DNA of 46,872 bases from a virus. The translations under genes and the position numbers were made by a program. The first letter of the stretch is position 1. Every line of letters starts with the position of its first letter. Under the pieces are notes generated by a model. It was not told the origin of the DNA. It made no database searches and saw only the letters and a program-made list of their open reading frames with translations. Positions 1 to 46,872 of the stretch are shown in pieces. The DNA is taken from positions 1-46,872 of IMG/VR virus record IMGVR_UViG_3300009447_000015, one strand, 5' to 3'.

Positions 1-7
1 AAAAACA

Positions 8-226
8 ATGGAAAGCAAAAGATTCTTAATCAGAAAATCTCTAATTGGTACAAACACAATCATTAAAGTCACATTCAAATCAGGTAAGCAATATGAATAC
101 AATCATGATGCAGCATATGAAATAATGAAGGACAAGCTTGATACAATGCCATGCTTTATCAAGTACAAATCATACACATCAAGTACTTCAATACCAACAG
201 TGCTAAGGGACAAATCAGTCTCTTAG
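8..226 (+). CDS. Hypothetical protein, early paralogue A
   Basis: A 72-residue basic protein of unknown function. It is clearly a paralogue of the gene at 894-1124: after the first few residues about three quarters of positions are identical, including SKRFLIRKSLIG near the N-terminus and MPCFIKYKSYTSSTS near the C-terminus. No signal peptide, membrane segment or catalytic motif is visible. The ATG follows an A-rich stretch with no Shine-Dalgarno site. Its promoter, if it has one like paralogue B, would lie left of the window. The duplication of an early small gene suggests a host-takeover role, but that is inference. Confidence 0.75.
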   Translation: MESKRFLIRKSLIGTNTIIKVTFKSGKQYEYNHDAAYEIMKDKLDTMPCFIKYKSYTSSTSIPTVLRDKSVS

Positions 227-268
227 TACTTAACACCTCACGACTATTATTGAGCAAATGAAGTGCAA

Positions 269-309
269 TTACAAAAAAAATACTGAACTCTTCAGATAAT
301 ATATATAAA
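269..309 (+). promoter_or_regulatory. Early promoter module P1
   Basis: TTACAA at 269-274, then 20 bp containing AATAC, then GATAATATATATA from 295. Seven further copies in this window keep the same 20-bp gap. The ATG of the next gene is 26 bp past GATAAT. The function is inferred from the repetition and the placement upstream of genes. Confidence 0.7.
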
Positions 310-325
310 TTAAATAATAACTCTT

Positions 326-475
326 ATGGAAATCAAATTACTAATTAGTGAAGATCATGACATTGACATTATCACTATCAACAACAAAGAATACACACTA
401 GATGACTATGATGAATTACCATGGTTACAAGAAATGTGGGATGAAATGAACTCTAATATAAACCTAATACCTTAA
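326..475 (+). CDS. Small acidic hypothetical protein (49 aa)
   Basis: ATG at 326 opens a 49-codon frame rich in Asp and Glu (DDYDELPW, MWDEM). It sits just downstream of promoter module P1 and ends four bases before the next small gene. No family is recognised. Small acidic early phage proteins are often inhibitors or DNA mimics, but nothing here proves that. Confidence 0.6.
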   Translation: MEIKLLISEDHDIDIITINNKEYTLDDYDELPWLQEMWDEMNSNINLIP

Positions 476-479
476 TCAT

Positions 480-659
480 ATGATACCATTTAAGATCACC
501 AACAACCCAAAATCAAACTATTACTCTATAACCTATAGTAATGCTTTAGGTAGAGAAACCAAAGCAATGTTCTCTAAACCTTATTATACATGTGAAGAAT
601 CTCCTGCAATGAAAGAGCATTATGATGGAGTAATCGAATGGTTGAGGTCTTTTAAATAG
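480..659 (+). CDS. Small hypothetical protein (59 aa)
   Basis: A 59-codon frame from ATG 480, four bases after the preceding stop, so probably co-transcribed from P1. It contains NYYSITYSNALGRET and a C-terminal EWLRSF. No membrane segment, cysteine pair or known motif. Support is the tight spacing and the continuous frame; the function is unknown. Confidence 0.6.
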   Translation: MIPFKITNNPKSNYYSITYSNALGRETKAMFSKPYYTCEESPAMKEHYDGVIEWLRSFK

Positions 660-688
660 GACCTCACAGCGCGAACAGGAGCGTTTGA

Positions 689-728
689 TTACAAAAGTTT
701 TACGCTGCTGTTAAGATAATATATAAGG
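689..728 (+). promoter_or_regulatory. Early promoter module P2
   Basis: TTACAA at 689-694, a 20-bp gap with TTTACG where the other copies have AATACG, and GATAATATATAAG from 715. It is the only copy with no gene directly downstream: the next ATG (894) lies beyond a second promoter, P3. Its transcript would start at the hairpin-rich segment at 729-814. Confidence 0.65.
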
Positions 729-814
729 CCTGACTTTGAAATAGCGTCGGAAGAGTAGACTCCGTCACACACTATAGTTAACGCCGCCAGGCGTGTATAG
801 CACTTCGCTGCGCT
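729..814 (+). ncRNA. Candidate structured early RNA
   Basis: Downstream of P2 the sequence can fold twice. CGGA 748-751 can pair with TCCG 761-764. A longer hairpin has CTATA 772-776 with TATAG 796-800 and, inside it, ACGCC 781-785 with GGCGT 790-794 around a GCCA loop. The 3' arm of the second hairpin overlaps a reverse copy of the RTGCTATACAC repeat. No open frame and no obvious T-run end are seen, so it could be a leader of the gene at 894 rather than a separate RNA. Confidence 0.3.
793..803 (-). repeat. RTGCTATACAC repeat, copy 1
   Basis: Reverse-strand copy (GTGCTATACAC read on minus), 12 bp upstream of promoter P3 and in the 3' arm of a hairpin. It is the only exact copy found on this strand. 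It matches the bacterial DnaA box TTATNCACA at most positions. Confidence 0.6.
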
Positions 815-855
815 CGACAAAAATAATACGTTCGCTACTAGATAATATATATGTA
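815..855 (+). promoter_or_regulatory. Early promoter module P3
   Basis: CGACAA at 815-820, AATAATACGT in the 20-bp gap, and GATAATATATATG from 841. It lies 48 bp before the ATG of paralogue B. The stretch before it (CACTTCGCTGCGCTCGAC) is echoed before P4 (CACTTGCGCTCAAC), so the promoter region itself seems to be a duplicated unit. Confidence 0.75.
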
Positions 856-893
856 ACTAAAAAATAATAATTAATAACTTAAATTAAATCACT

Positions 894-1124
894 ATGCAAA
901 CTCAAACTTTAAACTCAAAACGCTTTTTAATCAGAAAATCACTTATTGGCTCTAACACTATAATAAAAGTCAAATTCAAAAGTGGAAAAGAAGTAACTTA
1001 CAATCACGACGAAGCGTATAAAATTATGCAAGCGAAACTCGAAGTAATGCCTTGCTTTATTAAATATAAAAGCTATACTTCTTCAACAAGTGTTCCAGTA
1101 GTGTTAAGAGAACTTATCTCTTAA
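894..1124 (+). CDS. Hypothetical protein, early paralogue B
   Basis: A 76-residue protein, paralogue of the gene at 8-226. The shared core keeps SKRFLIRKSLIG, a central NHD with aromatic neighbours, and the C-terminal KYKSYTSSTS block. The N-terminus has four extra residues. It is preceded by promoter module P3 and followed at once by an RTGCTATACAC repeat and promoter P4. No known domain is recognised. Conservation of the Ser/Thr-rich tail in both copies suggests a shared binding function; this is inference. Confidence 0.78.
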   Translation: MQTQTLNSKRFLIRKSLIGSNTIIKVKFKSGKEVTYNHDEAYKIMQAKLEVMPCFIKYKSYTSSTSVPVVLRELIS

Positions 1125-1134
1125 TGCTATACAC
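1124..1134 (+). repeat. RTGCTATACAC repeat, copy 2
   Basis: ATGCTATACAC, starting on the last base of the stop codon of paralogue B and ending 7 bp before promoter P4. Confidence 0.65.
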
Positions 1135-1141
1135 TTGCGCT

Positions 1142-1180
1142 CAACAAAAATAATACGTACACTATAAGATAATATATTTA
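1142..1180 (+). promoter_or_regulatory. Early promoter module P4
   Basis: CAACAA at 1142-1147, AATAATACGT in the 20-bp gap, and GATAATATATTTA from 1168. The ATG at 1195 is 22 bp past GATAAT, the shortest leader of the set. Confidence 0.75.
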
Positions 1181-1194
1181 TAAAATAATTAAAC

Positions 1195-1371
1195 ATGGAA
1201 AAACTAGTACTATCAAGCAAACTATTCTCTTACGAGCAATTATTAGAGTGGGATAAGAATGATCTCGCTGAATTTATACTAAACTTCACTATGACTATGC
1301 ACGCAGAAGATAGTGAAATAGAAGTAAACGAAGAAGATATATTCGCACTAATAAAATACAGTGATCTGTAG
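1195..1371 (+). CDS. Small acidic hypothetical protein (58 aa)
   Basis: ATG at 1195 opens a 58-codon frame directly downstream of promoter P4. The N-terminal half is mixed helical sequence (SYEQLLEWDKNDLAEF). The second half is acidic (EDSEIEVNEEDIFALI). The stop codon overlaps an RTGCTATACAC repeat. No family recognised. Its private promoter and its position ahead of two hairpins suggest a single-gene transcription unit. Confidence 0.65.
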   Translation: MEKLVLSSKLFSYEQLLEWDKNDLAEFILNFTMTMHAEDSEIEVNEEDIFALIKYSDL

Positions 1372-1381
1372 TGCTATACAC
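1371..1381 (+). repeat. RTGCTATACAC repeat, copy 3
   Basis: GTGCTATACAC, starting on the last base of the stop codon of the small gene at 1195-1371, ten bases before the hairpin at 1391. Confidence 0.65.
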
Positions 1382-1390
1382 TTTTCTAGG

Positions 1391-1412
1391 GGGTGACAAT
1401 AGCCTGTTACCC
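1391..1412 (+). terminator. Hairpin after small acidic gene
   Basis: GGGTGACA (1391-1398) can pair with TGTTACCC (1405-1412), with one G-T pair, around a 6-base loop. No clear T-run follows, so it may be an RNA stability element or a weak terminator. It belongs to a 228-bp gene-free stretch (1372-1599) that holds this hairpin, a second one at 1447-1502 and promoter P5. Confidence 0.45.
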
Positions 1413-1446
1413 TACTATTTAACTAGCTAATGTCACACTTTTCTGC

Positions 1447-1502
1447 GGGGAGAATTATATTCTTGTATGGAGAGACAGAGTATAATATCCCTCTACTCTT
1501 TT
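1447..1502 (+). terminator. Second hairpin, terminator-like
   Basis: GGGGA (1447-1451) pairs with TCCCT (1488-1492), and inside it ATTATA (1454-1459) pairs with TATAAT (1481-1486), separated by a small internal loop. CTACTCTTTTC follows. Together with the hairpin at 1391 it would insulate the genes before it from promoter P5. Confidence 0.45.
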
Positions 1503-1529
1503 CAACTAATAAATAATAAACCACCTTCG

Positions 1530-1570
1530 TTACAATAATAATACGTTGTAGTGTTGATAATATAAATATA
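1530..1570 (+). promoter_or_regulatory. Early promoter module P5
   Basis: TTACAA at 1530-1535, AATAATACGT in the 20-bp gap, and GATAATATAAATA from 1556. It lies 39 bp upstream of the ATG at 1600 and probably drives the run of small genes from 1600 to 3071. Confidence 0.75.
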
Positions 1571-1599
1571 CATTAATTAATAACTTAAAATATATAACT

Positions 1600-1803
1600 A
1601 TGTCTTTAACTATTAAAACTACCAAAATTTCTAAATTACCTCTAATACGCTCAAATCGTAAGCGTTATATAGGCTTCACTGTATCTAGTTTGCCTAAAAA
1701 TTTCGCCGAAGTAGCAAAAGATTCTGCAGTTCGCGAGTGGTTTAACTACAATGGCTTAACCTTTATATCCGCTAGTTTATTATCACTAACATATATTAAA
1801 TAA
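1600..1803 (+). CDS. Basic hypothetical protein (67 aa)
   Basis: The first gene after promoter P5, in an A/T-rich start context (ATATAACTATG) shared by several neighbours. The N-terminal half is basic (KTTKISKLPLIRSNRKRY). The C-terminal half is more hydrophobic (FISASLLSLTYI) but too short and polar to be a sure membrane segment. No known family. It ends two bases before the next small gene. Confidence 0.65.
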   Translation: MSLTIKTTKISKLPLIRSNRKRYIGFTVSSLPKNFAEVAKDSAVREWFNYNGLTFISASLLSLTYIK

Positions 1804-1805
1804 CT

Positions 1806-1967
1806 ATGTCCACTACAAAACTCACCGAAACTGAGCAATTAATCAGTGATATACGCTATATATTATATAAAGCAGAAGATAATAATGCAAGCATGTTAGA
1901 AACTATAAATACTATAGAGCAAACACTAAACGCATACACTTTATCTAATAAAATAAAAAAGCTATGA
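1806..1967 (+). CDS. Small helical hypothetical protein (53 aa)
   Basis: A 53-codon frame from ATG 1806, which follows TAACT like its neighbours. The sequence looks like one or two amphipathic helices (TEQLISDIRYILYKAED, then LETINTIEQTLNAY). The stop overlaps the next start (ATGA), a sign of translational coupling. Function unknown. Confidence 0.6.
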   Translation: MSTTKLTETEQLISDIRYILYKAEDNNASMLETINTIEQTLNAYTLSNKIKKL

Positions 1968-2140
1968 GGCAATATCCTATGAGTAACGAGCAAATAATAG
2001 AATCTATAGGTAAAGTAGCTATAGCGTATGAGAATACACCATATGCTACGCCATACGAAGCATCATTAGCTATGGAAGCAATAGTTAATATACTTGAAGA
2101 AGAATTTTATAACGGATCACTAAATAATAACTATAAATAA
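1964..2140 (+). CDS. Small hypothetical protein (58 aa)
   Basis: Starts at ATG 1964, overlapping the previous stop by four bases. A second possible start lies at codon 6 (MSNEQ). The chain contains IIESIGKVAIAYENTPYATPYEASLA broken by prolines, then an acidic helix (VNILEEEF). No motif recognised. Coupled translation with the upstream gene is the main support. Confidence 0.6.
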   Translation: MRQYPMSNEQIIESIGKVAIAYENTPYATPYEASLAMEAIVNILEEEFYNGSLNNNYK

Positions 2141-2147
2141 TATAACT

Positions 2148-2309
2148 ATGACTAATCAAGAAATCGCACACAAGATCTATAATAGGTGGCAAGACAAAAG
2201 CGACTTAAAGAATTGGAAACACGACGAAGAGTTTAACTCACTACCTTTAACTAATCAAATTAAAGTACACGATATAATTAATAACTTTATTAGACAAGAT
2301 TACTTCTAA
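2148..2309 (+). CDS. Small hypothetical protein (53 aa)
   Basis: A 53-codon frame with the local TATAACTATG start context. It is rich in Trp, Asn and Lys (IYNRWQDKSDLKNWKHDEEF) and ends with a helix (VHDIINNFIRQDYF). No family recognised. Confidence 0.6.
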   Translation: MTNQEIAHKIYNRWQDKSDLKNWKHDEEFNSLPLTNQIKVHDIINNFIRQDYF

Positions 2310-2328
2310 CACTTAAAATAATATAACT

Positions 2329-2526
2329 ATGACACACGCTCAATTTGTAACTAAATTCTGCGAGATTTTAGGAGAAGATTTTTTCTTAAGCGATATGATA
2401 TGGCAAGAAGAATTATTCGAGAAACAAGAAAACTTATGTAAGCTAATATGCGATGGTGCTAATAAAGACTTGCCATTAGCAAAGTTAATAGCTAGTAAAT
2501 TTCCACTAACATTTAATATATCTTAA
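2329..2526 (+). CDS. Hypothetical protein (65 aa)
   Basis: A 65-residue protein in the TATAACTATG start context. It has two scattered cysteines and a helical pattern (FVTKFCEILGEDFFLSDMIW, then LCKLICDGAN). No signal or membrane segment is clear. It ends two bases before the next gene in the P5 gene string. Function unknown. Confidence 0.65.
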   Translation: MTHAQFVTKFCEILGEDFFLSDMIWQEELFEKQENLCKLICDGANKDLPLAKLIASKFPLTFNIS

Positions 2527-2528
2527 CT

Positions 2529-2798
2529 ATGGGAGCAACATCCTTTCACCAATCAGTACCAAAAAAGAATTACGAAAGCGCAAAGCAAGCGTTTAGAGAA
2601 CTAGTAGAAGATGCACTATATGAGCATGGCCACGATCCTTACTCAGGCACTATAGCTACATGCAGTTTATTAGGCGAAATAAAAGAGCCCGAAAGCGACG
2701 ACCACTATGATGCAGCGTTAGACGAACTACGTAAACGAGAGTGTGTATACTTTGAAACACAAGATAAATATCACTTTATAGGTTGGGCGTCATGTTAG
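2529..2798 (+). CDS. Conserved phage hypothetical protein (89 aa)
   Basis: An acidic protein opening MGATSFHQSV, followed by a helix (AFRELVEDALYEHG) and a motif HDPYSGTIATC. I recall similar small proteins from marine phage genomes, but with no known function. The C-terminus (FIGWASC) overlaps the next start by seven bases. It has His and Cys residues but no clean metal-binding pattern. Confidence 0.7.
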   Translation: MGATSFHQSVPKKNYESAKQAFRELVEDALYEHGHDPYSGTIATCSLLGEIKEPESDDHYDAALDELRKRECVYFETQDKYHFIGWASC

Positions 2799-2956
2799 CT
2801 AAAAAAATAAACATAGAAATCTGGTTCACTGGATCAGAGTATAATGATTTAATAGATACTACTATAAAAGTAGGTGATGAATACCACTCACACTACCATT
2901 TAAATAACTTAGAAGAATTAACAGAAATAATAAAAGAAATACAAGATGAAGAATAA
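2792..2956 (+). CDS. Small acidic hypothetical protein (54 aa)
   Basis: Starts at ATG 2792 inside the end of the previous gene. It contains YHSHYHL in the middle (a His-rich patch) and an acidic helical C-terminus (LEELTEIIKEIQDEE). The stop lies inside the next gene, whose ATG is 11 bases before the end. Overlaps on both sides support that it is translated. Function unknown. Confidence 0.6.
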   Translation: MLAKKINIEIWFTGSEYNDLIDTTIKVGDEYHSHYHLNNLEELTEIIKEIQDEE

Positions 2957-3071
2957 AATAACTAACGCTATGCTATACACGTGGCTATGCGTACTATATA
3001 CAGCTGCGCTCAGCGGAATACTTGGCTGCGCATATTTACTAACAGAGTTTATATTAGCAAATTTACAATAA
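2946..3071 (+). CDS. Small membrane peptide (41 aa)
   Basis: A 41-codon frame from ATG 2946, overlapping the previous gene by 11 bases. Residues 9-37 are a hydrophobic stretch (MLYTWLCVLYTAALSGILGC onward, ending LLTEFILANL), long enough to span a membrane. The N-terminus MKNKITNA is positively charged. Its 3' end overlaps the TTACAA box of promoter P6. It could be an inner-membrane effector such as a superinfection-exclusion or host-inhibition peptide; that is speculation from its form only. Confidence 0.6.
   Translation: MKNKITNAMLYTWLCVLYTAALSGILGCAYLLTEFILANLQ
2970..2980 (+). repeat. RTGCTATACAC repeat, copy 4
   Basis: ATGCTATACAC inside the 41-residue membrane peptide gene, where it reads ATG CTA TAC AC. 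It lies 83 bp upstream of promoter P6. Confidence 0.6.
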
Positions 3072-3104
3072 TAATACGTAGCACCTCAGATAATATATAT
3101 ATAA
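3063..3104 (+). promoter_or_regulatory. Early promoter module P6
   Basis: TTACAA at 3063-3068, AATAATACGT in the 20-bp gap, and GATAATATATATA from 3089. It starts inside the last codons of the membrane peptide gene and lies 30 bp before the ATG at 3124. Confidence 0.78.
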
Positions 3105-3123
3105 TAATTAAAATAATATAACT

Positions 3124-3429
3124 ATGTCTAAAGAAATTTATTTAAACAACGAAGAGCACACAGTATTAACCAAGTATCTAATAAAACATGTTACTATGTT
3201 TCCAAATGATACTAATCCTGTTATTAAAGATATAATAGCAAAACTAAAATATAGGTTTTACTTTGATCCAGACACTGTTAAAGATCACGTAGGCGTACCA
3301 TTAGCTGATAAATGGAATTTTGTCCACGATAATTGCGAGTGGGATGACATGGAAGATTTCCACAATCTATTATGGGATTTCTTATTACAAATAGAAGATA
3401 AAGAATTACGTGGATATTTAAAAGATTAA
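3124..3429 (+). CDS. Hypothetical protein (101 aa)
   Basis: First gene after promoter P6, in the TATAACTATG start context. A 101-residue acidic protein with several Trp and Phe residues (WNFVHDNCEWDDMEDFHNLLWDFL). The overall pattern is helical. No domain recognised. The two genes after it follow within two bases or overlap, so they form one unit. Confidence 0.7.
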   Translation: MSKEIYLNNEEHTVLTKYLIKHVTMFPNDTNPVIKDIIAKLKYRFYFDPDTVKDHVGVPLADKWNFVHDNCEWDDMEDFHNLLWDFLLQIEDKELRGYLKD

Positions 3430-3431
3430 TT

Positions 3432-3542
3432 ATGGAAAGTAACTGTTGTGGCGCATCGCCATGGTTTGAAACGGATATTTGCTCCGACTGCAAAGAACAC
3501 GCTGAATTTTATAACGAAAACGAAGATGAACTTATTTTTTAA
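3432..3542 (+). CDS. Small Cys-rich (zinc-ribbon-like) protein, 36 aa
   Basis: ATG at 3432, two bases after the previous stop. The peptide begins MESNCCGASPW and carries ICSDCKEH, so the cysteines form CC...CxxC plus a His, as in small zinc knuckles. The C-terminus is acidic (ENEDEL). I recall similar short proteins in marine phages. It overlaps the next gene by 17 bases. A nucleic-acid or protein-binding role is inferred from the cysteine pattern. Confidence 0.65.
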   Translation: MESNCCGASPWFETDICSDCKEHAEFYNENEDELIF

Positions 3543-3681
3543 CTCAGAACAACTAGACTCATTAATAGATGGCTTGCATTTATTAGTAGATCATAAGCGA
3601 GATACTAACGAAAAGTTAGATATGTATAAAGCTTCAGATCTATTACAAGTGCTATACACACGCAAAAACAAGATAAAATAA
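3526..3681 (+). CDS. Small hypothetical protein (51 aa)
   Basis: The frame is open from 3448, but its first part lies wholly inside the zinc-ribbon gene, so I choose ATG 3526, giving 51 residues. The chain is one long helical pattern (SEQLDSLIDGLHLLVDHKRD) with a basic C-terminus. An RTGCTATACAC repeat lies inside it. It ends two bases before the next gene. Function unknown. Confidence 0.6.
   Translation: MNLFFNSEQLDSLIDGLHLLVDHKRDTNEKLDMYKASDLLQVLYTRKNKIK
3649..3659 (+). repeat. RTGCTATACAC repeat, copy 5
   Basis: GTGCTATACAC, followed by A, inside a coding region (frame GTG CTA TAC AC). This copy extends the match to the DnaA box through its final A. Confidence 0.65.
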
Positions 3682-3683
3682 TT

Positions 3684-3914
3684 ATGGAAATAACTAAAGT
3701 AACTAAAAAAGGTAATATATACGTAACACTATCAAACGGTAAATGGGCAGGTATCTACCCTAAAACCAAGTACGTACGCTTTAAAACCAATCAAGATAAC
3801 CCATACCACCAAGGTCCATTGATCTATCAGGTAAAAAGAAAGTTCAAAGATATTAAAGAACAAATTGAATACTTATTAGCTTACGAAGAAAAGTATTGCA
3901 AAAATAATACGTAG
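3684..3914 (+). CDS. Basic hypothetical protein (76 aa)
   Basis: A lysine-rich 76-residue protein with a beta-strand-like N-terminal half (ITKVTKKGNIYVTLSNGKWAG) and an amphipathic helix near the end (FKDIKEQIEYLLAYEEKY). A small nucleic-acid-binding fold is possible but not shown. Promoter module P7 begins inside its last codons, so the next unit is transcribed separately. Function unknown. Confidence 0.68.
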   Translation: MEITKVTKKGNIYVTLSNGKWAGIYPKTKYVRFKTNQDNPYHQGPLIYQVKRKFKDIKEQIEYLLAYEEKYCKNNT

Positions 3915-3940
3915 CACTTACGATAATATATATGTATAAC
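3896..3940 (+). promoter_or_regulatory. Early promoter module P7
   Basis: TTGCAA at 3896-3901, AATAATACGT in the 20-bp gap, and GATAATATATATG from 3922. It is 31 bp before the ATG at 3958. The TTG form is the closest of the set to the TTG box known from Bacteroidota promoters. Confidence 0.78.
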
Positions 3941-3957
3941 AAATAAAAATTATAACC

Positions 3958-4146
3958 ATGAACAAGCAAATGTATCAAGAATTATCTAGCGATCTTTATG
4001 AGCTAACATGCGACTTTGTCAGCGAGCAATTATTAGAAATGCTTTACGATAAAGATTTAATCAAAGAAACAGATAATGCAGCTATGGATTTATTTAATAA
4101 AACATTAAAGCAATACTATAACACATATTTAACTAAAACTTGGTAA
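3958..4146 (+). CDS. Acidic helical hypothetical protein (62 aa)
   Basis: First gene after promoter P7. The sequence looks all-helical (YQELSSDLYELTCDFVSEQLLEML, then MDLFNKTLKQYYNTYL). No known motif. It ends one base before the next ATG, so the two are probably coupled. Confidence 0.65.
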   Translation: MNKQMYQELSSDLYELTCDFVSEQLLEMLYDKDLIKETDNAAMDLFNKTLKQYYNTYLTKTW

Positions 4147-4147
4147 C

Positions 4148-4480
4148 ATGAAAAAACTAACTAAACACGAAGCTGACTGGAAATCAGCAACACATGGCAC
4201 TCATAAAATAGGTTCATTACACGGCTATTACTACAATGATTTAATACTTGCGTTTGGTAGCCCAACTTATTCACCAGATGATTCAGGCGATGGCAAAGTT
4301 CAATTCGAATGGGTGTTTAAATTTAAAGACAACATATATACATTATATGATTGGAAAACATACAGCGAAAACTATACTAAAAACGATCTAACGACGTGGA
4401 GTATTGGCGGTAAAACAGAGCCAGCGGAATTTATATTTGCTATAACAGATAAATTACAAGAAGTATTATGCAGTTGTTAA
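4148..4480 (+). CDS. Hypothetical protein (110 aa)
   Basis: A 110-residue protein rich in aromatic residues with a likely beta pattern (VQFEWVFKFKDNIYTLYDWKTY). It ends with LCSC. It overlaps the start of the GP88-like gene by 13 bases. I do not recognise the family; the overlap suggests co-expression with the GP88-like protein. Confidence 0.68.
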   Translation: MKKLTKHEADWKSATHGTHKIGSLHGYYYNDLILAFGSPTYSPDDSGDGKVQFEWVFKFKDNIYTLYDWKTYSENYTKNDLTTWSIGGKTEPAEFIFAITDKLQEVLCSC

Positions 4481-5073
4481 CACAAAACGGTAAATTAAAA
4501 AAGACTAGTAAGCTAATGGGCTTTAAAGTTGTCAACTTTGGCTTACCAGCTTACAAAAGTATAACAGGTAGAGTCATTTGCCCTATGGCAGATGGTTGTA
4601 TTAAGTTCTGTTATGCACGTAAAGGCGCGTATATATGGGGTAATGTAAAGCCAGCGTTCGAAAAACGTTACGAGCTTAGCAAGACAGATAGCTTTGTAAG
4701 TGCTATACACGCCGAGATACAGAGCAAAAAGCCTAAGTTTGTGCGAGTACACGATAGCGGCGACTATTATTCACGTGAGTATTTAGCTAAGTGGTTTCAA
4801 ATTGCAAAGCAAAATCCACATGTAAATTTCTATAGTTATACCAACATGATCGATATGGTTAAAAAAGCTGATGTACCTAGCAATTATGACTTTATATTCA
4901 GTAACTCAGGCAAACAAGTAGATCTTATAGACAAGTCAATAGATCGTCATACAGAGATATTTAAAACTGCAGATGAATTAGTTGCTGCTGGTTATGCTAA
5001 TGCGTCAGAGAATGATCTATATGCAACCAGATGGTTTAACAAAACTAACAAAGTCGGACTAATATATCATTAA
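4468..5073 (+). CDS. GP88-like protein with a Cys cluster
   Basis: This resembles the phage 'gene product 88' (GP88) family, whose function is not known. Visible hallmarks are C38-x5-C44-x3-C48 followed by YA (CPMADGCIKFCYARKG), then a V-H-D-S-G-D-Y-Y stretch near residue 95 and the FYSYTNMIDM stretch further on. The closely spaced cysteines recall an iron-sulphur or zinc site, but the spacing is not the CxxxCxxC of radical-SAM enzymes. At 201 residues it is perhaps slightly short for the family. The start overlaps the previous gene by 13 bases. Confidence 0.7.
   Translation: MQLLTQNGKLKKTSKLMGFKVVNFGLPAYKSITGRVICPMADGCIKFCYARKGAYIWGNVKPAFEKRYELSKTDSFVSAIHAEIQSKKPKFVRVHDSGDYYSREYLAKWFQIAKQNPHVNFYSYTNMIDMVKKADVPSNYDFIFSNSGKQVDLIDKSIDRHTEIFKTADELVAAGYANASENDLYATRWFNKTNKVGLIYH
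4700..4710 (+). repeat. RTGCTATACAC repeat, copy 6
   Basis: GTGCTATACAC inside the GP88-like gene, where it is read as AGT GCT ATA CAC, a different frame from copies 4, 5 and 7. Confidence 0.6.
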
Positions 5074-5074
5074 T

Positions 5075-5173
5075 ATGAGGCCTATAGAAAAAATAATAAT
5101 GGCATGGATAATATTCAATGTAATATTGCTTGTGCTTGTAGTATTTAAATCAATTTTTAACTTAATATTTTAA
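5075..5173 (+). CDS. Small membrane peptide (32 aa)
   Basis: A 32-codon frame from ATG 5075, one base after the previous stop, and three bases before the next gene. Nearly the whole peptide after MRPIEK is hydrophobic (IIMAWIIFNVILLVLVVF), ending SIFNLIF. It would be a single-pass inner-membrane peptide. Spacing between two clear genes supports it. Function unknown. Confidence 0.58.
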   Translation: MRPIEKIIMAWIIFNVILLVLVVFKSIFNLIF

Positions 5174-5176
5174 ATT

Positions 5177-5524
5177 ATGTCACATTACAAAAACTTAGTA
5201 CTTGAAAAGTCAGGATCAACACTTGACACTGAACACGGTGGTGTTGGATATGATGTATCTTTTGAATCAATAATGACAGCAGATGGTCATGATATATATG
5301 TTGCTTTAGACCAAGCTGACTGGAAAAGTGTTATACCTGATAGAGATATATACACTCAAGCTCATTACTTGCAGCCAGAAATTGAATCTGCTATAAACTT
5401 AGGGTCTTTCATCTATGTTGATGAATATATATTAGACGAATGTGATCTTGGAGAGGATAGCGATCGTTGGGAATACTTATGGAATGAATGGTATGTAAAT
5501 AATAAAATGTCACACAAATTTTAA
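5177..5524 (+). CDS. Acidic hypothetical protein (115 aa)
   Basis: A 115-residue acidic protein. It holds LDTEHGGVGYDVSFE near the N-terminus and an acidic, aromatic C-terminal third (DEYILDECDLGEDSDRWEY). No family recognised. It lies in a tight run of genes (two bases to the next start). Small acidic proteins of this sort may mimic DNA, but this is only a suggestion. Confidence 0.7.
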   Translation: MSHYKNLVLEKSGSTLDTEHGGVGYDVSFESIMTADGHDIYVALDQADWKSVIPDRDIYTQAHYLQPEIESAINLGSFIYVDEYILDECDLGEDSDRWEYLWNEWYVNNKMSHKF

Positions 5525-5526
5525 TT

Positions 5527-5721
5527 ATGAATAGACACGTATGGGAAGGCTGGACAGTACAAGATTTTATTAATGAAGTAGAGGTAGATTTTCAAAACTG
5601 GCCACGCATTGATGATCCTGAAAAATTAAAAGACGAGATTAAAAGTTCACAACCTTACTACAAAAAGCATATACCTGAAGTATATAAACATTTTAAACTA
5701 TTAAATGAAAAGAAATTATGA
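5527..5721 (+). CDS. Hypothetical protein (64 aa)
   Basis: A 64-residue protein with a Trp-rich N-terminus (HVWEGWTVQDFI) and a charged helical C-terminus. The stop overlaps the next start (ATGA at 5718), which suggests coupled translation. No known domain. Confidence 0.66.
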   Translation: MNRHVWEGWTVQDFINEVEVDFQNWPRIDDPEKLKDEIKSSQPYYKKHIPEVYKHFKLLNEKKL

Positions 5722-5978
5722 AAACAAAAGAAAAAATGGGTTTACCAAAATGGTTCGAAGGTAAAGTATACGCTAGCGGCGATACGGTTAAAAATCCTTT
5801 TACAGGAGCAGAAGCAGAGTTAAATAACAATGAGTTATCTATGTATGATTTTATAATGGGTGCTCAATGGTTAATAGAACGAGGTCAATCCAATAGAATG
5901 ATAGACTCAGAGTTTAGAAAAGGCCTTGATTGGTTTAGGCATTCAAACGCAGAAGCTTACATGGTATTACTAGATTAA
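5718..5978 (+). CDS. Conserved phage hypothetical protein (86 aa)
   Basis: An 86-residue protein with motifs MGLPKWFEGKVY near the start, NPFTG, ELSMYDFIMGAQ in the middle and GLDWFRHSNAEAYMVLLD at the end. I recall proteins with the same layout from marine phages, always without a function. It is coupled to the upstream gene by ATGA and precedes the DnaA-like gene by ten bases. Confidence 0.72.
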   Translation: MKTKEKMGLPKWFEGKVYASGDTVKNPFTGAEAELNNNELSMYDFIMGAQWLIERGQSNRMIDSEFRKGLDWFRHSNAEAYMVLLD

Positions 5979-5988
5979 ATATAAACAT

Positions 5989-6462
5989 ATGACACCAAGA
6001 ATTACACCATCAAATAAAAAAATACTAAACTACTTTTACTATAAAATATTAGACGAAGCTGGTGAGTATTCATACAAAGTAAATACACGCAAACGTGAAT
6101 ACAAAATGTTGCGTTGGGTTTACTATAAACTATCAATGGATTACTCTACAGCTGGTTGTTCTGCAATAGCTAAAAGTATGGGTCAAGATCATGCAACTGT
6201 TTTACATAGTATTAAAAACTTTGAAAATGAATTGCCATACGAAAGAGATATAGAAGAGTTGTACAGGAAAGTAGAGAATATATATATATCTGAGGTTCAA
6301 GAGGTTAAAACTATTAACGAGATAAACGATAGGATATTAGAATTAAAAAACACTATAGCTGTACTCGAGCAAAAGAAAGCAGACATAAGTGAAAAACACA
6401 TATCTAAAAACACTGAAGAAAATAAAAGATATGAATTACAAAAACAATACGCGGCAAGCTAG
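5989..6462 (+). CDS. DnaA domain IV-like DNA-binding protein with coiled coil
   Basis: Residues 34-95 match the DnaA C-terminal (domain IV) helix-turn-helix: a basic start (RKREYKM), then the signature GQDHATVLHSIKNFE at 65-79, where the family has G-x-x-D-H-x-T-V-L-H. The residues that touch the DnaA box in bacterial DnaA (the D-H-x-T and the following His) are kept as D67, H68, T70 and H73. No AAA+ ATPase part is present. Residues 105-150 form a charged, heptad-like coiled coil (INDRILELKNTIAVLEQKK). It probably binds a DnaA-box-like site as a dimer, either to start phage replication or to redirect host DnaA/DnaN. Promoter P8 lies inside its last codons. Confidence 0.75.
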   Translation: MTPRITPSNKKILNYFYYKILDEAGEYSYKVNTRKREYKMLRWVYYKLSMDYSTAGCSAIAKSMGQDHATVLHSIKNFENELPYERDIEELYRKVENIYISEVQEVKTINEINDRILELKNTIAVLEQKKADISEKHISKNTEENKRYELQKQYAAS

Positions 6463-6475
6463 ATAATAATTATAT
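6436..6475 (+). promoter_or_regulatory. Promoter module P8 inside the DnaA-like gene
   Basis: TTACAA at 6436-6441, CAATACG in the 20-bp gap, and GATAATAATTATA from 6462. The module overlaps the last nine codons of the DnaA-like gene and lies 29 bp before the KTSC gene's ATG at 6496. The spacing is the same as in P1-P7, though the AT tail is less regular. Confidence 0.65.
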
Positions 6476-6495
6476 AACAATTAAAACAATTAACA

Positions 6496-6723
6496 ATGGA
6501 AAGAATTTTAAAAGAAAAGATCGATGTGTATTCAAGTATGGTAGACTCAGTTACATACACACCAATGAAAAAAACATTATTAGTTAAATTCAACTCAGGA
6601 TCTAAATATGTATATTCAGATGTTGATTCAGGAACGTTTGAAGGTTTAAGATCAGCAGTATCAAAAGGTGCATACTTAAATAGGAATGTAATTAGATTAT
6701 TTTCCTACAAAAAAATTAAATAA
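6496..6723 (+). CDS. KTSC domain protein
   Basis: A 75-residue protein that fits the KTSC domain (named after the lysyl-tRNA synthetase C-terminal region): strand LLVKFNSGSKYVYSDVD, a helix, then SKGAYLNRNVIR near residues 56-67. KTSC proteins are small RNA- or protein-binding folds; the phage role is not known. It is first in a unit from promoter P8 and its stop overlaps the next ATG by one base. Confidence 0.75.
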   Translation: MERILKEKIDVYSSMVDSVTYTPMKKTLLVKFNSGSKYVYSDVDSGTFEGLRSAVSKGAYLNRNVIRLFSYKKIK

Positions 6724-6953
6724 TGATAGAAACTGATTTTGATACCAAACAACGCGCGTTAGATAAAGCTAATGCTAAAGTTATTATGTCCGATATAGAT
6801 ATTAATAATACTGTTGATGACATAAAACAAAAGCGTTGGGCTGGTGTAACTAAAGAACAGTTACAAATGGTATTACAACATCAGGAACACGACGCAAAAG
6901 TTTGGAAATATATATACGCATTAATTAAAAAAGATCTTAAACAAAATGACTGA
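6723..6953 (+). CDS. Hypothetical helical protein (76 aa)
   Basis: A 76-residue charged protein that looks all-helical (TKQRALDKANAKVIMSD, then LQMVLQHQEHDAKVWKYIYALIKKD). Its start overlaps the KTSC stop by one base and its end overlaps the next start by eight. No motif recognised. Confidence 0.65.
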   Translation: MIETDFDTKQRALDKANAKVIMSDIDINNTVDDIKQKRWAGVTKEQLQMVLQHQEHDAKVWKYIYALIKKDLKQND

Positions 6954-7236
6954 ACAAGAAATGAACCAATTAGCTGACATTATAGTAGACAAAATATATG
7001 CTCGTCAAGAAGAGTTTGATAAACAGTTTATTGACAACATGCAAGAAACGTTAGGTGATGACGCGGAAGTTAGTGGTCAATATATTATATCTGAACAAGA
7101 GTTGTTAGAAATAGAACTTAAAAGACTTAACGAGCTATTGTTACGCTATGAGCAAAACGAAGACTATAGTAAAGCAGCTATATTAAACAACAAGATAAAC
7201 AAAGTTGTTAAAAAGCTTAATGATCTTAAAAAGTAA
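6946..7236 (+). CDS. Coiled-coil protein with UVR-like segment (96 aa)
   Basis: An acidic protein with two helical halves. The C-terminal half (LKRLNELLLRYEQNEDYSKA, then ILNNKINKVVKKL) resembles the UVR motif found in UvrB, UvrC and other proteins, a short two-helix hairpin used for protein contacts. The match is by pattern only. It sits in the P8 unit, two bases before the next small gene. Confidence 0.62.
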   Translation: MTEQEMNQLADIIVDKIYARQEEFDKQFIDNMQETLGDDAEVSGQYIISEQELLEIELKRLNELLLRYEQNEDYSKAAILNNKINKVVKKLNDLKK

Positions 7237-7238
7237 TT

Positions 7239-7249
7239 ATGCTATACAC
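7239..7249 (+). repeat. RTGCTATACAC repeat, copy 7
   Basis: ATGCTATACAC followed by A, whose first three bases form the start codon of the small gene at 7239. Confidence 0.65.
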
Positions 7250-7382
7250 AATGCGTATAATTGACGGCAGCGATACCCACGATTACTTAATTAATGGTGT
7301 TGTTGCTGATCACGTGCAAGATGCGGCAGTTGAAAGAATATTAAAAGACTATAACAAAAATGTTATAATAGAATTTTTATGA
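7239..7382 (+). CDS. Small hypothetical protein (47 aa)
   Basis: A 47-codon frame whose ATG is the beginning of an RTGCTATACAC repeat. A second ATG at codon 5 (MRIIDGSDTHDYLING) could be the true start, as the MLYT prefix is fixed by the repeat. The stop overlaps the next start (ATGA at 7379). The chain is acidic with a helix VQDAAVERILKDY. Function unknown. Confidence 0.6.
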   Translation: MLYTMRIIDGSDTHDYLINGVVADHVQDAAVERILKDYNKNVIIEFL

Positions 7383-7645
7383 AAACACCAATGCAAGAAA
7401 TGATTGAGTTTATGAAAGAAAAACTCAAAGAAGATACTTTGCACTATAATACACACCCTTCTAACGGTGGCTTGATAGCTATTAGAATGTCTCAATTTTA
7501 TTTAGAAATAGCAGAATCAATGCTTGAGAAAGAAAAAGAAGTTATGTGTGAGTTTCAATCAATAGGTCAAAACAGAGATTTTTGGGTAAACTATTACGAT
7601 AACGAACAGTGTTTTGACCAAACCTTTAACACCAAAGAGATATGA
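7379..7645 (+). CDS. Hypothetical protein (88 aa)
   Basis: An 88-residue mixed-charge protein: helices MQEMIEFMKEKLKED and MSQFYLEIAESMLEKEKEV, joined by a GGLIAIR turn, then an aromatic C-terminus (FWVNYYDNEQCFDQTF). Start overlaps the upstream stop; the end overlaps the next start by four bases. Family unknown. Confidence 0.68.
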   Translation: MKTPMQEMIEFMKEKLKEDTLHYNTHPSNGGLIAIRMSQFYLEIAESMLEKEKEVMCEFQSIGQNRDFWVNYYDNEQCFDQTFNTKEI

Positions 7646-7809
7646 AAAAACAACCTTACAGAATAACAATAGAACAGTACGAATATAAGTATTCAGTAGA
7701 AGTAGACCATTCAGATATAGACTTTACAGAGTATGTAGACCTGTTAAGGCAAATATCTTTAGCAGCATCTTGGAATACAAAACAAGTAAAGGAATTTTTT
7801 GATGAGTAA
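7642..7809 (+). CDS. Conserved small hypothetical protein (55 aa)
   Basis: A 55-codon frame from ATG 7642. Layout: PYRITIEQYEYKYSVEVDHS, then DIDFTEYVDLLRQI, then SWNTKQVKEFF. The beta-beta-helix pattern is one I recall from marine flavobacterial phages. It overlaps both neighbours by a few bases (the next ATG is 7802). Function unknown. Confidence 0.66.
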   Translation: MKKQPYRITIEQYEYKYSVEVDHSDIDFTEYVDLLRQISLAASWNTKQVKEFFDE

Positions 7810-8083
7810 AAAAAACAATATGAAAGAACAAGATTTAATAGATTTAGGGTTTAAAAAATCATATGTAACTGATTTATACCCAGAACATAAAGACTCAGAT
7901 CTAAAACCTTATTACTATTACACATATAATATTACAAATGAATTATGTTTAATATCTAGTGATAACGGAGAAGCTAAAAAAAATGGCTGGGGTGTAGAAA
8001 TGTTTGATTACGATAATATTGAATTTACCAGTAAAGAAGACATTGAAAAACTTATTAGTTTAATTGAAAAGAATAAATCATGA
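7802..8083 (+). CDS. Hypothetical protein (93 aa)
   Basis: The frame can be extended one codon to a TTG at 7799, but ATG 7802 overlaps the upstream stop in the same way as its neighbours, so I choose it. The protein has a Tyr-rich middle (KPYYYYTYNI), a region LISSDNGEAKKNGWGVEMF, and a helical C-terminus. It may be a small alpha/beta fold; no family recognised. It overlaps the next ATG by four bases. Confidence 0.66.
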   Translation: MSKKNNMKEQDLIDLGFKKSYVTDLYPEHKDSDLKPYYYYTYNITNELCLISSDNGEAKKNGWGVEMFDYDNIEFTSKEDIEKLISLIEKNKS

Positions 8084-8445
8084 AAACATTAATAGTAAGT
8101 ATAGTAGCATGCGTAACAGCAACTGTTTACAATGCGGTGCCAGGTCAAACAGATGATACACCAAACATAACAGCAACGGGTTTTGTTATTGATTTAGATA
8201 ACCCTAAAAAGCATAGAATAGTAGCTGTATCAAGAGATCTTGAAAAAATAGGTTTTACTATGGGTAAAACAATTTGCGTAGAGAATGCTGGACGTATGAA
8301 TGGCATTTGGTATATTCGTGATCGCATGAATAAACGTTGGACTAAAAAAATTGATTTTTTGGTTAACAAAAAAGTAAAATATGGAAAATGGAATAATGTT
8401 TCCATTAGATTAATAAACAGTCACAGTGTGACAATAGGTAGTTAA
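8080..8445 (+). CDS. Secreted 3D/RlpA-like domain protein
   Basis: A 121-residue protein with an N-terminal hydrophobic segment (LIVSIVACVTATVY), likely a signal peptide, followed by a 3D-domain pattern: VTATVYNAVPGQTDDTPNIT near the start, then AVSRDLEKIGFTMGKTI, and GIWYIRDRMNKRWTKKIDF with the Asp residues of the domain. 3D domains form a double-psi barrel in MltA- and RlpA-type lytic transglycosylases and cut or bind peptidoglycan. A role in host wall modification is likely; enzymatic activity is not shown. It is expressed from the early strand, apart from the late lysis genes. Confidence 0.68.
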   Translation: MKTLIVSIVACVTATVYNAVPGQTDDTPNITATGFVIDLDNPKKHRIVAVSRDLEKIGFTMGKTICVENAGRMNGIWYIRDRMNKRWTKKIDFLVNKKVKYGKWNNVSIRLINSHSVTIGS

Positions 8446-8465
8446 TATAAAGGGGTAATAGGCTA

Positions 8466-9119
8466 ATGTCATACGAACGTCGTCTCGATTATTTACATCG
8501 AAACAGAATACTTTACAGAAGGTTGCCAGTTAAAGACAAGCCAACTTCAACATATGATTGGGGTTGGTTTTATGAAGACGGTACCAGAGAGTGTTATGAT
8601 CTTTTTAGAAGTAAAGCTAAGATCAACACCTACAAATCTTTAAAGTGGCATTTATTAGTTCTATGGTATCTTAACCCAAAACTTGATCCTGATAATTTTT
8701 TAAATTTATCTAAATTTATATGCAATATTAAAAATGGATTTGTTACATTTACAATAAATGATGACTTGTTAAATAAAATCATATACGAAATAAGTATGTG
8801 TGACCTAGAACAAGATCCATCTAATAAGACCCGTAAAGTTATATTTAATTATAATTGTAAACTAGAATTGTCAGACAAACTAAGTATCGTAGGACAACTC
8901 GTAGGTAGAAGCAAAAGAATTACCGAGTCTGACATCTACGATGTTATGCTATACATAAACGACTGCGGGAATAAAATAACAGTAGCTAATTTAGCTGAAC
9001 AATTAAATTGTACACCAAGAACCATATACCGTAATATGACCAATGAACTCAAAAAAGAGAAGGAACTATTAAACAACGGATATGAAAAAGTACAACATTC
9101 AGAACTACGTACGATATAA
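8466..9119 (+). CDS. HTH protein, putative transcription regulator
   Basis: A 217-residue protein with a basic N-terminus and a C-terminal helix-turn-helix: residues about 169-196 read KITVANLAEQLNCTPRTIYR, a classic turn with the A-x-x-L-x-x-x-x-R pattern. The N-terminal 150 residues match nothing I know. Its end overlaps the sigma-factor gene by 38 bases, so the two are co-transcribed and may work together, for example as activator and sigma. A near-copy of the RTGCTATACAC repeat is at 8946-8956. Confidence 0.62.
   Translation: MSYERRLDYLHRNRILYRRLPVKDKPTSTYDWGWFYEDGTRECYDLFRSKAKINTYKSLKWHLLVLWYLNPKLDPDNFLNLSKFICNIKNGFVTFTINDDLLNKIIYEISMCDLEQDPSNKTRKVIFNYNCKLELSDKLSIVGQLVGRSKRITESDIYDVMLYINDCGNKITVANLAEQLNCTPRTIYRNMTNELKKEKELLNNGYEKVQHSELRTI
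8946..8956 (+). repeat. Near-copy of the RTGCTATACAC repeat
   Basis: ATGCTATACAT differs from the repeat only in its last base. It lies inside the HTH gene. A second such near-copy is at 33282-33292 in the late half. Confidence 0.4.
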
Positions 9120-9846
9120 AGAAGATGTAAAGTCTTCAATTGAACGTGTCGGCGAAAAACCATTTAACGAGTACACTAGAGACGAGCTTATAATTAAGTT
9201 TTTACCTTTAGTAGAAAACATAGCAAGGAAGTTTTCAACAGCTCAACAAGCTTCCGGTGTTATGGATATTACAGATTTAATACAGGACGGTAGTTTGGGA
9301 CTGATCAAAGCTGTTGACAAAATAATATGGGAAACAATAGAAAACTCAGAAGACGAGGAAAAAACATTAAAGTCTTTCCTGTCTAAAAGAATAAAAGGAG
9401 CCATTAGAAGAGCCATAGACATAAACAGGGGAGATATTAGAATACCAGAGCATAAACTAAATGAAATTAGGAAAGACAATGGTAAAGACAAAAAAATGGT
9501 TGCAATGTTTTTTAATTCCATATTCCTTAGTATTGACGAGCAAATAAATGATGATGACGACGATAATACAATGCACCAAATACCTGATCAGTCTGAACCA
9601 TATAACATTGGTTTATTAAATTTATATCTAACAAGTCTATTAAAAAAGTTTCTTAATAATAGAGAGTTTGAAGTACTAAGATTAAGTTATGGATTAAATT
9701 GTGATAAACACTCTGCAAATCAAATAGCAGAGATATTAGGCATCGAAGGTCCTAGCGCTTATGTTAGAATATCTGAGATAAAAAAGCAAGCTGTAGAGAA
9801 GTTAATTGATAATGTAGAACCATCGCAAGTGATTGACTATCTGTAG
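9082..9846 (+). CDS. Sigma-70 family factor
   Basis: A 254-residue sigma factor. Region 2 is at about 33-120: ELIIKFLPLVENIARKF, DITDLIQDGSLGLIKAVD, then SFLSKRIKGAIRRAI, the -10 binding helix, followed by GDIRIPEH as in region 2.4/3. Region 4 is at about 192-243 (REFEVLRLSYGL, ANQIAEILG, YVRISEIKKQAVEKL), the -35 binding HTH. An acidic insertion (SEDEEK) lies between 2.2 and 2.3 and an Asp run at 158-161. It most likely redirects host RNA polymerase to phage promoters; whether these are the TTRCAA/GATAAT modules or late ones is open. Confidence 0.85.
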   Translation: MKKYNIQNYVRYKEDVKSSIERVGEKPFNEYTRDELIIKFLPLVENIARKFSTAQQASGVMDITDLIQDGSLGLIKAVDKIIWETIENSEDEEKTLKSFLSKRIKGAIRRAIDINRGDIRIPEHKLNEIRKDNGKDKKMVAMFFNSIFLSIDEQINDDDDDNTMHQIPDQSEPYNIGLLNLYLTSLLKKFLNNREFEVLRLSYGLNCDKHSANQIAEILGIEGPSAYVRISEIKKQAVEKLIDNVEPSQVIDYL

Positions 9847-9894
9847 ATTAAGGCAAAAATATGTAATTATAATAATAACTAAATTCCTTTAAAA

Positions 9895-10449
9895 ATGAAA
9901 GAGACATTAACCATTTATCAAAAATTAAGCAAAATCCAAAAAGAGTTTAAAGCTAAAAAAAGTAGGTACAATTCTTTTGGTAAGTACAACTTTAGATCAG
10001 CTGAAGATATACTTGAAGCATTAAAACCATTTAACGAAAAGTACAATGTATTATTTACTGTTGATGAGCAACTTGTAAATATAGATGGTATGCCTATTAT
10101 AGAATCAACTGCTACTATTATGGATTCACAAGGTGGTATGTCTATAGCTGCTAAGTCTATAGTTGGTGTTGATTTAGCTCAAAAAGGTATGCAAGTACCA
10201 CAGCAGTTCGGTAGTGCTTCCAGTTATGCAAAGAAATATTCTCTTGGTAATTTACTTTTAATAGATGACACGCAAGATAGTGATGCAACTAATGATCACA
10301 GTGGTAGAACTTACGCCGCCAAGGTTGCTATTACTAAAGACCAATTAACTAAAGCTAAAGAATACGTTAAATCAGGTGGAAACATAGATGCTATTAAATC
10401 TAAGTATACACTTACAGCTTCACAAGTAAAAGAACTAAGTACATTATAA
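9895..10449 (+). CDS. erf: Erf-type single-strand annealing protein
   Basis: A 184-residue recombinase of the Erf family: KYNFRSAEDILEALKP near residue 29 and FGSASSYAKKYSLGNLLLIDDTQDSD around 102-127 are the two Erf signatures. Such proteins anneal complementary ssDNA and bind ssDNA as rings. The C-terminal part (KDQLTKAKEYVKSGG) looks like the linker to a small helical end. It is followed, with a one-base overlap, by an exonuclease gene, the usual annealase/exonuclease pair for recombination-dependent replication. Confidence 0.88.
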   Translation: MKETLTIYQKLSKIQKEFKAKKSRYNSFGKYNFRSAEDILEALKPFNEKYNVLFTVDEQLVNIDGMPIIESTATIMDSQGGMSIAAKSIVGVDLAQKGMQVPQQFGSASSYAKKYSLGNLLLIDDTQDSDATNDHSGRTYAAKVAITKDQLTKAKEYVKSGGNIDAIKSKYTLTASQVKELSTL

Positions 10450-11180
10450 TGAAAAAAAAAGAGGTATTAAAAAAACTTGAAAACGACGAAGACTATTACG
10501 GTGAATTTGGTAAAAAATACCTAAGCAACTCAGATATATCTACGCTACTTACGAATCCTTTATTACTTGGCGAAAGACAACCTATGATAAGTGCTTTTCT
10601 TATTGGTGGTTATTTTCACACAGCTATATTAGAGCCAGAAAAACTAGGTAAGTATAAAATTATAGATGTTAATAGTAGGAATAACAAAGAGTATAGAGAG
10701 CTTGAAGATCCAGAGGTATATTTACTTCAAAAAGAAGTTGATCAAATAGAATTAATGACTGGTAAAATGCTCAATAATGATATATGTAAAGATCTTATTA
10801 GAAGCGTTGGCAACGAATATGAAGTACCAGGTATTAAAGAGATACATGGTGAGATGTGGAAAGGTAAAGCTGATATTATAAACCACAATCAGAAACTAGT
10901 TGTTGACCTTAAGACTAGTGCAGACATATCTAAGTTTAGATACTCAGCTAAGAAATACAACTACGATAGTCAAGCTTATATATATAGCCAACTATTTGGT
11001 TATGAAATGATATTTATAGTGATAGATAAAAACACATTGCAATTAGGTATATTTGATTGCTCAGACGCGTTTTTAAGATCAGGAGAAGATAAAGTTTTAA
11101 AAGCAATCGATGCTTATAGGCTTTTTTTTAAATCAAAGGATTTCGATCCAGAACAATATTTTTTAAATCAAACACTTTAA
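10449..11180 (+). CDS. PD-(D/E)XK exonuclease, RecE/YqaJ-like
   Basis: A 243-residue nuclease. The active-site pattern is seen from about residue 139: GKADII with the first Asp, then VVDLKTSA giving D-x-K, then YDSQAYIYSQL with the conserved Q-x-x-x-Y. GGYFHTAILEPEKL near 53-66 is typical of RecE-type or PDDEXK_1 phage exonucleases. It would resect dsDNA ends to feed ssDNA to the Erf protein just upstream. Stop is ten bases from the SSB-like gene. Confidence 0.82.
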   Translation: MKKKEVLKKLENDEDYYGEFGKKYLSNSDISTLLTNPLLLGERQPMISAFLIGGYFHTAILEPEKLGKYKIIDVNSRNNKEYRELEDPEVYLLQKEVDQIELMTGKMLNNDICKDLIRSVGNEYEVPGIKEIHGEMWKGKADIINHNQKLVVDLKTSADISKFRYSAKKYNYDSQAYIYSQLFGYEMIFIVIDKNTLQLGIFDCSDAFLRSGEDKVLKAIDAYRLFFKSKDFDPEQYFLNQTL

Positions 11181-11190
11181 CAATTAAATT

Positions 11191-11541
11191 ATGGCAACAA
11201 AAATTTCAGTGTCAATCGACGCAGACAAAGCAAGAGAATTATTATCGAACAGATCTTACAAAGACAAGTCAGGTAATGAAATAGCAATTAAGGAAATTAA
11301 ATTTGATCTTATTGAGATGAAACCAGAATCTCAAAAAGTAGTTTATGATCATGAGAAATTTCAACTAGTAAAAACTCATTTTGCTATTAAACAACAAACA
11401 CAAGAAGAAAGACAAAATAAAGCGGAGTCTTTATTTGTAGGTGAAGGAGTTACTCAAGTTTGGAAAAACGAAGCTGGATCAGCTACAAGTTTTCAAGCGG
11501 CGCCAACAGCAGCACAAGTAGCAGATGATTTACCTTTTTAA
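11191..11541 (+). CDS. Single-strand DNA-binding protein-like
   Basis: A 116-residue protein placed between exonuclease and primase-helicase. The N-terminal 80 residues look like an OB-type beta protein (ISVSIDADKAREL, then AIKEIKFDLIEM and VVYDHEKFQLVKTHFAI). The C-terminus is Ala/Gln-rich and ends DDLPF, the acidic-aromatic tip of bacterial SSB that binds partner proteins. The combination supports an SSB role; I cannot place it in a named family. The tip could dock host replication proteins. Confidence 0.68.
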   Translation: MATKISVSIDADKARELLSNRSYKDKSGNEIAIKEIKFDLIEMKPESQKVVYDHEKFQLVKTHFAIKQQTQEERQNKAESLFVGEGVTQVWKNEAGSATSFQAAPTAAQVADDLPF

Positions 11542-11551
11542 TATAAAATAA

Positions 11552-13270
11552 ATGCAAGTTAACAGTACGGAGATCAATGGATTTTTGATCGACCAGTTTA
11601 ATCAATATGACTTAGAAGTGGGTAAAACACAAGGGACTTGTCCTTTATGTTCTCACGATAGGAAACCTGAGAATAAGAACTCTAAATGTGCATCTTATGA
11701 TTGGGAACGGGGTCTTGGTACTTGCCATAACTGCAACAATTCATTTCAACTACACACTTATCAAAGAAAAGGTGATGTAGATAAGGTATACATAAAGCCA
11801 GAGCCATTTGTTGTAAATGTACCTGGAACTAAAGTTGAAGAGTGGTTTAAAGGTAGAGGTATCTCTGCCTCCACTCTATCAGCTTTAAAAGTTACTGAAG
11901 GATCTGAATGGATGCCACAAACCGGTAAGGCCGAGAATGTTATAAAGTTTAATTATTTTGTTGGTGAAGATCTTATTAATATCAAGTATCGAGACGGAAG
12001 AAAGAACTTTAAATTATTTAAGGGGGCTGAGAAAGTCTTCTATAACATAAATGCAATAATAGGTTATGAATACTGTATCATAACAGAAGGAGAAATGGAC
12101 GTGCTTGCGCTTCATGAAGCTGGTATGCCAAACGTTGTTTCAGTACCTAATGGTGCTACACTTACATCTAATAATTTAGATTACTTAGACAATTGCATTG
12201 ATTACTTTGTAGATAAAACTAAAATAATATTAGCTACAGATTCAGATGAAGCTGGTCAAGCTTTACAACAAGAATTAATAAGACGTCTTGGTGCTGAGGT
12301 TTGTTACATGGCTAGTTTTGAAGACTGCAAAGATGCAAATGAATATTTATTAAAGTATGGAAAAGAAAAACTATCGCAGCGTATTACCGCAGCAAAGCCC
12401 GTACCTCTTGAACACGTCACCACTTTTAAGGACATTGAAGGGGAGATTACTGATTTCGTTACAAATGGCTTTAAGCCCGGATTTCAGGTTGGCTTATCTA
12501 ACTTTGATGAAATCTTTTCAACTTACACTGGTCAATTTATTACTGTCACTGGTATACCTTCTTCCGGTAAAAGTGATTTCGTCGATCAAATGGTTGTCGG
12601 ATATAACGCTAAGTATGGATGGAAAACGGCATACGCTAGTCCTGAGAATGCGCCAACTTATCTTCACGCACATAAGCTTATGCGAAAGGTATGGCAAGGC
12701 ATGCCCACTAAAGAAGACATTGGTTCTAGCAAATGGAACCAAATAGCTAATCATGTAAATGATAATTTCTTTTTTATAGACATGGAGCGTTATACTTTAG
12801 AGTCTGTACTTAGAAAAGGCGCTGAGCTTGTAAAACGAAAAGGTATTAAATGCCTTGTTATTGATCCATTTAATAAAGTACGTGACACAGATTCTAAAAC
12901 AGAAGACGTTAATAGGTATACTATGGAGTATTTAACTAAGATAGAAGTATTTGCTAAAAAGTATGATGTATTAGTTATTATTGTAGCGCATCCAACTAAA
13001 ATGTACAAAGATAAAGACGGTAAAATTGAAGAGCCTACTATGTACAATATTAAAGGTGGTGGCGAATGGTACGATGCTTCATATCATGGGTTGTTAGTTC
13101 ATAGAGACTACGTTAATAAAACCGTGAAATGTAAAGTACTTAAAGTTAAGTTTCAGAACCTAGGCCAAAACGGTGAAGAAGCTCATTTTAAATGGGAACA
13201 TAAATCAGGTTGTTTTATTCCAATAAATCCTGTTAAGTTAGAAGAAAATTCATTACCTTGGGAGTTATAA
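11552..13270 (+). CDS. Primase-helicase (T7 gp4-like)
   Basis: A 572-residue protein with three parts. A zinc-binding site has C30, C33, C58 and C61 (CPLC...CHNC). The Toprim primase part has CIITEGEMD around 175-183 and ILATDSDEA around 226-234, which hold the metal-binding Glu and Asp pair. The C-terminal DnaB/gp4 helicase has Walker A GIPSSGKS at 334-341, Walker B LVIDPF near 435-440 and VIIVAHPTK near 475-483. Full-length T7 gp4 is 566 residues, so size and order fit. It would prime and unwind at the fork. No phage DNA polymerase is visible beside it. Confidence 0.9.
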   Translation: MQVNSTEINGFLIDQFNQYDLEVGKTQGTCPLCSHDRKPENKNSKCASYDWERGLGTCHNCNNSFQLHTYQRKGDVDKVYIKPEPFVVNVPGTKVEEWFKGRGISASTLSALKVTEGSEWMPQTGKAENVIKFNYFVGEDLINIKYRDGRKNFKLFKGAEKVFYNINAIIGYEYCIITEGEMDVLALHEAGMPNVVSVPNGATLTSNNLDYLDNCIDYFVDKTKIILATDSDEAGQALQQELIRRLGAEVCYMASFEDCKDANEYLLKYGKEKLSQRITAAKPVPLEHVTTFKDIEGEITDFVTNGFKPGFQVGLSNFDEIFSTYTGQFITVTGIPSSGKSDFVDQMVVGYNAKYGWKTAYASPENAPTYLHAHKLMRKVWQGMPTKEDIGSSKWNQIANHVNDNFFFIDMERYTLESVLRKGAELVKRKGIKCLVIDPFNKVRDTDSKTEDVNRYTMEYLTKIEVFAKKYDVLVIIVAHPTKMYKDKDGKIEEPTMYNIKGGGEWYDASYHGLLVHRDYVNKTVKCKVLKVKFQNLGQNGEEAHFKWEHKSGCFIPINPVKLEENSLPWEL

Positions 13271-13281
13271 AAAAAGACCCA

Positions 13282-13509
13282 ATGGGTCAATACATTTATA
13301 GTGATGAAGAATTTGAAGCTTATAGCTGGTGCATTAAAAACAGTATACGTATATCACCTATAGCTAAAGACGAAACCAACTGGTTTATAGAAATTACAAT
13401 TAACAACAAAACAAACAGATCCCCTGAAACCTACAAAAAAGTAGTTATATGGGAGAAATTATTTGAGTATTATCTTTATTATTATGGAAAATATAAAAAC
13501 AAATTTTAA
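13282..13509 (+). CDS. Hypothetical protein (75 aa)
   Basis: The frame is open from a TTG at 13258 inside the primase-helicase end, but ATG 13282 (MGQYIYSDEEFEAY) is preferred as it lies after the primase stop. The protein is rich in Tyr and Trp with the pattern WCIKNSIRISP, NWFIEITINNK and a C-terminal LFEYYLYYYGKYKNKF. I recall similar proteins next to marine phage primases, with no function. It overlaps the next gene by 26 bases. Confidence 0.66.
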   Translation: MGQYIYSDEEFEAYSWCIKNSIRISPIAKDETNWFIEITINNKTNRSPETYKKVVIWEKLFEYYLYYYGKYKNKF

Positions 13510-14134
13510 AAACGCATCAGAAGCATTTGATTACTTTAATCAAAAAATAAGGACAGATGGTGTTGAATTTGCTGGTACTAAAGCTTTATTTAATGTAGGT
13601 TTTACTTTGGAATATCCTAAAAATATTTCAATAGCAAATGAAGAAAGAAACTTTAACGAAGAGTATGCTGAAGCTGAATGGCAATGGTATTTATCTGGAG
13701 ATCCAAGTTTGTCAAAGCTAAAAGAGATATACGGTAAAGTACCACCTATATGGGAAAAAATGCAAGACTCAGAAGGTAAAGTAAGATCAAATTACGGTTG
13801 GCAGTGGACGAGAAACGGTCAACTCGATTATGCTATACACACTTTGCGCGGTAATAATCAAACGCGTCAATCAGCAATTTCAATTTACGATGGCAAAGAA
13901 AACGACACGTATCAAACAGACACGCCTTGTACTTATGCTGTTCAGTTTACGATATTAAACGAAAGACTCAATATGTCTGTCTACATGCGTTCTAATGATC
14001 TCTGGTACGGCTTTTGCAACGATCAATATTGTTTCTCAAAACTACAGCAATTGGTTGCTAGAGAGCTTAATTTGCCAGTTGGTACATATTATCACCACGC
14101 ACACAATTTACACCTTTATAACAATAAATTATGA
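13484..14134 (+). CDS. Thymidylate synthase / deoxypyrimidine hydroxymethylase homologue
   Basis: The frame opens at a TTG (13463), but ATG 13484 gives 216 residues. The thymidylate synthase fold is clear: EWQWYLSGD (about 65-73), RSNYGWQWTR (101-110), TRQSAISIYD, the catalytic TPC with C149, YMRSNDLWYGF (R169, S170, D172) and YYHHAHNLHLY near the end, where TS has H-x-Y. After the G, TS has L-P-F-N; here it is F-C-N-D, so the base-recognition Asn may be an Asp (D180). In T4 dCMP hydroxymethylase an Asp sits at that point and favours dCMP. It therefore could be a dTMP maker or a dCMP/dUMP hydroxymethylase for modified DNA. An RTGCTATACAC repeat lies inside. Confidence 0.8.
   Translation: MENIKTNFKNASEAFDYFNQKIRTDGVEFAGTKALFNVGFTLEYPKNISIANEERNFNEEYAEAEWQWYLSGDPSLSKLKEIYGKVPPIWEKMQDSEGKVRSNYGWQWTRNGQLDYAIHTLRGNNQTRQSAISIYDGKENDTYQTDTPCTYAVQFTILNERLNMSVYMRSNDLWYGFCNDQYCFSKLQQLVARELNLPVGTYYHHAHNLHLYNNKL
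13830..13840 (+). repeat. RTGCTATACAC repeat, copy 8
   Basis: ATGCTATACAC followed by A, inside the thymidylate synthase-like gene (frame TAT GCT ATA CAC). It is the rightmost exact copy. Confidence 0.6.
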
Positions 14135-14928
14135 TCTATTATTTATACCATATCCCGGGTAAAAAAATAGGGGTTACACGTGATCTTGATAGAAGAGTTA
14201 CGGTTGCCCAAGGGTATAAACCAGGTGAGTACGAAGTTCTTGATTCAAGTGAAGATATAAGCTATATATCATCTAAGGAGATAGAACTTCAAAAGTCTTA
14301 TGGCTATAAAGTTGATAGACAAACGTATAGAGATCTAATGAATAAAAAATCAAATAAAATGAAATTAAACGTAACAGAACAAACAACAACTTTTCCAGTG
14401 CCACTAATTGATTTAAAGAAATTTCTTAAAAAAGAACTAGGTATTGGTTTTAAATGGGAAACTTCCTTTGGTGATTTTGAATTAAAATCAAAAAAAGAAT
14501 TAAATTGGTTAGCTCATAACTCAGTAACATCTATGTATGATAAAGACAGATGTTTTATATACAATAAAGCTTTTCATGAAGCTTTTATAGCTGAACCAAG
14601 TTTACACGAAGGTCTTGTAAATGGTATTGAAGAAAATATATATGATCTTATTAGACTATGGGCAGCTGAAAAAGGTATATACACTAAAGGTGACAGCAAA
14701 ACACAATACATAAAACTTCTTGAAGAAACTGGTGAACTTGCTAAAGCTTTGCTTAACAATGATAAACCAGAGATTATAGATGCTATTGGTGATATTGTTG
14801 TTGTGTTAACAAACTTAGCTAAGCTTGAAGATCTTAAAATAGAAGATTGCGTACAATCAGCTTACAATGTTATTAAGAGTAGAAAAGGTAAAATGATTAA
14901 TGGAACTTTTGTAAAACAAACATTGTAA
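14131..14928 (+). CDS. GIY-YIG-like domain joined to MazG pyrophosphohydrolase
   Basis: A 265-residue protein with two ends of different type. Residues 1-65 resemble a GIY-YIG nuclease: YYLYHIPGKKIGVTRDLDRRV, then a Glu in KEIELQKSYG. From about 195 the MazG pattern ExxE...ExxD is clear: LLEETGELAK (E199, E202) and PEIIDAIGD (E214, D217). MazG enzymes split NTPs or dNTPs to NMP and pyrophosphate. The middle (about 85-180) is unassigned. ATG codons near residues 71-78 could give a shorter product without the first domain. It overlaps the upstream TS-like gene by four bases, which suggests nucleotide-pool work. Confidence 0.75.
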   Translation: MIYYLYHIPGKKIGVTRDLDRRVTVAQGYKPGEYEVLDSSEDISYISSKEIELQKSYGYKVDRQTYRDLMNKKSNKMKLNVTEQTTTFPVPLIDLKKFLKKELGIGFKWETSFGDFELKSKKELNWLAHNSVTSMYDKDRCFIYNKAFHEAFIAEPSLHEGLVNGIEENIYDLIRLWAAEKGIYTKGDSKTQYIKLLEETGELAKALLNNDKPEIIDAIGDIVVVLTNLAKLEDLKIEDCVQSAYNVIKSRKGKMINGTFVKQTL

Positions 14929-15221
14929 TGAAAAAGAAGGAAGTTACATTTAGAGATCCAGTTGTAGAAAGAGTAGTAGACAAGTTTGTATCAAGATCAG
15001 ATTTGGGTTTTACTAAATACGGTAGAACGTTAGATAGCGAAAGAAAAGGTGGTCACAAAGATCTTTTTGGTTATTTAAACGATGTACAAGAAGAGTTGAT
15101 GGATGCAATACTTTATTTGCAAGCGGCAAAAGAAGAGGTTCAAGACTTAAAAGAAGAAGCTTTAATAGCTAGAATGGATGTTATTGCTCAAAATGGCAAC
15201 ACAGGAGAACATTATGATTAA
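14928..15221 (+). CDS. MazG-like (all-alpha) NTP pyrophosphohydrolase
   Basis: A 97-residue helical protein with GFTKYGRTLDSERKGG near residues 27-42 and DLFGYLNDVQEELMDAILYL near 45-64. This is the phage version of the all-alpha NTP-PPase fold, in which Glu and Asp residues of the second helix bind Mg. It follows the MazG fusion gene with a one-base overlap, so two such enzymes are made together. The C-terminal 30 residues are a charged helix. Substrate unknown; a dNTP is likely from context. Confidence 0.68.
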   Translation: MKKKEVTFRDPVVERVVDKFVSRSDLGFTKYGRTLDSERKGGHKDLFGYLNDVQEELMDAILYLQAAKEEVQDLKEEALIARMDVIAQNGNTGEHYD

Positions 15222-15666
15222 GAAAAAAAGATCAAAAAAAAGAGGTCCAGTTGTTTCTAAGAAAATATCTTATGATGGACATAATTTTGCTTCAGGATTA
15301 GAACGTTATATGTATATGGCCTTGAAAAAAGCTAAGATAAGATCTAAGTATGAAGGAGAAACCTTTGTTCTGTTAAATGGTTTTCATTTTGAAAACGAAG
15401 TATACGAAAGACAAGCAAATGGTAAAGGTGATTACGTTAATAGAGGTAGCAAAAGAATACTACCAATAAAGTATACGCCTGATTTTATTGGAGATGATTT
15501 TATAATAGAAACAAAAGGTAGAGCAAATGAATCTTTTCCAATGAGATGGAAGTTATTTAAAAGATTAGTTTCAGAACAATTTCCTAATATTACTTTATAC
15601 AAACCACAAAATCAAAATGAATGCGATCGAACAGTACAATTGATCCTGGAAAAGCGAAGAAAGTAG
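15214..15666 (+). CDS. Endonuclease I (T7 gp3-like Holliday junction resolvase)
   Basis: The frame is open from 15178 inside the upstream gene; I choose ATG 15214, which has GGAG seven bases before it, giving 150 residues. The chain matches T7 endonuclease I: a basic start, SGLERYMYMAL with E30, KYEGETFVLL, YTPDF with D90, then IIETKGR with E99 and K101, and FPMRWKLFKRL. D...E-x-K is the PD-(D/E)XK active site. The enzyme cuts branched DNA before packaging. It overlaps the next small gene by 46 bases. Confidence 0.85.
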   Translation: MIKKKRSKKRGPVVSKKISYDGHNFASGLERYMYMALKKAKIRSKYEGETFVLLNGFHFENEVYERQANGKGDYVNRGSKRILPIKYTPDFIGDDFIIETKGRANESFPMRWKLFKRLVSEQFPNITLYKPQNQNECDRTVQLILEKRRK

Positions 15667-15791
15667 CTAGACAGAAGTATGCTCAGCGTCAGATTGATAA
15701 GTGGATTAAATGGAGTTGGGAAATAAGAGGTAAAATTAAATACAAAGAGCTTGTTGAAATGCAAAATAAGTATAACATAAAAGTAGAATAA
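15621..15791 (+). CDS. Small basic hypothetical protein (56 aa)
   Basis: ATG at 15621, 46 bases inside the endonuclease I gene in another frame. It encodes a Lys/Arg-rich helical peptide (GKAKKVARQKYAQRQIDKWI, then WSWEIRGKIKYKELVEMQ). It ends directly before the next ATG. A nucleic-acid-binding helper is plausible from charge only. No known family. Confidence 0.58.
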   Translation: MRSNSTIDPGKAKKVARQKYAQRQIDKWIKWSWEIRGKIKYKELVEMQNKYNIKVE

Positions 15792-15932
15792 ATGAAAGAC
15801 TGGGAATTAAGTATTGGATTATATCCAGGCATATTGATTGGTATTAGATCATATCAATCAGAACAAGCAACTGATCACGTATTGTACCTACCTATTGTAG
15901 AACTATGCTTTACTATATACCATGACGTATAA
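15792..15932 (+). CDS. Conserved small hypothetical protein (46 aa)
   Basis: A 46-codon frame starting immediately after the previous stop. Layout WELSIGLYPGILIGIRSY, then HVLYLPIVELCFTIYHD, suggests a small beta protein. I recall the GLYPGILxG pattern from marine phages, without function. Overlaps the next ATG (15922) by 11 bases. Confidence 0.63.
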   Translation: MKDWELSIGLYPGILIGIRSYQSEQATDHVLYLPIVELCFTIYHDV

Positions 15933-16080
15933 GCAGAATGAAGCTATTGATTTTTTTTTAGATGATTTAATATTTGAAATGAAATCAGTTACAAGCGGGT
16001 CACACAAAAAACAAGACATGATTTCTTATTGTGAATCATGGATAAATACATTGCAAACTATTAAATCTTTAAATAACTAA
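15922..16080 (+). CDS. Small hypothetical protein (52 aa)
   Basis: A 52-codon frame overlapping the end of its neighbour by 11 bases and ending five bases before the ribonucleotide reductase small subunit. Helical pattern: EAIDFFLDDLIFEMKSV and YCESWINTLQTIKSL. No family recognised. Confidence 0.6.
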   Translation: MTYKQNEAIDFFLDDLIFEMKSVTSGSHKKQDMISYCESWINTLQTIKSLNN

Positions 16081-16085
16081 TAAAT

Positions 16086-17054
16086 ATGTCATTATTTACT
16101 CCTAGAATACCATACAAACCATTTGAATACCCAGTTTACTACACGGAAGGTTGGTTAAAACAAGCTCAAGCTTTTTGGTTACACACTGAAATATCTATGT
16201 CAGGTGATGTAAAAGATTGGAATGAAAAACTAACTAAAGAAGAAAAAAACCTAGTTGGCAATATATTATTAGGTTTTGCACAAACAGAATGTGCTGTATC
16301 TGATTACTGGACGCAAAAAGTAGTTGGATGGTTTCCTAAACACGAAATACAACAGATGGCTATGATGTTTGGCTCTCAAGAGACTATTCATGCTGTCGCT
16401 TATTCATATCTAAATGAAACACTTGGACTGGAAGATTTTGAGGCTTTTTTACAAGATGAAGCAACGATGCAAAGATTTGAAAATTTGGTTTCTTATGAAG
16501 GTAATGATCGCCTTGGTATTGCTAAGTCTCTTGCTATATTCTCTGCTTTTGCTGAGGGTGTTTCTCTTTATTCTGCTTTTGCTGTACTATATAGTTTTCA
16601 ATTAAGAAACCTATTAAAAGGTGTTGGGCAACAAATGAAATGGTCTGTAAGAGACGAGTCGTTGCACAGTAAAATGGGTTGTCAATTATTTAGACACATG
16701 TGCGAAGAAGATCCCAAACTTTTAAATGATTGTAAAGAAGAAGTATTAGATGCAGCAGAAGCAATACTTAAAGCAGAAGAAAACTATATTGACAAAATGT
16801 TTGAGCTTGGAGACATCGAAAACCTTAAAGCTTACGACCTCAAGCAATTCATTAGAAAAAGACTCAATGAAAAAATTATTGAACTCGGTTACAGGGACAG
16901 TGGGGAATACTTTGAATTTGACAAAAAAGCAGCAAGTAATCTTGACTGGTTCTATCATCTTACCGGGGGGCTCACTCATACTGATTTTTTTGCTATTCGC
17001 CCGACTGATTACTCTAAAGCAGGTGAAGGAGAAGACTTTGAAGATATTTGGTAA
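16086..17054 (+). CDS. nrdB: Ribonucleotide reductase small subunit (class I)
   Basis: 322 residues, the usual R2 size. Di-iron ligands are visible: an E in AQTECAVSDYW, E and H in SQETIHAVAYSYL, E in SAFAEGVSLY, and E and H in RDESLHSKMGC. The Tyr radical site is the Y four residues after that H (H-A-V-A-Y), as in E. coli R2 (H118...Y122). The first ligand, Asp in E. coli, appears to be Glu here. The subunit makes the radical used by the large subunit encoded from 17284. Both genes flank a small coiled-coil gene. Confidence 0.92.
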   Translation: MSLFTPRIPYKPFEYPVYYTEGWLKQAQAFWLHTEISMSGDVKDWNEKLTKEEKNLVGNILLGFAQTECAVSDYWTQKVVGWFPKHEIQQMAMMFGSQETIHAVAYSYLNETLGLEDFEAFLQDEATMQRFENLVSYEGNDRLGIAKSLAIFSAFAEGVSLYSAFAVLYSFQLRNLLKGVGQQMKWSVRDESLHSKMGCQLFRHMCEEDPKLLNDCKEEVLDAAEAILKAEENYIDKMFELGDIENLKAYDLKQFIRKRLNEKIIELGYRDSGEYFEFDKKAASNLDWFYHLTGGLTHTDFFAIRPTDYSKAGEGEDFEDIW

Positions 17055-17069
17055 ATTAAATAAAATAAA

Positions 17070-17294
17070 ATGAAAGGACAAAAACAAAGTAGACAAGATC
17101 TACTAGAAAAAAAGGTTGTTGCATTAATCAACGTAGTTCAACAATTATTAAATGAAAACACATATCTTAAAGATTTATCTGTAGGTACGTTAGAAGCTGT
17201 TAAATTGATGCCTGGTTATGACGAGGCTATTGAACAACTTAAAGAAAAAGTAACTGAAGAAAAAACTAAATTAGATCTTGGAGATGTGGAATAA
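17070..17294 (+). CDS. Coiled-coil hypothetical protein (74 aa)
   Basis: A 74-residue helical protein between the two ribonucleotide reductase genes (RQDLLEKKVVALINVVQQLL, then AIEQLKEKVTEEKTK). It overlaps the start of the large subunit gene by 11 bases. No known family; an assembly or regulatory partner of the reductase is possible from position only. Confidence 0.63.
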   Translation: MKGQKQSRQDLLEKKVVALINVVQQLLNENTYLKDLSVGTLEAVKLMPGYDEAIEQLKEKVTEEKTKLDLGDVE

Positions 17295-19053
17295 TGATTG
17301 GGTAAAAGGTAAGGATTATCCTTCATGGGGTAATACTGAAGTTTATAAAAAAACTATTATTGGTGGGTATTTATTACCTAATGAAACGCCAAGAGATGCT
17401 TATACGAGGGTATCAACAACTGTTGCTAAAAGATTATATAAGCCTGAGCTTGCTGAAAAGTTTTTCGAATATATATGGAATGGTTGGTTAAACCTAGCTT
17501 CACCTGTTTTATCTAATACTGGCACAGATAGAGGTTTACCTATATCTTGCTTTGGTATCGATGTTGGTGATAGTATTCAAGAAATTGGAGGTAAGAATTT
17601 AGAGATGATGTTGTTGGCTAAACACGGAGGTGGTGTAGGTATCGGTATTAATATGATACGACCAGCTGGTGCTAAAATTACAGGTAATGGTACGTCAGAT
17701 GGCGTTGTGCCTTTCTGTAAGATATACGATTCTACTATTCTTGCTACTAACCAAGGATCAGTAAGAAGAGGAGCCGCTAGTGTAAATATCAACATTGACC
17801 ACGGTGACTTTGAAGAATGGTTAGAAATAAGGGAACCTAAAGGAGACGTTAATAGACAATCATTAAACCTACATCAATGTGCTGTGGTTGGTGATAAGTT
17901 TATGAGAAAACTAGAAGAGGGAGATGCTGAAGCTAGAAGAAAATGGAGTAAACTTTTACAAAAACGTAAAGCAACTGGTGAACCTTATATTCTTTTTAAA
18001 GGCAATACAAATAAAGCTAATCCAGAAGCTTACAAGAAAAATGGTTTAAAAGTACATATGACTAACATATGTAGTGAGATAACATTACATACTGATGAAA
18101 ATCATAGCTTTGTATGCTGTTTATCTTCATTGAATTTAAGTAAGTATAACGAGTGGAAAGATACTAATTTAATCTACCACGCAATATGGTTTTTAGATGG
18201 AGTACTTGAAGAGTTTATACAAAAGGCTAAAGGCCTTAAAGGATTTGAAAACTCAGTTCGTTTTGCAGAAAAAGGACGAGCGCTTGGTCTTGGAGTCCTT
18301 GGGTGGCACACTTACCTCCAGCAAAGTGGAATACCTTTTGAAGGATTACAAGCTCAGTTTGAGACTAGAAGAATATTTAGTCAGATTAAAATCGAAAGTG
18401 AAAGGGCATCGCGTGATCTTGCCGAGGTATATGGAGAACCTTTATGGTGTCGTGATACTGGACTTAGGAATACTCATCTTAGGGCTATTGCACCTACTGT
18501 ATCAAATAGTAAACTATCTGGTAATGTTAGTCCAGGTATTGAGCCTTGGGCTGCTAATGTTTTTACAGAGCAATCTGCGAAAGGTACGTTTATTAGAAAA
18601 AATAAAGAGCTTATTAAAGTTTTAAAGAAGATCGGTATTGATACAGAAGAAACTTGGGAGAAAATACTTGTTGACGGTGGAAGTGTTCAGGACATAAATA
18701 TTTTAGACGATTGGGCTTATATTAATAAAAAATTAGTATATTTACCTGACGCGTCAGAACAAGATATGTTACACGGTTATGATACCGTTAAAGATGTGTT
18801 TAAAACGTTCAAAGAAATAAACCAGTTAGAATTAGTTAGTCAAGCTGGAATACGTCAACAGTACATAGATCAATCAGTTAGTTTAAACTTAGCTTTTCCA
18901 AGTACTGCTACACCAAAGTGGATTAATCAAGTTCATTTTGAAGCATGGAAAAAAGGAGTGAAGACTTTATATTACACAAGAACTGAATCGGTTTTAAGAG
19001 GAGATATTGCTGCTGCAGCTATGGATCCAGATTGTGTATCTTGTGACGGATAA
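17284..19053 (+). CDS. nrdA: Ribonucleotide reductase large subunit (class I, short)
   Basis: The frame opens at a TTG (17278); ATG 17284 gives 589 residues. Active-site parts are complete: LPISCF (C89), N-I-C-S-E with N261, C263 and E265, FVCC with the second redox cysteine, the radical-transfer pair YY in LYYTR (563-564), and the C-terminal DCVSC (C584, C587) that takes electrons from thioredoxin or glutaredoxin. It is shorter than the usual 700-760 residues because the N-terminal ATP-cone (activity regulation) domain is missing, which would leave the enzyme free of dATP inhibition. It closes the early strand. Confidence 0.9.
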   Translation: MWNNDWVKGKDYPSWGNTEVYKKTIIGGYLLPNETPRDAYTRVSTTVAKRLYKPELAEKFFEYIWNGWLNLASPVLSNTGTDRGLPISCFGIDVGDSIQEIGGKNLEMMLLAKHGGGVGIGINMIRPAGAKITGNGTSDGVVPFCKIYDSTILATNQGSVRRGAASVNINIDHGDFEEWLEIREPKGDVNRQSLNLHQCAVVGDKFMRKLEEGDAEARRKWSKLLQKRKATGEPYILFKGNTNKANPEAYKKNGLKVHMTNICSEITLHTDENHSFVCCLSSLNLSKYNEWKDTNLIYHAIWFLDGVLEEFIQKAKGLKGFENSVRFAEKGRALGLGVLGWHTYLQQSGIPFEGLQAQFETRRIFSQIKIESERASRDLAEVYGEPLWCRDTGLRNTHLRAIAPTVSNSKLSGNVSPGIEPWAANVFTEQSAKGTFIRKNKELIKVLKKIGIDTEETWEKILVDGGSVQDINILDDWAYINKKLVYLPDASEQDMLHGYDTVKDVFKTFKEINQLELVSQAGIRQQYIDQSVSLNLAFPSTATPKWINQVHFEAWKKGVKTLYYTRTESVLRGDIAAAAMDPDCVSCDG

Positions 19054-19109
19054 AATATACCATTTGCCAGGTATTGTTTAGTTATTTTATTTTTATTAGT
19101 TATCAATGA

Positions 19110-19142
19110 AAAAAGGGGAGGCCATTACAGCTTCCCCTTTTT
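19110..19142. terminator. Bidirectional terminator between convergent halves
   Basis: A 12-bp stem: 19110-19121 (AAAAAGGGGAGG) pairs with 19131-19142 (CTTCCCCTTTTT), with one G-T pair and a 9-base loop. The T-run on one side and the A-run on the other make it work in both directions. It lies 56 bp after the nrdA stop and 30 bp beyond the end of the leftmost late gene (19173). No gene lies in 19054-19172. Confidence 0.9.
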
Positions 19143-19172
19143 GGTTACAGGAACTATTGGGTATGTTGCCCA

Positions 19173-19295
19173 TTATTTTTTTGTTCCTTTCTTTTTAATA
19201 GGTACACAGTTAGGTACTCTTTTAGAACCTTTCATTTTAAAACCTATTGCTTCAAAGCCTGACCAGCAAGCTTTTACTGCTTTTTTTCTTGCCAT
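19173..19295 (-). CDS. Small basic hypothetical protein (40 aa)
   Basis: A 40-codon frame, last gene of the late strand. It begins MARKKAVKACWSGFEAIGFK and has two cysteines and a Lys-rich tail (PIKKKGTKK). Its start overlaps the stop of the next gene (TAATG). The KMKGS motif in the middle also occurs in the gene at 45791-46468, and I recall similar short proteins in marine phage late regions. Function unknown; charge suggests DNA contact. Confidence 0.66.
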   Translation of the reverse strand: MARKKAVKACWSGFEAIGFKMKGSKRVPNCVPIKKKGTKK

Positions 19296-19567
19296 TATTT
19301 TCTGCCTTTTCTAGTTTTACCTTTTGCAGCATCTGGTAAGTCACCAATTTGATTACCAACTTCCTTGATAGCGGCGCCTACATCGGCTAGCTCCTCTTTA
19401 ATTCTTCCTAAACGATGCATAGTTTGTTCTTTTACCTTGGTTGCTTTGTCTTCTATAGCGTCTGGAATAAAATCTTTATCCTCATCTTTAATTTTATTTA
19501 AGTGCATAAGACCTAAAATAAAGTTAACTATTAGTGAAATTCCTAAAATAATAATTAATGGTTCCAT
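19295..19567 (-). CDS. Single-pass membrane protein (90 aa)
   Basis: An N-terminal hydrophobic segment, residues 3-22 (PLIIILGISLIVNFILGLMH), is followed by a charged, helical cytoplasmic or periplasmic part (KDEDKDFIPDAIEDK, then IKEELADVGAAIKEVG) and a basic end (GKTRKGRK). The form fits a holin/spanin-type or virion membrane protein. It sits between the 2085-residue protein and the last small gene. Function not established. Confidence 0.68.
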   Translation of the reverse strand: MEPLIIILGISLIVNFILGLMHLNKIKDEDKDFIPDAIEDKATKVKEQTMHRLGRIKEELADVGAAIKEVGNQIGDLPDAAKGKTRKGRK

Positions 19568-19570
19568 AGT

Positions 19571-22500
19571 TTATTTGTTTCGTTTTACTGTTTTACGTTT
19601 AACTGTTTTTCTTTCTGATGTTTTTCTTTTAGTTGATCCTCTTTTAGTTTTATCATCTTCGTCTTCAATACCTAATTCCCAAGATTGCCAACCAGCTAAC
19701 AACGCGAATTTTTGCCAAATTTCTGTTTCTTTTGACATAGCGTTTTGTATGTTATCTACTTTAGTTAGCGCTCTATCAAGTGGTATGTTAAAAGCTGCTG
19801 ATGATAATTTTCCCCCAATCATATAAGCTGGGTTGTCTATACTTAAACCTGCTTCTTTTATTTTATCCCTATCCCAGCTTGCTGATCTTAATGCTGATTC
19901 AACTTTAGATAGTTTAGAAGATATAGGTGGTGATATTTTTATTAATTCTTTAGCTGCTTTTTCATACTTAGGTATGTCCTTGTTACTTTCTTCTACTATT
20001 TTTAACGCAGCATTTTTAACTACAGATGTAACAGCACCAACAAACCCCATACCTCTTAGTAAACTGTCTGCCATATTGTTTGCTACTCTACCATACTTCT
20101 TGTTTTCCTCCTCTGCTTTTTCTTCGTCTTCATCTCCATCAAACATTAAAGCAAACAAAGCATTTTGCATTGCACTAAACAATAAGTTTTGTGCTACTCC
20201 ATAATAAACTATTTTAGATATATTTGTTTTTCTATCCCCTCGTCCATTCTTAAGATCTAAGGCAGCTTTTTTAATTATTCTAGCATATTGTGCTGGAGTA
20301 TTTGCAAAAGCCAATATAATACGTCCTAATGGACCAGCTTGTTGTTGTGATATTTTATCTGGTCTACTAGACTGTTGAGATTCTTCAGCGGTTTCTCTAA
20401 AATCCCTCATTGCATTTTGCTCTGCAGTTGTCTGATTCAATCCTTGCTTTAAGTAAGTGTTGATCCTGTTTCTATAAAAAGCAGCGCCACCAGAAGCTAT
20501 TGCAAAACTATCTGCAATTTGAGTAGGTAAGAAACCTAACTTAAGCATTTCACTTATAAAAGCTTTAGCTTTGTTTTTAGATGTAGCAGCTATGTTAGCA
20601 ATATCAGCTTCGTTAACATTTATTCTAAGACCATTACGTCTATCTACTAAAAACTCAGAGTTCATAAGCGTCATAAAGTCTGAAGCAAACTGTTTTGGGT
20701 TAGCTAACGCTTTACCAGCGGCTATAATGTTGTTATCTGTAAAGTTTATAAAGTTAATAGAAGATATTGTTTGTAGTATAGCTGATCTACTGTTAAAGAA
20801 CATGATACTACCAATTGAATTAGAAATCCAATCAACAAACCTACCAGTTAAAGAGTCCGATGTAAACAATCTGTTTCTACCAGACTTCATTCTTTTAAGT
20901 ATGTTTTCTAATGCTACTCTATAAGACTTACCATATAATGCTTCTAACTTGTTTAAGTTCTCTTCAGTAAATACAGCGTTAACATTATCTTGCCACTGCT
21001 CTAAGTGCATAGCTCTTTTACTACCATTAACCGTATCTAAAAGATCTGTAGTTATAGTACCAGCTGTCCAACCTTCTCTTGGTGCAACATAAGCATCTTT
21101 ACCTGCTATAGCTATAAGTCTATCGCCAAACTCTTTTAATTCTGGGTTATTTTTTACGTAATCATTTAATGTACTTAAATCTCCTTCGTTTAAACCAGGT
21201 ATTTTTTCACCTTGCTTGGTCCATATATAAACTCTAACAGCTTGCTCTTGAGTAAAACCTTCACCTGGTAATTTTTTTCTTAAATTTTTAGGTACTATCT
21301 TAAGTTCTTTTCTAAGATCTTTGAACTTTTGAGCCATTACAACCCTATCTTTAGTAACAGCAGCCATAGCTCTAGCGTATGGATCAAAAAAGTTTTTCTT
21401 GTACCAAGCTAATTGTCTATCACCTATTTCCCCTTTGCCTAAAGTCTTGTATATTAAACCTATAAAGTCTTCGGCTCCAGGTGGTATAAAGAAATCAAAC
21501 CTACCTTTTTTAGATCCCGCCATTTCAGCGCCAATCTTACTGTATGTTTTCTTAGAATCAACACCAGTAGTTGCTTGTAGTATATCGTTAAATTCTCTAT
21601 TTAAGTTTTTACTAAACTGACCTTCTTTAGCTCCTTTATTTGTTATATTATATTCCTCTGCTAAGCTTTCTTCTGCGTATATAGAATATATTTTACTAGG
21701 ATCTATACCACCTTTTAAAGCAGCAACCTTAGGATTAAAATATCTCTGCCACCAATGCTTCCATTTAGTATCAAAAAAACTATTACTACCATTTGCTAGT
21801 AGTTTATCGTCAGTTTCTTTTGTTATAGCCATAAGCTTGTAATTATTTTTTACAAACTCAAACTCTTCCGCAAAATCAATATTAGGATCTAAAGAAGCCT
21901 TTATTAATCTTCTGTAAGCTTCAACAGAAGGCATTGCATGTTCATAGCTGTCTATTCTACCATTAGCTAATTCATAAGCTACTAATGGAGCTCCTAATCT
22001 ATGTGGATTTGCTTTTTCTATTTGTGAGTTAGCTAAAAAAGTAACTATTACAGGTGCTAGATCTTTATTCTTAGGATCACTTAGTATTTCATTTATAGTG
22101 TTCCACATTTTTTCAAAAACTAATGAATTTTGTTCATTGTATTCTTGAACATATCCTGGTATTTTTATTTTTTCTTTTAAATCTTCAAAAGTACTACCAA
22201 ATTTTTTTCTAACAGCTGTTCTACTTATAGTAACAAATCTAGTTAATTCTTTAGATTTGCTTAATTTTTTTAATTCACTTTGAAGGTATTTTACAAGCTC
22301 TTTTGTGTCTAAATTAGAAAACTGTAATACAGTCGCGTTTAGTATTTTAAAATCATTTGTATTTAGTAATGGTATTAATTTTCTTAAATCAGATATATAT
22401 TTGTTAATGTCTGCTTTTGATTCAAGTTTATATCCATTTATATCATACTGGTTTAATAGTTTAATGTCTTCTGAAGACATACTAAACATCAAATCGCCTT

Positions 22501-25500
22501 TTCCAGCACCAATATCTTGTATAACATTTAATGATTCGCCTTGATCAATAAGCTCTTGTCTCAATAAAGAGTTAGAAACAAGTTTCTCATACATAGCTAG
22601 TATACCTTTTACAGCTTGACCCTCTGGTGTTCTAGGTCCAATGCCAGGTTTTGGTTCACCATTTACAATACCAATAGCGTTTAAAACATCTTCTCCTTTA
22701 ATGTTTTTGTTTTTAACAAATGGAGAAAGACCAGGACCTTTTTTAATCCTAGGGTTTTTAGTATATAGTTTTGGATTTTTAAGAATTGAATTAGCAATAC
22801 CAGTGGCTGTACCGAGCAGTTTTTCACTAGCGGAATCTAACACAGCACCTTGTGGCATTATCTTGGCTATTTGATTAGCATGTTGCTTAATCCAGTTTAT
22901 AGACACACCCATTTCTTGACTAGACATGTTAGCTGTAGTGTCCATTATTTTTTTAGCTGGTATACCTATTTCTTTAGCCAGTGTATCAACTACTAATCCT
23001 TTTACATTTTTAAATGTTAAATCTTTTGGAGTGATTTGAGCTAATTTACCAACTACTTCTTCTGTAGCTGCTTTAACAAAGTCTTTAGATAATATTTCTT
23101 CAGCTTTAATAAGACCACTTTGACGTTGCTCTTCAGCCATGGACTCTTCAAATATAGCTTCTGATGTATCATCAGCTTCTAATTCGGCTATAGAACCTAC
23201 TTCACCAGCGGCTGTGTCTATTGATTTAGTTTGTTGTTTCTTAAGTTTCTTTAATAAATCTCCTTTTTTATAGCTTAATTGACTATTTATATATCCAATT
23301 AAACTATTGTTTTTGGTTGGATCGAATTTTAATAAAAGATCAGTTAAACTTCCTTGTCCTGTTTTTACTTGTTCTATGAAATCTTCAAGAGATACACCAT
23401 ATACATCTCTTCCTTCAATTCCTTTTAATATTAAACCATCTAAAAGTTTTCCATTAATTATTTTGTCGTATGCATTTACAAATTCTTCTGAAGATTGAAA
23501 TTCTTCTTTGCTTTTGTACTTGTAATTGCCAGCTTCATCTTTTTGTCCAACAAGATTATCTACTTTTTTGTTTAAATCCTCTGTAGTTGATTTTTGAATA
23601 CTACCAGCTAAACCAACAGTTGCAGCTTTACGACCAGTTTTTACTTCACCAGCTTTTATAGCTTCAACAGCTTTACTACTAACTTTACCCGTTTCTTTTA
23701 TGCTTGTGTTATATTCTTTTAAGAAATTATACACATCTCTACCATTATCAAATGATATATTGTTAAAGCCTTTGCCTTTGAATATTCTAATTATTATATC
23801 ACCTATTCTTTCAAACAGTGTTTTATCATAATCTATTTTACCTTTAAGTATTCCGTCTGAAAAATAGTTTAAGTATTCTGTATCCCATTTAGATTGATCT
23901 ACATTATCTCTGAGTTGTTGTTCAACGTAAGTACGTTGCTTAGAGGTCATTACCTTTTTGAATTCATTTACAATTTTTCCTTGACTTTTCTTATCACCAA
24001 TAACAGCATTTAAAATAGGATGTAATATCTCATGACTACCAACGCTAACAGCGCCAATCTCAATAGCTCTTTGCTTGTCTATTAGTATTTCACCTTCACC
24101 TATAAAAACACCATCAGTATTTTTAGATACATCTTTAGCTTCTTTAAGTGTAATACCTAGTTTTTTAGCTAAAGCAATATTGTATTCCAAAGTTGTATTG
24201 TAAACATTTGGGTCTTTTTCAAAACCTAAGTCTTTAGATAATTTAGTTGCTACTTCTATATTTTCTTCTAATAATACCTCATGTATTTTGTTTTTTGTAT
24301 CGATATAAGCTTTGTTGAAACCATTTAAAGCTGAGGTATATTGCTTTCTATCTATTTTTCCATCATCAAACTCTTCGTTTAACTTATCTACTTTACTTAA
24401 TTGAACTTCAGCTAATTTACCTAGTTCATTTATTTTTTCAATCTGCTCTTCAGTCATGTTTTCTACTTGCAGATTTGTTCTTTTAACTCTTTCTGATATG
24501 TTGTTTTTTACTTCATTAATTCTTTCTTGTACACCTTCCTTAACGGTCTCAGATCTAGCTCTATTATACTCTTTGTTTAGATTAGAAAGATTTTTTAAAT
24601 CATTATCAATAGCATCAACATCAGTTGGAGTTCTAGCGTTGTTATTAGCTAACATTCTAGATCCAGAAACACCTATACCACCAACTAAACCTTGAAGTCC
24701 ACTTTCAAAACCTTGTTGAGAAAAAACTCCATCAAAAAACGCGCCAGCAGCTTCTGATTCTTTTCCTGTTTCCCCTAACTTCCTGTTAAACTCTTCCGCT
24801 CCGTATTGAAACATTTCGGTAATAGCTTCTGTTCCACCAGCTTCTAATAAAGTTGCTGATTTACCCTTACCATAACCTTCTATAGCTTTTTTAAATATAG
24901 TTTTAGAGGCAGCTTTACCAACTGGTTTTAGCATTTTACCTAAACCAATATTTTCAGCTAAAGCTTGCGCGTATGCCACACCGACAGGAACCATTATCTC
25001 AGCTTCGTCTTCTTTTATTAAATCTTCTAATTTTTTATTTTTTCTTTTGGCTAAAGCTTTGTTGTATTCTAAGTAATTGTCAGCGGCAAAATCCATAAAA
25101 AATCCAGCCCCCATAGTTGCTACCCCATATAACGCAGAACCTATTGTGTTAACAAAAGCGCTAGCTATACCAGCACCAGCGTCAACTATTTGTCCTTTTT
25201 TTAAACTCTCTATTATTTCAAGTGTAGGTTTTCTTTCTTGCCTATCTTTTTCTAATTCAGGAATTTTCTCTAATATTTCTTGAGTACCTATACCTTCAAC
25301 GAGCCACTTGCCTTTGTTTCTTTCAACAAAATCATCCATTTTTTCAGCACCAAATAAGCCGTTGTATATGCTAGCTGTTGCTATGTCTAAAGCTGGATCT
25401 TCGCCAGTCCAAAATTCATATATGCCTTTTATATCTTTTCCTACATTTATAAAAGCATTTTTTATACTTTCAAAAGCAGATATATCATTTTGACGTGATT

Positions 25501-25828
25501 CCAAAGAACCATCTTCCGATTGTAAATCCGTATCGGATGCTTTGTTTTCTCCCGCAACCGCATCCTGAGCTGAAGGTGTTTGCTTTCCCGCTTGATCAAT
25601 TGGAACTGCGTTTGGAAAATCTTGTAGAAAAAGATTTTTCTTATCAATGCTTACTTCAAATTGTTCGCCATTGTCAGGGTTAACAAACATCTCTGTAGTT
25701 ATTTCCTCTGGCTTTTCTTCTTCCGTCTGTAATACAGCGTTAGGAAAGTCAATTAAGAATTGATCTTTTTTGTCAGCACTAACTTCAAATAGCTCCCCTG
25801 TTTCTGGATTTATATAGATTTCATTCAT
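19571..25828 (-). CDS. Giant multidomain internal virion-like protein (2085 aa)
   Basis: Several parts are visible. (1) Residues 4-32 and 47-75 are a tandem repeat (INPETGELFEVSADKKDQF and VNPDNGEQFEVSIDKKNLF, both ending DFPNAV). (2) Helical regions at 120-350 with Gly/Ala-rich segments that could enter a membrane. (3) A zincin motif HEILH at 599-603 with surrounding GVFIGEGEILID before it, as in metallopeptidase domains of phage polyvalent proteins. (4) From about 1665 to 2065 a long helical region (ISNSIGSIMFFN..., PAQYARIIKKAA..., an acidic DGDEDEEK) like LPD-type domains of large phage proteins. (5) A Lys-rich tail. Position last in the structural block suggests a T7 gp16-like protein ejected into the host. 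Confidence 0.72.
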   Translation of the reverse strand: MNEIYINPETGELFEVSADKKDQFLIDFPNAVLQTEEEKPEEITTEMFVNPDNGEQFEVSIDKKNLFLQDFPNAVPIDQAGKQTPSAQDAVAGENKASDTDLQSEDGSLESRQNDISAFESIKNAFINVGKDIKGIYEFWTGEDPALDIATASIYNGLFGAEKMDDFVERNKGKWLVEGIGTQEILEKIPELEKDRQERKPTLEIIESLKKGQIVDAGAGIASAFVNTIGSALYGVATMGAGFFMDFAADNYLEYNKALAKRKNKKLEDLIKEDEAEIMVPVGVAYAQALAENIGLGKMLKPVGKAASKTIFKKAIEGYGKGKSATLLEAGGTEAITEMFQYGAEEFNRKLGETGKESEAAGAFFDGVFSQQGFESGLQGLVGGIGVSGSRMLANNNARTPTDVDAIDNDLKNLSNLNKEYNRARSETVKEGVQERINEVKNNISERVKRTNLQVENMTEEQIEKINELGKLAEVQLSKVDKLNEEFDDGKIDRKQYTSALNGFNKAYIDTKNKIHEVLLEENIEVATKLSKDLGFEKDPNVYNTTLEYNIALAKKLGITLKEAKDVSKNTDGVFIGEGEILIDKQRAIEIGAVSVGSHEILHPILNAVIGDKKSQGKIVNEFKKVMTSKQRTYVEQQLRDNVDQSKWDTEYLNYFSDGILKGKIDYDKTLFERIGDIIIRIFKGKGFNNISFDNGRDVYNFLKEYNTSIKETGKVSSKAVEAIKAGEVKTGRKAATVGLAGSIQKSTTEDLNKKVDNLVGQKDEAGNYKYKSKEEFQSSEEFVNAYDKIINGKLLDGLILKGIEGRDVYGVSLEDFIEQVKTGQGSLTDLLLKFDPTKNNSLIGYINSQLSYKKGDLLKKLKKQQTKSIDTAAGEVGSIAELEADDTSEAIFEESMAEEQRQSGLIKAEEILSKDFVKAATEEVVGKLAQITPKDLTFKNVKGLVVDTLAKEIGIPAKKIMDTTANMSSQEMGVSINWIKQHANQIAKIMPQGAVLDSASEKLLGTATGIANSILKNPKLYTKNPRIKKGPGLSPFVKNKNIKGEDVLNAIGIVNGEPKPGIGPRTPEGQAVKGILAMYEKLVSNSLLRQELIDQGESLNVIQDIGAGKGDLMFSMSSEDIKLLNQYDINGYKLESKADINKYISDLRKLIPLLNTNDFKILNATVLQFSNLDTKELVKYLQSELKKLSKSKELTRFVTISRTAVRKKFGSTFEDLKEKIKIPGYVQEYNEQNSLVFEKMWNTINEILSDPKNKDLAPVIVTFLANSQIEKANPHRLGAPLVAYELANGRIDSYEHAMPSVEAYRRLIKASLDPNIDFAEEFEFVKNNYKLMAITKETDDKLLANGSNSFFDTKWKHWWQRYFNPKVAALKGGIDPSKIYSIYAEESLAEEYNITNKGAKEGQFSKNLNREFNDILQATTGVDSKKTYSKIGAEMAGSKKGRFDFFIPPGAEDFIGLIYKTLGKGEIGDRQLAWYKKNFFDPYARAMAAVTKDRVVMAQKFKDLRKELKIVPKNLRKKLPGEGFTQEQAVRVYIWTKQGEKIPGLNEGDLSTLNDYVKNNPELKEFGDRLIAIAGKDAYVAPREGWTAGTITTDLLDTVNGSKRAMHLEQWQDNVNAVFTEENLNKLEALYGKSYRVALENILKRMKSGRNRLFTSDSLTGRFVDWISNSIGSIMFFNSRSAILQTISSINFINFTDNNIIAAGKALANPKQFASDFMTLMNSEFLVDRRNGLRINVNEADIANIAATSKNKAKAFISEMLKLGFLPTQIADSFAIASGGAAFYRNRINTYLKQGLNQTTAEQNAMRDFRETAEESQQSSRPDKISQQQAGPLGRIILAFANTPAQYARIIKKAALDLKNGRGDRKTNISKIVYYGVAQNLLFSAMQNALFALMFDGDEDEEKAEEENKKYGRVANNMADSLLRGMGFVGAVTSVVKNAALKIVEESNKDIPKYEKAAKELIKISPPISSKLSKVESALRSASWDRDKIKEAGLSIDNPAYMIGGKLSSAAFNIPLDRALTKVDNIQNAMSKETEIWQKFALLAGWQSWELGIEDEDDKTKRGSTKRKTSERKTVKRKTVKRNK

Positions 25829-25829
25829 A

Positions 25830-27320
25830 TTACTTGTATGAAGTGTTTATTTTAGGTTGTCTATCTGCTTGTCTTTCTCTAAGTATCATAGAGGTCATAT
25901 CTCTTATTTCCTCAGCGCTTGCATCTTTACCATATCTTTCTTGCGCTAACAAAGCTACTAGATCTTCTACGTCTTCTCTTCTATTCATTTCAAACTTTCT
26001 AGGTATTTCTGTTATGCCATCACCAGAAGGTTTGTCTAAAACAAGATTCAAAGTGTCACCACTCCATTGAGCAGAAGATATTGACATACCGTCTAATTCT
26101 TTATTTATAAAAAATCTAGAATTTTTACCTGAGTTTGCTCTAAGTATATCGTCTGTTAAAGTTTTAGCTTTATTGTAAACTTTTGCTTGAGCAGCTCCTT
26201 CTTTAGTTGTAGTTGTTTTAATAACAGGAGAATCAGATGTTTTACCAACTTTATATTTAGGTATAGATTGTAAACCTTTTTCTACGTATGCTTTTATAAA
26301 TTTTTCTTCTGAAGATTTACCATATATACCATTGCCGTCAGCGCCTGGTTCTAATTTATCATCTCCTTTAGAAAGTATGTTTTGCCACACAACTTGAGCT
26401 TGTTCTCCTGACTTTAATAATCCCTCAGCTTGAGCAGTTAAAAAAGTAGTTGCTTGAGCTGTCATTTCACTTACTTTAGCTGGAAATATTTCAGTCCTTA
26501 ATTTACCATCTTTAGAATATTGGTATTTTACATTTTCAGTGTCTACGTATTGAGGTGATAATTGATTGTCTTTTCCTAAAAAACCTAGACCAGTAGGATT
26601 TGTTTCAGATTTTTCTGAAAATAAACTATAAATATTTTTAGATATTTCCGGTATAGTTCCAGGATCATAACTAGCAAATATAGCTGCATCCATGTCTACT
26701 GATTCTAAACCTGCTTTTGTTATTTCTTCACCAGTATATTTTACTCTCCAATTGCCTTTGTTTTCGTCAAAATAAAATTCTTCCTTACCAGGATTTATAC
26801 CACTTCTGATAGCCATGCCTAGGTTGTATTCTTTATTCTTACTACCTATTAATGGGACACCACCTTCTTTGCCTACTTTATCTATATTCTCAACAAACTC
26901 TGTATTGAACAGCGCGTCGTTTTCTTTAAAGTTTTTTTGAATGTTTATAAAAGATCTTATGCCTTTTTCGTATTTACTAGCTTTAGTTAGCAACTCGTTT
27001 TGTTCTTCTTGCGTAGAAGCTCTTTTAGCGGATATACCAAATCTAGTTTTTTCATCTATTAAACCTTTTACAGCATTAAAAGCCTCAGCGTTATTAACAC
27101 CAACTGTTTGAAGTTGATCATACACTTTATCTAGGTTGTCATTGGTATATTTAAAAGTCCAATCAAGCCATTCTCTTTCTTCTTCTTTAGCTTTTGATTT
27201 TCTTTGTGCTTCTTGATCTAGTACACCAGAAACAGTTTTACCAATATTTGAAATTGCATTAGCAAATATTTTAGCTGACTCTGTATCTATTACTGCAATT
27301 GGATTTTCGTATGCTCCCAT
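25830..27320 (-). CDS. Putative internal virion protein (496 aa)
   Basis: A 496-residue mostly helical, charged protein beginning MGAYENPIAVID. Features: a hydrophilic coiled region near 55-75 (AQRKSKAKEEEREWLDW), Lys/Asp-rich middle with KGDDKLEPGADGNG, and a C-terminal helical tail (MTSMILRERQADRQPK). No enzymatic motif. It sits one base from the 2085-residue gene and just after the 240-residue gene, the order of T7 gp14-gp15-gp16. A gp15-like ejection protein is inferred from order and size. Confidence 0.58.
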   Translation of the reverse strand: MGAYENPIAVIDTESAKIFANAISNIGKTVSGVLDQEAQRKSKAKEEEREWLDWTFKYTNDNLDKVYDQLQTVGVNNAEAFNAVKGLIDEKTRFGISAKRASTQEEQNELLTKASKYEKGIRSFINIQKNFKENDALFNTEFVENIDKVGKEGGVPLIGSKNKEYNLGMAIRSGINPGKEEFYFDENKGNWRVKYTGEEITKAGLESVDMDAAIFASYDPGTIPEISKNIYSLFSEKSETNPTGLGFLGKDNQLSPQYVDTENVKYQYSKDGKLRTEIFPAKVSEMTAQATTFLTAQAEGLLKSGEQAQVVWQNILSKGDDKLEPGADGNGIYGKSSEEKFIKAYVEKGLQSIPKYKVGKTSDSPVIKTTTTKEGAAQAKVYNKAKTLTDDILRANSGKNSRFFINKELDGMSISSAQWSGDTLNLVLDKPSGDGITEIPRKFEMNRREDVEDLVALLAQERYGKDASAEEIRDMTSMILRERQADRQPKINTSYK

Positions 27321-27345
27321 TTTATATTTTTATTACTAACTAAAA

Positions 27346-28068
27346 TTAAGCAGCGCCTATAGCTGAAGCACCTATATTACCCACAGCGCTAATACCAGAA
27401 CTTATATATCCAGCTTGAGCTTGTTGCGCCGCAACTTGTTGTTGTTGTTGTCCTGTTATTTGAGCCTGCTTTCTATTTAACTGTTGCATTTCTCTATTTT
27501 CTTGTTCTCTATACATGAACTCAGCTCCAGAAACACCAGCTTGTTGCATTCTACCTTGTTCACCCATTAAAGCTCCTTGTACTCTTTGAGCTTCAGACAT
27601 TTTGATATTTTGCAAGTTAGCTTCTCCTTGAGCTCTTAATTGTTCATTATTAGCTTCTTGTTGTTCTATGCTAGCAGCAACACCTTTTTTACTTTGCAAA
27701 GCAGCTTGTGCTAAAGCTGTAGCGCCACCTGCTCCAGATCCCGTAGCTCTAATTGTATCTAAAGCGTTTGCTAGTGATATATCAGCTTCTTCCACTTGAA
27801 TTTGAGCAGCTTGAGTGGCAACACCTAGATTTGCATAAGGATTTGAAGCCATGCCACTAACATCTGTTATCATAGATGATAAATCCTTTACGTTTTCGTA
27901 TGGATTAATAATTGTTTGTCTTTTCTTTTCTAAAGCTTCCAACTCTCCAGTTAATGACTTGGCGTTTAATCTAGCTCTTCTAGCTTGTTTACCAGAAGAA
28001 ATAGCACCAGTTACAGCTCCACCAACAGCTAAAGCACCACCTACTATTGCTACTACTCCAAATGACAT
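27346..28068 (-). CDS. Putative internal virion protein (240 aa), gp14-like
   Basis: An N-terminal Gly/Ala/Val-rich hydrophobic segment (GVVAIVGGALAVGGAVTGAI) is followed by a long Gln/Ala-rich coiled coil (KMSEAQRVQGALMGEQGRMQ, then QITGQQQQQVAAQQAQAG) and a Gly/Ala-rich end. This is the usual form of T7 gp14-type internal core or 'cargo' proteins. It is upstream (in transcription) of the two larger internal virion-like genes. Confidence 0.62.
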   Translation of the reverse strand: MSFGVVAIVGGALAVGGAVTGAISSGKQARRARLNAKSLTGELEALEKKRQTIINPYENVKDLSSMITDVSGMASNPYANLGVATQAAQIQVEEADISLANALDTIRATGSGAGGATALAQAALQSKKGVAASIEQQEANNEQLRAQGEANLQNIKMSEAQRVQGALMGEQGRMQQAGVSGAEFMYREQENREMQQLNRKQAQITGQQQQQVAAQQAQAGYISSGISAVGNIGASAIGAA

Positions 28069-28074
28069 AGTGTA

Positions 28075-28530
28075 TTATTTAAGTTTTTTAAATTCTTCAT
28101 ATTCTAAATAATCTTTAGCTATTATATTGTTTTCTAATTCTTCTAAATCCTGTGTGTTTGTAGGATTAGCGTGAATGTTAACCCATATAATATCTGTTAT
28201 AGCGTGAGCAACACGTTTCACTCCGCCAGGAGATTTTATATAACACGGACCTTCATACTCTTGAACTCCGTTATCTGTAGCAACAGCTACTATACCATGT
28301 AGCAAAAAAACTATATGATCTTCTTTGTGTATTTTACCTACTATTGTTGTGCCCTCCTCTAATCTTAGTTCTCTTAAATATATGCCTTCAGTAAAAACAT
28401 GTTTAAGTGGGTGTTTGTGATTATCACCTAAGTAAACACCATCTTGATCTTGCATTGATAACAATGTAGCTTCAAAATCTAATATCTGTTGTCTTTTTTC
28501 TTTAACAGATTTCGTTAATTCTTTTGACAT
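28075..28530 (-). CDS. Cupin-fold protein (151 aa)
   Basis: After a helical N-terminus the chain shows a double-stranded beta-helix pattern: LGDNHKHPLKHVF, then IYLRELRLEEGTTIVGKIHK, EDHIVFLLHGIVAVAT, YEGPCYIKSPGGVKRVAHA, typical of a cupin with a short His/Asp metal site (KEDH). It lies inside the structural cluster between tail proteins and internal virion-like genes, so a virion or host-binding (sugar-binding) role is possible. Metal and substrate are unknown. Confidence 0.66.
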   Translation of the reverse strand: MSKELTKSVKEKRQQILDFEATLLSMQDQDGVYLGDNHKHPLKHVFTEGIYLRELRLEEGTTIVGKIHKEDHIVFLLHGIVAVATDNGVQEYEGPCYIKSPGGVKRVAHAITDIIWVNIHANPTNTQDLEELENNIIAKDYLEYEEFKKLK

Positions 28531-28540
28531 ATAATTTAAT

Positions 28541-29938
28541 TTAATACGAAGATACTACAAATTTAGATCCAACACTCCATAATTCTTTTGCTCCTCCAAC
28601 GTCTGTTATTGCATCTGTTGAAAAAGTAACAGTAGCAAAATATCCTTTAATACCAGACATTTCATTACCCCATACTACTTCGCCGTCTCTGGCTGCGCTG
28701 TTATTTATTAAATTTGCAAAGTATTTGTTTTCTTTTCTATCAAATCCAAGTCTATATACAACTCCACCATCGTTGTACGTTTGACTATAGCTAGGCACTT
28801 GAGCTGTTTTGTCGTCATAACTAACCCAACCATTATTTACATAATCATATCTTTGAGCGTCTGAATTAAAGCTTGTAACTTGCCAACCATTATCACCTTC
28901 ATAGTTTACTGTTTGGAAGTTTTTAGATACGGAAGAATTTTCGTTAAATATAAAAGTTATATTTGATGGTGCGTAAGAACCATAGAAATAACCCCTATTG
29001 TTACCATTGTAATTTGTATAATGTTCATATATAGAACCATTTTTAAAACTATAAAACTTATTCTTAAGACTTCCTATAGCTGTAGGTTTGTAAGTATAAA
29101 AACTATTCCAACCATTCACTAGCTCATCAAAAGTTAAAGTCGCATAGTTAGAAGTGTTATCAGTATTTTCTTGCCAAGCAGGTGTTTTCTGCAAAGATAA
29201 AGTATAGTTTTTATTATGAATATCATAACCACCTATGATTTTACCTGACTCACCTATACTGCTTAGATTGTCTCTAAAATAATCAGACATTCCATAACCT
29301 GAAATTTCCGTTAAACCATCCATAGATAGCCTTAAAACAGCATTACGATCTTTGTCAGCAAAGTATTTTTGATAACCATACACAGCAAAGCTTTCTGGGT
29401 TTTTACTTATACCAAAGTTACCAGCGTAAGGAACTATTTGTCCTATTACTAACTGCGTTGATGTTACAGCCGCGTTTCCTTCGGCAGAGTATATAGCGTC
29501 TTTATCTATTAAAGCCCTACTGACTTTGTTCTCTTGAAACACTATTAAGTTTGTATCTTCAGCATAAAGCTTTTGAATTGATCCATTTGCTGGATCTGTA
29601 GCTTTAGTTATGCTCTCGCCTACTGAAAATTGATTTGTATTATTAACACCAGTTCTTGAATTAAATATACCTGAGTATATTAAAGCATTGGAACGATGCT
29701 GTTGCTGAGATTCATCTTCAACTAAATATGCTTTTACGCCTAAATCTACTTGTGTATTGTTATAACCTCCTCTAATTCTTGATTCTTCAATAAACCAATT
29801 GTTGTCTCCAGCCGCGGCAGTTCCAGGAAAAGTGTTTTGATACGGATAACCATTTGGCCAAACAACTTCATCGCTTGAATTACGAACCTGTTTTAACCAA
29901 AACGAATTAAAGTATGATACTTCTATTGATGCTGCCAT
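28541..29938 (-). CDS. Tail protein (465 aa), beta-rich
   Basis: A beta-rich protein with a conserved central block: IYSGIFNSRTGVNNTNQFSV, IQKLYAEDTNLIVFQENKVS, then FGISKNPESFAVYGYQKYF and DGLTEISGYGMSDYFRDNL. The order fits a beta-propeller-like tail protein next to the 1048-residue tail protein, and I recall this block from crAss-like and marine flavobacterial phages. The C-terminal third is Tyr/Asn-rich and could be receptor-facing. It is not a catalytic depolymerase by any visible motif. Confidence 0.6.
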   Translation of the reverse strand: MAASIEVSYFNSFWLKQVRNSSDEVVWPNGYPYQNTFPGTAAAGDNNWFIEESRIRGGYNNTQVDLGVKAYLVEDESQQQHRSNALIYSGIFNSRTGVNNTNQFSVGESITKATDPANGSIQKLYAEDTNLIVFQENKVSRALIDKDAIYSAEGNAAVTSTQLVIGQIVPYAGNFGISKNPESFAVYGYQKYFADKDRNAVLRLSMDGLTEISGYGMSDYFRDNLSSIGESGKIIGGYDIHNKNYTLSLQKTPAWQENTDNTSNYATLTFDELVNGWNSFYTYKPTAIGSLKNKFYSFKNGSIYEHYTNYNGNNRGYFYGSYAPSNITFIFNENSSVSKNFQTVNYEGDNGWQVTSFNSDAQRYDYVNNGWVSYDDKTAQVPSYSQTYNDGGVVYRLGFDRKENKYFANLINNSAARDGEVVWGNEMSGIKGYFATVTFSTDAITDVGGAKELWSVGSKFVVSSY

Positions 29939-29973
29939 AATTTATAATCACTTATTTTTGTAAATATTTAATA

Positions 29974-32900
29974 CTAACCATAGTACACTTCTACCTTGTA
30001 TTCAGACTGTGCTTGTACATTTGTAAAAGTATATTCTACTGTTGCATCAAATGGTGGTTGTTTTGTTTGAGTGTTAACTGTTACGTTGTCAACTATAAAC
30101 GAATATTGAGCTACATCTGCTAATGGATTAGAAATATTACTTACTCTAGCAGTCATAGTGTTGTTACTTGGCACTGATCTAGTGTTAATTGTTTGACATC
30201 CAGAATTACAAGGGCCAGGCAATGATTGTTGCCTAGTTCCATCAACAGTAATCCATTCAACGTTCCAGTCATCTGAATAAGGAGTTTCTAAATAAAACTC
30301 TATAGAAATTTCTTGCGGCACGCCAAAAGAAACATAAAGATCACAATTTAATGAGGTTAATCCTCCAGCATCTTGCAACCCTATAACTAATTGATAGTTA
30401 CCTGTTTTTTGGGCATCGCCGTTTGGCTGATTAATAACACCAGATATTTCATCTATTGTAAATAACTCTTGATTCTCTATTAATGTTCCGTTGTAACTAA
30501 CGCTTTGTATACTCCAAGTTAACCCTTGTGTTGAATCAACTAAAGAACCATTGTTTCCTTGCATGGTATAAACTTCCCATGGAGAAGTTAGACCTTCTAG
30601 TAATATTTGTGTTGCAGGGCAATTTGTTATAGTAGGTGCTACATTTTGAATTGATCCCGTAAATTGTAATTGTTCTGTTGTGCCTCCAACTGTATCTTGG
30701 CAATTAATTGTAAACGTAAAAGATCTATTACCTAAATCATAAGATGAGTTTGATCCGTAATAAAACAAACCATTTGTAGCTATATCAAATTGATACGCAG
30801 AGTTGGGTGTTTTAGATATGGTAAATTCATTTGTTCTATTCACTCCATTCCCATCAATAACAGAACTAAAGGTAAAATTAACAGGAGTTACTATTGGTAA
30901 GTTATTACTATCCTCTGTGTAAGCACCACTAACTATTTTAGTGCCTAATGCCATTCCTTCGTTTTGATTATAACCACCATTTAAGTTAATAAAGTAAGGC
31001 CCAGCAAATCCTTGGCTTATAGCTTGATTTAATTCAGATATTAAACCAGTTGTGCTGGTTTCCCAATATATATCAAGTAATGAAACAACAGGTGAAGTTT
31101 CATAAATACCTAAAGTTATATTATATGTAGCACTACCAACAACACCTATGGATTGTTGCGTACTTATTCTACCTATAAGTGGATTAGTTTCACTTTGGTA
31201 AAATTCAGGATATACTAAATTTACTCCTTGCGTTTCATTATAGTTAGTATCGTTTACTGTGGATATTGAAACTACAGTATCAGATAATATACCAGGCTTG
31301 TATTGTTTGTTTAAAGTAGAATCTAAAGGATCTGGTGTTACTCTACCAAATATTTGCACACTACTTCTATATTGTCTTTGATCAGGACCAACCTCGGATA
31401 AATCCCTTGGAATTTTATTTATGTTATCGTTTATTAGTACGATGTTAGCTGTTTGATCAACCTCAGTATTAAAATTAGTAGTACCATTGGGATAACCGTT
31501 TAATATACCAGGCAGGAACACATTGTAATAATCCTGCTCTTGTTGCCTAACAACTACTTTGTATGAATACCAACCTAATGGATTAGTTTCGCTGTATAAA
31601 CCAGGATAACCTTCTATATTTAAATTAGAAGGTATTGGAGAATTAAATAAAACTCTCAATGCATAACCTGGCCAACTTAATATATCTGATAGATTTCCAT
31701 TAAAATAAGGTAAGTATATAGTTGACCCACCGTATTGTATTCCTTCTTCATTTTCTCCTGTATCTTTTGAAGATAAAACAACAGAAGATTGTCTACCAAA
31801 TTTATCCGATAAAACAATACCAACTTGATAGTTTCTATTTTGTTTCGTAGTGTGGTTAGGATATTCTACTTGACTGTCTTGTAGCTTTAAAGAATAACCA
31901 ACGCCATAATCTATAGACTTAGGCGGTGACATTCTATCGTAAAAGTTACCATACATTACCCTGTTTCCTGAAACCTCTTGAGCTAAAGCCCTAACTGGTA
32001 CCATATCATAAACTCTAGTGCCTTGATCAGCTGGTAGTGTCTTATATGGCTTTGTAGATATATAAGTAAAATTGTAAACCTTTTTGTTTACATTAGACTT
32101 CATTTTGTTAACTACAGAGTTTACAGGAATAGACTCAACAACTTTTATATTTGTTGTATCTGATTCTCTGTATATTATTTCTAATTCACTTATGTGTAGA
32201 TCAGTTTCTGGATTTTCAGTTTGAAAAGGTATGTTTAAACCTATTTGTGTTACATTGTTTTCTACAAACTGCACTATAGTACTTCTGTAGGCTTCTTCTT
32301 GATCACCATCTAAAAAATAACCTTGTTGCTTAGGTATAAAGCATGTTTGTGTAAATGGAGCCATTAAAGAATATTCTCCATCATCAAACTTATATCTATA
32401 ACTAAATCTTACGAATTTATCTTGTAAAAAATTAGGATCACCAGCCCAGCTAGCATTATAATCAGGGTTTGGTGTAGTACCATCAGGCATAAACTCTTGA
32501 GCAGGATTTATCATTGTAGATTCTAATGGTAATCCTTGAGCTATATTAACCAGCTTTATTGCTTCTAATGGCGCTGGTTTTGCTACAGAAATAGTGTCTT
32601 CACTAGAATAATAAGTTGGACTTAAGCTACTGTTAGGATTAGCTAAGTCAACATTTATTTTTCTTGGTTGATTTCTATTATCAGTAAAGAATAAAAGATC
32701 TTCAAGTATATTTACACCAATTATAGGATTGTTTTTAGCAAAGTTTAAAAATCTACCTTGAACGAGTTTAGTGTATATTTTTGTAGAAGTGTTGTATCTT
32801 GATATGATACAGTTTGCATTTGATGGTGCAAAATTAGATATACCACTAACTGAAGTATCGGTATAGTCTGTTAAAAATAAGTATATATTATTCGTAGCGT

Positions 32901-33120
32901 TATCAGTTAAAAAACCTATAACATCTATGTTTGGTATATTTAATACAGTAGAAGATATAACAGAGTTACCCAAAATATTTTCTAAAGCACCAACATCAGA
33001 ACCTTCCGATCTACTTATAGATATATTTTGAGCATTTCTATATTCTCCAGGAGGAACAAGTCTGTCATCCAGATCTTTGTTCATCTTGGCTCTTATAAAA
33101 TTATTTTTAATTTCAGCCAT
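29974..33120 (-). CDS. Large tail protein with Ig/cadherin-like repeats (1048 aa)
   Basis: The first 150 residues (NNFIRAKMNKDLDDRLVPPG, EGSDVGALENILGN, then DLLFFTDNRNQPRKIN) resemble tail 'stabilisation' or tail-hub proteins of Bacteroidota podo-like phages. Residues 150-650 are beta-rich with a crowded set of aromatic residues. From about 720 to 950 two repeat-like segments occur (DIATNGLFYYGSNSSYDLGN and FTIDEISGVINQPNGDAQKT, each followed by a long strand and LQDAGG or QDTVGG), the pattern of cadherin-like or Ig-like domains that often decorate tails. Then a Cys-containing loop (GPCNSGCQT). Transcribed before the 465-residue tail gene. Confidence 0.62.
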   Translation of the reverse strand: MAEIKNNFIRAKMNKDLDDRLVPPGEYRNAQNISISRSEGSDVGALENILGNSVISSTVLNIPNIDVIGFLTDNATNNIYLFLTDYTDTSVSGISNFAPSNANCIISRYNTSTKIYTKLVQGRFLNFAKNNPIIGVNILEDLLFFTDNRNQPRKINVDLANPNSSLSPTYYSSEDTISVAKPAPLEAIKLVNIAQGLPLESTMINPAQEFMPDGTTPNPDYNASWAGDPNFLQDKFVRFSYRYKFDDGEYSLMAPFTQTCFIPKQQGYFLDGDQEEAYRSTIVQFVENNVTQIGLNIPFQTENPETDLHISELEIIYRESDTTNIKVVESIPVNSVVNKMKSNVNKKVYNFTYISTKPYKTLPADQGTRVYDMVPVRALAQEVSGNRVMYGNFYDRMSPPKSIDYGVGYSLKLQDSQVEYPNHTTKQNRNYQVGIVLSDKFGRQSSVVLSSKDTGENEEGIQYGGSTIYLPYFNGNLSDILSWPGYALRVLFNSPIPSNLNIEGYPGLYSETNPLGWYSYKVVVRQQEQDYYNVFLPGILNGYPNGTTNFNTEVDQTANIVLINDNINKIPRDLSEVGPDQRQYRSSVQIFGRVTPDPLDSTLNKQYKPGILSDTVVSISTVNDTNYNETQGVNLVYPEFYQSETNPLIGRISTQQSIGVVGSATYNITLGIYETSPVVSLLDIYWETSTTGLISELNQAISQGFAGPYFINLNGGYNQNEGMALGTKIVSGAYTEDSNNLPIVTPVNFTFSSVIDGNGVNRTNEFTISKTPNSAYQFDIATNGLFYYGSNSSYDLGNRSFTFTINCQDTVGGTTEQLQFTGSIQNVAPTITNCPATQILLEGLTSPWEVYTMQGNNGSLVDSTQGLTWSIQSVSYNGTLIENQELFTIDEISGVINQPNGDAQKTGNYQLVIGLQDAGGLTSLNCDLYVSFGVPQEISIEFYLETPYSDDWNVEWITVDGTRQQSLPGPCNSGCQTINTRSVPSNNTMTARVSNISNPLADVAQYSFIVDNVTVNTQTKQPPFDATVEYTFTNVQAQSEYKVEVYYG

Positions 33121-33124
33121 TTAA

Positions 33125-34348
33125 TTAATGTTTAATCCACTTAGACTTACCTCGCATTTGCTGTATTACTTCACTAAGCTTTATATTTGATAATCTTATT
33201 TTAGTGTTTCTAAGTTCAGCAGATCTTTCTCTTTTAAATCTCTGTACTACGTATTCAGGTTGATTAGCGCGAGTAGAAAGTATGCTATACATAAGATGTT
33301 TGTACATAGCTTCCTCAGCCATTTTAGGAACTTTAGTGGCCATGTCATAAGCTAGACCATCTGAAATATATTCTAATATAACTAACGCTCCAACTAAATC
33401 GCTTGAAAAAGATATTTTACCTTCTCTCGGGTTTAATGTAAAGTAGCCATTTATATTTGCGTTTTGAGGATCAAGACCATACGCTCTACCAAAGAAGTTT
33501 CCATCGTCCCACCAGTAGTTTTCACCATCTAAACCTTCGTTGTAATTTTCAATAGAAGCAATATTGTTTATTTCTCTTTTATTAGCAACACTCCATCTTT
33601 CTTCTGTTTGAGAAGATCCTTGTAAGTTTTCTTCGTAGTTGTCCTGAATAGGTATACCGTTATTATCTTGAACAGGTGTAGTATATGGATTACTAGTAAG
33701 TTGTGTTGGAAATATTTGATGTTTAACACCTAATTGATCTACCCAAGAAACTTTAACATAGTTAACGTAATCTTGTGGTAAAGGCAAGCTTAAACTTGGT
33801 GGTATACTTAATTCTTGAGATTTAATACTTTTTAATGTATCGTAACTAAACTCTTGTAAACCTCTTTTAGCGTGAAATATAACATCAGTTCTTTTAACAT
33901 CAGATATTAACTTACCTGCGCCAACGTAAGCAACCAAAAAGTTATTTATAATATCATTTAAAGTTACATACTCATATCCACCGTAGTTGTTTTCAACAGC
34001 GTCACCATAAGCATCTTCGTCCCCGTAATTACCACCATCGTTACTTTTTAACTGTATGACAATGTAACTACCAGCTGGTAAAGCTACAGCTAAATTTATT
34101 GTATTATCTACAACAGTGTAAGCTTGTATGTATTCGTTGAAAGTTCCAGGAAGTCCACTCGTGCTAAAGTATAAGACAAAGTTATTTAAACCATAGTCAG
34201 TAGTATTAGGACTATAATTACCAAAAACTAAATCAGTGTTAAATGTAGAAACAAAAGAAGTTTGTCCTGCAGTAGTAGTAAAACTCTGTGATCCAGCGTA
34301 GTATTGGCTATTTGTTTCGGTTATTAAGCCGTTATTTGGTTTAGACAT
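33125..34348 (-). CDS. Neck/ring-type tail protein (407 aa)
   Basis: The N-terminal half is Thr/Ser/Asn-rich beta sequence. The second half has LPLPQDYVNYVKVSWVDQ, GYFTLNPREGKISFSSDLVG and VKLKY-like strands, then a helical end KVPKMAEEAMYKHLMYSIL, followed by RFKRERSAELRNTKIRLSNI and MRGKSKWIKH. I recall this end from ring or neck proteins of crAss-like phages. The position, just after the 243-residue adaptor-like gene, agrees. It would sit under the portal. Confidence 0.62.
   Translation of the reverse strand: MSKPNNGLITETNSQYYAGSQSFTTTAGQTSFVSTFNTDLVFGNYSPNTTDYGLNNFVLYFSTSGLPGTFNEYIQAYTVVDNTINLAVALPAGSYIVIQLKSNDGGNYGDEDAYGDAVENNYGGYEYVTLNDIINNFLVAYVGAGKLISDVKRTDVIFHAKRGLQEFSYDTLKSIKSQELSIPPSLSLPLPQDYVNYVKVSWVDQLGVKHQIFPTQLTSNPYTTPVQDNNGIPIQDNYEENLQGSSQTEERWSVANKREINNIASIENYNEGLDGENYWWDDGNFFGRAYGLDPQNANINGYFTLNPREGKISFSSDLVGALVILEYISDGLAYDMATKVPKMAEEAMYKHLMYSILSTRANQPEYVVQRFKRERSAELRNTKIRLSNIKLSEVIQQMRGKSKWIKH
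33282..33292 (+). repeat. Near-copy of the RTGCTATACAC repeat in the late half
   Basis: ATGCTATACAT, identical to the near-copy at 8946. It is the only close match seen in the late region, inside the 407-residue tail gene (which is on the other strand), and may be chance. Confidence 0.25.
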
Positions 34349-34354
34349 AATCTA

Positions 34355-35086
34355 TTAGCTTTTTTTATTTACTTCTTCTGCTTGAGCTTGTTGCGCTGCA
34401 ACTTGTATTATTTGAGGATCTTTAATAACAATACCCATATACAGTAATACATTTGTTATTACGTTTGTTTGTTCTGTTGCGTCTAATTCAAACTGAGTAG
34501 ACGTTGCAGGATTATATATGTATGGGCCTGAAGTCCAGGTTCCACCACCTAATTGCTGGTAACCCCAAACAACATTGGCTGGTTTTCTTATATAAGAAAC
34601 CGTCACATCAGAAGCTGTAGTTATAGTTTTTGGATAAACATATACACGCGGCGGATTTGTAGTAGTTCCGTCTTCGTAAACGTATATAGGGTGGGTTGTT
34701 GTTGGCTTCGTAAGTTTAGACATGTTTATATTAAGAAGTTCGTTTCTTTGAACTCTTTGTAATTCCACTTCATCTTTATAAATTACAGTACCAATTCTAT
34801 GTGTATCACTTGGTGGTAAAAAATAACCACCAACATTGTATGTACAATCTCCAATTGTTTTAAAAATAGAGATATTGTTGTCTATATTTTTTTGTCTGTT
34901 AGCATATTCGCTGTCAGCTTGTGGCACGCGTAGTTGTTGATTAAGATCTTCAAAGTACTTTTCAAATATTTCTAATTGAACTTGCGTACCTATCTTATTA
35001 AACTCATCAGGTGTTACATAACCCCTTTGTTCTTTATTGAGTATTAACAGAACTGTTTTGTAAACTGTATCTACGTTTATTGCCAT
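34355..35086 (-). CDS. Head-tail adaptor / ring protein (243 aa)
   Basis: A 243-residue protein that begins with a helix pair typical of phage adaptors: MAINVDTVYKTVLLILNKEQ, then GYVTPDEFNKIGTQVQLEIF. A beta middle (RVYVYPKTITTASDVTVSYI) and a helical end (TNVITNVLLYMGIVIKDPQI) follow. The layout matches tail tubular A-like or ring protein 1 of podo-like Bacteroidota phages. It lies seven bases before the ring gene at 34348 in transcription order. Confidence 0.66.
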   Translation of the reverse strand: MAINVDTVYKTVLLILNKEQRGYVTPDEFNKIGTQVQLEIFEKYFEDLNQQLRVPQADSEYANRQKNIDNNISIFKTIGDCTYNVGGYFLPPSDTHRIGTVIYKDEVELQRVQRNELLNINMSKLTKPTTTHPIYVYEDGTTTNPPRVYVYPKTITTASDVTVSYIRKPANVVWGYQQLGGGTWTSGPYIYNPATSTQFELDATEQTNVITNVLLYMGIVIKDPQIIQVAAQQAQAEEVNKKS

Positions 35087-35104
35087 TTTATTTTTTATTA
35101 TAAT

Positions 35105-35130
35105 ATAGGGGCGAAATTAATCACCCCATA
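35105..35130 (-). terminator. Intergenic hairpin between late genes
   Basis: On the minus strand GGGGTGA (35127-35121) can pair with TCGCCCC (35114-35108), with one wobble, around a 6-base loop. No T-run follows, so it may be a pause, mRNA-processing or stability element that sets the level of the genes after it. It lies in the 59-bp gap between the genes ending at 35146 and starting at 35086. Confidence 0.45.
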
Positions 35131-35145
35131 TATTAATATTACGTA

Positions 35146-35979
35146 CTATTTAAATTTTTTCTCTATAGATTTGAAGATTTCCACGCCTTCATCAGTCTTA
35201 AAGAATGCTGCCATAGCTGAGTATGGATTTTCATCAAAAGGAACAGTCATTAGTTTAGCGTTGTTTGTACCCCACATAAACGTTCTTTGATCCTGTGATA
35301 GTTTTATAATACCAGCTTCAGAAGCTTTAATTGCAAAATTCCTTAATTGTACATTTTCATCATTAGCTAATTCAATAAACAATCCTGGATTTCTTCTTGC
35401 AAATAATAATAAATCTCTTCTAATTTCCTTAGAGCTCATTCCTGAAACAGCAGATCCAATTTCAACTCTTAAAATAGCTTCAGCTTGATCAACATCTATT
35501 TCTCTTGCAGCTACTAAAGCATCAATTTGAATATCTAAGTCTTCTAATTCGTTATTAGCTGTTAAAATAGCATCAAATTCAGCATACTTAATATTTAAAC
35601 CTGGGTGATAAAGAGATAATAATTTTTGTAAGTTTTGTTTTTCTTTTGGTACAAATAAAGTACCATTTTTAAACATGATGTGCCCTAATGTTGCTTCACC
35701 TTTTTGTTCGTCTACAAAAGGAGAGTTTTGATTAGTTGCAAATCTAATTTCTTTTTGATCACCAGTTTCTTTGTTAAACCATAATAATGGGTATCTTGAC
35801 GTGTGTCTTGATGGCAAAGTAAACGTTAAAGGACTATGTGCCCCAGTTAAATAATACGTTCTATCTTTTATTTCCCACGCTGGTTTAGCAGGTGCTTTTG
35901 GTGTTTCTTTTTTGGGTTGTTCAACAACCATAGTTTCTTCAAATACTTCTTCTGTAGAAGCGGTAGCTTTTTTAGCCAT
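35146..35979 (-). CDS. Virion-associated hypothetical protein (277 aa)
   Basis: An N-terminal Lys/Glu/Pro-rich tail (TEEVFEETMVVEQPKKETPK) leads to a beta region (YYLTGAHSPLTFTLPSRHTS, then GHIMFKNGTLFVPKEKQ) and a helical C-terminal half (FDAILTANNELEDLDIQIDA, then SSKEIRRDLLLFARRNPGLF). No enzyme motif. Located between the capsid and adaptor genes, so it may be a head-completion or capsid-auxiliary protein. I recall homologues in marine phages, unnamed. Confidence 0.62.
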   Translation of the reverse strand: MAKKATASTEEVFEETMVVEQPKKETPKAPAKPAWEIKDRTYYLTGAHSPLTFTLPSRHTSRYPLLWFNKETGDQKEIRFATNQNSPFVDEQKGEATLGHIMFKNGTLFVPKEKQNLQKLLSLYHPGLNIKYAEFDAILTANNELEDLDIQIDALVAAREIDVDQAEAILRVEIGSAVSGMSSKEIRRDLLLFARRNPGLFIELANDENVQLRNFAIKASEAGIIKLSQDQRTFMWGTNNAKLMTVPFDENPYSAMAAFFKTDEGVEIFKSIEKKFK

Positions 35980-36010
35980 AATATAATAAGATTAAATAGT
36001 TTATAAAAGT

Positions 36011-36042
36011 AAAAATTACCCCCGTCAGTACAACGAGGGTAA
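36011..36042 (-). terminator. Terminator after the major capsid gene
   Basis: TTACCCCCG (36016-36024) pairs with CGAGGGTAA (36034-36042), with one mismatch, around a 9-base loop. On the minus strand the stem is followed by TTTTTACTTTTA. It lies 17 bp after the capsid stop codon and would let the capsid message be made in excess over the tail messages. Confidence 0.82.
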
Positions 36043-36058
36043 TAATTACAAGTTGTTG

Positions 36059-37504
36059 TTATGCAGATGCAGTAAACAATACGAAGTTGTTAGCTGCTTG
36101 AACTACAAGACATCTTTCAGAAAGGAAGTGTACTTCCATTGCATCAAGATCAGAAGTGTAAGCTCCACCTACAGAACCAGTGATCCAAGATTTCATTCTT
36201 CTGTCGTCAGCTTGAGAAGCTCTATAACGTACGTGTAAGAATGGTCTTCTGATGTTTGTTCCTAAGATTTGATCGTATACTGTAGAAGTTCCAGCAGGTA
36301 CTAATACACCATCAATACCAGATCCTACTTGTCCAGCTCCGTTAGAAGCACCACGAGTAGAAGCATCGTTTAAGTATTTCCAGTCAGTCTTATAGAAATC
36401 GTAAGAACCTCTTCTAAATCCAGTGAAACCTAAGTTTAACGCCATTTCAGCAGAGTTTTCAAACAATCCATAAGCAGTACCTCCGTTAGCTCCAGCAGAT
36501 AAACCAGCAAGCATATCGTCAAAATCTAAAGAAGTTTGTCTGTTTAAGAATAACATGTTTTCTTCAATTGCTCCTTGAGTATCTAAGTTTTTCAAGATGC
36601 TATCAAAGTCAGCTAATCCAGAAGCTGCAGTAAAGTTGTTTAATACGTTACCTCTTGATTGTACAGCTGCGAATAAACCTTCAGTACCTTTGATACCTTC
36701 AACAGTATCTAAAGTAGAAGCTCCAGAAACTAACTCTCCTTCAACTACAGACATTTCTAAGTAATCCTCAAAACGTAGACGAGTTTCAGATTCAGCTTTT
36801 AAATACCATAAATATCCAGATGCACCATCTTCAGTAGCAACTTCAACCCATCCAATTTGAGCAGTATCAGATCCAGAGATAGCATACTTCTCTTTGATAA
36901 TGATTGGAGAGTTAGAGTACTGAGTGAAAGAAGGTGTTACAGACTTAATATCAGCATCTGTAGTTCCTTTTTTGTATTCAGAACCGTATACGAAGATTTT
37001 AAGTGCTCCAGCAGTTGCAGATAAAGCAGCCATATCAGCGGCAGTATAAGGTTTTACTGTAATAGTAGCTAATGTAGCAGAAGTGTTAACACTATCTGTT
37101 ACAAAAACTTTTAAGTCTTGTCCTGTTGCAGGATCAATAACTACTAATGTTTGGTTTTTAGAGATAACGTTTTGTACAAAGTTAGGACCAGCTGTTGCAT
37201 TCAAAGCGAATGTTAAAGTTGTATCAGTTGCTTTTGTAACGCTATCGTAAGCGATATGCAATCTGTTTTGCTCAGACCATACGATTTGATCAGAAGACAT
37301 TGGCATTTCAGCTCCAACCATTCTTAAGAAACCAGATAAAGTTCTATTTCCATAGCGCTCTACTTCAGCCTCATAAATTTCAGGTAAGTACTGTTGTGCG
37401 AAATCATTTCCAGATCCGTCTGTAAAGTTTAAATAATTTGACTCAAGAAGTTGTTGCTTCTGAGACGGTTTAATTGACCCATATACGGGTGCGACTACTG
37501 CCAT
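36059..37504 (-). CDS. Major capsid protein (481 aa)
   Basis: An HK97-type capsid protein by place and form: directly after an acidic scaffold gene, followed by its own terminator, and preceded by the portal and terminase genes. The N-terminus (APVYGSIKPSQKQQLLE) leads to an N-arm, then VERYGNRTLSGFLRMVGAEM and a long beta part. The block SNSPIIIKEKYAISGSDTAQ, then IGWVEVATEDGASGYLWYLK and RLRFEDYLEMSVVEG, is like capsid proteins of crAss-like and marine flavobacterial phages as I recall them. Length near 480 fits. Codon use looks different from its neighbours, more regular (GTA/ACA/TCT), as often in highly expressed genes. Confidence 0.82.
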   Translation of the reverse strand: MAVVAPVYGSIKPSQKQQLLESNYLNFTDGSGNDFAQQYLPEIYEAEVERYGNRTLSGFLRMVGAEMPMSSDQIVWSEQNRLHIAYDSVTKATDTTLTFALNATAGPNFVQNVISKNQTLVVIDPATGQDLKVFVTDSVNTSATLATITVKPYTAADMAALSATAGALKIFVYGSEYKKGTTDADIKSVTPSFTQYSNSPIIIKEKYAISGSDTAQIGWVEVATEDGASGYLWYLKAESETRLRFEDYLEMSVVEGELVSGASTLDTVEGIKGTEGLFAAVQSRGNVLNNFTAASGLADFDSILKNLDTQGAIEENMLFLNRQTSLDFDDMLAGLSAGANGGTAYGLFENSAEMALNLGFTGFRRGSYDFYKTDWKYLNDASTRGASNGAGQVGSGIDGVLVPAGTSTVYDQILGTNIRRPFLHVRYRASQADDRRMKSWITGSVGGAYTSDLDAMEVHFLSERCLVVQAANNFVLFTASA

Positions 37505-37515
37505 AATTAATTTTT

Positions 37516-38691
37516 TTAATTGTTAAATTTTTTTGTTTTAATTTTTAATTTTGAAGAATCAAAACCACTGATTGCTTTAACTTTTAAACCATTGATGTAA
37601 ACATCACCAGAAGCTGCTTTTCTTGTTTCAGTACTGGGGTTTTTTGAATTAGTAACTACTTCTTTTACTGCATCGGCCTTGCCTTGCTCATAAAAGTGAG
37701 ATGCTATCCTGTCAATGTTCTCAGCAGCGTACATAGCCTTATGATACCCTTTCGCGTCTACAACTTCACCTTTATCGTTTAAGAACTTCTTAATTAGGTT
37801 GTTGATGTTTGATTGGTTCTCAGCTACTTTTTCAACATTTTGAATACCGTACCTAAATTTCTTTTCTCCTACATTGATGTCAAAACCTTTGAAATCATCA
37901 GAAAAAAGCCTTTTAGTCTCGGCTTTAAACTTCTCGTGTTGCTCAGCAGCTATGCTTTGCTCTTCATTATATCGGTTAAAAAAGTCAAGCGCTTTCTTTT
38001 GTTCTTGGGTAACACCAGGTCTCAACTTGATTTCCTCGTAATATTTACCCTTAAGCTCTTCAAGATAACTCTTAGCTTTTGCAACTTCTTCTTTAAACGC
38101 AAGTTTCTTTTTTCTTACGTCTCTATCTTCATCCAACTCCTCATCATAACTGAAATTATCTTCCATAAGGAATTCTATTTCTTCAGAGTCTAGATGTGGC
38201 CTTGTTTTTTTATAGTATTCTTTTAATAACGCTTCGTTATTTACGTTGTCGTAATTAGCATTTAATCTAACATAATCTTCTACCGTTCCACCAGTCTCTT
38301 CCATAAAAGAAACTAATTTTTCTATGTTTTCAGGTAATTGTTTACCTGTTTGTTCGCTTTCTTGAACAGCTTGTTCAACTTGTTCCGTTAGATCTTTAAC
38401 CTCTTCTACCTCTTCTTCAGTTATTTCTTGAATAACTACTGGTTCTTGTTCAACAACCTCTTCGGTAGGCTCTGCGGGTTCTTCGTCTCGTTCAACCACT
38501 TCTTGCAATTCCACTTCGGGTTGTTCTGTGCGTAACAAGCTTTCATCTGTGATTTGCTCTTGAACGGCATCTTCTTCTTTTTTAGGTGTTAGATCAACTT
38601 TAATAACATCTTCGTTGTTATTTAGTTTTTTCATCGCGGGTTTTTTCTTTTTTAATTTAAAATCACCCTCTTGTTTTACAATTTCTGACAT
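37516..38691 (-). CDS. Putative scaffold protein (391 aa)
   Basis: An extremely acidic protein: the first 130 residues are mostly Glu, Asp, Val and Thr (for example EEPAEPTEEVVEQEPVVIQE). Then a helical, heptad-like part (KLAFKEEVAKAKSYLEELKG) and a basic C-terminal end (LKVKAISGFDSSKLKIKTKK), which would touch the capsid shell. Its place between portal and capsid genes is that of scaffolds. No protease motif seen. Confidence 0.72.
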   Translation of the reverse strand: MSEIVKQEGDFKLKKKKPAMKKLNNNEDVIKVDLTPKKEEDAVQEQITDESLLRTEQPEVELQEVVERDEEPAEPTEEVVEQEPVVIQEITEEEVEEVKDLTEQVEQAVQESEQTGKQLPENIEKLVSFMEETGGTVEDYVRLNANYDNVNNEALLKEYYKKTRPHLDSEEIEFLMEDNFSYDEELDEDRDVRKKKLAFKEEVAKAKSYLEELKGKYYEEIKLRPGVTQEQKKALDFFNRYNEEQSIAAEQHEKFKAETKRLFSDDFKGFDINVGEKKFRYGIQNVEKVAENQSNINNLIKKFLNDKGEVVDAKGYHKAMYAAENIDRIASHFYEQGKADAVKEVVTNSKNPSTETRKAASGDVYINGLKVKAISGFDSSKLKIKTKKFNN

Positions 38692-38722
38692 GATATAATA
38701 ATATATAATTGATTAATAAAAT

Positions 38723-41131
38723 TTATCTAGGAGCAAACTGCTCTAGATTGAATCCTCCAAGAGTGTCGTTCCCTTGTGACTCAAAATCTTTAGGTAGCAA
38801 ATCATTTTGTCTTTGATTTATTAACTCAGATTGTTGTGTAGCTTGTATTTTAGTTCTTTTGTCTTTGCGATCTTCAACTTCAGCAATTTTACCAGCTTCT
38901 GCATTAGCTTTTATTTGAGCTAATTGCATTTGATAATTAAACTCTTCAGCCATAAGCTCTCTTTTAATTTGAGCTTCTGTTTGCATTCTTTGTATCTCAA
39001 ACTGTGATTTAGCTTGTTCAATACTAACTTTCTCTTGAGTAAGAGCTTGTTGTTTTTGAACCTCAGCCATAGCAGCTCTCTCGTTTGCTTCTGAATTAGC
39101 TTGTGCTTGCGCCTGTATATTAGCAAGTTGCGCTTGTTCAGCAGCTTCTTGTTTCTTTTTCTGTCTAAATTTAAGTAATTGATTAGCTAGTTTAAGATTA
39201 GATATTTCTCTAATATCAATAGCATCTTCTAAACCAATCATACCAGCTTGTAAAGCTATTTGTATATTTTGTTCTAATTGAGACTTTTCTTCTTCTTCAG
39301 GTTCTAACTCTAAGAATATTCCGAAATCATGTAAACTTAACTCGTCAACTTCTTCTAATACAGCAGCATTAAACGTGTTTATACTGTTTATTAAAGACAT
39401 TCTAGTTAAAGGAAAATCAAGTACATCAGCAACTTTCATACTAACGTTCTCGCATGCTCTAATGGTTAAATAAAACAGTGATTGTAATATATGCCTAGTT
39501 GCGACATTTGATTGATTAGCAGCCATCTTTTGAAGCCCTAGAAGAGCGTCTTTATCTGGGTTACTACCATCTCTTGCTTCGTTTAATCCAGTTACATCCC
39601 TTATCATCTGTAGATAATAGTTGTAAGTGTTTATTAATGAAGCTATTTTTCCTTGACCAGATGAAGAAGATAATTCTTGAACTGGTACTTTACCCCTGTT
39701 TAATTCACCATCTTGAGTAAGTGATCTACCAACTACACTACCAGTTTGGAAATACATGTTTAATGCTTCCGCTGCGTTATAATTTGTACCATTACCAAGA
39801 TCAACTTCAGCTAAACCATCCATATCTAAGAACACACCATCTGGTACTATTCTAGACATTACTTGTTGTAGCTTCAAATGAGTTAATTGAATCATATCAG
39901 CAAATCCAGTGATCTTACTAACTATTGACTCAATTCTTCCTTTGTACATTCTAGGCGCTACAATAGAGTAGTTCATCACTACTTTGGTTGTATCAGCATA
40001 CGGCCTAGTCATATTTTCAGTTAATTTCCATTCAAGCATGGTATTATTACCTAATACTTTAGCTCCAGAGTATAAAACTTCAATAGTTCTAGAAACTCTT
40101 TCAAAATTATCGTTAGCTGGTGGATCAAAACTATCGTCTTTAACTATAGCTTTTTCTAATCCATTTTCAGTTTGTTTTATTTTAAACACTTGGTTATTGT
40201 ACGTCTTGTACTCAAAATACAATACTTGAACAGTGTTTTCATCGTAATTACCCCAACCAGTTATATACTGATTGTTGCCAGGCATATTTTGTATATTTTT
40301 TAATTCCTCTTCAGATATATATGGAAATTCTTTTTTTAATTCGGCTATAGTTATAGATTTAACTTCACCTACATAATATATGTCTTCAAAGTTTGGATCT
40401 TCTGTGTAAGAATAAACCAAATAAGCTGGATCAACATAATCTACTTTTATTCCTTCAGATACATTAAAACTAGTTTTTAAACAAGATATACCTAGTACCG
40501 TTAAGTCATACGCTAGTCTTTTTCTTGTTTCATCGTACTTGTTTTGACTTAAAACTGTTTTAATAACCTCTTCTTCTGCAATCTCTACACTTTGTTTGTA
40601 GTTTAATTGCATAAATAAATCAAGTTCCTCTTTGTTATCAGGAAGCATGTCAGGTTCAGAAGAAGAATATAAGTTTTGTCCAAACTCAGCATTAATCTGA
40701 TCTAAGTATGCTTTGTTTTCTATATCTCTCAAAGCATTAAAAGCGTAGTTAGTTCTTTGTTTTAAAGCGAATGGATCAGTAGCCATAGCTTTAACCTGAT
40801 AACCTTTTTGAGTCATACCATTAACTACTATATCCACAAACTTAGATATAACAGGTACTGGTTTCCAATCTAAATTAAGATAAGACAAGTCACCATTAAT
40901 AGCTAACTCATCTTTGTATTTTTGTATAGATTGCTCACCTCTAGCGTATAACCTTAACTGATGAAAGTTATTATAGTTTGTTTGATACCTATTAGCATTA
41001 GTTCTTCCTTGGTCAAACCACTCTTGTTCAATGGCTCTAGCCACTTGAATACCATACTCTAACGACGCCTTTTCAGCATCACTAACCACTTGGCTTGGAA
41101 AAGAACTATTGGTATTTGTGTATATATTCAT
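38723..41131 (-). CDS. Portal protein (802 aa)
   Basis: Large portal protein. N-terminus: YGIQVARAIEQEWFDQGRTN, then YNNFHQLRLYARGEQSIQKY, then WKPVPVISKFVDIVVNGMTQ, typical of portal stems in Bacteroidota podo-like phages. The middle has VVMNYSIVAPRMYKGRIESI, then VTGLNEARDGSNPDKDALLG, which forms the wing/crown. The last 150 residues are a Gln/Ala-rich coiled coil with an unusually long C-terminal barrel (EQAQLANIQAQAQANSEANE, then QKRDDRK-like charges). The start of the large terminase lies one base away. Confidence 0.85.
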   Translation of the reverse strand: MNIYTNTNSSFPSQVVSDAEKASLEYGIQVARAIEQEWFDQGRTNANRYQTNYNNFHQLRLYARGEQSIQKYKDELAINGDLSYLNLDWKPVPVISKFVDIVVNGMTQKGYQVKAMATDPFALKQRTNYAFNALRDIENKAYLDQINAEFGQNLYSSSEPDMLPDNKEELDLFMQLNYKQSVEIAEEEVIKTVLSQNKYDETRKRLAYDLTVLGISCLKTSFNVSEGIKVDYVDPAYLVYSYTEDPNFEDIYYVGEVKSITIAELKKEFPYISEEELKNIQNMPGNNQYITGWGNYDENTVQVLYFEYKTYNNQVFKIKQTENGLEKAIVKDDSFDPPANDNFERVSRTIEVLYSGAKVLGNNTMLEWKLTENMTRPYADTTKVVMNYSIVAPRMYKGRIESIVSKITGFADMIQLTHLKLQQVMSRIVPDGVFLDMDGLAEVDLGNGTNYNAAEALNMYFQTGSVVGRSLTQDGELNRGKVPVQELSSSSGQGKIASLINTYNYYLQMIRDVTGLNEARDGSNPDKDALLGLQKMAANQSNVATRHILQSLFYLTIRACENVSMKVADVLDFPLTRMSLINSINTFNAAVLEEVDELSLHDFGIFLELEPEEEEKSQLEQNIQIALQAGMIGLEDAIDIREISNLKLANQLLKFRQKKKQEAAEQAQLANIQAQAQANSEANERAAMAEVQKQQALTQEKVSIEQAKSQFEIQRMQTEAQIKRELMAEEFNYQMQLAQIKANAEAGKIAEVEDRKDKRTKIQATQQSELINQRQNDLLPKDFESQGNDTLGGFNLEQFAPR

Positions 41132-43357
41132 TTATAGTATAATTTTTGAGGTACTACCATCATTATTGTATCTTTTAATACCTAGATTAACAGGTTGTCT
41201 TTCTATTCTATTTACAGGAACATATCTGTGTTTATTGCAAGCCATTAAAGCAAGTCCAGAGCTAATAGACGCATCGTGACTTGTTCTGTTATTTATGTTA
41301 AATCTAGCCCAGTCTTCTAGTGTTCTTTGAAAATACATATCTCCATATCCAGTATCTAAAAGACCAATATGTTGTTCTACATAAGTTTCAATTGCCGCAG
41401 CATGAGCTTGTTTTATATCTTCGCTAGAGTTAGGTATTCCACCTATTTCTCTTTCAGTAACAGATAGTTTATTCCAAACTTTATCTGGTCTATTCATTGA
41501 AAAACCTCTATAACCTCTCCTTTTAAAATGGTATAAAAGTCTAGGTTTGTTATTTTCTGCAAGTATTGGCATACCGTAAAATATACAAGCCATTAAAACA
41601 TCTTCAAAAAATATCTCAGCAGTTTGTGGTCTAGCTATATATTCTAAGAAAAAATGGTTAGGTGGTACATCTTCCATAGAAAACTTAGTTAAACCGTGTA
41701 AAGATCCGTTAGAACCTCTTTGATCAACTGTACCAGATATATCATAACTATCACATCCAAAAGCACCACAGTGCTCGTTTCCAGGATATTTAGTGCCATT
41801 CTTTATTATTACTCGGTTTTGCAGATCTTTAGGTGGAACCCAAGTTATTTTAAACCTACCGTCTTTATTAGGGTTAAAAACAACCCTAGTATCAGGCATA
41901 CCGTTCTCCCAAGCAAAACTTCCCGTAGTTACAACAGATGTGTTTCTTAAATCTTCATTATAATCAATCTGCTGGTATATTTTAGTTAAATTAAATAATG
42001 ATTCTTTCGCCTCATCCCTAAAAGCGTGTTGCTCTGTTCTTGGGAATTGTCTATACATTTCATTTAATCCGTCTTGATCGTTCTTTAAACCATCGACTTC
42101 ATTTTGCCAATGTTCTATTACACTATACTCTATTAACGAGCCGTCGGCAGCTTTAACTGGTTTCTCTGGAGTATCGAATACAGGTATTCCATAAGTATCA
42201 ATGAATCCTTCGTAGTTCCATTCCATAGGTATGAACAGAGAATATAATCCTGAACTAGTCTGTCCATTGCGGTTTCTCTTGGAAACGTCGGAGTCATAAT
42301 ATAATCTTTTAAAATTCTCTCCACCTTTAGCTAAAGCATTAGAAGTGGATCCCATCATACATTTACCTATAATCCTACTACCTAACCTTAATGTTGTTTT
42401 TGTTACCCTCCAGTTATTTAATATATTATCTGGTCTCTCCCATTTACCACTTTCATCATGAACTAATAATTTTAGTTTTTCACCGTCATACGAGTTGTCT
42501 CCTGTGTTTTTCCAGTCGATCGTGGTGTCAAGCCCTTGTAAATCGTTTTTGGCTGTGGAAACCTTATCGACGGACTTTCTGGTAATTTTGGACGCGGGTA
42601 CGCGGTAGGCGAGCTCGGTCTTCGGCCTATCCATTCCGTCCTGAATTGGTTTGAAGAAGAAAGGATAGTTGATTGATATAGGTACCACCTTATCTGTAAA
42701 CATTTTCTTAGCATCTGCTCCTGATTTAGATAAGATCCCGAATCTCGCATCAGAAGATATTGTTGCCATATTAACTGCTGTTCCGCTGGCCATGAAGCTA
42801 AAACCGGACCTCCTATTCTTAAGGTAGCACATTCCGAAACATCTGTTATCTGCTTGGCAAGCTTCCCAGAATATAAAGAATAATCTGTTTGCTTCCCTAA
42901 AATCTGCTCTCCCAACATCAATCTTGGTCCACTGCAAGTACATGTAGTGATTACCAGTAATGTAAGTAGGAACACCTTTGTTGTAAAACGAAAAACCTTT
43001 TTCCCTATATTCAAACTCTTGATCGATATACTCATACCATTTGTTTTTAAAGTGATCAGGGTAAGTGTCCCACTCAAATATTGTTTTAATCTTTGACAAT
43101 TCTTTTGGAATGTCATGAGCTTCCCAATACTGATCTAGTTTGTTTTCTGATCTTGAATAAGCATTCTCTATAAAAGGTAATGCTATTTTTAATCCTTGTA
43201 TTTCGTATATTTCTCCAATTTTACCAGTCTTACTTATAACAACTACATCATGTTCTTTGTTATAACCATACTCCCACTTTTTATATCTATTTTGGGTTTT
43301 TATAGTTTTAGACTTGATATGATCAGGTAATATCTTATATAACGTTTGTTCGTACAT
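41132..43357 (-). CDS. terL: Terminase large subunit (741 aa)
   Basis: The ATPase has a deviant Walker A at about 180-187 (KNRRSGFS), Walker B LLVHDE at 297-302 and a coupling motif GST at 336-338. The nuclease part is marked by GAFGCDSYDISGTVDQRG (about 545-560) with its Asp pair. An N-terminal extension of about 130 residues (YKKWEYGYNKEHDVVVISKT) precedes the ATPase and is typical for this group. The C-terminus has RYNNDGSTSKII. The protein cuts concatemers and drives packaging with the portal encoded next. Confidence 0.88.
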   Translation of the reverse strand: MYEQTLYKILPDHIKSKTIKTQNRYKKWEYGYNKEHDVVVISKTGKIGEIYEIQGLKIALPFIENAYSRSENKLDQYWEAHDIPKELSKIKTIFEWDTYPDHFKNKWYEYIDQEFEYREKGFSFYNKGVPTYITGNHYMYLQWTKIDVGRADFREANRLFFIFWEACQADNRCFGMCYLKNRRSGFSFMASGTAVNMATISSDARFGILSKSGADAKKMFTDKVVPISINYPFFFKPIQDGMDRPKTELAYRVPASKITRKSVDKVSTAKNDLQGLDTTIDWKNTGDNSYDGEKLKLLVHDESGKWERPDNILNNWRVTKTTLRLGSRIIGKCMMGSTSNALAKGGENFKRLYYDSDVSKRNRNGQTSSGLYSLFIPMEWNYEGFIDTYGIPVFDTPEKPVKAADGSLIEYSVIEHWQNEVDGLKNDQDGLNEMYRQFPRTEQHAFRDEAKESLFNLTKIYQQIDYNEDLRNTSVVTTGSFAWENGMPDTRVVFNPNKDGRFKITWVPPKDLQNRVIIKNGTKYPGNEHCGAFGCDSYDISGTVDQRGSNGSLHGLTKFSMEDVPPNHFFLEYIARPQTAEIFFEDVLMACIFYGMPILAENNKPRLLYHFKRRGYRGFSMNRPDKVWNKLSVTEREIGGIPNSSEDIKQAHAAAIETYVEQHIGLLDTGYGDMYFQRTLEDWARFNINNRTSHDASISSGLALMACNKHRYVPVNRIERQPVNLGIKRYNNDGSTSKIIL

Positions 43358-43629
43358 TACTTAGATCTACCTTCAGCGAAACCTCTGAAATTTTTTTGTG
43401 GTGAATCAGCAGATTCATCATTTAACAATTGTTCTTCTTGTTCAATACGTGAAAGTATTTCAAAAGCATCAAATATTGCTAATTTCTTTGTAGCAGCAGC
43501 ATTTTTTAATCTATCAGCTGATATATCATCATCTGAATCAACAATTTTTTCTCTAGCTACTTTTATTAATTCCTCAACTGCTTTTTGCCCAGCTAGGATT
43601 ATTTTCTTCTTCGTTTCCTTGGTATTCAT
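43357..43629 (-). CDS. Small gene beside terminase, candidate small subunit (90 aa)
   Basis: A 90-residue helical, charged protein (QKAVEELIKVAREKIVDSDD, then LKNAAATKKLAIFDAFEILS). The stop overlaps the terminase start (TAATG), the usual place of the small terminase subunit. No clear HTH is seen, so the assignment is from position and size only. It overlaps the GroES-like gene by 56 bases. Confidence 0.5.
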   Translation of the reverse strand: MNTKETKKKIILAGQKAVEELIKVAREKIVDSDDDISADRLKNAAATKKLAIFDAFEILSRIEQEEQLLNDESADSPQKNFRGFAEGRSK

Positions 43630-44179
43630 ATTTAATTACAATATCATTAGATTTCATACAGTACAATTTCTTTTCGTCAACTACAAACTCAAACTCTCCG
43701 CCTGGGGTATAACCAATAAGGTCTCCAGGATTGATTTCTAGCGCTTGTAAGGAACTATTACCGTATTTAAGTATACCAATAAGCTTTTGCTCTTTTTCAA
43801 GAGAGAAGCTGTCTTTATTTTTAATTGGAACAACAAAACATCTATCATTAAAAGTTTTCCATTTTTTAGGTTGTCCATATAAATATATTTGATCTGGCGC
43901 AACAAAATATAATCCATCAATAAACATTGACCTACTATCTTTTTGATTGCCTTTCATGTCATAAAACCTTCTAAATACGTTATGGTGTATTAAAACAATA
44001 TCACCAACGCTTATACCTGTTTCATAAGCTAAAGGTGTTGCTACAACTTCAGCATAATTATTTACAGACTTAAAACTCTCTATTGATGAGTTTGTAATTA
44101 AGGTTTTATCTCCAACTTTCTTTTCGTTGTCATAGCGCTTACCAACTGGCTTCACAATGAAGTCGTAAATACTTCTCAT
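43574..44179 (-). CDS. GroES-like co-chaperonin (201 aa)
   Basis: A 201-residue protein with Cpn10-type pieces: ITNSSIESFKSVNNYAEVVA, then GISVGDIVLIHHNVFRRFYD near 55-75, and a second set LEINPGDLIGYTPGGEFEFV, then KKLYCMKSNDIVIKYEYQG near 145-190, in which 'GD...Y..., D...LY.M...DI' is the GroES hallmark. It is twice the GroES length with two related halves. Its C-terminus NPSWAKSS is a conserved tail in marine flavobacterial phages as I recall. T4 gp31 is a precedent: it replaces GroES to fold the capsid protein. Function here is inferred. Confidence 0.58.
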   Translation of the reverse strand: MRSIYDFIVKPVGKRYDNEKKVGDKTLITNSSIESFKSVNNYAEVVATPLAYETGISVGDIVLIHHNVFRRFYDMKGNQKDSRSMFIDGLYFVAPDQIYLYGQPKKWKTFNDRCFVVPIKNKDSFSLEKEQKLIGILKYGNSSLQALEINPGDLIGYTPGGEFEFVVDEKKLYCMKSNDIVIKYEYQGNEEENNPSWAKSS

Positions 44180-44406
44180 TAGTACTCAAGATCGTATTCA
44201 ACGGATATTGCCATGTTAGAATTAAATTTCTTCCATGGCATTACCTCGTTGTTTTTCTTTATGTGAATGTTATAAGAGCTATCTTCTTCGTCGAATAATA
44301 TATAGGCTATTTCATGACCACCATAAACGCTTTGTCCTACAGCATAGTGCATTGCGTCGTTCTTGTAGTCAGAACCTATACTTATTTTTCTTATAACGGA
44401 AGACAT
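44179..44406 (-). CDS. Hypothetical protein (75 aa)
   Basis: A 75-residue protein with a beta pattern (VIRKISIGSDYKNDAMHYAV, then YNIHIKKNNEVMPWKKF). Start and stop overlap both neighbours by a base or two, so it is part of one long late operon. No family recognised, although it resembles small proteins I have seen in late modules of marine phages. Confidence 0.64.
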   Translation of the reverse strand: MSSVIRKISIGSDYKNDAMHYAVGQSVYGGHEIAYILFDEEDSSYNIHIKKNNEVMPWKKFNSNMAISVEYDLEY

Positions 44407-44651
44407 TATTCTTCTTCTTTAACTATTTCAGTGTAAGAACCAGTTTCTATATCAATAGTAATAGCTCCATACTCTTTCTCTAATTCAGCTTTAAAAGCTT
44501 CGATCTCTTCGTTTAGACCAGCTTGCTTGTGTAATAAAGCATGCTTTTGAACTTCCACAAACCCGATGTCTTTTAATAGATCAGATAATTGCTTTTGTTG
44601 TTCTTGAATTTTCGTTAATTGGTCTTTTGTAATTGAATTTACTTTTTTCAT
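44406..44651 (-). CDS. Coiled-coil hypothetical protein (81 aa)
   Basis: Residues 5-65 form a coiled coil (ITKDQLTKIQEQQKQLSDLL, then NEEIEAFKAELEKEYG), ending in an acidic tail (IVKEEE). The start follows an AAATC repeat rather than an SD site. No domain recognised. It may be a virion-assembly factor; unknown. Confidence 0.64.
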   Translation of the reverse strand: MKKVNSITKDQLTKIQEQQKQLSDLLKDIGFVEVQKHALLHKQAGLNEEIEAFKAELEKEYGAITIDIETGSYTEIVKEEE

Positions 44652-44677
44652 TTGATTTGATTTGATTTAATTAATTT

Positions 44678-45130
44678 TTATTTATTTTCTTTAATCGCAG
44701 AGCCAAAGTAGTAACCAAAAATACTAAGGGCAACACCTTCAACTATACCGATCAAATGTATGAAAATTTCTTTATTAGACTCTGGTACTTGTGTAGTAAC
44801 TACGGTGTAAACTAAAAAAGCAAAAGCTGAAAGTCCAACTATGCCAGTCAAATTAAACATCCAGTCTGTTCCGTACTTCCTTAGATTTACCTCTCTTTTT
44901 CTAGCTGAGTCTCTATCTTCTACTTCTAATCTATAAAGTTCCACCAATCTATCGTGAGCTTCAGCTTTTTGATCATCACTTAAATCAGGGTCTTTGTTTA
45001 TAAGATTTTTAACTACACCTAAAAGACCTTTATCCGGAAGTGCATCGCCTACAACATCAATTATAGTAGAACCAGCGCCGAGTAAAAATTTACCCAGCCC
45101 GGTTTCTTTAAATGGTTTTTTATTTTCCAT
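44678..45130 (-). CDS. Holin-like protein with two C-terminal TM segments (150 aa)
   Basis: The frame can be read from 45220, but the first 30 codons lie within the next gene; ATG at 45130 gives 150 residues. A helical N-terminal region (LLGAGSTIIDVVGDALPDKG, then AHDRLVELYRLEVEDRDSAR) precedes two membrane spans: FNLTGIVGLSAFAFLVYTVV and HLIGIVEGVALSIFGYYFGS. That layout fits the 3TM-type holins of gene transfer agents and phages. It lies in a cluster with a metallopeptidase and an M15 peptidase, i.e. the lysis region. Confidence 0.72.
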   Translation of the reverse strand: MENKKPFKETGLGKFLLGAGSTIIDVVGDALPDKGLLGVVKNLINKDPDLSDDQKAEAHDRLVELYRLEVEDRDSARKREVNLRKYGTDWMFNLTGIVGLSAFAFLVYTVVTTQVPESNKEIFIHLIGIVEGVALSIFGYYFGSAIKENK

Positions 45131-45428
45131 AAGCTTCTTTTTCCCATGGTAAGTTTTTAGCGCCCTCTTCCATTTGCGCTCTTGAGTATTTTTTACCTTT
45201 CCAAAAAACCGCACTATCATTGTAATCTAAATCACCTCTCTTCATTTGATCTAAATGAATTTTCTCGTGATTAATTACATCTTGTTTTTGTTTTTCGTCA
45301 GTAATATTTTTATTTATAAGTATGCTACCATTCCTATCGGCTTTACCTAACACTTCGTCACCTAAGTCTACGTTGTATATAGGTGTGTTGTCGATATAGT
45401 ATGGTGGATTACTTAGTTTGAACGCCAT
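45120..45428 (-). CDS. HExxH metallopeptidase-like protein (102 aa)
   Basis: A 102-residue protein with a zincin motif: VINHEKIHLDQMKRGDL at about 51-67, that is H-E-K-I-H with a third ligand likely downstream. The N-terminus is beta (PIYNVDLGDEVLGKADRNGS). A small Zn-peptidase fold is likely. It overlaps the holin gene by 11 bases and lies near the M15 peptidase, so a wall or host-protein cleavage role is plausible; the substrate is unknown. I recall close relatives in marine flavobacterial phages. Confidence 0.66.
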   Translation of the reverse strand: MAFKLSNPPYYIDNTPIYNVDLGDEVLGKADRNGSILINKNITDEKQKQDVINHEKIHLDQMKRGDLDYNDSAVFWKGKKYSRAQMEEGAKNLPWEKEAYGK

Positions 45429-45576
45429 TATAAGGGAACATGTTGTTTAAAGCTTCTTTTCTTTTTTGGCAACCACAAGGAATATTAAGACCCTCTGACA
45501 CTTTATCAACTACTGTTTTAATACCAGTAGCTGTAGTTATCTTTTCTATAGTGTCACCTAAACCCTTAGATTCCAT
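45409..45576 (-). CDS. Small CGC-containing hypothetical protein (55 aa)
   Basis: A 55-codon frame overlapping the metallopeptidase gene by 20 bases. It reads GLGDTIEKITTATGIKTVVD, then NIPCGCQKRKEALNNMFPY. The Cys-Gly-Cys plus basic region is the only motif. Start overlaps the upstream stop by one base. I recall the same layout in other marine phage late genes. Function unknown. Confidence 0.66.
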   Translation of the reverse strand: MESKGLGDTIEKITTATGIKTVVDKVSEGLNIPCGCQKRKEALNNMFPYNGVQTK

Positions 45577-45785
45577 TATTTAGAGCAGTGTTTACTCATC
45601 CAAGATCCACCCATTTTCATAGGAGAACCACTCATTTTAGCTGGTGATCCGTACATAGACATTGGACTATCGTCTTTCATTCCTACTTGAGCGTTTTCTG
45701 CGTAGTTATCTCTAGTAGATTTTTTCAATGATTGATTACTTGCTTCTCTAACGTCGTAAGCTGTTTTTTCACTAATGTTTGGCAT
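45576..45785 (-). CDS. Ser/Met-rich small protein (69 aa)
   Basis: A 69-residue protein with an N-terminal helical half and a Ser/Met/Gly-rich tail (MSMYGSPAKMSGSPMKMGGS). The GSPxKM unit is repeated within it, and KMKGSPLKAIG opens the neighbouring basic protein at 46468. It is likely disordered and could be a virion or scaffolding-tail peptide. Function unknown. Confidence 0.62.
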   Translation of the reverse strand: MPNISEKTAYDVREASNQSLKKSTRDNYAENAQVGMKDDSPMSMYGSPAKMSGSPMKMGGSWMSKHCSK

Positions 45786-45790
45786 AATTA

Positions 45791-46468
45791 TTATTTTTTA
45801 TTTTTTCTTTTAATTCTTTCTGCTATTCTACCAGCTCTTTTTTCTAATCTTTTAGCTTTTGCACCAGCAGCCATTCTACTCTCCATTTTGGTACTTGACG
45901 CAGCTGTTTCTTTAGCTTTTAAAGCCTTATTAGAAGCTTTGGCCATTCTCATTTCTTTTCTGCTTTTTGGAGCATCAGAAACTTTATTTGCCATTTTATC
46001 TGCTTTCATTTTCTTTCTACTTTTTGGTGCTTCAGTTGATTTAGTAGATTTTGCTGCTGTTTTTTTAGTTAAATCAGAGGATAGTTTAGAGGCAGAAGCT
46101 GTTTTTATTTCTGTTCCAACACCACCTTTATTTTCTAACGAAACTTTTTGTTTTTGTAAATTTGTAACACCAAGTTTGCTAGCTGCTTTTTCAAAAGCAT
46201 TTCCAGTAACCTTCTTTTGTCTAGGAGTTGAAGAAGGAGTTGTTGTTTTTGCTTTTGGTTTTGTTTCAACAGGTGTTGTGTCAGCTATCGTAGGTATAGT
46301 AAAACCTCTTGGAATTGTAGGACCTTGAATAGTACCAATTGTGTTTGTTCTAGCAGAACTTGGTGGATCTTGGTATGTAATTCTTTTTGTTACCCCTTCT
46401 ACTCTTACAGTTCCTGTTGTTTTATCTCCAATAGCTTTCAATGGAGAACCTTTCATTTTAAATGGCAT
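45791..46468 (-). CDS. Lys-rich disordered protein (225 aa)
   Basis: A highly basic, low-complexity protein. It opens KMKGSPLKAIGDK, then a Pro/Thr-rich part (TIPRGFTIPTIADTTPVETK), then Lys/Ala-rich repeats: APKSRKKMKADKMANK and APKSRKEMRMAKASNK are two copies of one unit around residues 147-180. The end is AGRIAERIKRKNKK. Charge and disorder suggest DNA binding, such as a packaged DNA-condensing or ejected protein, but no fold can be named. Confidence 0.58.
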   Translation of the reverse strand: MPFKMKGSPLKAIGDKTTGTVRVEGVTKRITYQDPPSSARTNTIGTIQGPTIPRGFTIPTIADTTPVETKPKAKTTTPSSTPRQKKVTGNAFEKAASKLGVTNLQKQKVSLENKGGVGTEIKTASASKLSSDLTKKTAAKSTKSTEAPKSRKKMKADKMANKVSDAPKSRKEMRMAKASNKALKAKETAASSTKMESRMAAGAKAKRLEKRAGRIAERIKRKNKK

Positions 46469-46492
46469 AGTTTTATTTTTTATATATTAATA

Positions 46493-46735
46493 TTAGCATT
46501 TCCACTTACGTCTTGCGATGTCATTTGGACAATCACCGTTTTTATCTGGGTTTTTACATTTTTTAATACCAGCTGATCTAGCACAGTAAGATCTTTTTCT
46601 CGCACCACCTCCTGGTTGAGGCGCTTGTAGGTTTCCACCAGTTTCCCTATTGTATTCTTCTCTTTCAGCGGCAGACATACCTGCTTCGTAAGGTTTAGTC
46701 CTTAAAAAAGGAGATTTACTTTGTATGTATGCCAT
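46493..46735 (-). CDS. Cys-rich basic protein (80 aa)
   Basis: An 80-residue protein with a Gly/Pro/Arg linker (QAPQPGGGARKRSYCARS) and a C-terminal Cys-rich part (KKCKNPDKNGDCPNDIARRK, then WKC), four cysteines in all. A small zinc-binding or disulphide fold is likely. Its start overlaps the stop of the endolysin (TAATG). I recall similar proteins by the lysis genes of marine phages. Function unknown. Confidence 0.62.
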   Translation of the reverse strand: MAYIQSKSPFLRTKPYEAGMSAAEREEYNRETGGNLQAPQPGGGARKRSYCARSAGIKKCKNPDKNGDCPNDIARRKWKC

Positions 46736-46872
46736 TATATCAGTTTGTATTTTGATTTGCCATTTAATTTGTAAGCCTTCATAATTCTTCTTCTATTTTC
46801 ATCAGAAGAAACATAACTAACATGCACCCAATCAGGGTTATTATCGTTTCCAAATTCCCAAATTAATTGATC
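46735..46872 (-). CDS. M15-type peptidase, endolysin C-terminus (partial)
   Basis: The C-terminal 45 residues of a protein cut by the window end. QLIWEFGNDNNPDWVHVSYV is typical of the M15 (D-Ala-D-Ala carboxypeptidase / VanY-like) endolysins of marine phages: the His in WVHVS is the last zinc ligand. The tail ENRRRIMKAYKL follows. It starts the visible late strand, next to small late genes and upstream of the holin. It should cut the peptide part of the host wall. Confidence 0.7.
   Translation of the reverse strand, partial: DQLIWEFGNDNNPDWVHVSYVSSDENRRRIMKAYKLNGKSKYKLI

Follow-up and report, generated by a model that had tools for sequence, protein, structure and literature searches.

The window, meaning the whole stretch of DNA that was analysed (46,872 bases, an entire viral record), comes from a marine phage of the Bacteroidetes type. 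Its early module encodes a sigma factor, a helix-turn-helix (HTH) protein, an Erf annealing protein, an exonuclease, a primase-helicase, and a thymidylate synthase, and includes a gene whose product corresponds to the DNA-binding domain (domain IV) of the replication initiator DnaA (hereafter the DnaA-IV protein; Table 1). No exact terminal repeat was found in the window. A close relative on a 67 kb viral contig, which holds a 94% identical copy of the DnaA-IV protein, shares the layout of the window and is terminally redundant, with both of its ends matching window 37.2-38.1 kb; the full genome is therefore about 66 kb, so that the window, falling short by about 19 kb, represents about 70% of the phage genome as gauged from this relative. 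The part missing from the window contains, in the relative, a gene for a 518-aa protein that by eye is GroEL-like (L259, about 13979-15532; G001 53979-55532). For the PolA family, the reported lack of a DNA polymerase extends beyond the window: no PolA polymerase was found in the 67 kb relative or in 14 further ones.

The gene adjoining the DnaA-IV gene encodes a KTSC-domain protein, and this family was present near the DnaA-IV gene in all 16 of the lineage loci examined, sometimes overlapping it (e.g., L169 8381-8593; L018 4951-5184). The early region also carries a promoter-like repeat (ACAANAATAATACG, a gap of ~10 bases, and GATAATATATA), mostly located between genes, with one copy (6430-6477) extending across the end of the DnaA-IV gene on its 3' side. 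This repeat is possibly read by the phage sigma factor.

Table 1. Features of the window discussed in the text (equivalent residues are those of E. coli DnaA).
Feature	Position	Strand	Basis or remark
Stand-alone DnaA domain IV-like gene	5989..6462	+	ORF, 157 aa plus stop; profile, model, Foldseek
Basic loop, residues 33-36 (TRKR); R34 = R399 (minor-groove reader), R36 = R401	6085..6096	+	Family alignment, 1J1V alignment, PMC5742627
Helix-turn-helix core, residues 36-81	6094..6231	+	AlphaFold2 pLDDT about 89-96 by block; Foldseek 1J1V TMt 0.84, rmsd 1.5
Recognition helix, residues 68-81, HATVLHSIKNFENE; H68 = H434, A69 = T435, T70 = T436, H73 = H439	6190..6231	+	Family conservation; HATVLH also in Flavobacteriaceae DnaA
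C-terminal single helix, residues 86-156, predicted coiled coil, presumed dimerisation arm	6244..6456	+	Model; heptad test
KTSC-domain gene adjoining DnaA-IV gene	6496..6723	+	Pfam KTSC E 1.5e-16
Phage sigma factor	9082-9846		
Primase-helicase	11552-13270		
Promoter-like repeat copies	268-305, 688-725, 809-856, 1136-1183, 1524-1571, 3057-3104, 3890-3937, 6430-6477		
TGCTATACAC motif, candidate site	793..802	-	
TGCTATACAC motif, candidate site	1125..1134	+	
TGCTATACAC motif, candidate site	1372..1381	+	
TGCTATACAC motif, candidate site	2971..2980	+	
TGCTATACAC motif, candidate site	3650..3659	+	
TGCTATACAC motif, candidate site	4701..4710	+	Nearest upstream of DnaA-IV gene
TGCTATACAC motif, candidate site	7240..7249	+	Nearest downstream of DnaA-IV gene
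TGCTATACAC motif, candidate site	13831..13840	+	

The original prediction attributed a GxDHxTVLH signature (GQDHATVLH, residues 65-73) and the basic segment preceding it to the DNA-binding domain of DnaA, and profile, fold, and residue tests concur. Searched alone, the window protein matches the Bac_DnaA_C profile over residues 32-76 (E 5.7e-5) at 23.5 bits, which is under the Pfam gathering cut-off of 31.5 for this profile. That cut-off is a curation threshold for single sequences, and the profile, fold, and residue tests at the family level count for more than the low individual score. The relatives gathered comprised annotated phages, 80 loci that share a related primase-helicase, and 80 drawn from at least 308 that a profile scan confirmed; 51 diverse members made up the family alignment used for the profile and residue tests. 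At the family level the domain match is unambiguous, with Bac_DnaA_C matched by all 51 members (best E 7.7e-16). The family profile found the E. coli DnaA domain IV/DNA complex 1J1V at E 4.2e-14, and the chains under the E limit of 0.01 in this structure search were exclusively DnaA. Comparison of the family with domain IV of Flavobacteriaceae DnaA using hhalign (natural DnaA genes, 89-99% identical to an initial Flavobacterium DnaA query) gave a probability of 99.3%. Neither the AAA+ domain III, already thought to be missing, nor domain I is present in the 157-aa protein, and the match to TIGR00362 is confined to the last 69 positions of that profile (367-435; 22.1 versus 343.9 bits). The window protein is thus very likely a stand-alone DnaA domain IV. 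It shares its fold and main DNA-reading residues with DnaA domain IV (PF08299, Bac_DnaA_C; E. coli 1J1V, M. tuberculosis 3PVP), but lacks domains I-II and the AAA+ domain III, carries a C-terminal coiled coil instead, and is one residue shorter ahead of the recognition helix.

An AlphaFold2 model built on the 51-member alignment (mean pLDDT 89.9) contains the domain IV HTH, the absence of which from a structural model would have counted against the original prediction, with helices at residues 9-24, 36-52, 57-63, and 68-81 followed by one helix spanning 86-156. The top solved structures in Foldseek were all DnaA DNA-binding domains (3PVP, 8BTG, 1J1V, and 1L8Q), each with a probability of 1.00 and with modest E-values (best 0.009), a finding that can probably be explained by the long helix having no counterpart in the matched structures. 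The coiled coil proposed for the tail is borne out both by this single modelled helix and by a heptad test, in which a/d hydrophobicity in the window protein was 0.875 compared with 0.56 after shuffling, none of 100 shuffles reaching the observed value; the heptad signal across the family is much weaker. The coiled coil probably makes the DnaA-IV protein dimeric.

The residues with which DnaA reads its box are also present, as had been claimed. In E. coli DnaA, TnCACA is read in the major groove by the helix formed by residues 434-451 and TTA in the minor groove by R399, and the substitutions R399A and T435M are binding-defective (review, PMC5742627). Positions equivalent to R399, R401, R407, H434, and V437 are conserved in the DnaA-IV family (the R401 and R407 equivalences being based on alignment to 1J1V): R34 (R399), R42 (R407), I60, H68 (H434), and V71 are invariant in the 51 members, and R36 (R401) and A69 (T435) are conserved in at least 90% of them. 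Alanine at the T435 position is shared by the window protein and Flavobacteriaceae DnaA, as is the string HATVLH. Judging from this fold and these residues, it is highly probable that the window protein binds DNA sequence-specifically.

Bacteroidetes-type phages commonly carry stand-alone DnaA-IV proteins, the profile scan having found at least 308 matching stretches in viral contigs; in 10 flavobacterial genomes each genome's own DnaA was the sole match, with no further DnaA-IV protein. Within the lineage of the window, the gene has a patchy distribution. Of 50 relatives identified by way of the primase-helicase, 13 carry it and 37 keep the same primase-helicase without it; many of these 37 are near-complete (58-71 kb), although absence is not certain record by record because some of the 50 records are fragments. 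Relaxed thresholds uncovered no hidden DnaA-IV homologue in the gene-less loci. On the primase tree, presence of the gene requires 8 changes (gains or losses), at least 7 of them on well-supported branches, and most close relatives with a 78-83% identical primase-helicase lack it. Such patchiness among close relatives makes a core replication initiator unlikely and argues for an accessory role. Outside the lineage (loci among L094-L173), the gene usually follows a PD-(D/E)XK nuclease gene and lies just ahead of the terminase, with the start of TerL no more than 1.1 kb downstream in 14 of the 30 loci that have at least 1.2 kb of sequence.

DnaA-box-like repeats had been reported from the same region, and this holds for one word but not for the boxes themselves. 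The classical box TTATNCACA occurs once in the window (3.3 expected) and CTATACACA with one mismatch 20 times (14.8 expected), neither being enriched; likewise, classical boxes are not enriched in the phages mumin, Harreka, and Nekkels, or in 39 other DnaA-IV loci pooled (16 versus 28.5 expected). The word TGCTATACAC, of which CTATACACA forms part, is strongly enriched. All 8 of its copies in the window fall within the first 14 kb (793-13840), 7 of them on the plus strand and most co-oriented with early transcription, and they are scattered over 13 kb rather than clustered; the window also has no cluster of DnaA boxes. The most over-represented 9-mers of the window are GCTATACAC and TGCTATACA (the latter 10 versus 0.8 expected), and each of the 8 occurrences of CTATACAC is directly preceded by TG. 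By hand comparison, 7 of the 8 sites recur at the corresponding place in the 67 kb relative. Across 80 lineage loci the word occurs 143 times (4.2 expected), a count that is inflated because part of it consists of same-place sites in related genes; after deduplication, 111 of 131 sites run with the primase (111:20). The variants TGCTATACAT and TGCTATACGC are likewise enriched in relatives, other one-base variants being mostly rare, and TGCTATAC[AG][CT] is a lineage-wide, strand-biased word (window 793-13840; relatives L014-L093, L111, L137, and L169). The sites occupy many genes, all reading frames, and intergenic stretches, which rules out a mere conserved peptide, although most same-strand sites inside ORFs (71 of 94) share a single frame. 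In the primase gene of some relatives, the word supplies the codons for Ala-Ile-His, at a place where the primase encoded in the window differs. A Chi-like or host-wide word was rejected, given 26 occurrences versus 34 for the control in 12 Flavobacteriaceae genomes and no enrichment in 296 Bacteroidota genomes. An association with start codons was also rejected (0 of 119 sites in an ORF-based count); the window site at 7240 overlaps the ATG of a 47-aa ORF that is just below the length limit of that count.

Whether this word is the target of the DnaA-IV protein is about an even question, the connection being weakly suggested. Site density per 10 kb is 1.20 in gene carriers and 0.54 in non-carriers (Mann-Whitney p 3.6e-5, uncorrected for kinship), and 8 of the 10 positions in TGCTATACAC agree with those of the extended DnaA box, TGTTATCCAC. 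At a density threshold of 1.0, the five independent contrasts run about 4:0 toward carriers, and five such pairs are too few for the kinship-corrected association to attain p 0.05. The chances are equally balanced that TGCTATAC[AG][CT] belongs to another phage or host factor and that the DnaA-IV protein has its target elsewhere, a reading that concerns the motif only and is compatible with every role of the protein. Gene-less relatives carry the motif (e.g., 8 sites in G011 and 7 in G008), DnaA-IV phages outside the lineage lack it, and it stays the same with VLH as with VIN in the recognition helix; its presence in the former and absence from the latter phages make the motif-protein link weak. 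In 47 loci that extend 7.3 kb or more upstream of the primase, motif density correlates most strongly with the lack of a ligase-like gene and with possession of the KTSC gene, and these may simply mark a clade. Motif-rich phages tend to lack the former gene, which by eye resembles one for an ATP-dependent DNA ligase (Mann-Whitney p 2e-8, uncorrected for kinship).

The original prediction offered two roles for the protein, marking the phage origin or competing with host DnaA. As a lambda O-like initiator, the protein would bind repeats at the phage origin and recruit the phage primase-helicase, and it shares the early module with that enzyme, the Erf annealing protein, and the exonuclease; in addition, one relative weakly matches a PHROG named replication initiation protein. 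However, the absence of the gene from so many relatives that retain the same primase-helicase, together with the lack of a dense box cluster beside it, tells against an origin mark, and such a role now appears improbable. The likeness to lambda O-type initiators would lie in a DNA-binding module without an ATPase, but the window gene is not conserved with the replication genes. A competitor would occupy host DnaA boxes (at oriC and the dnaA promoter), so that the host could not initiate and its replisome would become available to the phage. The recognition residues equal those of Flavobacteriaceae DnaA, the lack of PolA in the lineage suggests a probable reliance on host polymerase, the phage shows no enrichment of TTATNCACA, as expected for a host target, and the gene is optional. 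The placement ahead of the terminase in other phages fits less well, and DnaA domain IV alone binds DNA more weakly than cooperative DnaA. Competition may apply, though with a fairly low probability. The adjoining terminase genes outside the lineage would also suit a protein that marks the pac or cos region for packaging, but in the window lineage the gene belongs to the early module and lies well away from the terminase-side genes on the opposite strand, and this role is very doubtful.

The reading that we favour, though at slightly less than an even chance, is that the DnaA-IV protein is an optional, sequence-specific regulator of phage genes rather than an ATP-driven initiator. Its HTH would read a short, asymmetric, DnaA-box-like site without an ATPase, the long coiled coil joined to it would probably dimerise, and the protein could act as a repressor or activator occupying several sites in the early region. 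What was computed directly is the domain IV fold, the conserved DNA-reading residues, the lack of an AAA+ domain, the long C-terminal helix, and the patchy presence; DNA binding, dimerisation, and regulation are what these features would imply. A regulator is favoured by the patchy gene, by the repeated, strand-biased motif of the early region, and by an early module that also encodes a sigma factor and an HTH protein. The many asymmetric sites, predominantly co-oriented in both the window and the lineage and in the window all early, are as would be expected for a regulator acting at multiple sites. Phages often keep regulators of (late-gene) transcription just before the terminase (e.g., ArpU and RinA), so the pre-terminase placement outside the lineage likewise favours a regulatory role. 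Weighing against a regulator are the occurrence of the motif in gene-less relatives, its absence outside the lineage, its indifference to VLH or VIN, and the weak heptad signal of the family, and no promoter or operator linked to the DnaA-IV protein was found. In a more specific and rather unlikely version, the lineage would have converted the DnaA reading domain to a regulator that dimerises, lacks an ATPase, and recognises a diverged box of its own, TGCTATAC[AG][CT], set mostly in a fixed direction in early coding and non-coding DNA; this would amount to stoperator-like control derived from part of a replication initiator. The stoperator repressors of mycobacteriophages, with many asymmetric, mostly co-oriented sites across a transcribed region, offer a likeness in the arrangement of sites, the site-protein link being putative here.

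Annotated phage relatives (Flavobacterium phages mumin gp28 and tooticki; Olleya phage Harreka_1 gp24; Cellulophaga phages phi19:1 and phi19:3; Nonlabens phage P12024L; Tenacibaculum phage Gundel_1) resemble the window protein in being stand-alone DnaA-IV proteins of similar size with a helical tail, but are only about 15-30% identical to it, and those checked (mumin, Harreka, and Nekkels) lack TGCTATACAC. Viral structure models of such proteins are named 'Chromosomal replication initiator, DnaA C-terminal' (uncultured Caudovirales phages), 'DnaA protein' (phi19:1 and phi19:3), or 'Bacterial helix-turn-helix protein' (tooticki), and searches of the literature turned up no study of the function of stand-alone DnaA-IV proteins in phages. 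The window protein is a new member of a large, already annotated, and apparently uncharacterised family; since such proteins are already annotated, the case will not surprise a specialist, and the unexplained motif is its more curious part. Binding to host DnaA boxes would provide a simple means of stopping host replication, while binding to phage sites would define a class of regulator derived from a replication initiator, and the TGCTATAC[AG][CT] repeat provides a concrete DNA probe for the target of stand-alone DnaA-IV proteins. In some phages there is a second DnaA-IV-like protein, which is shorter at 95-97 aa (L096, L158, L120, L123, L131, and L135 near 400-1190).
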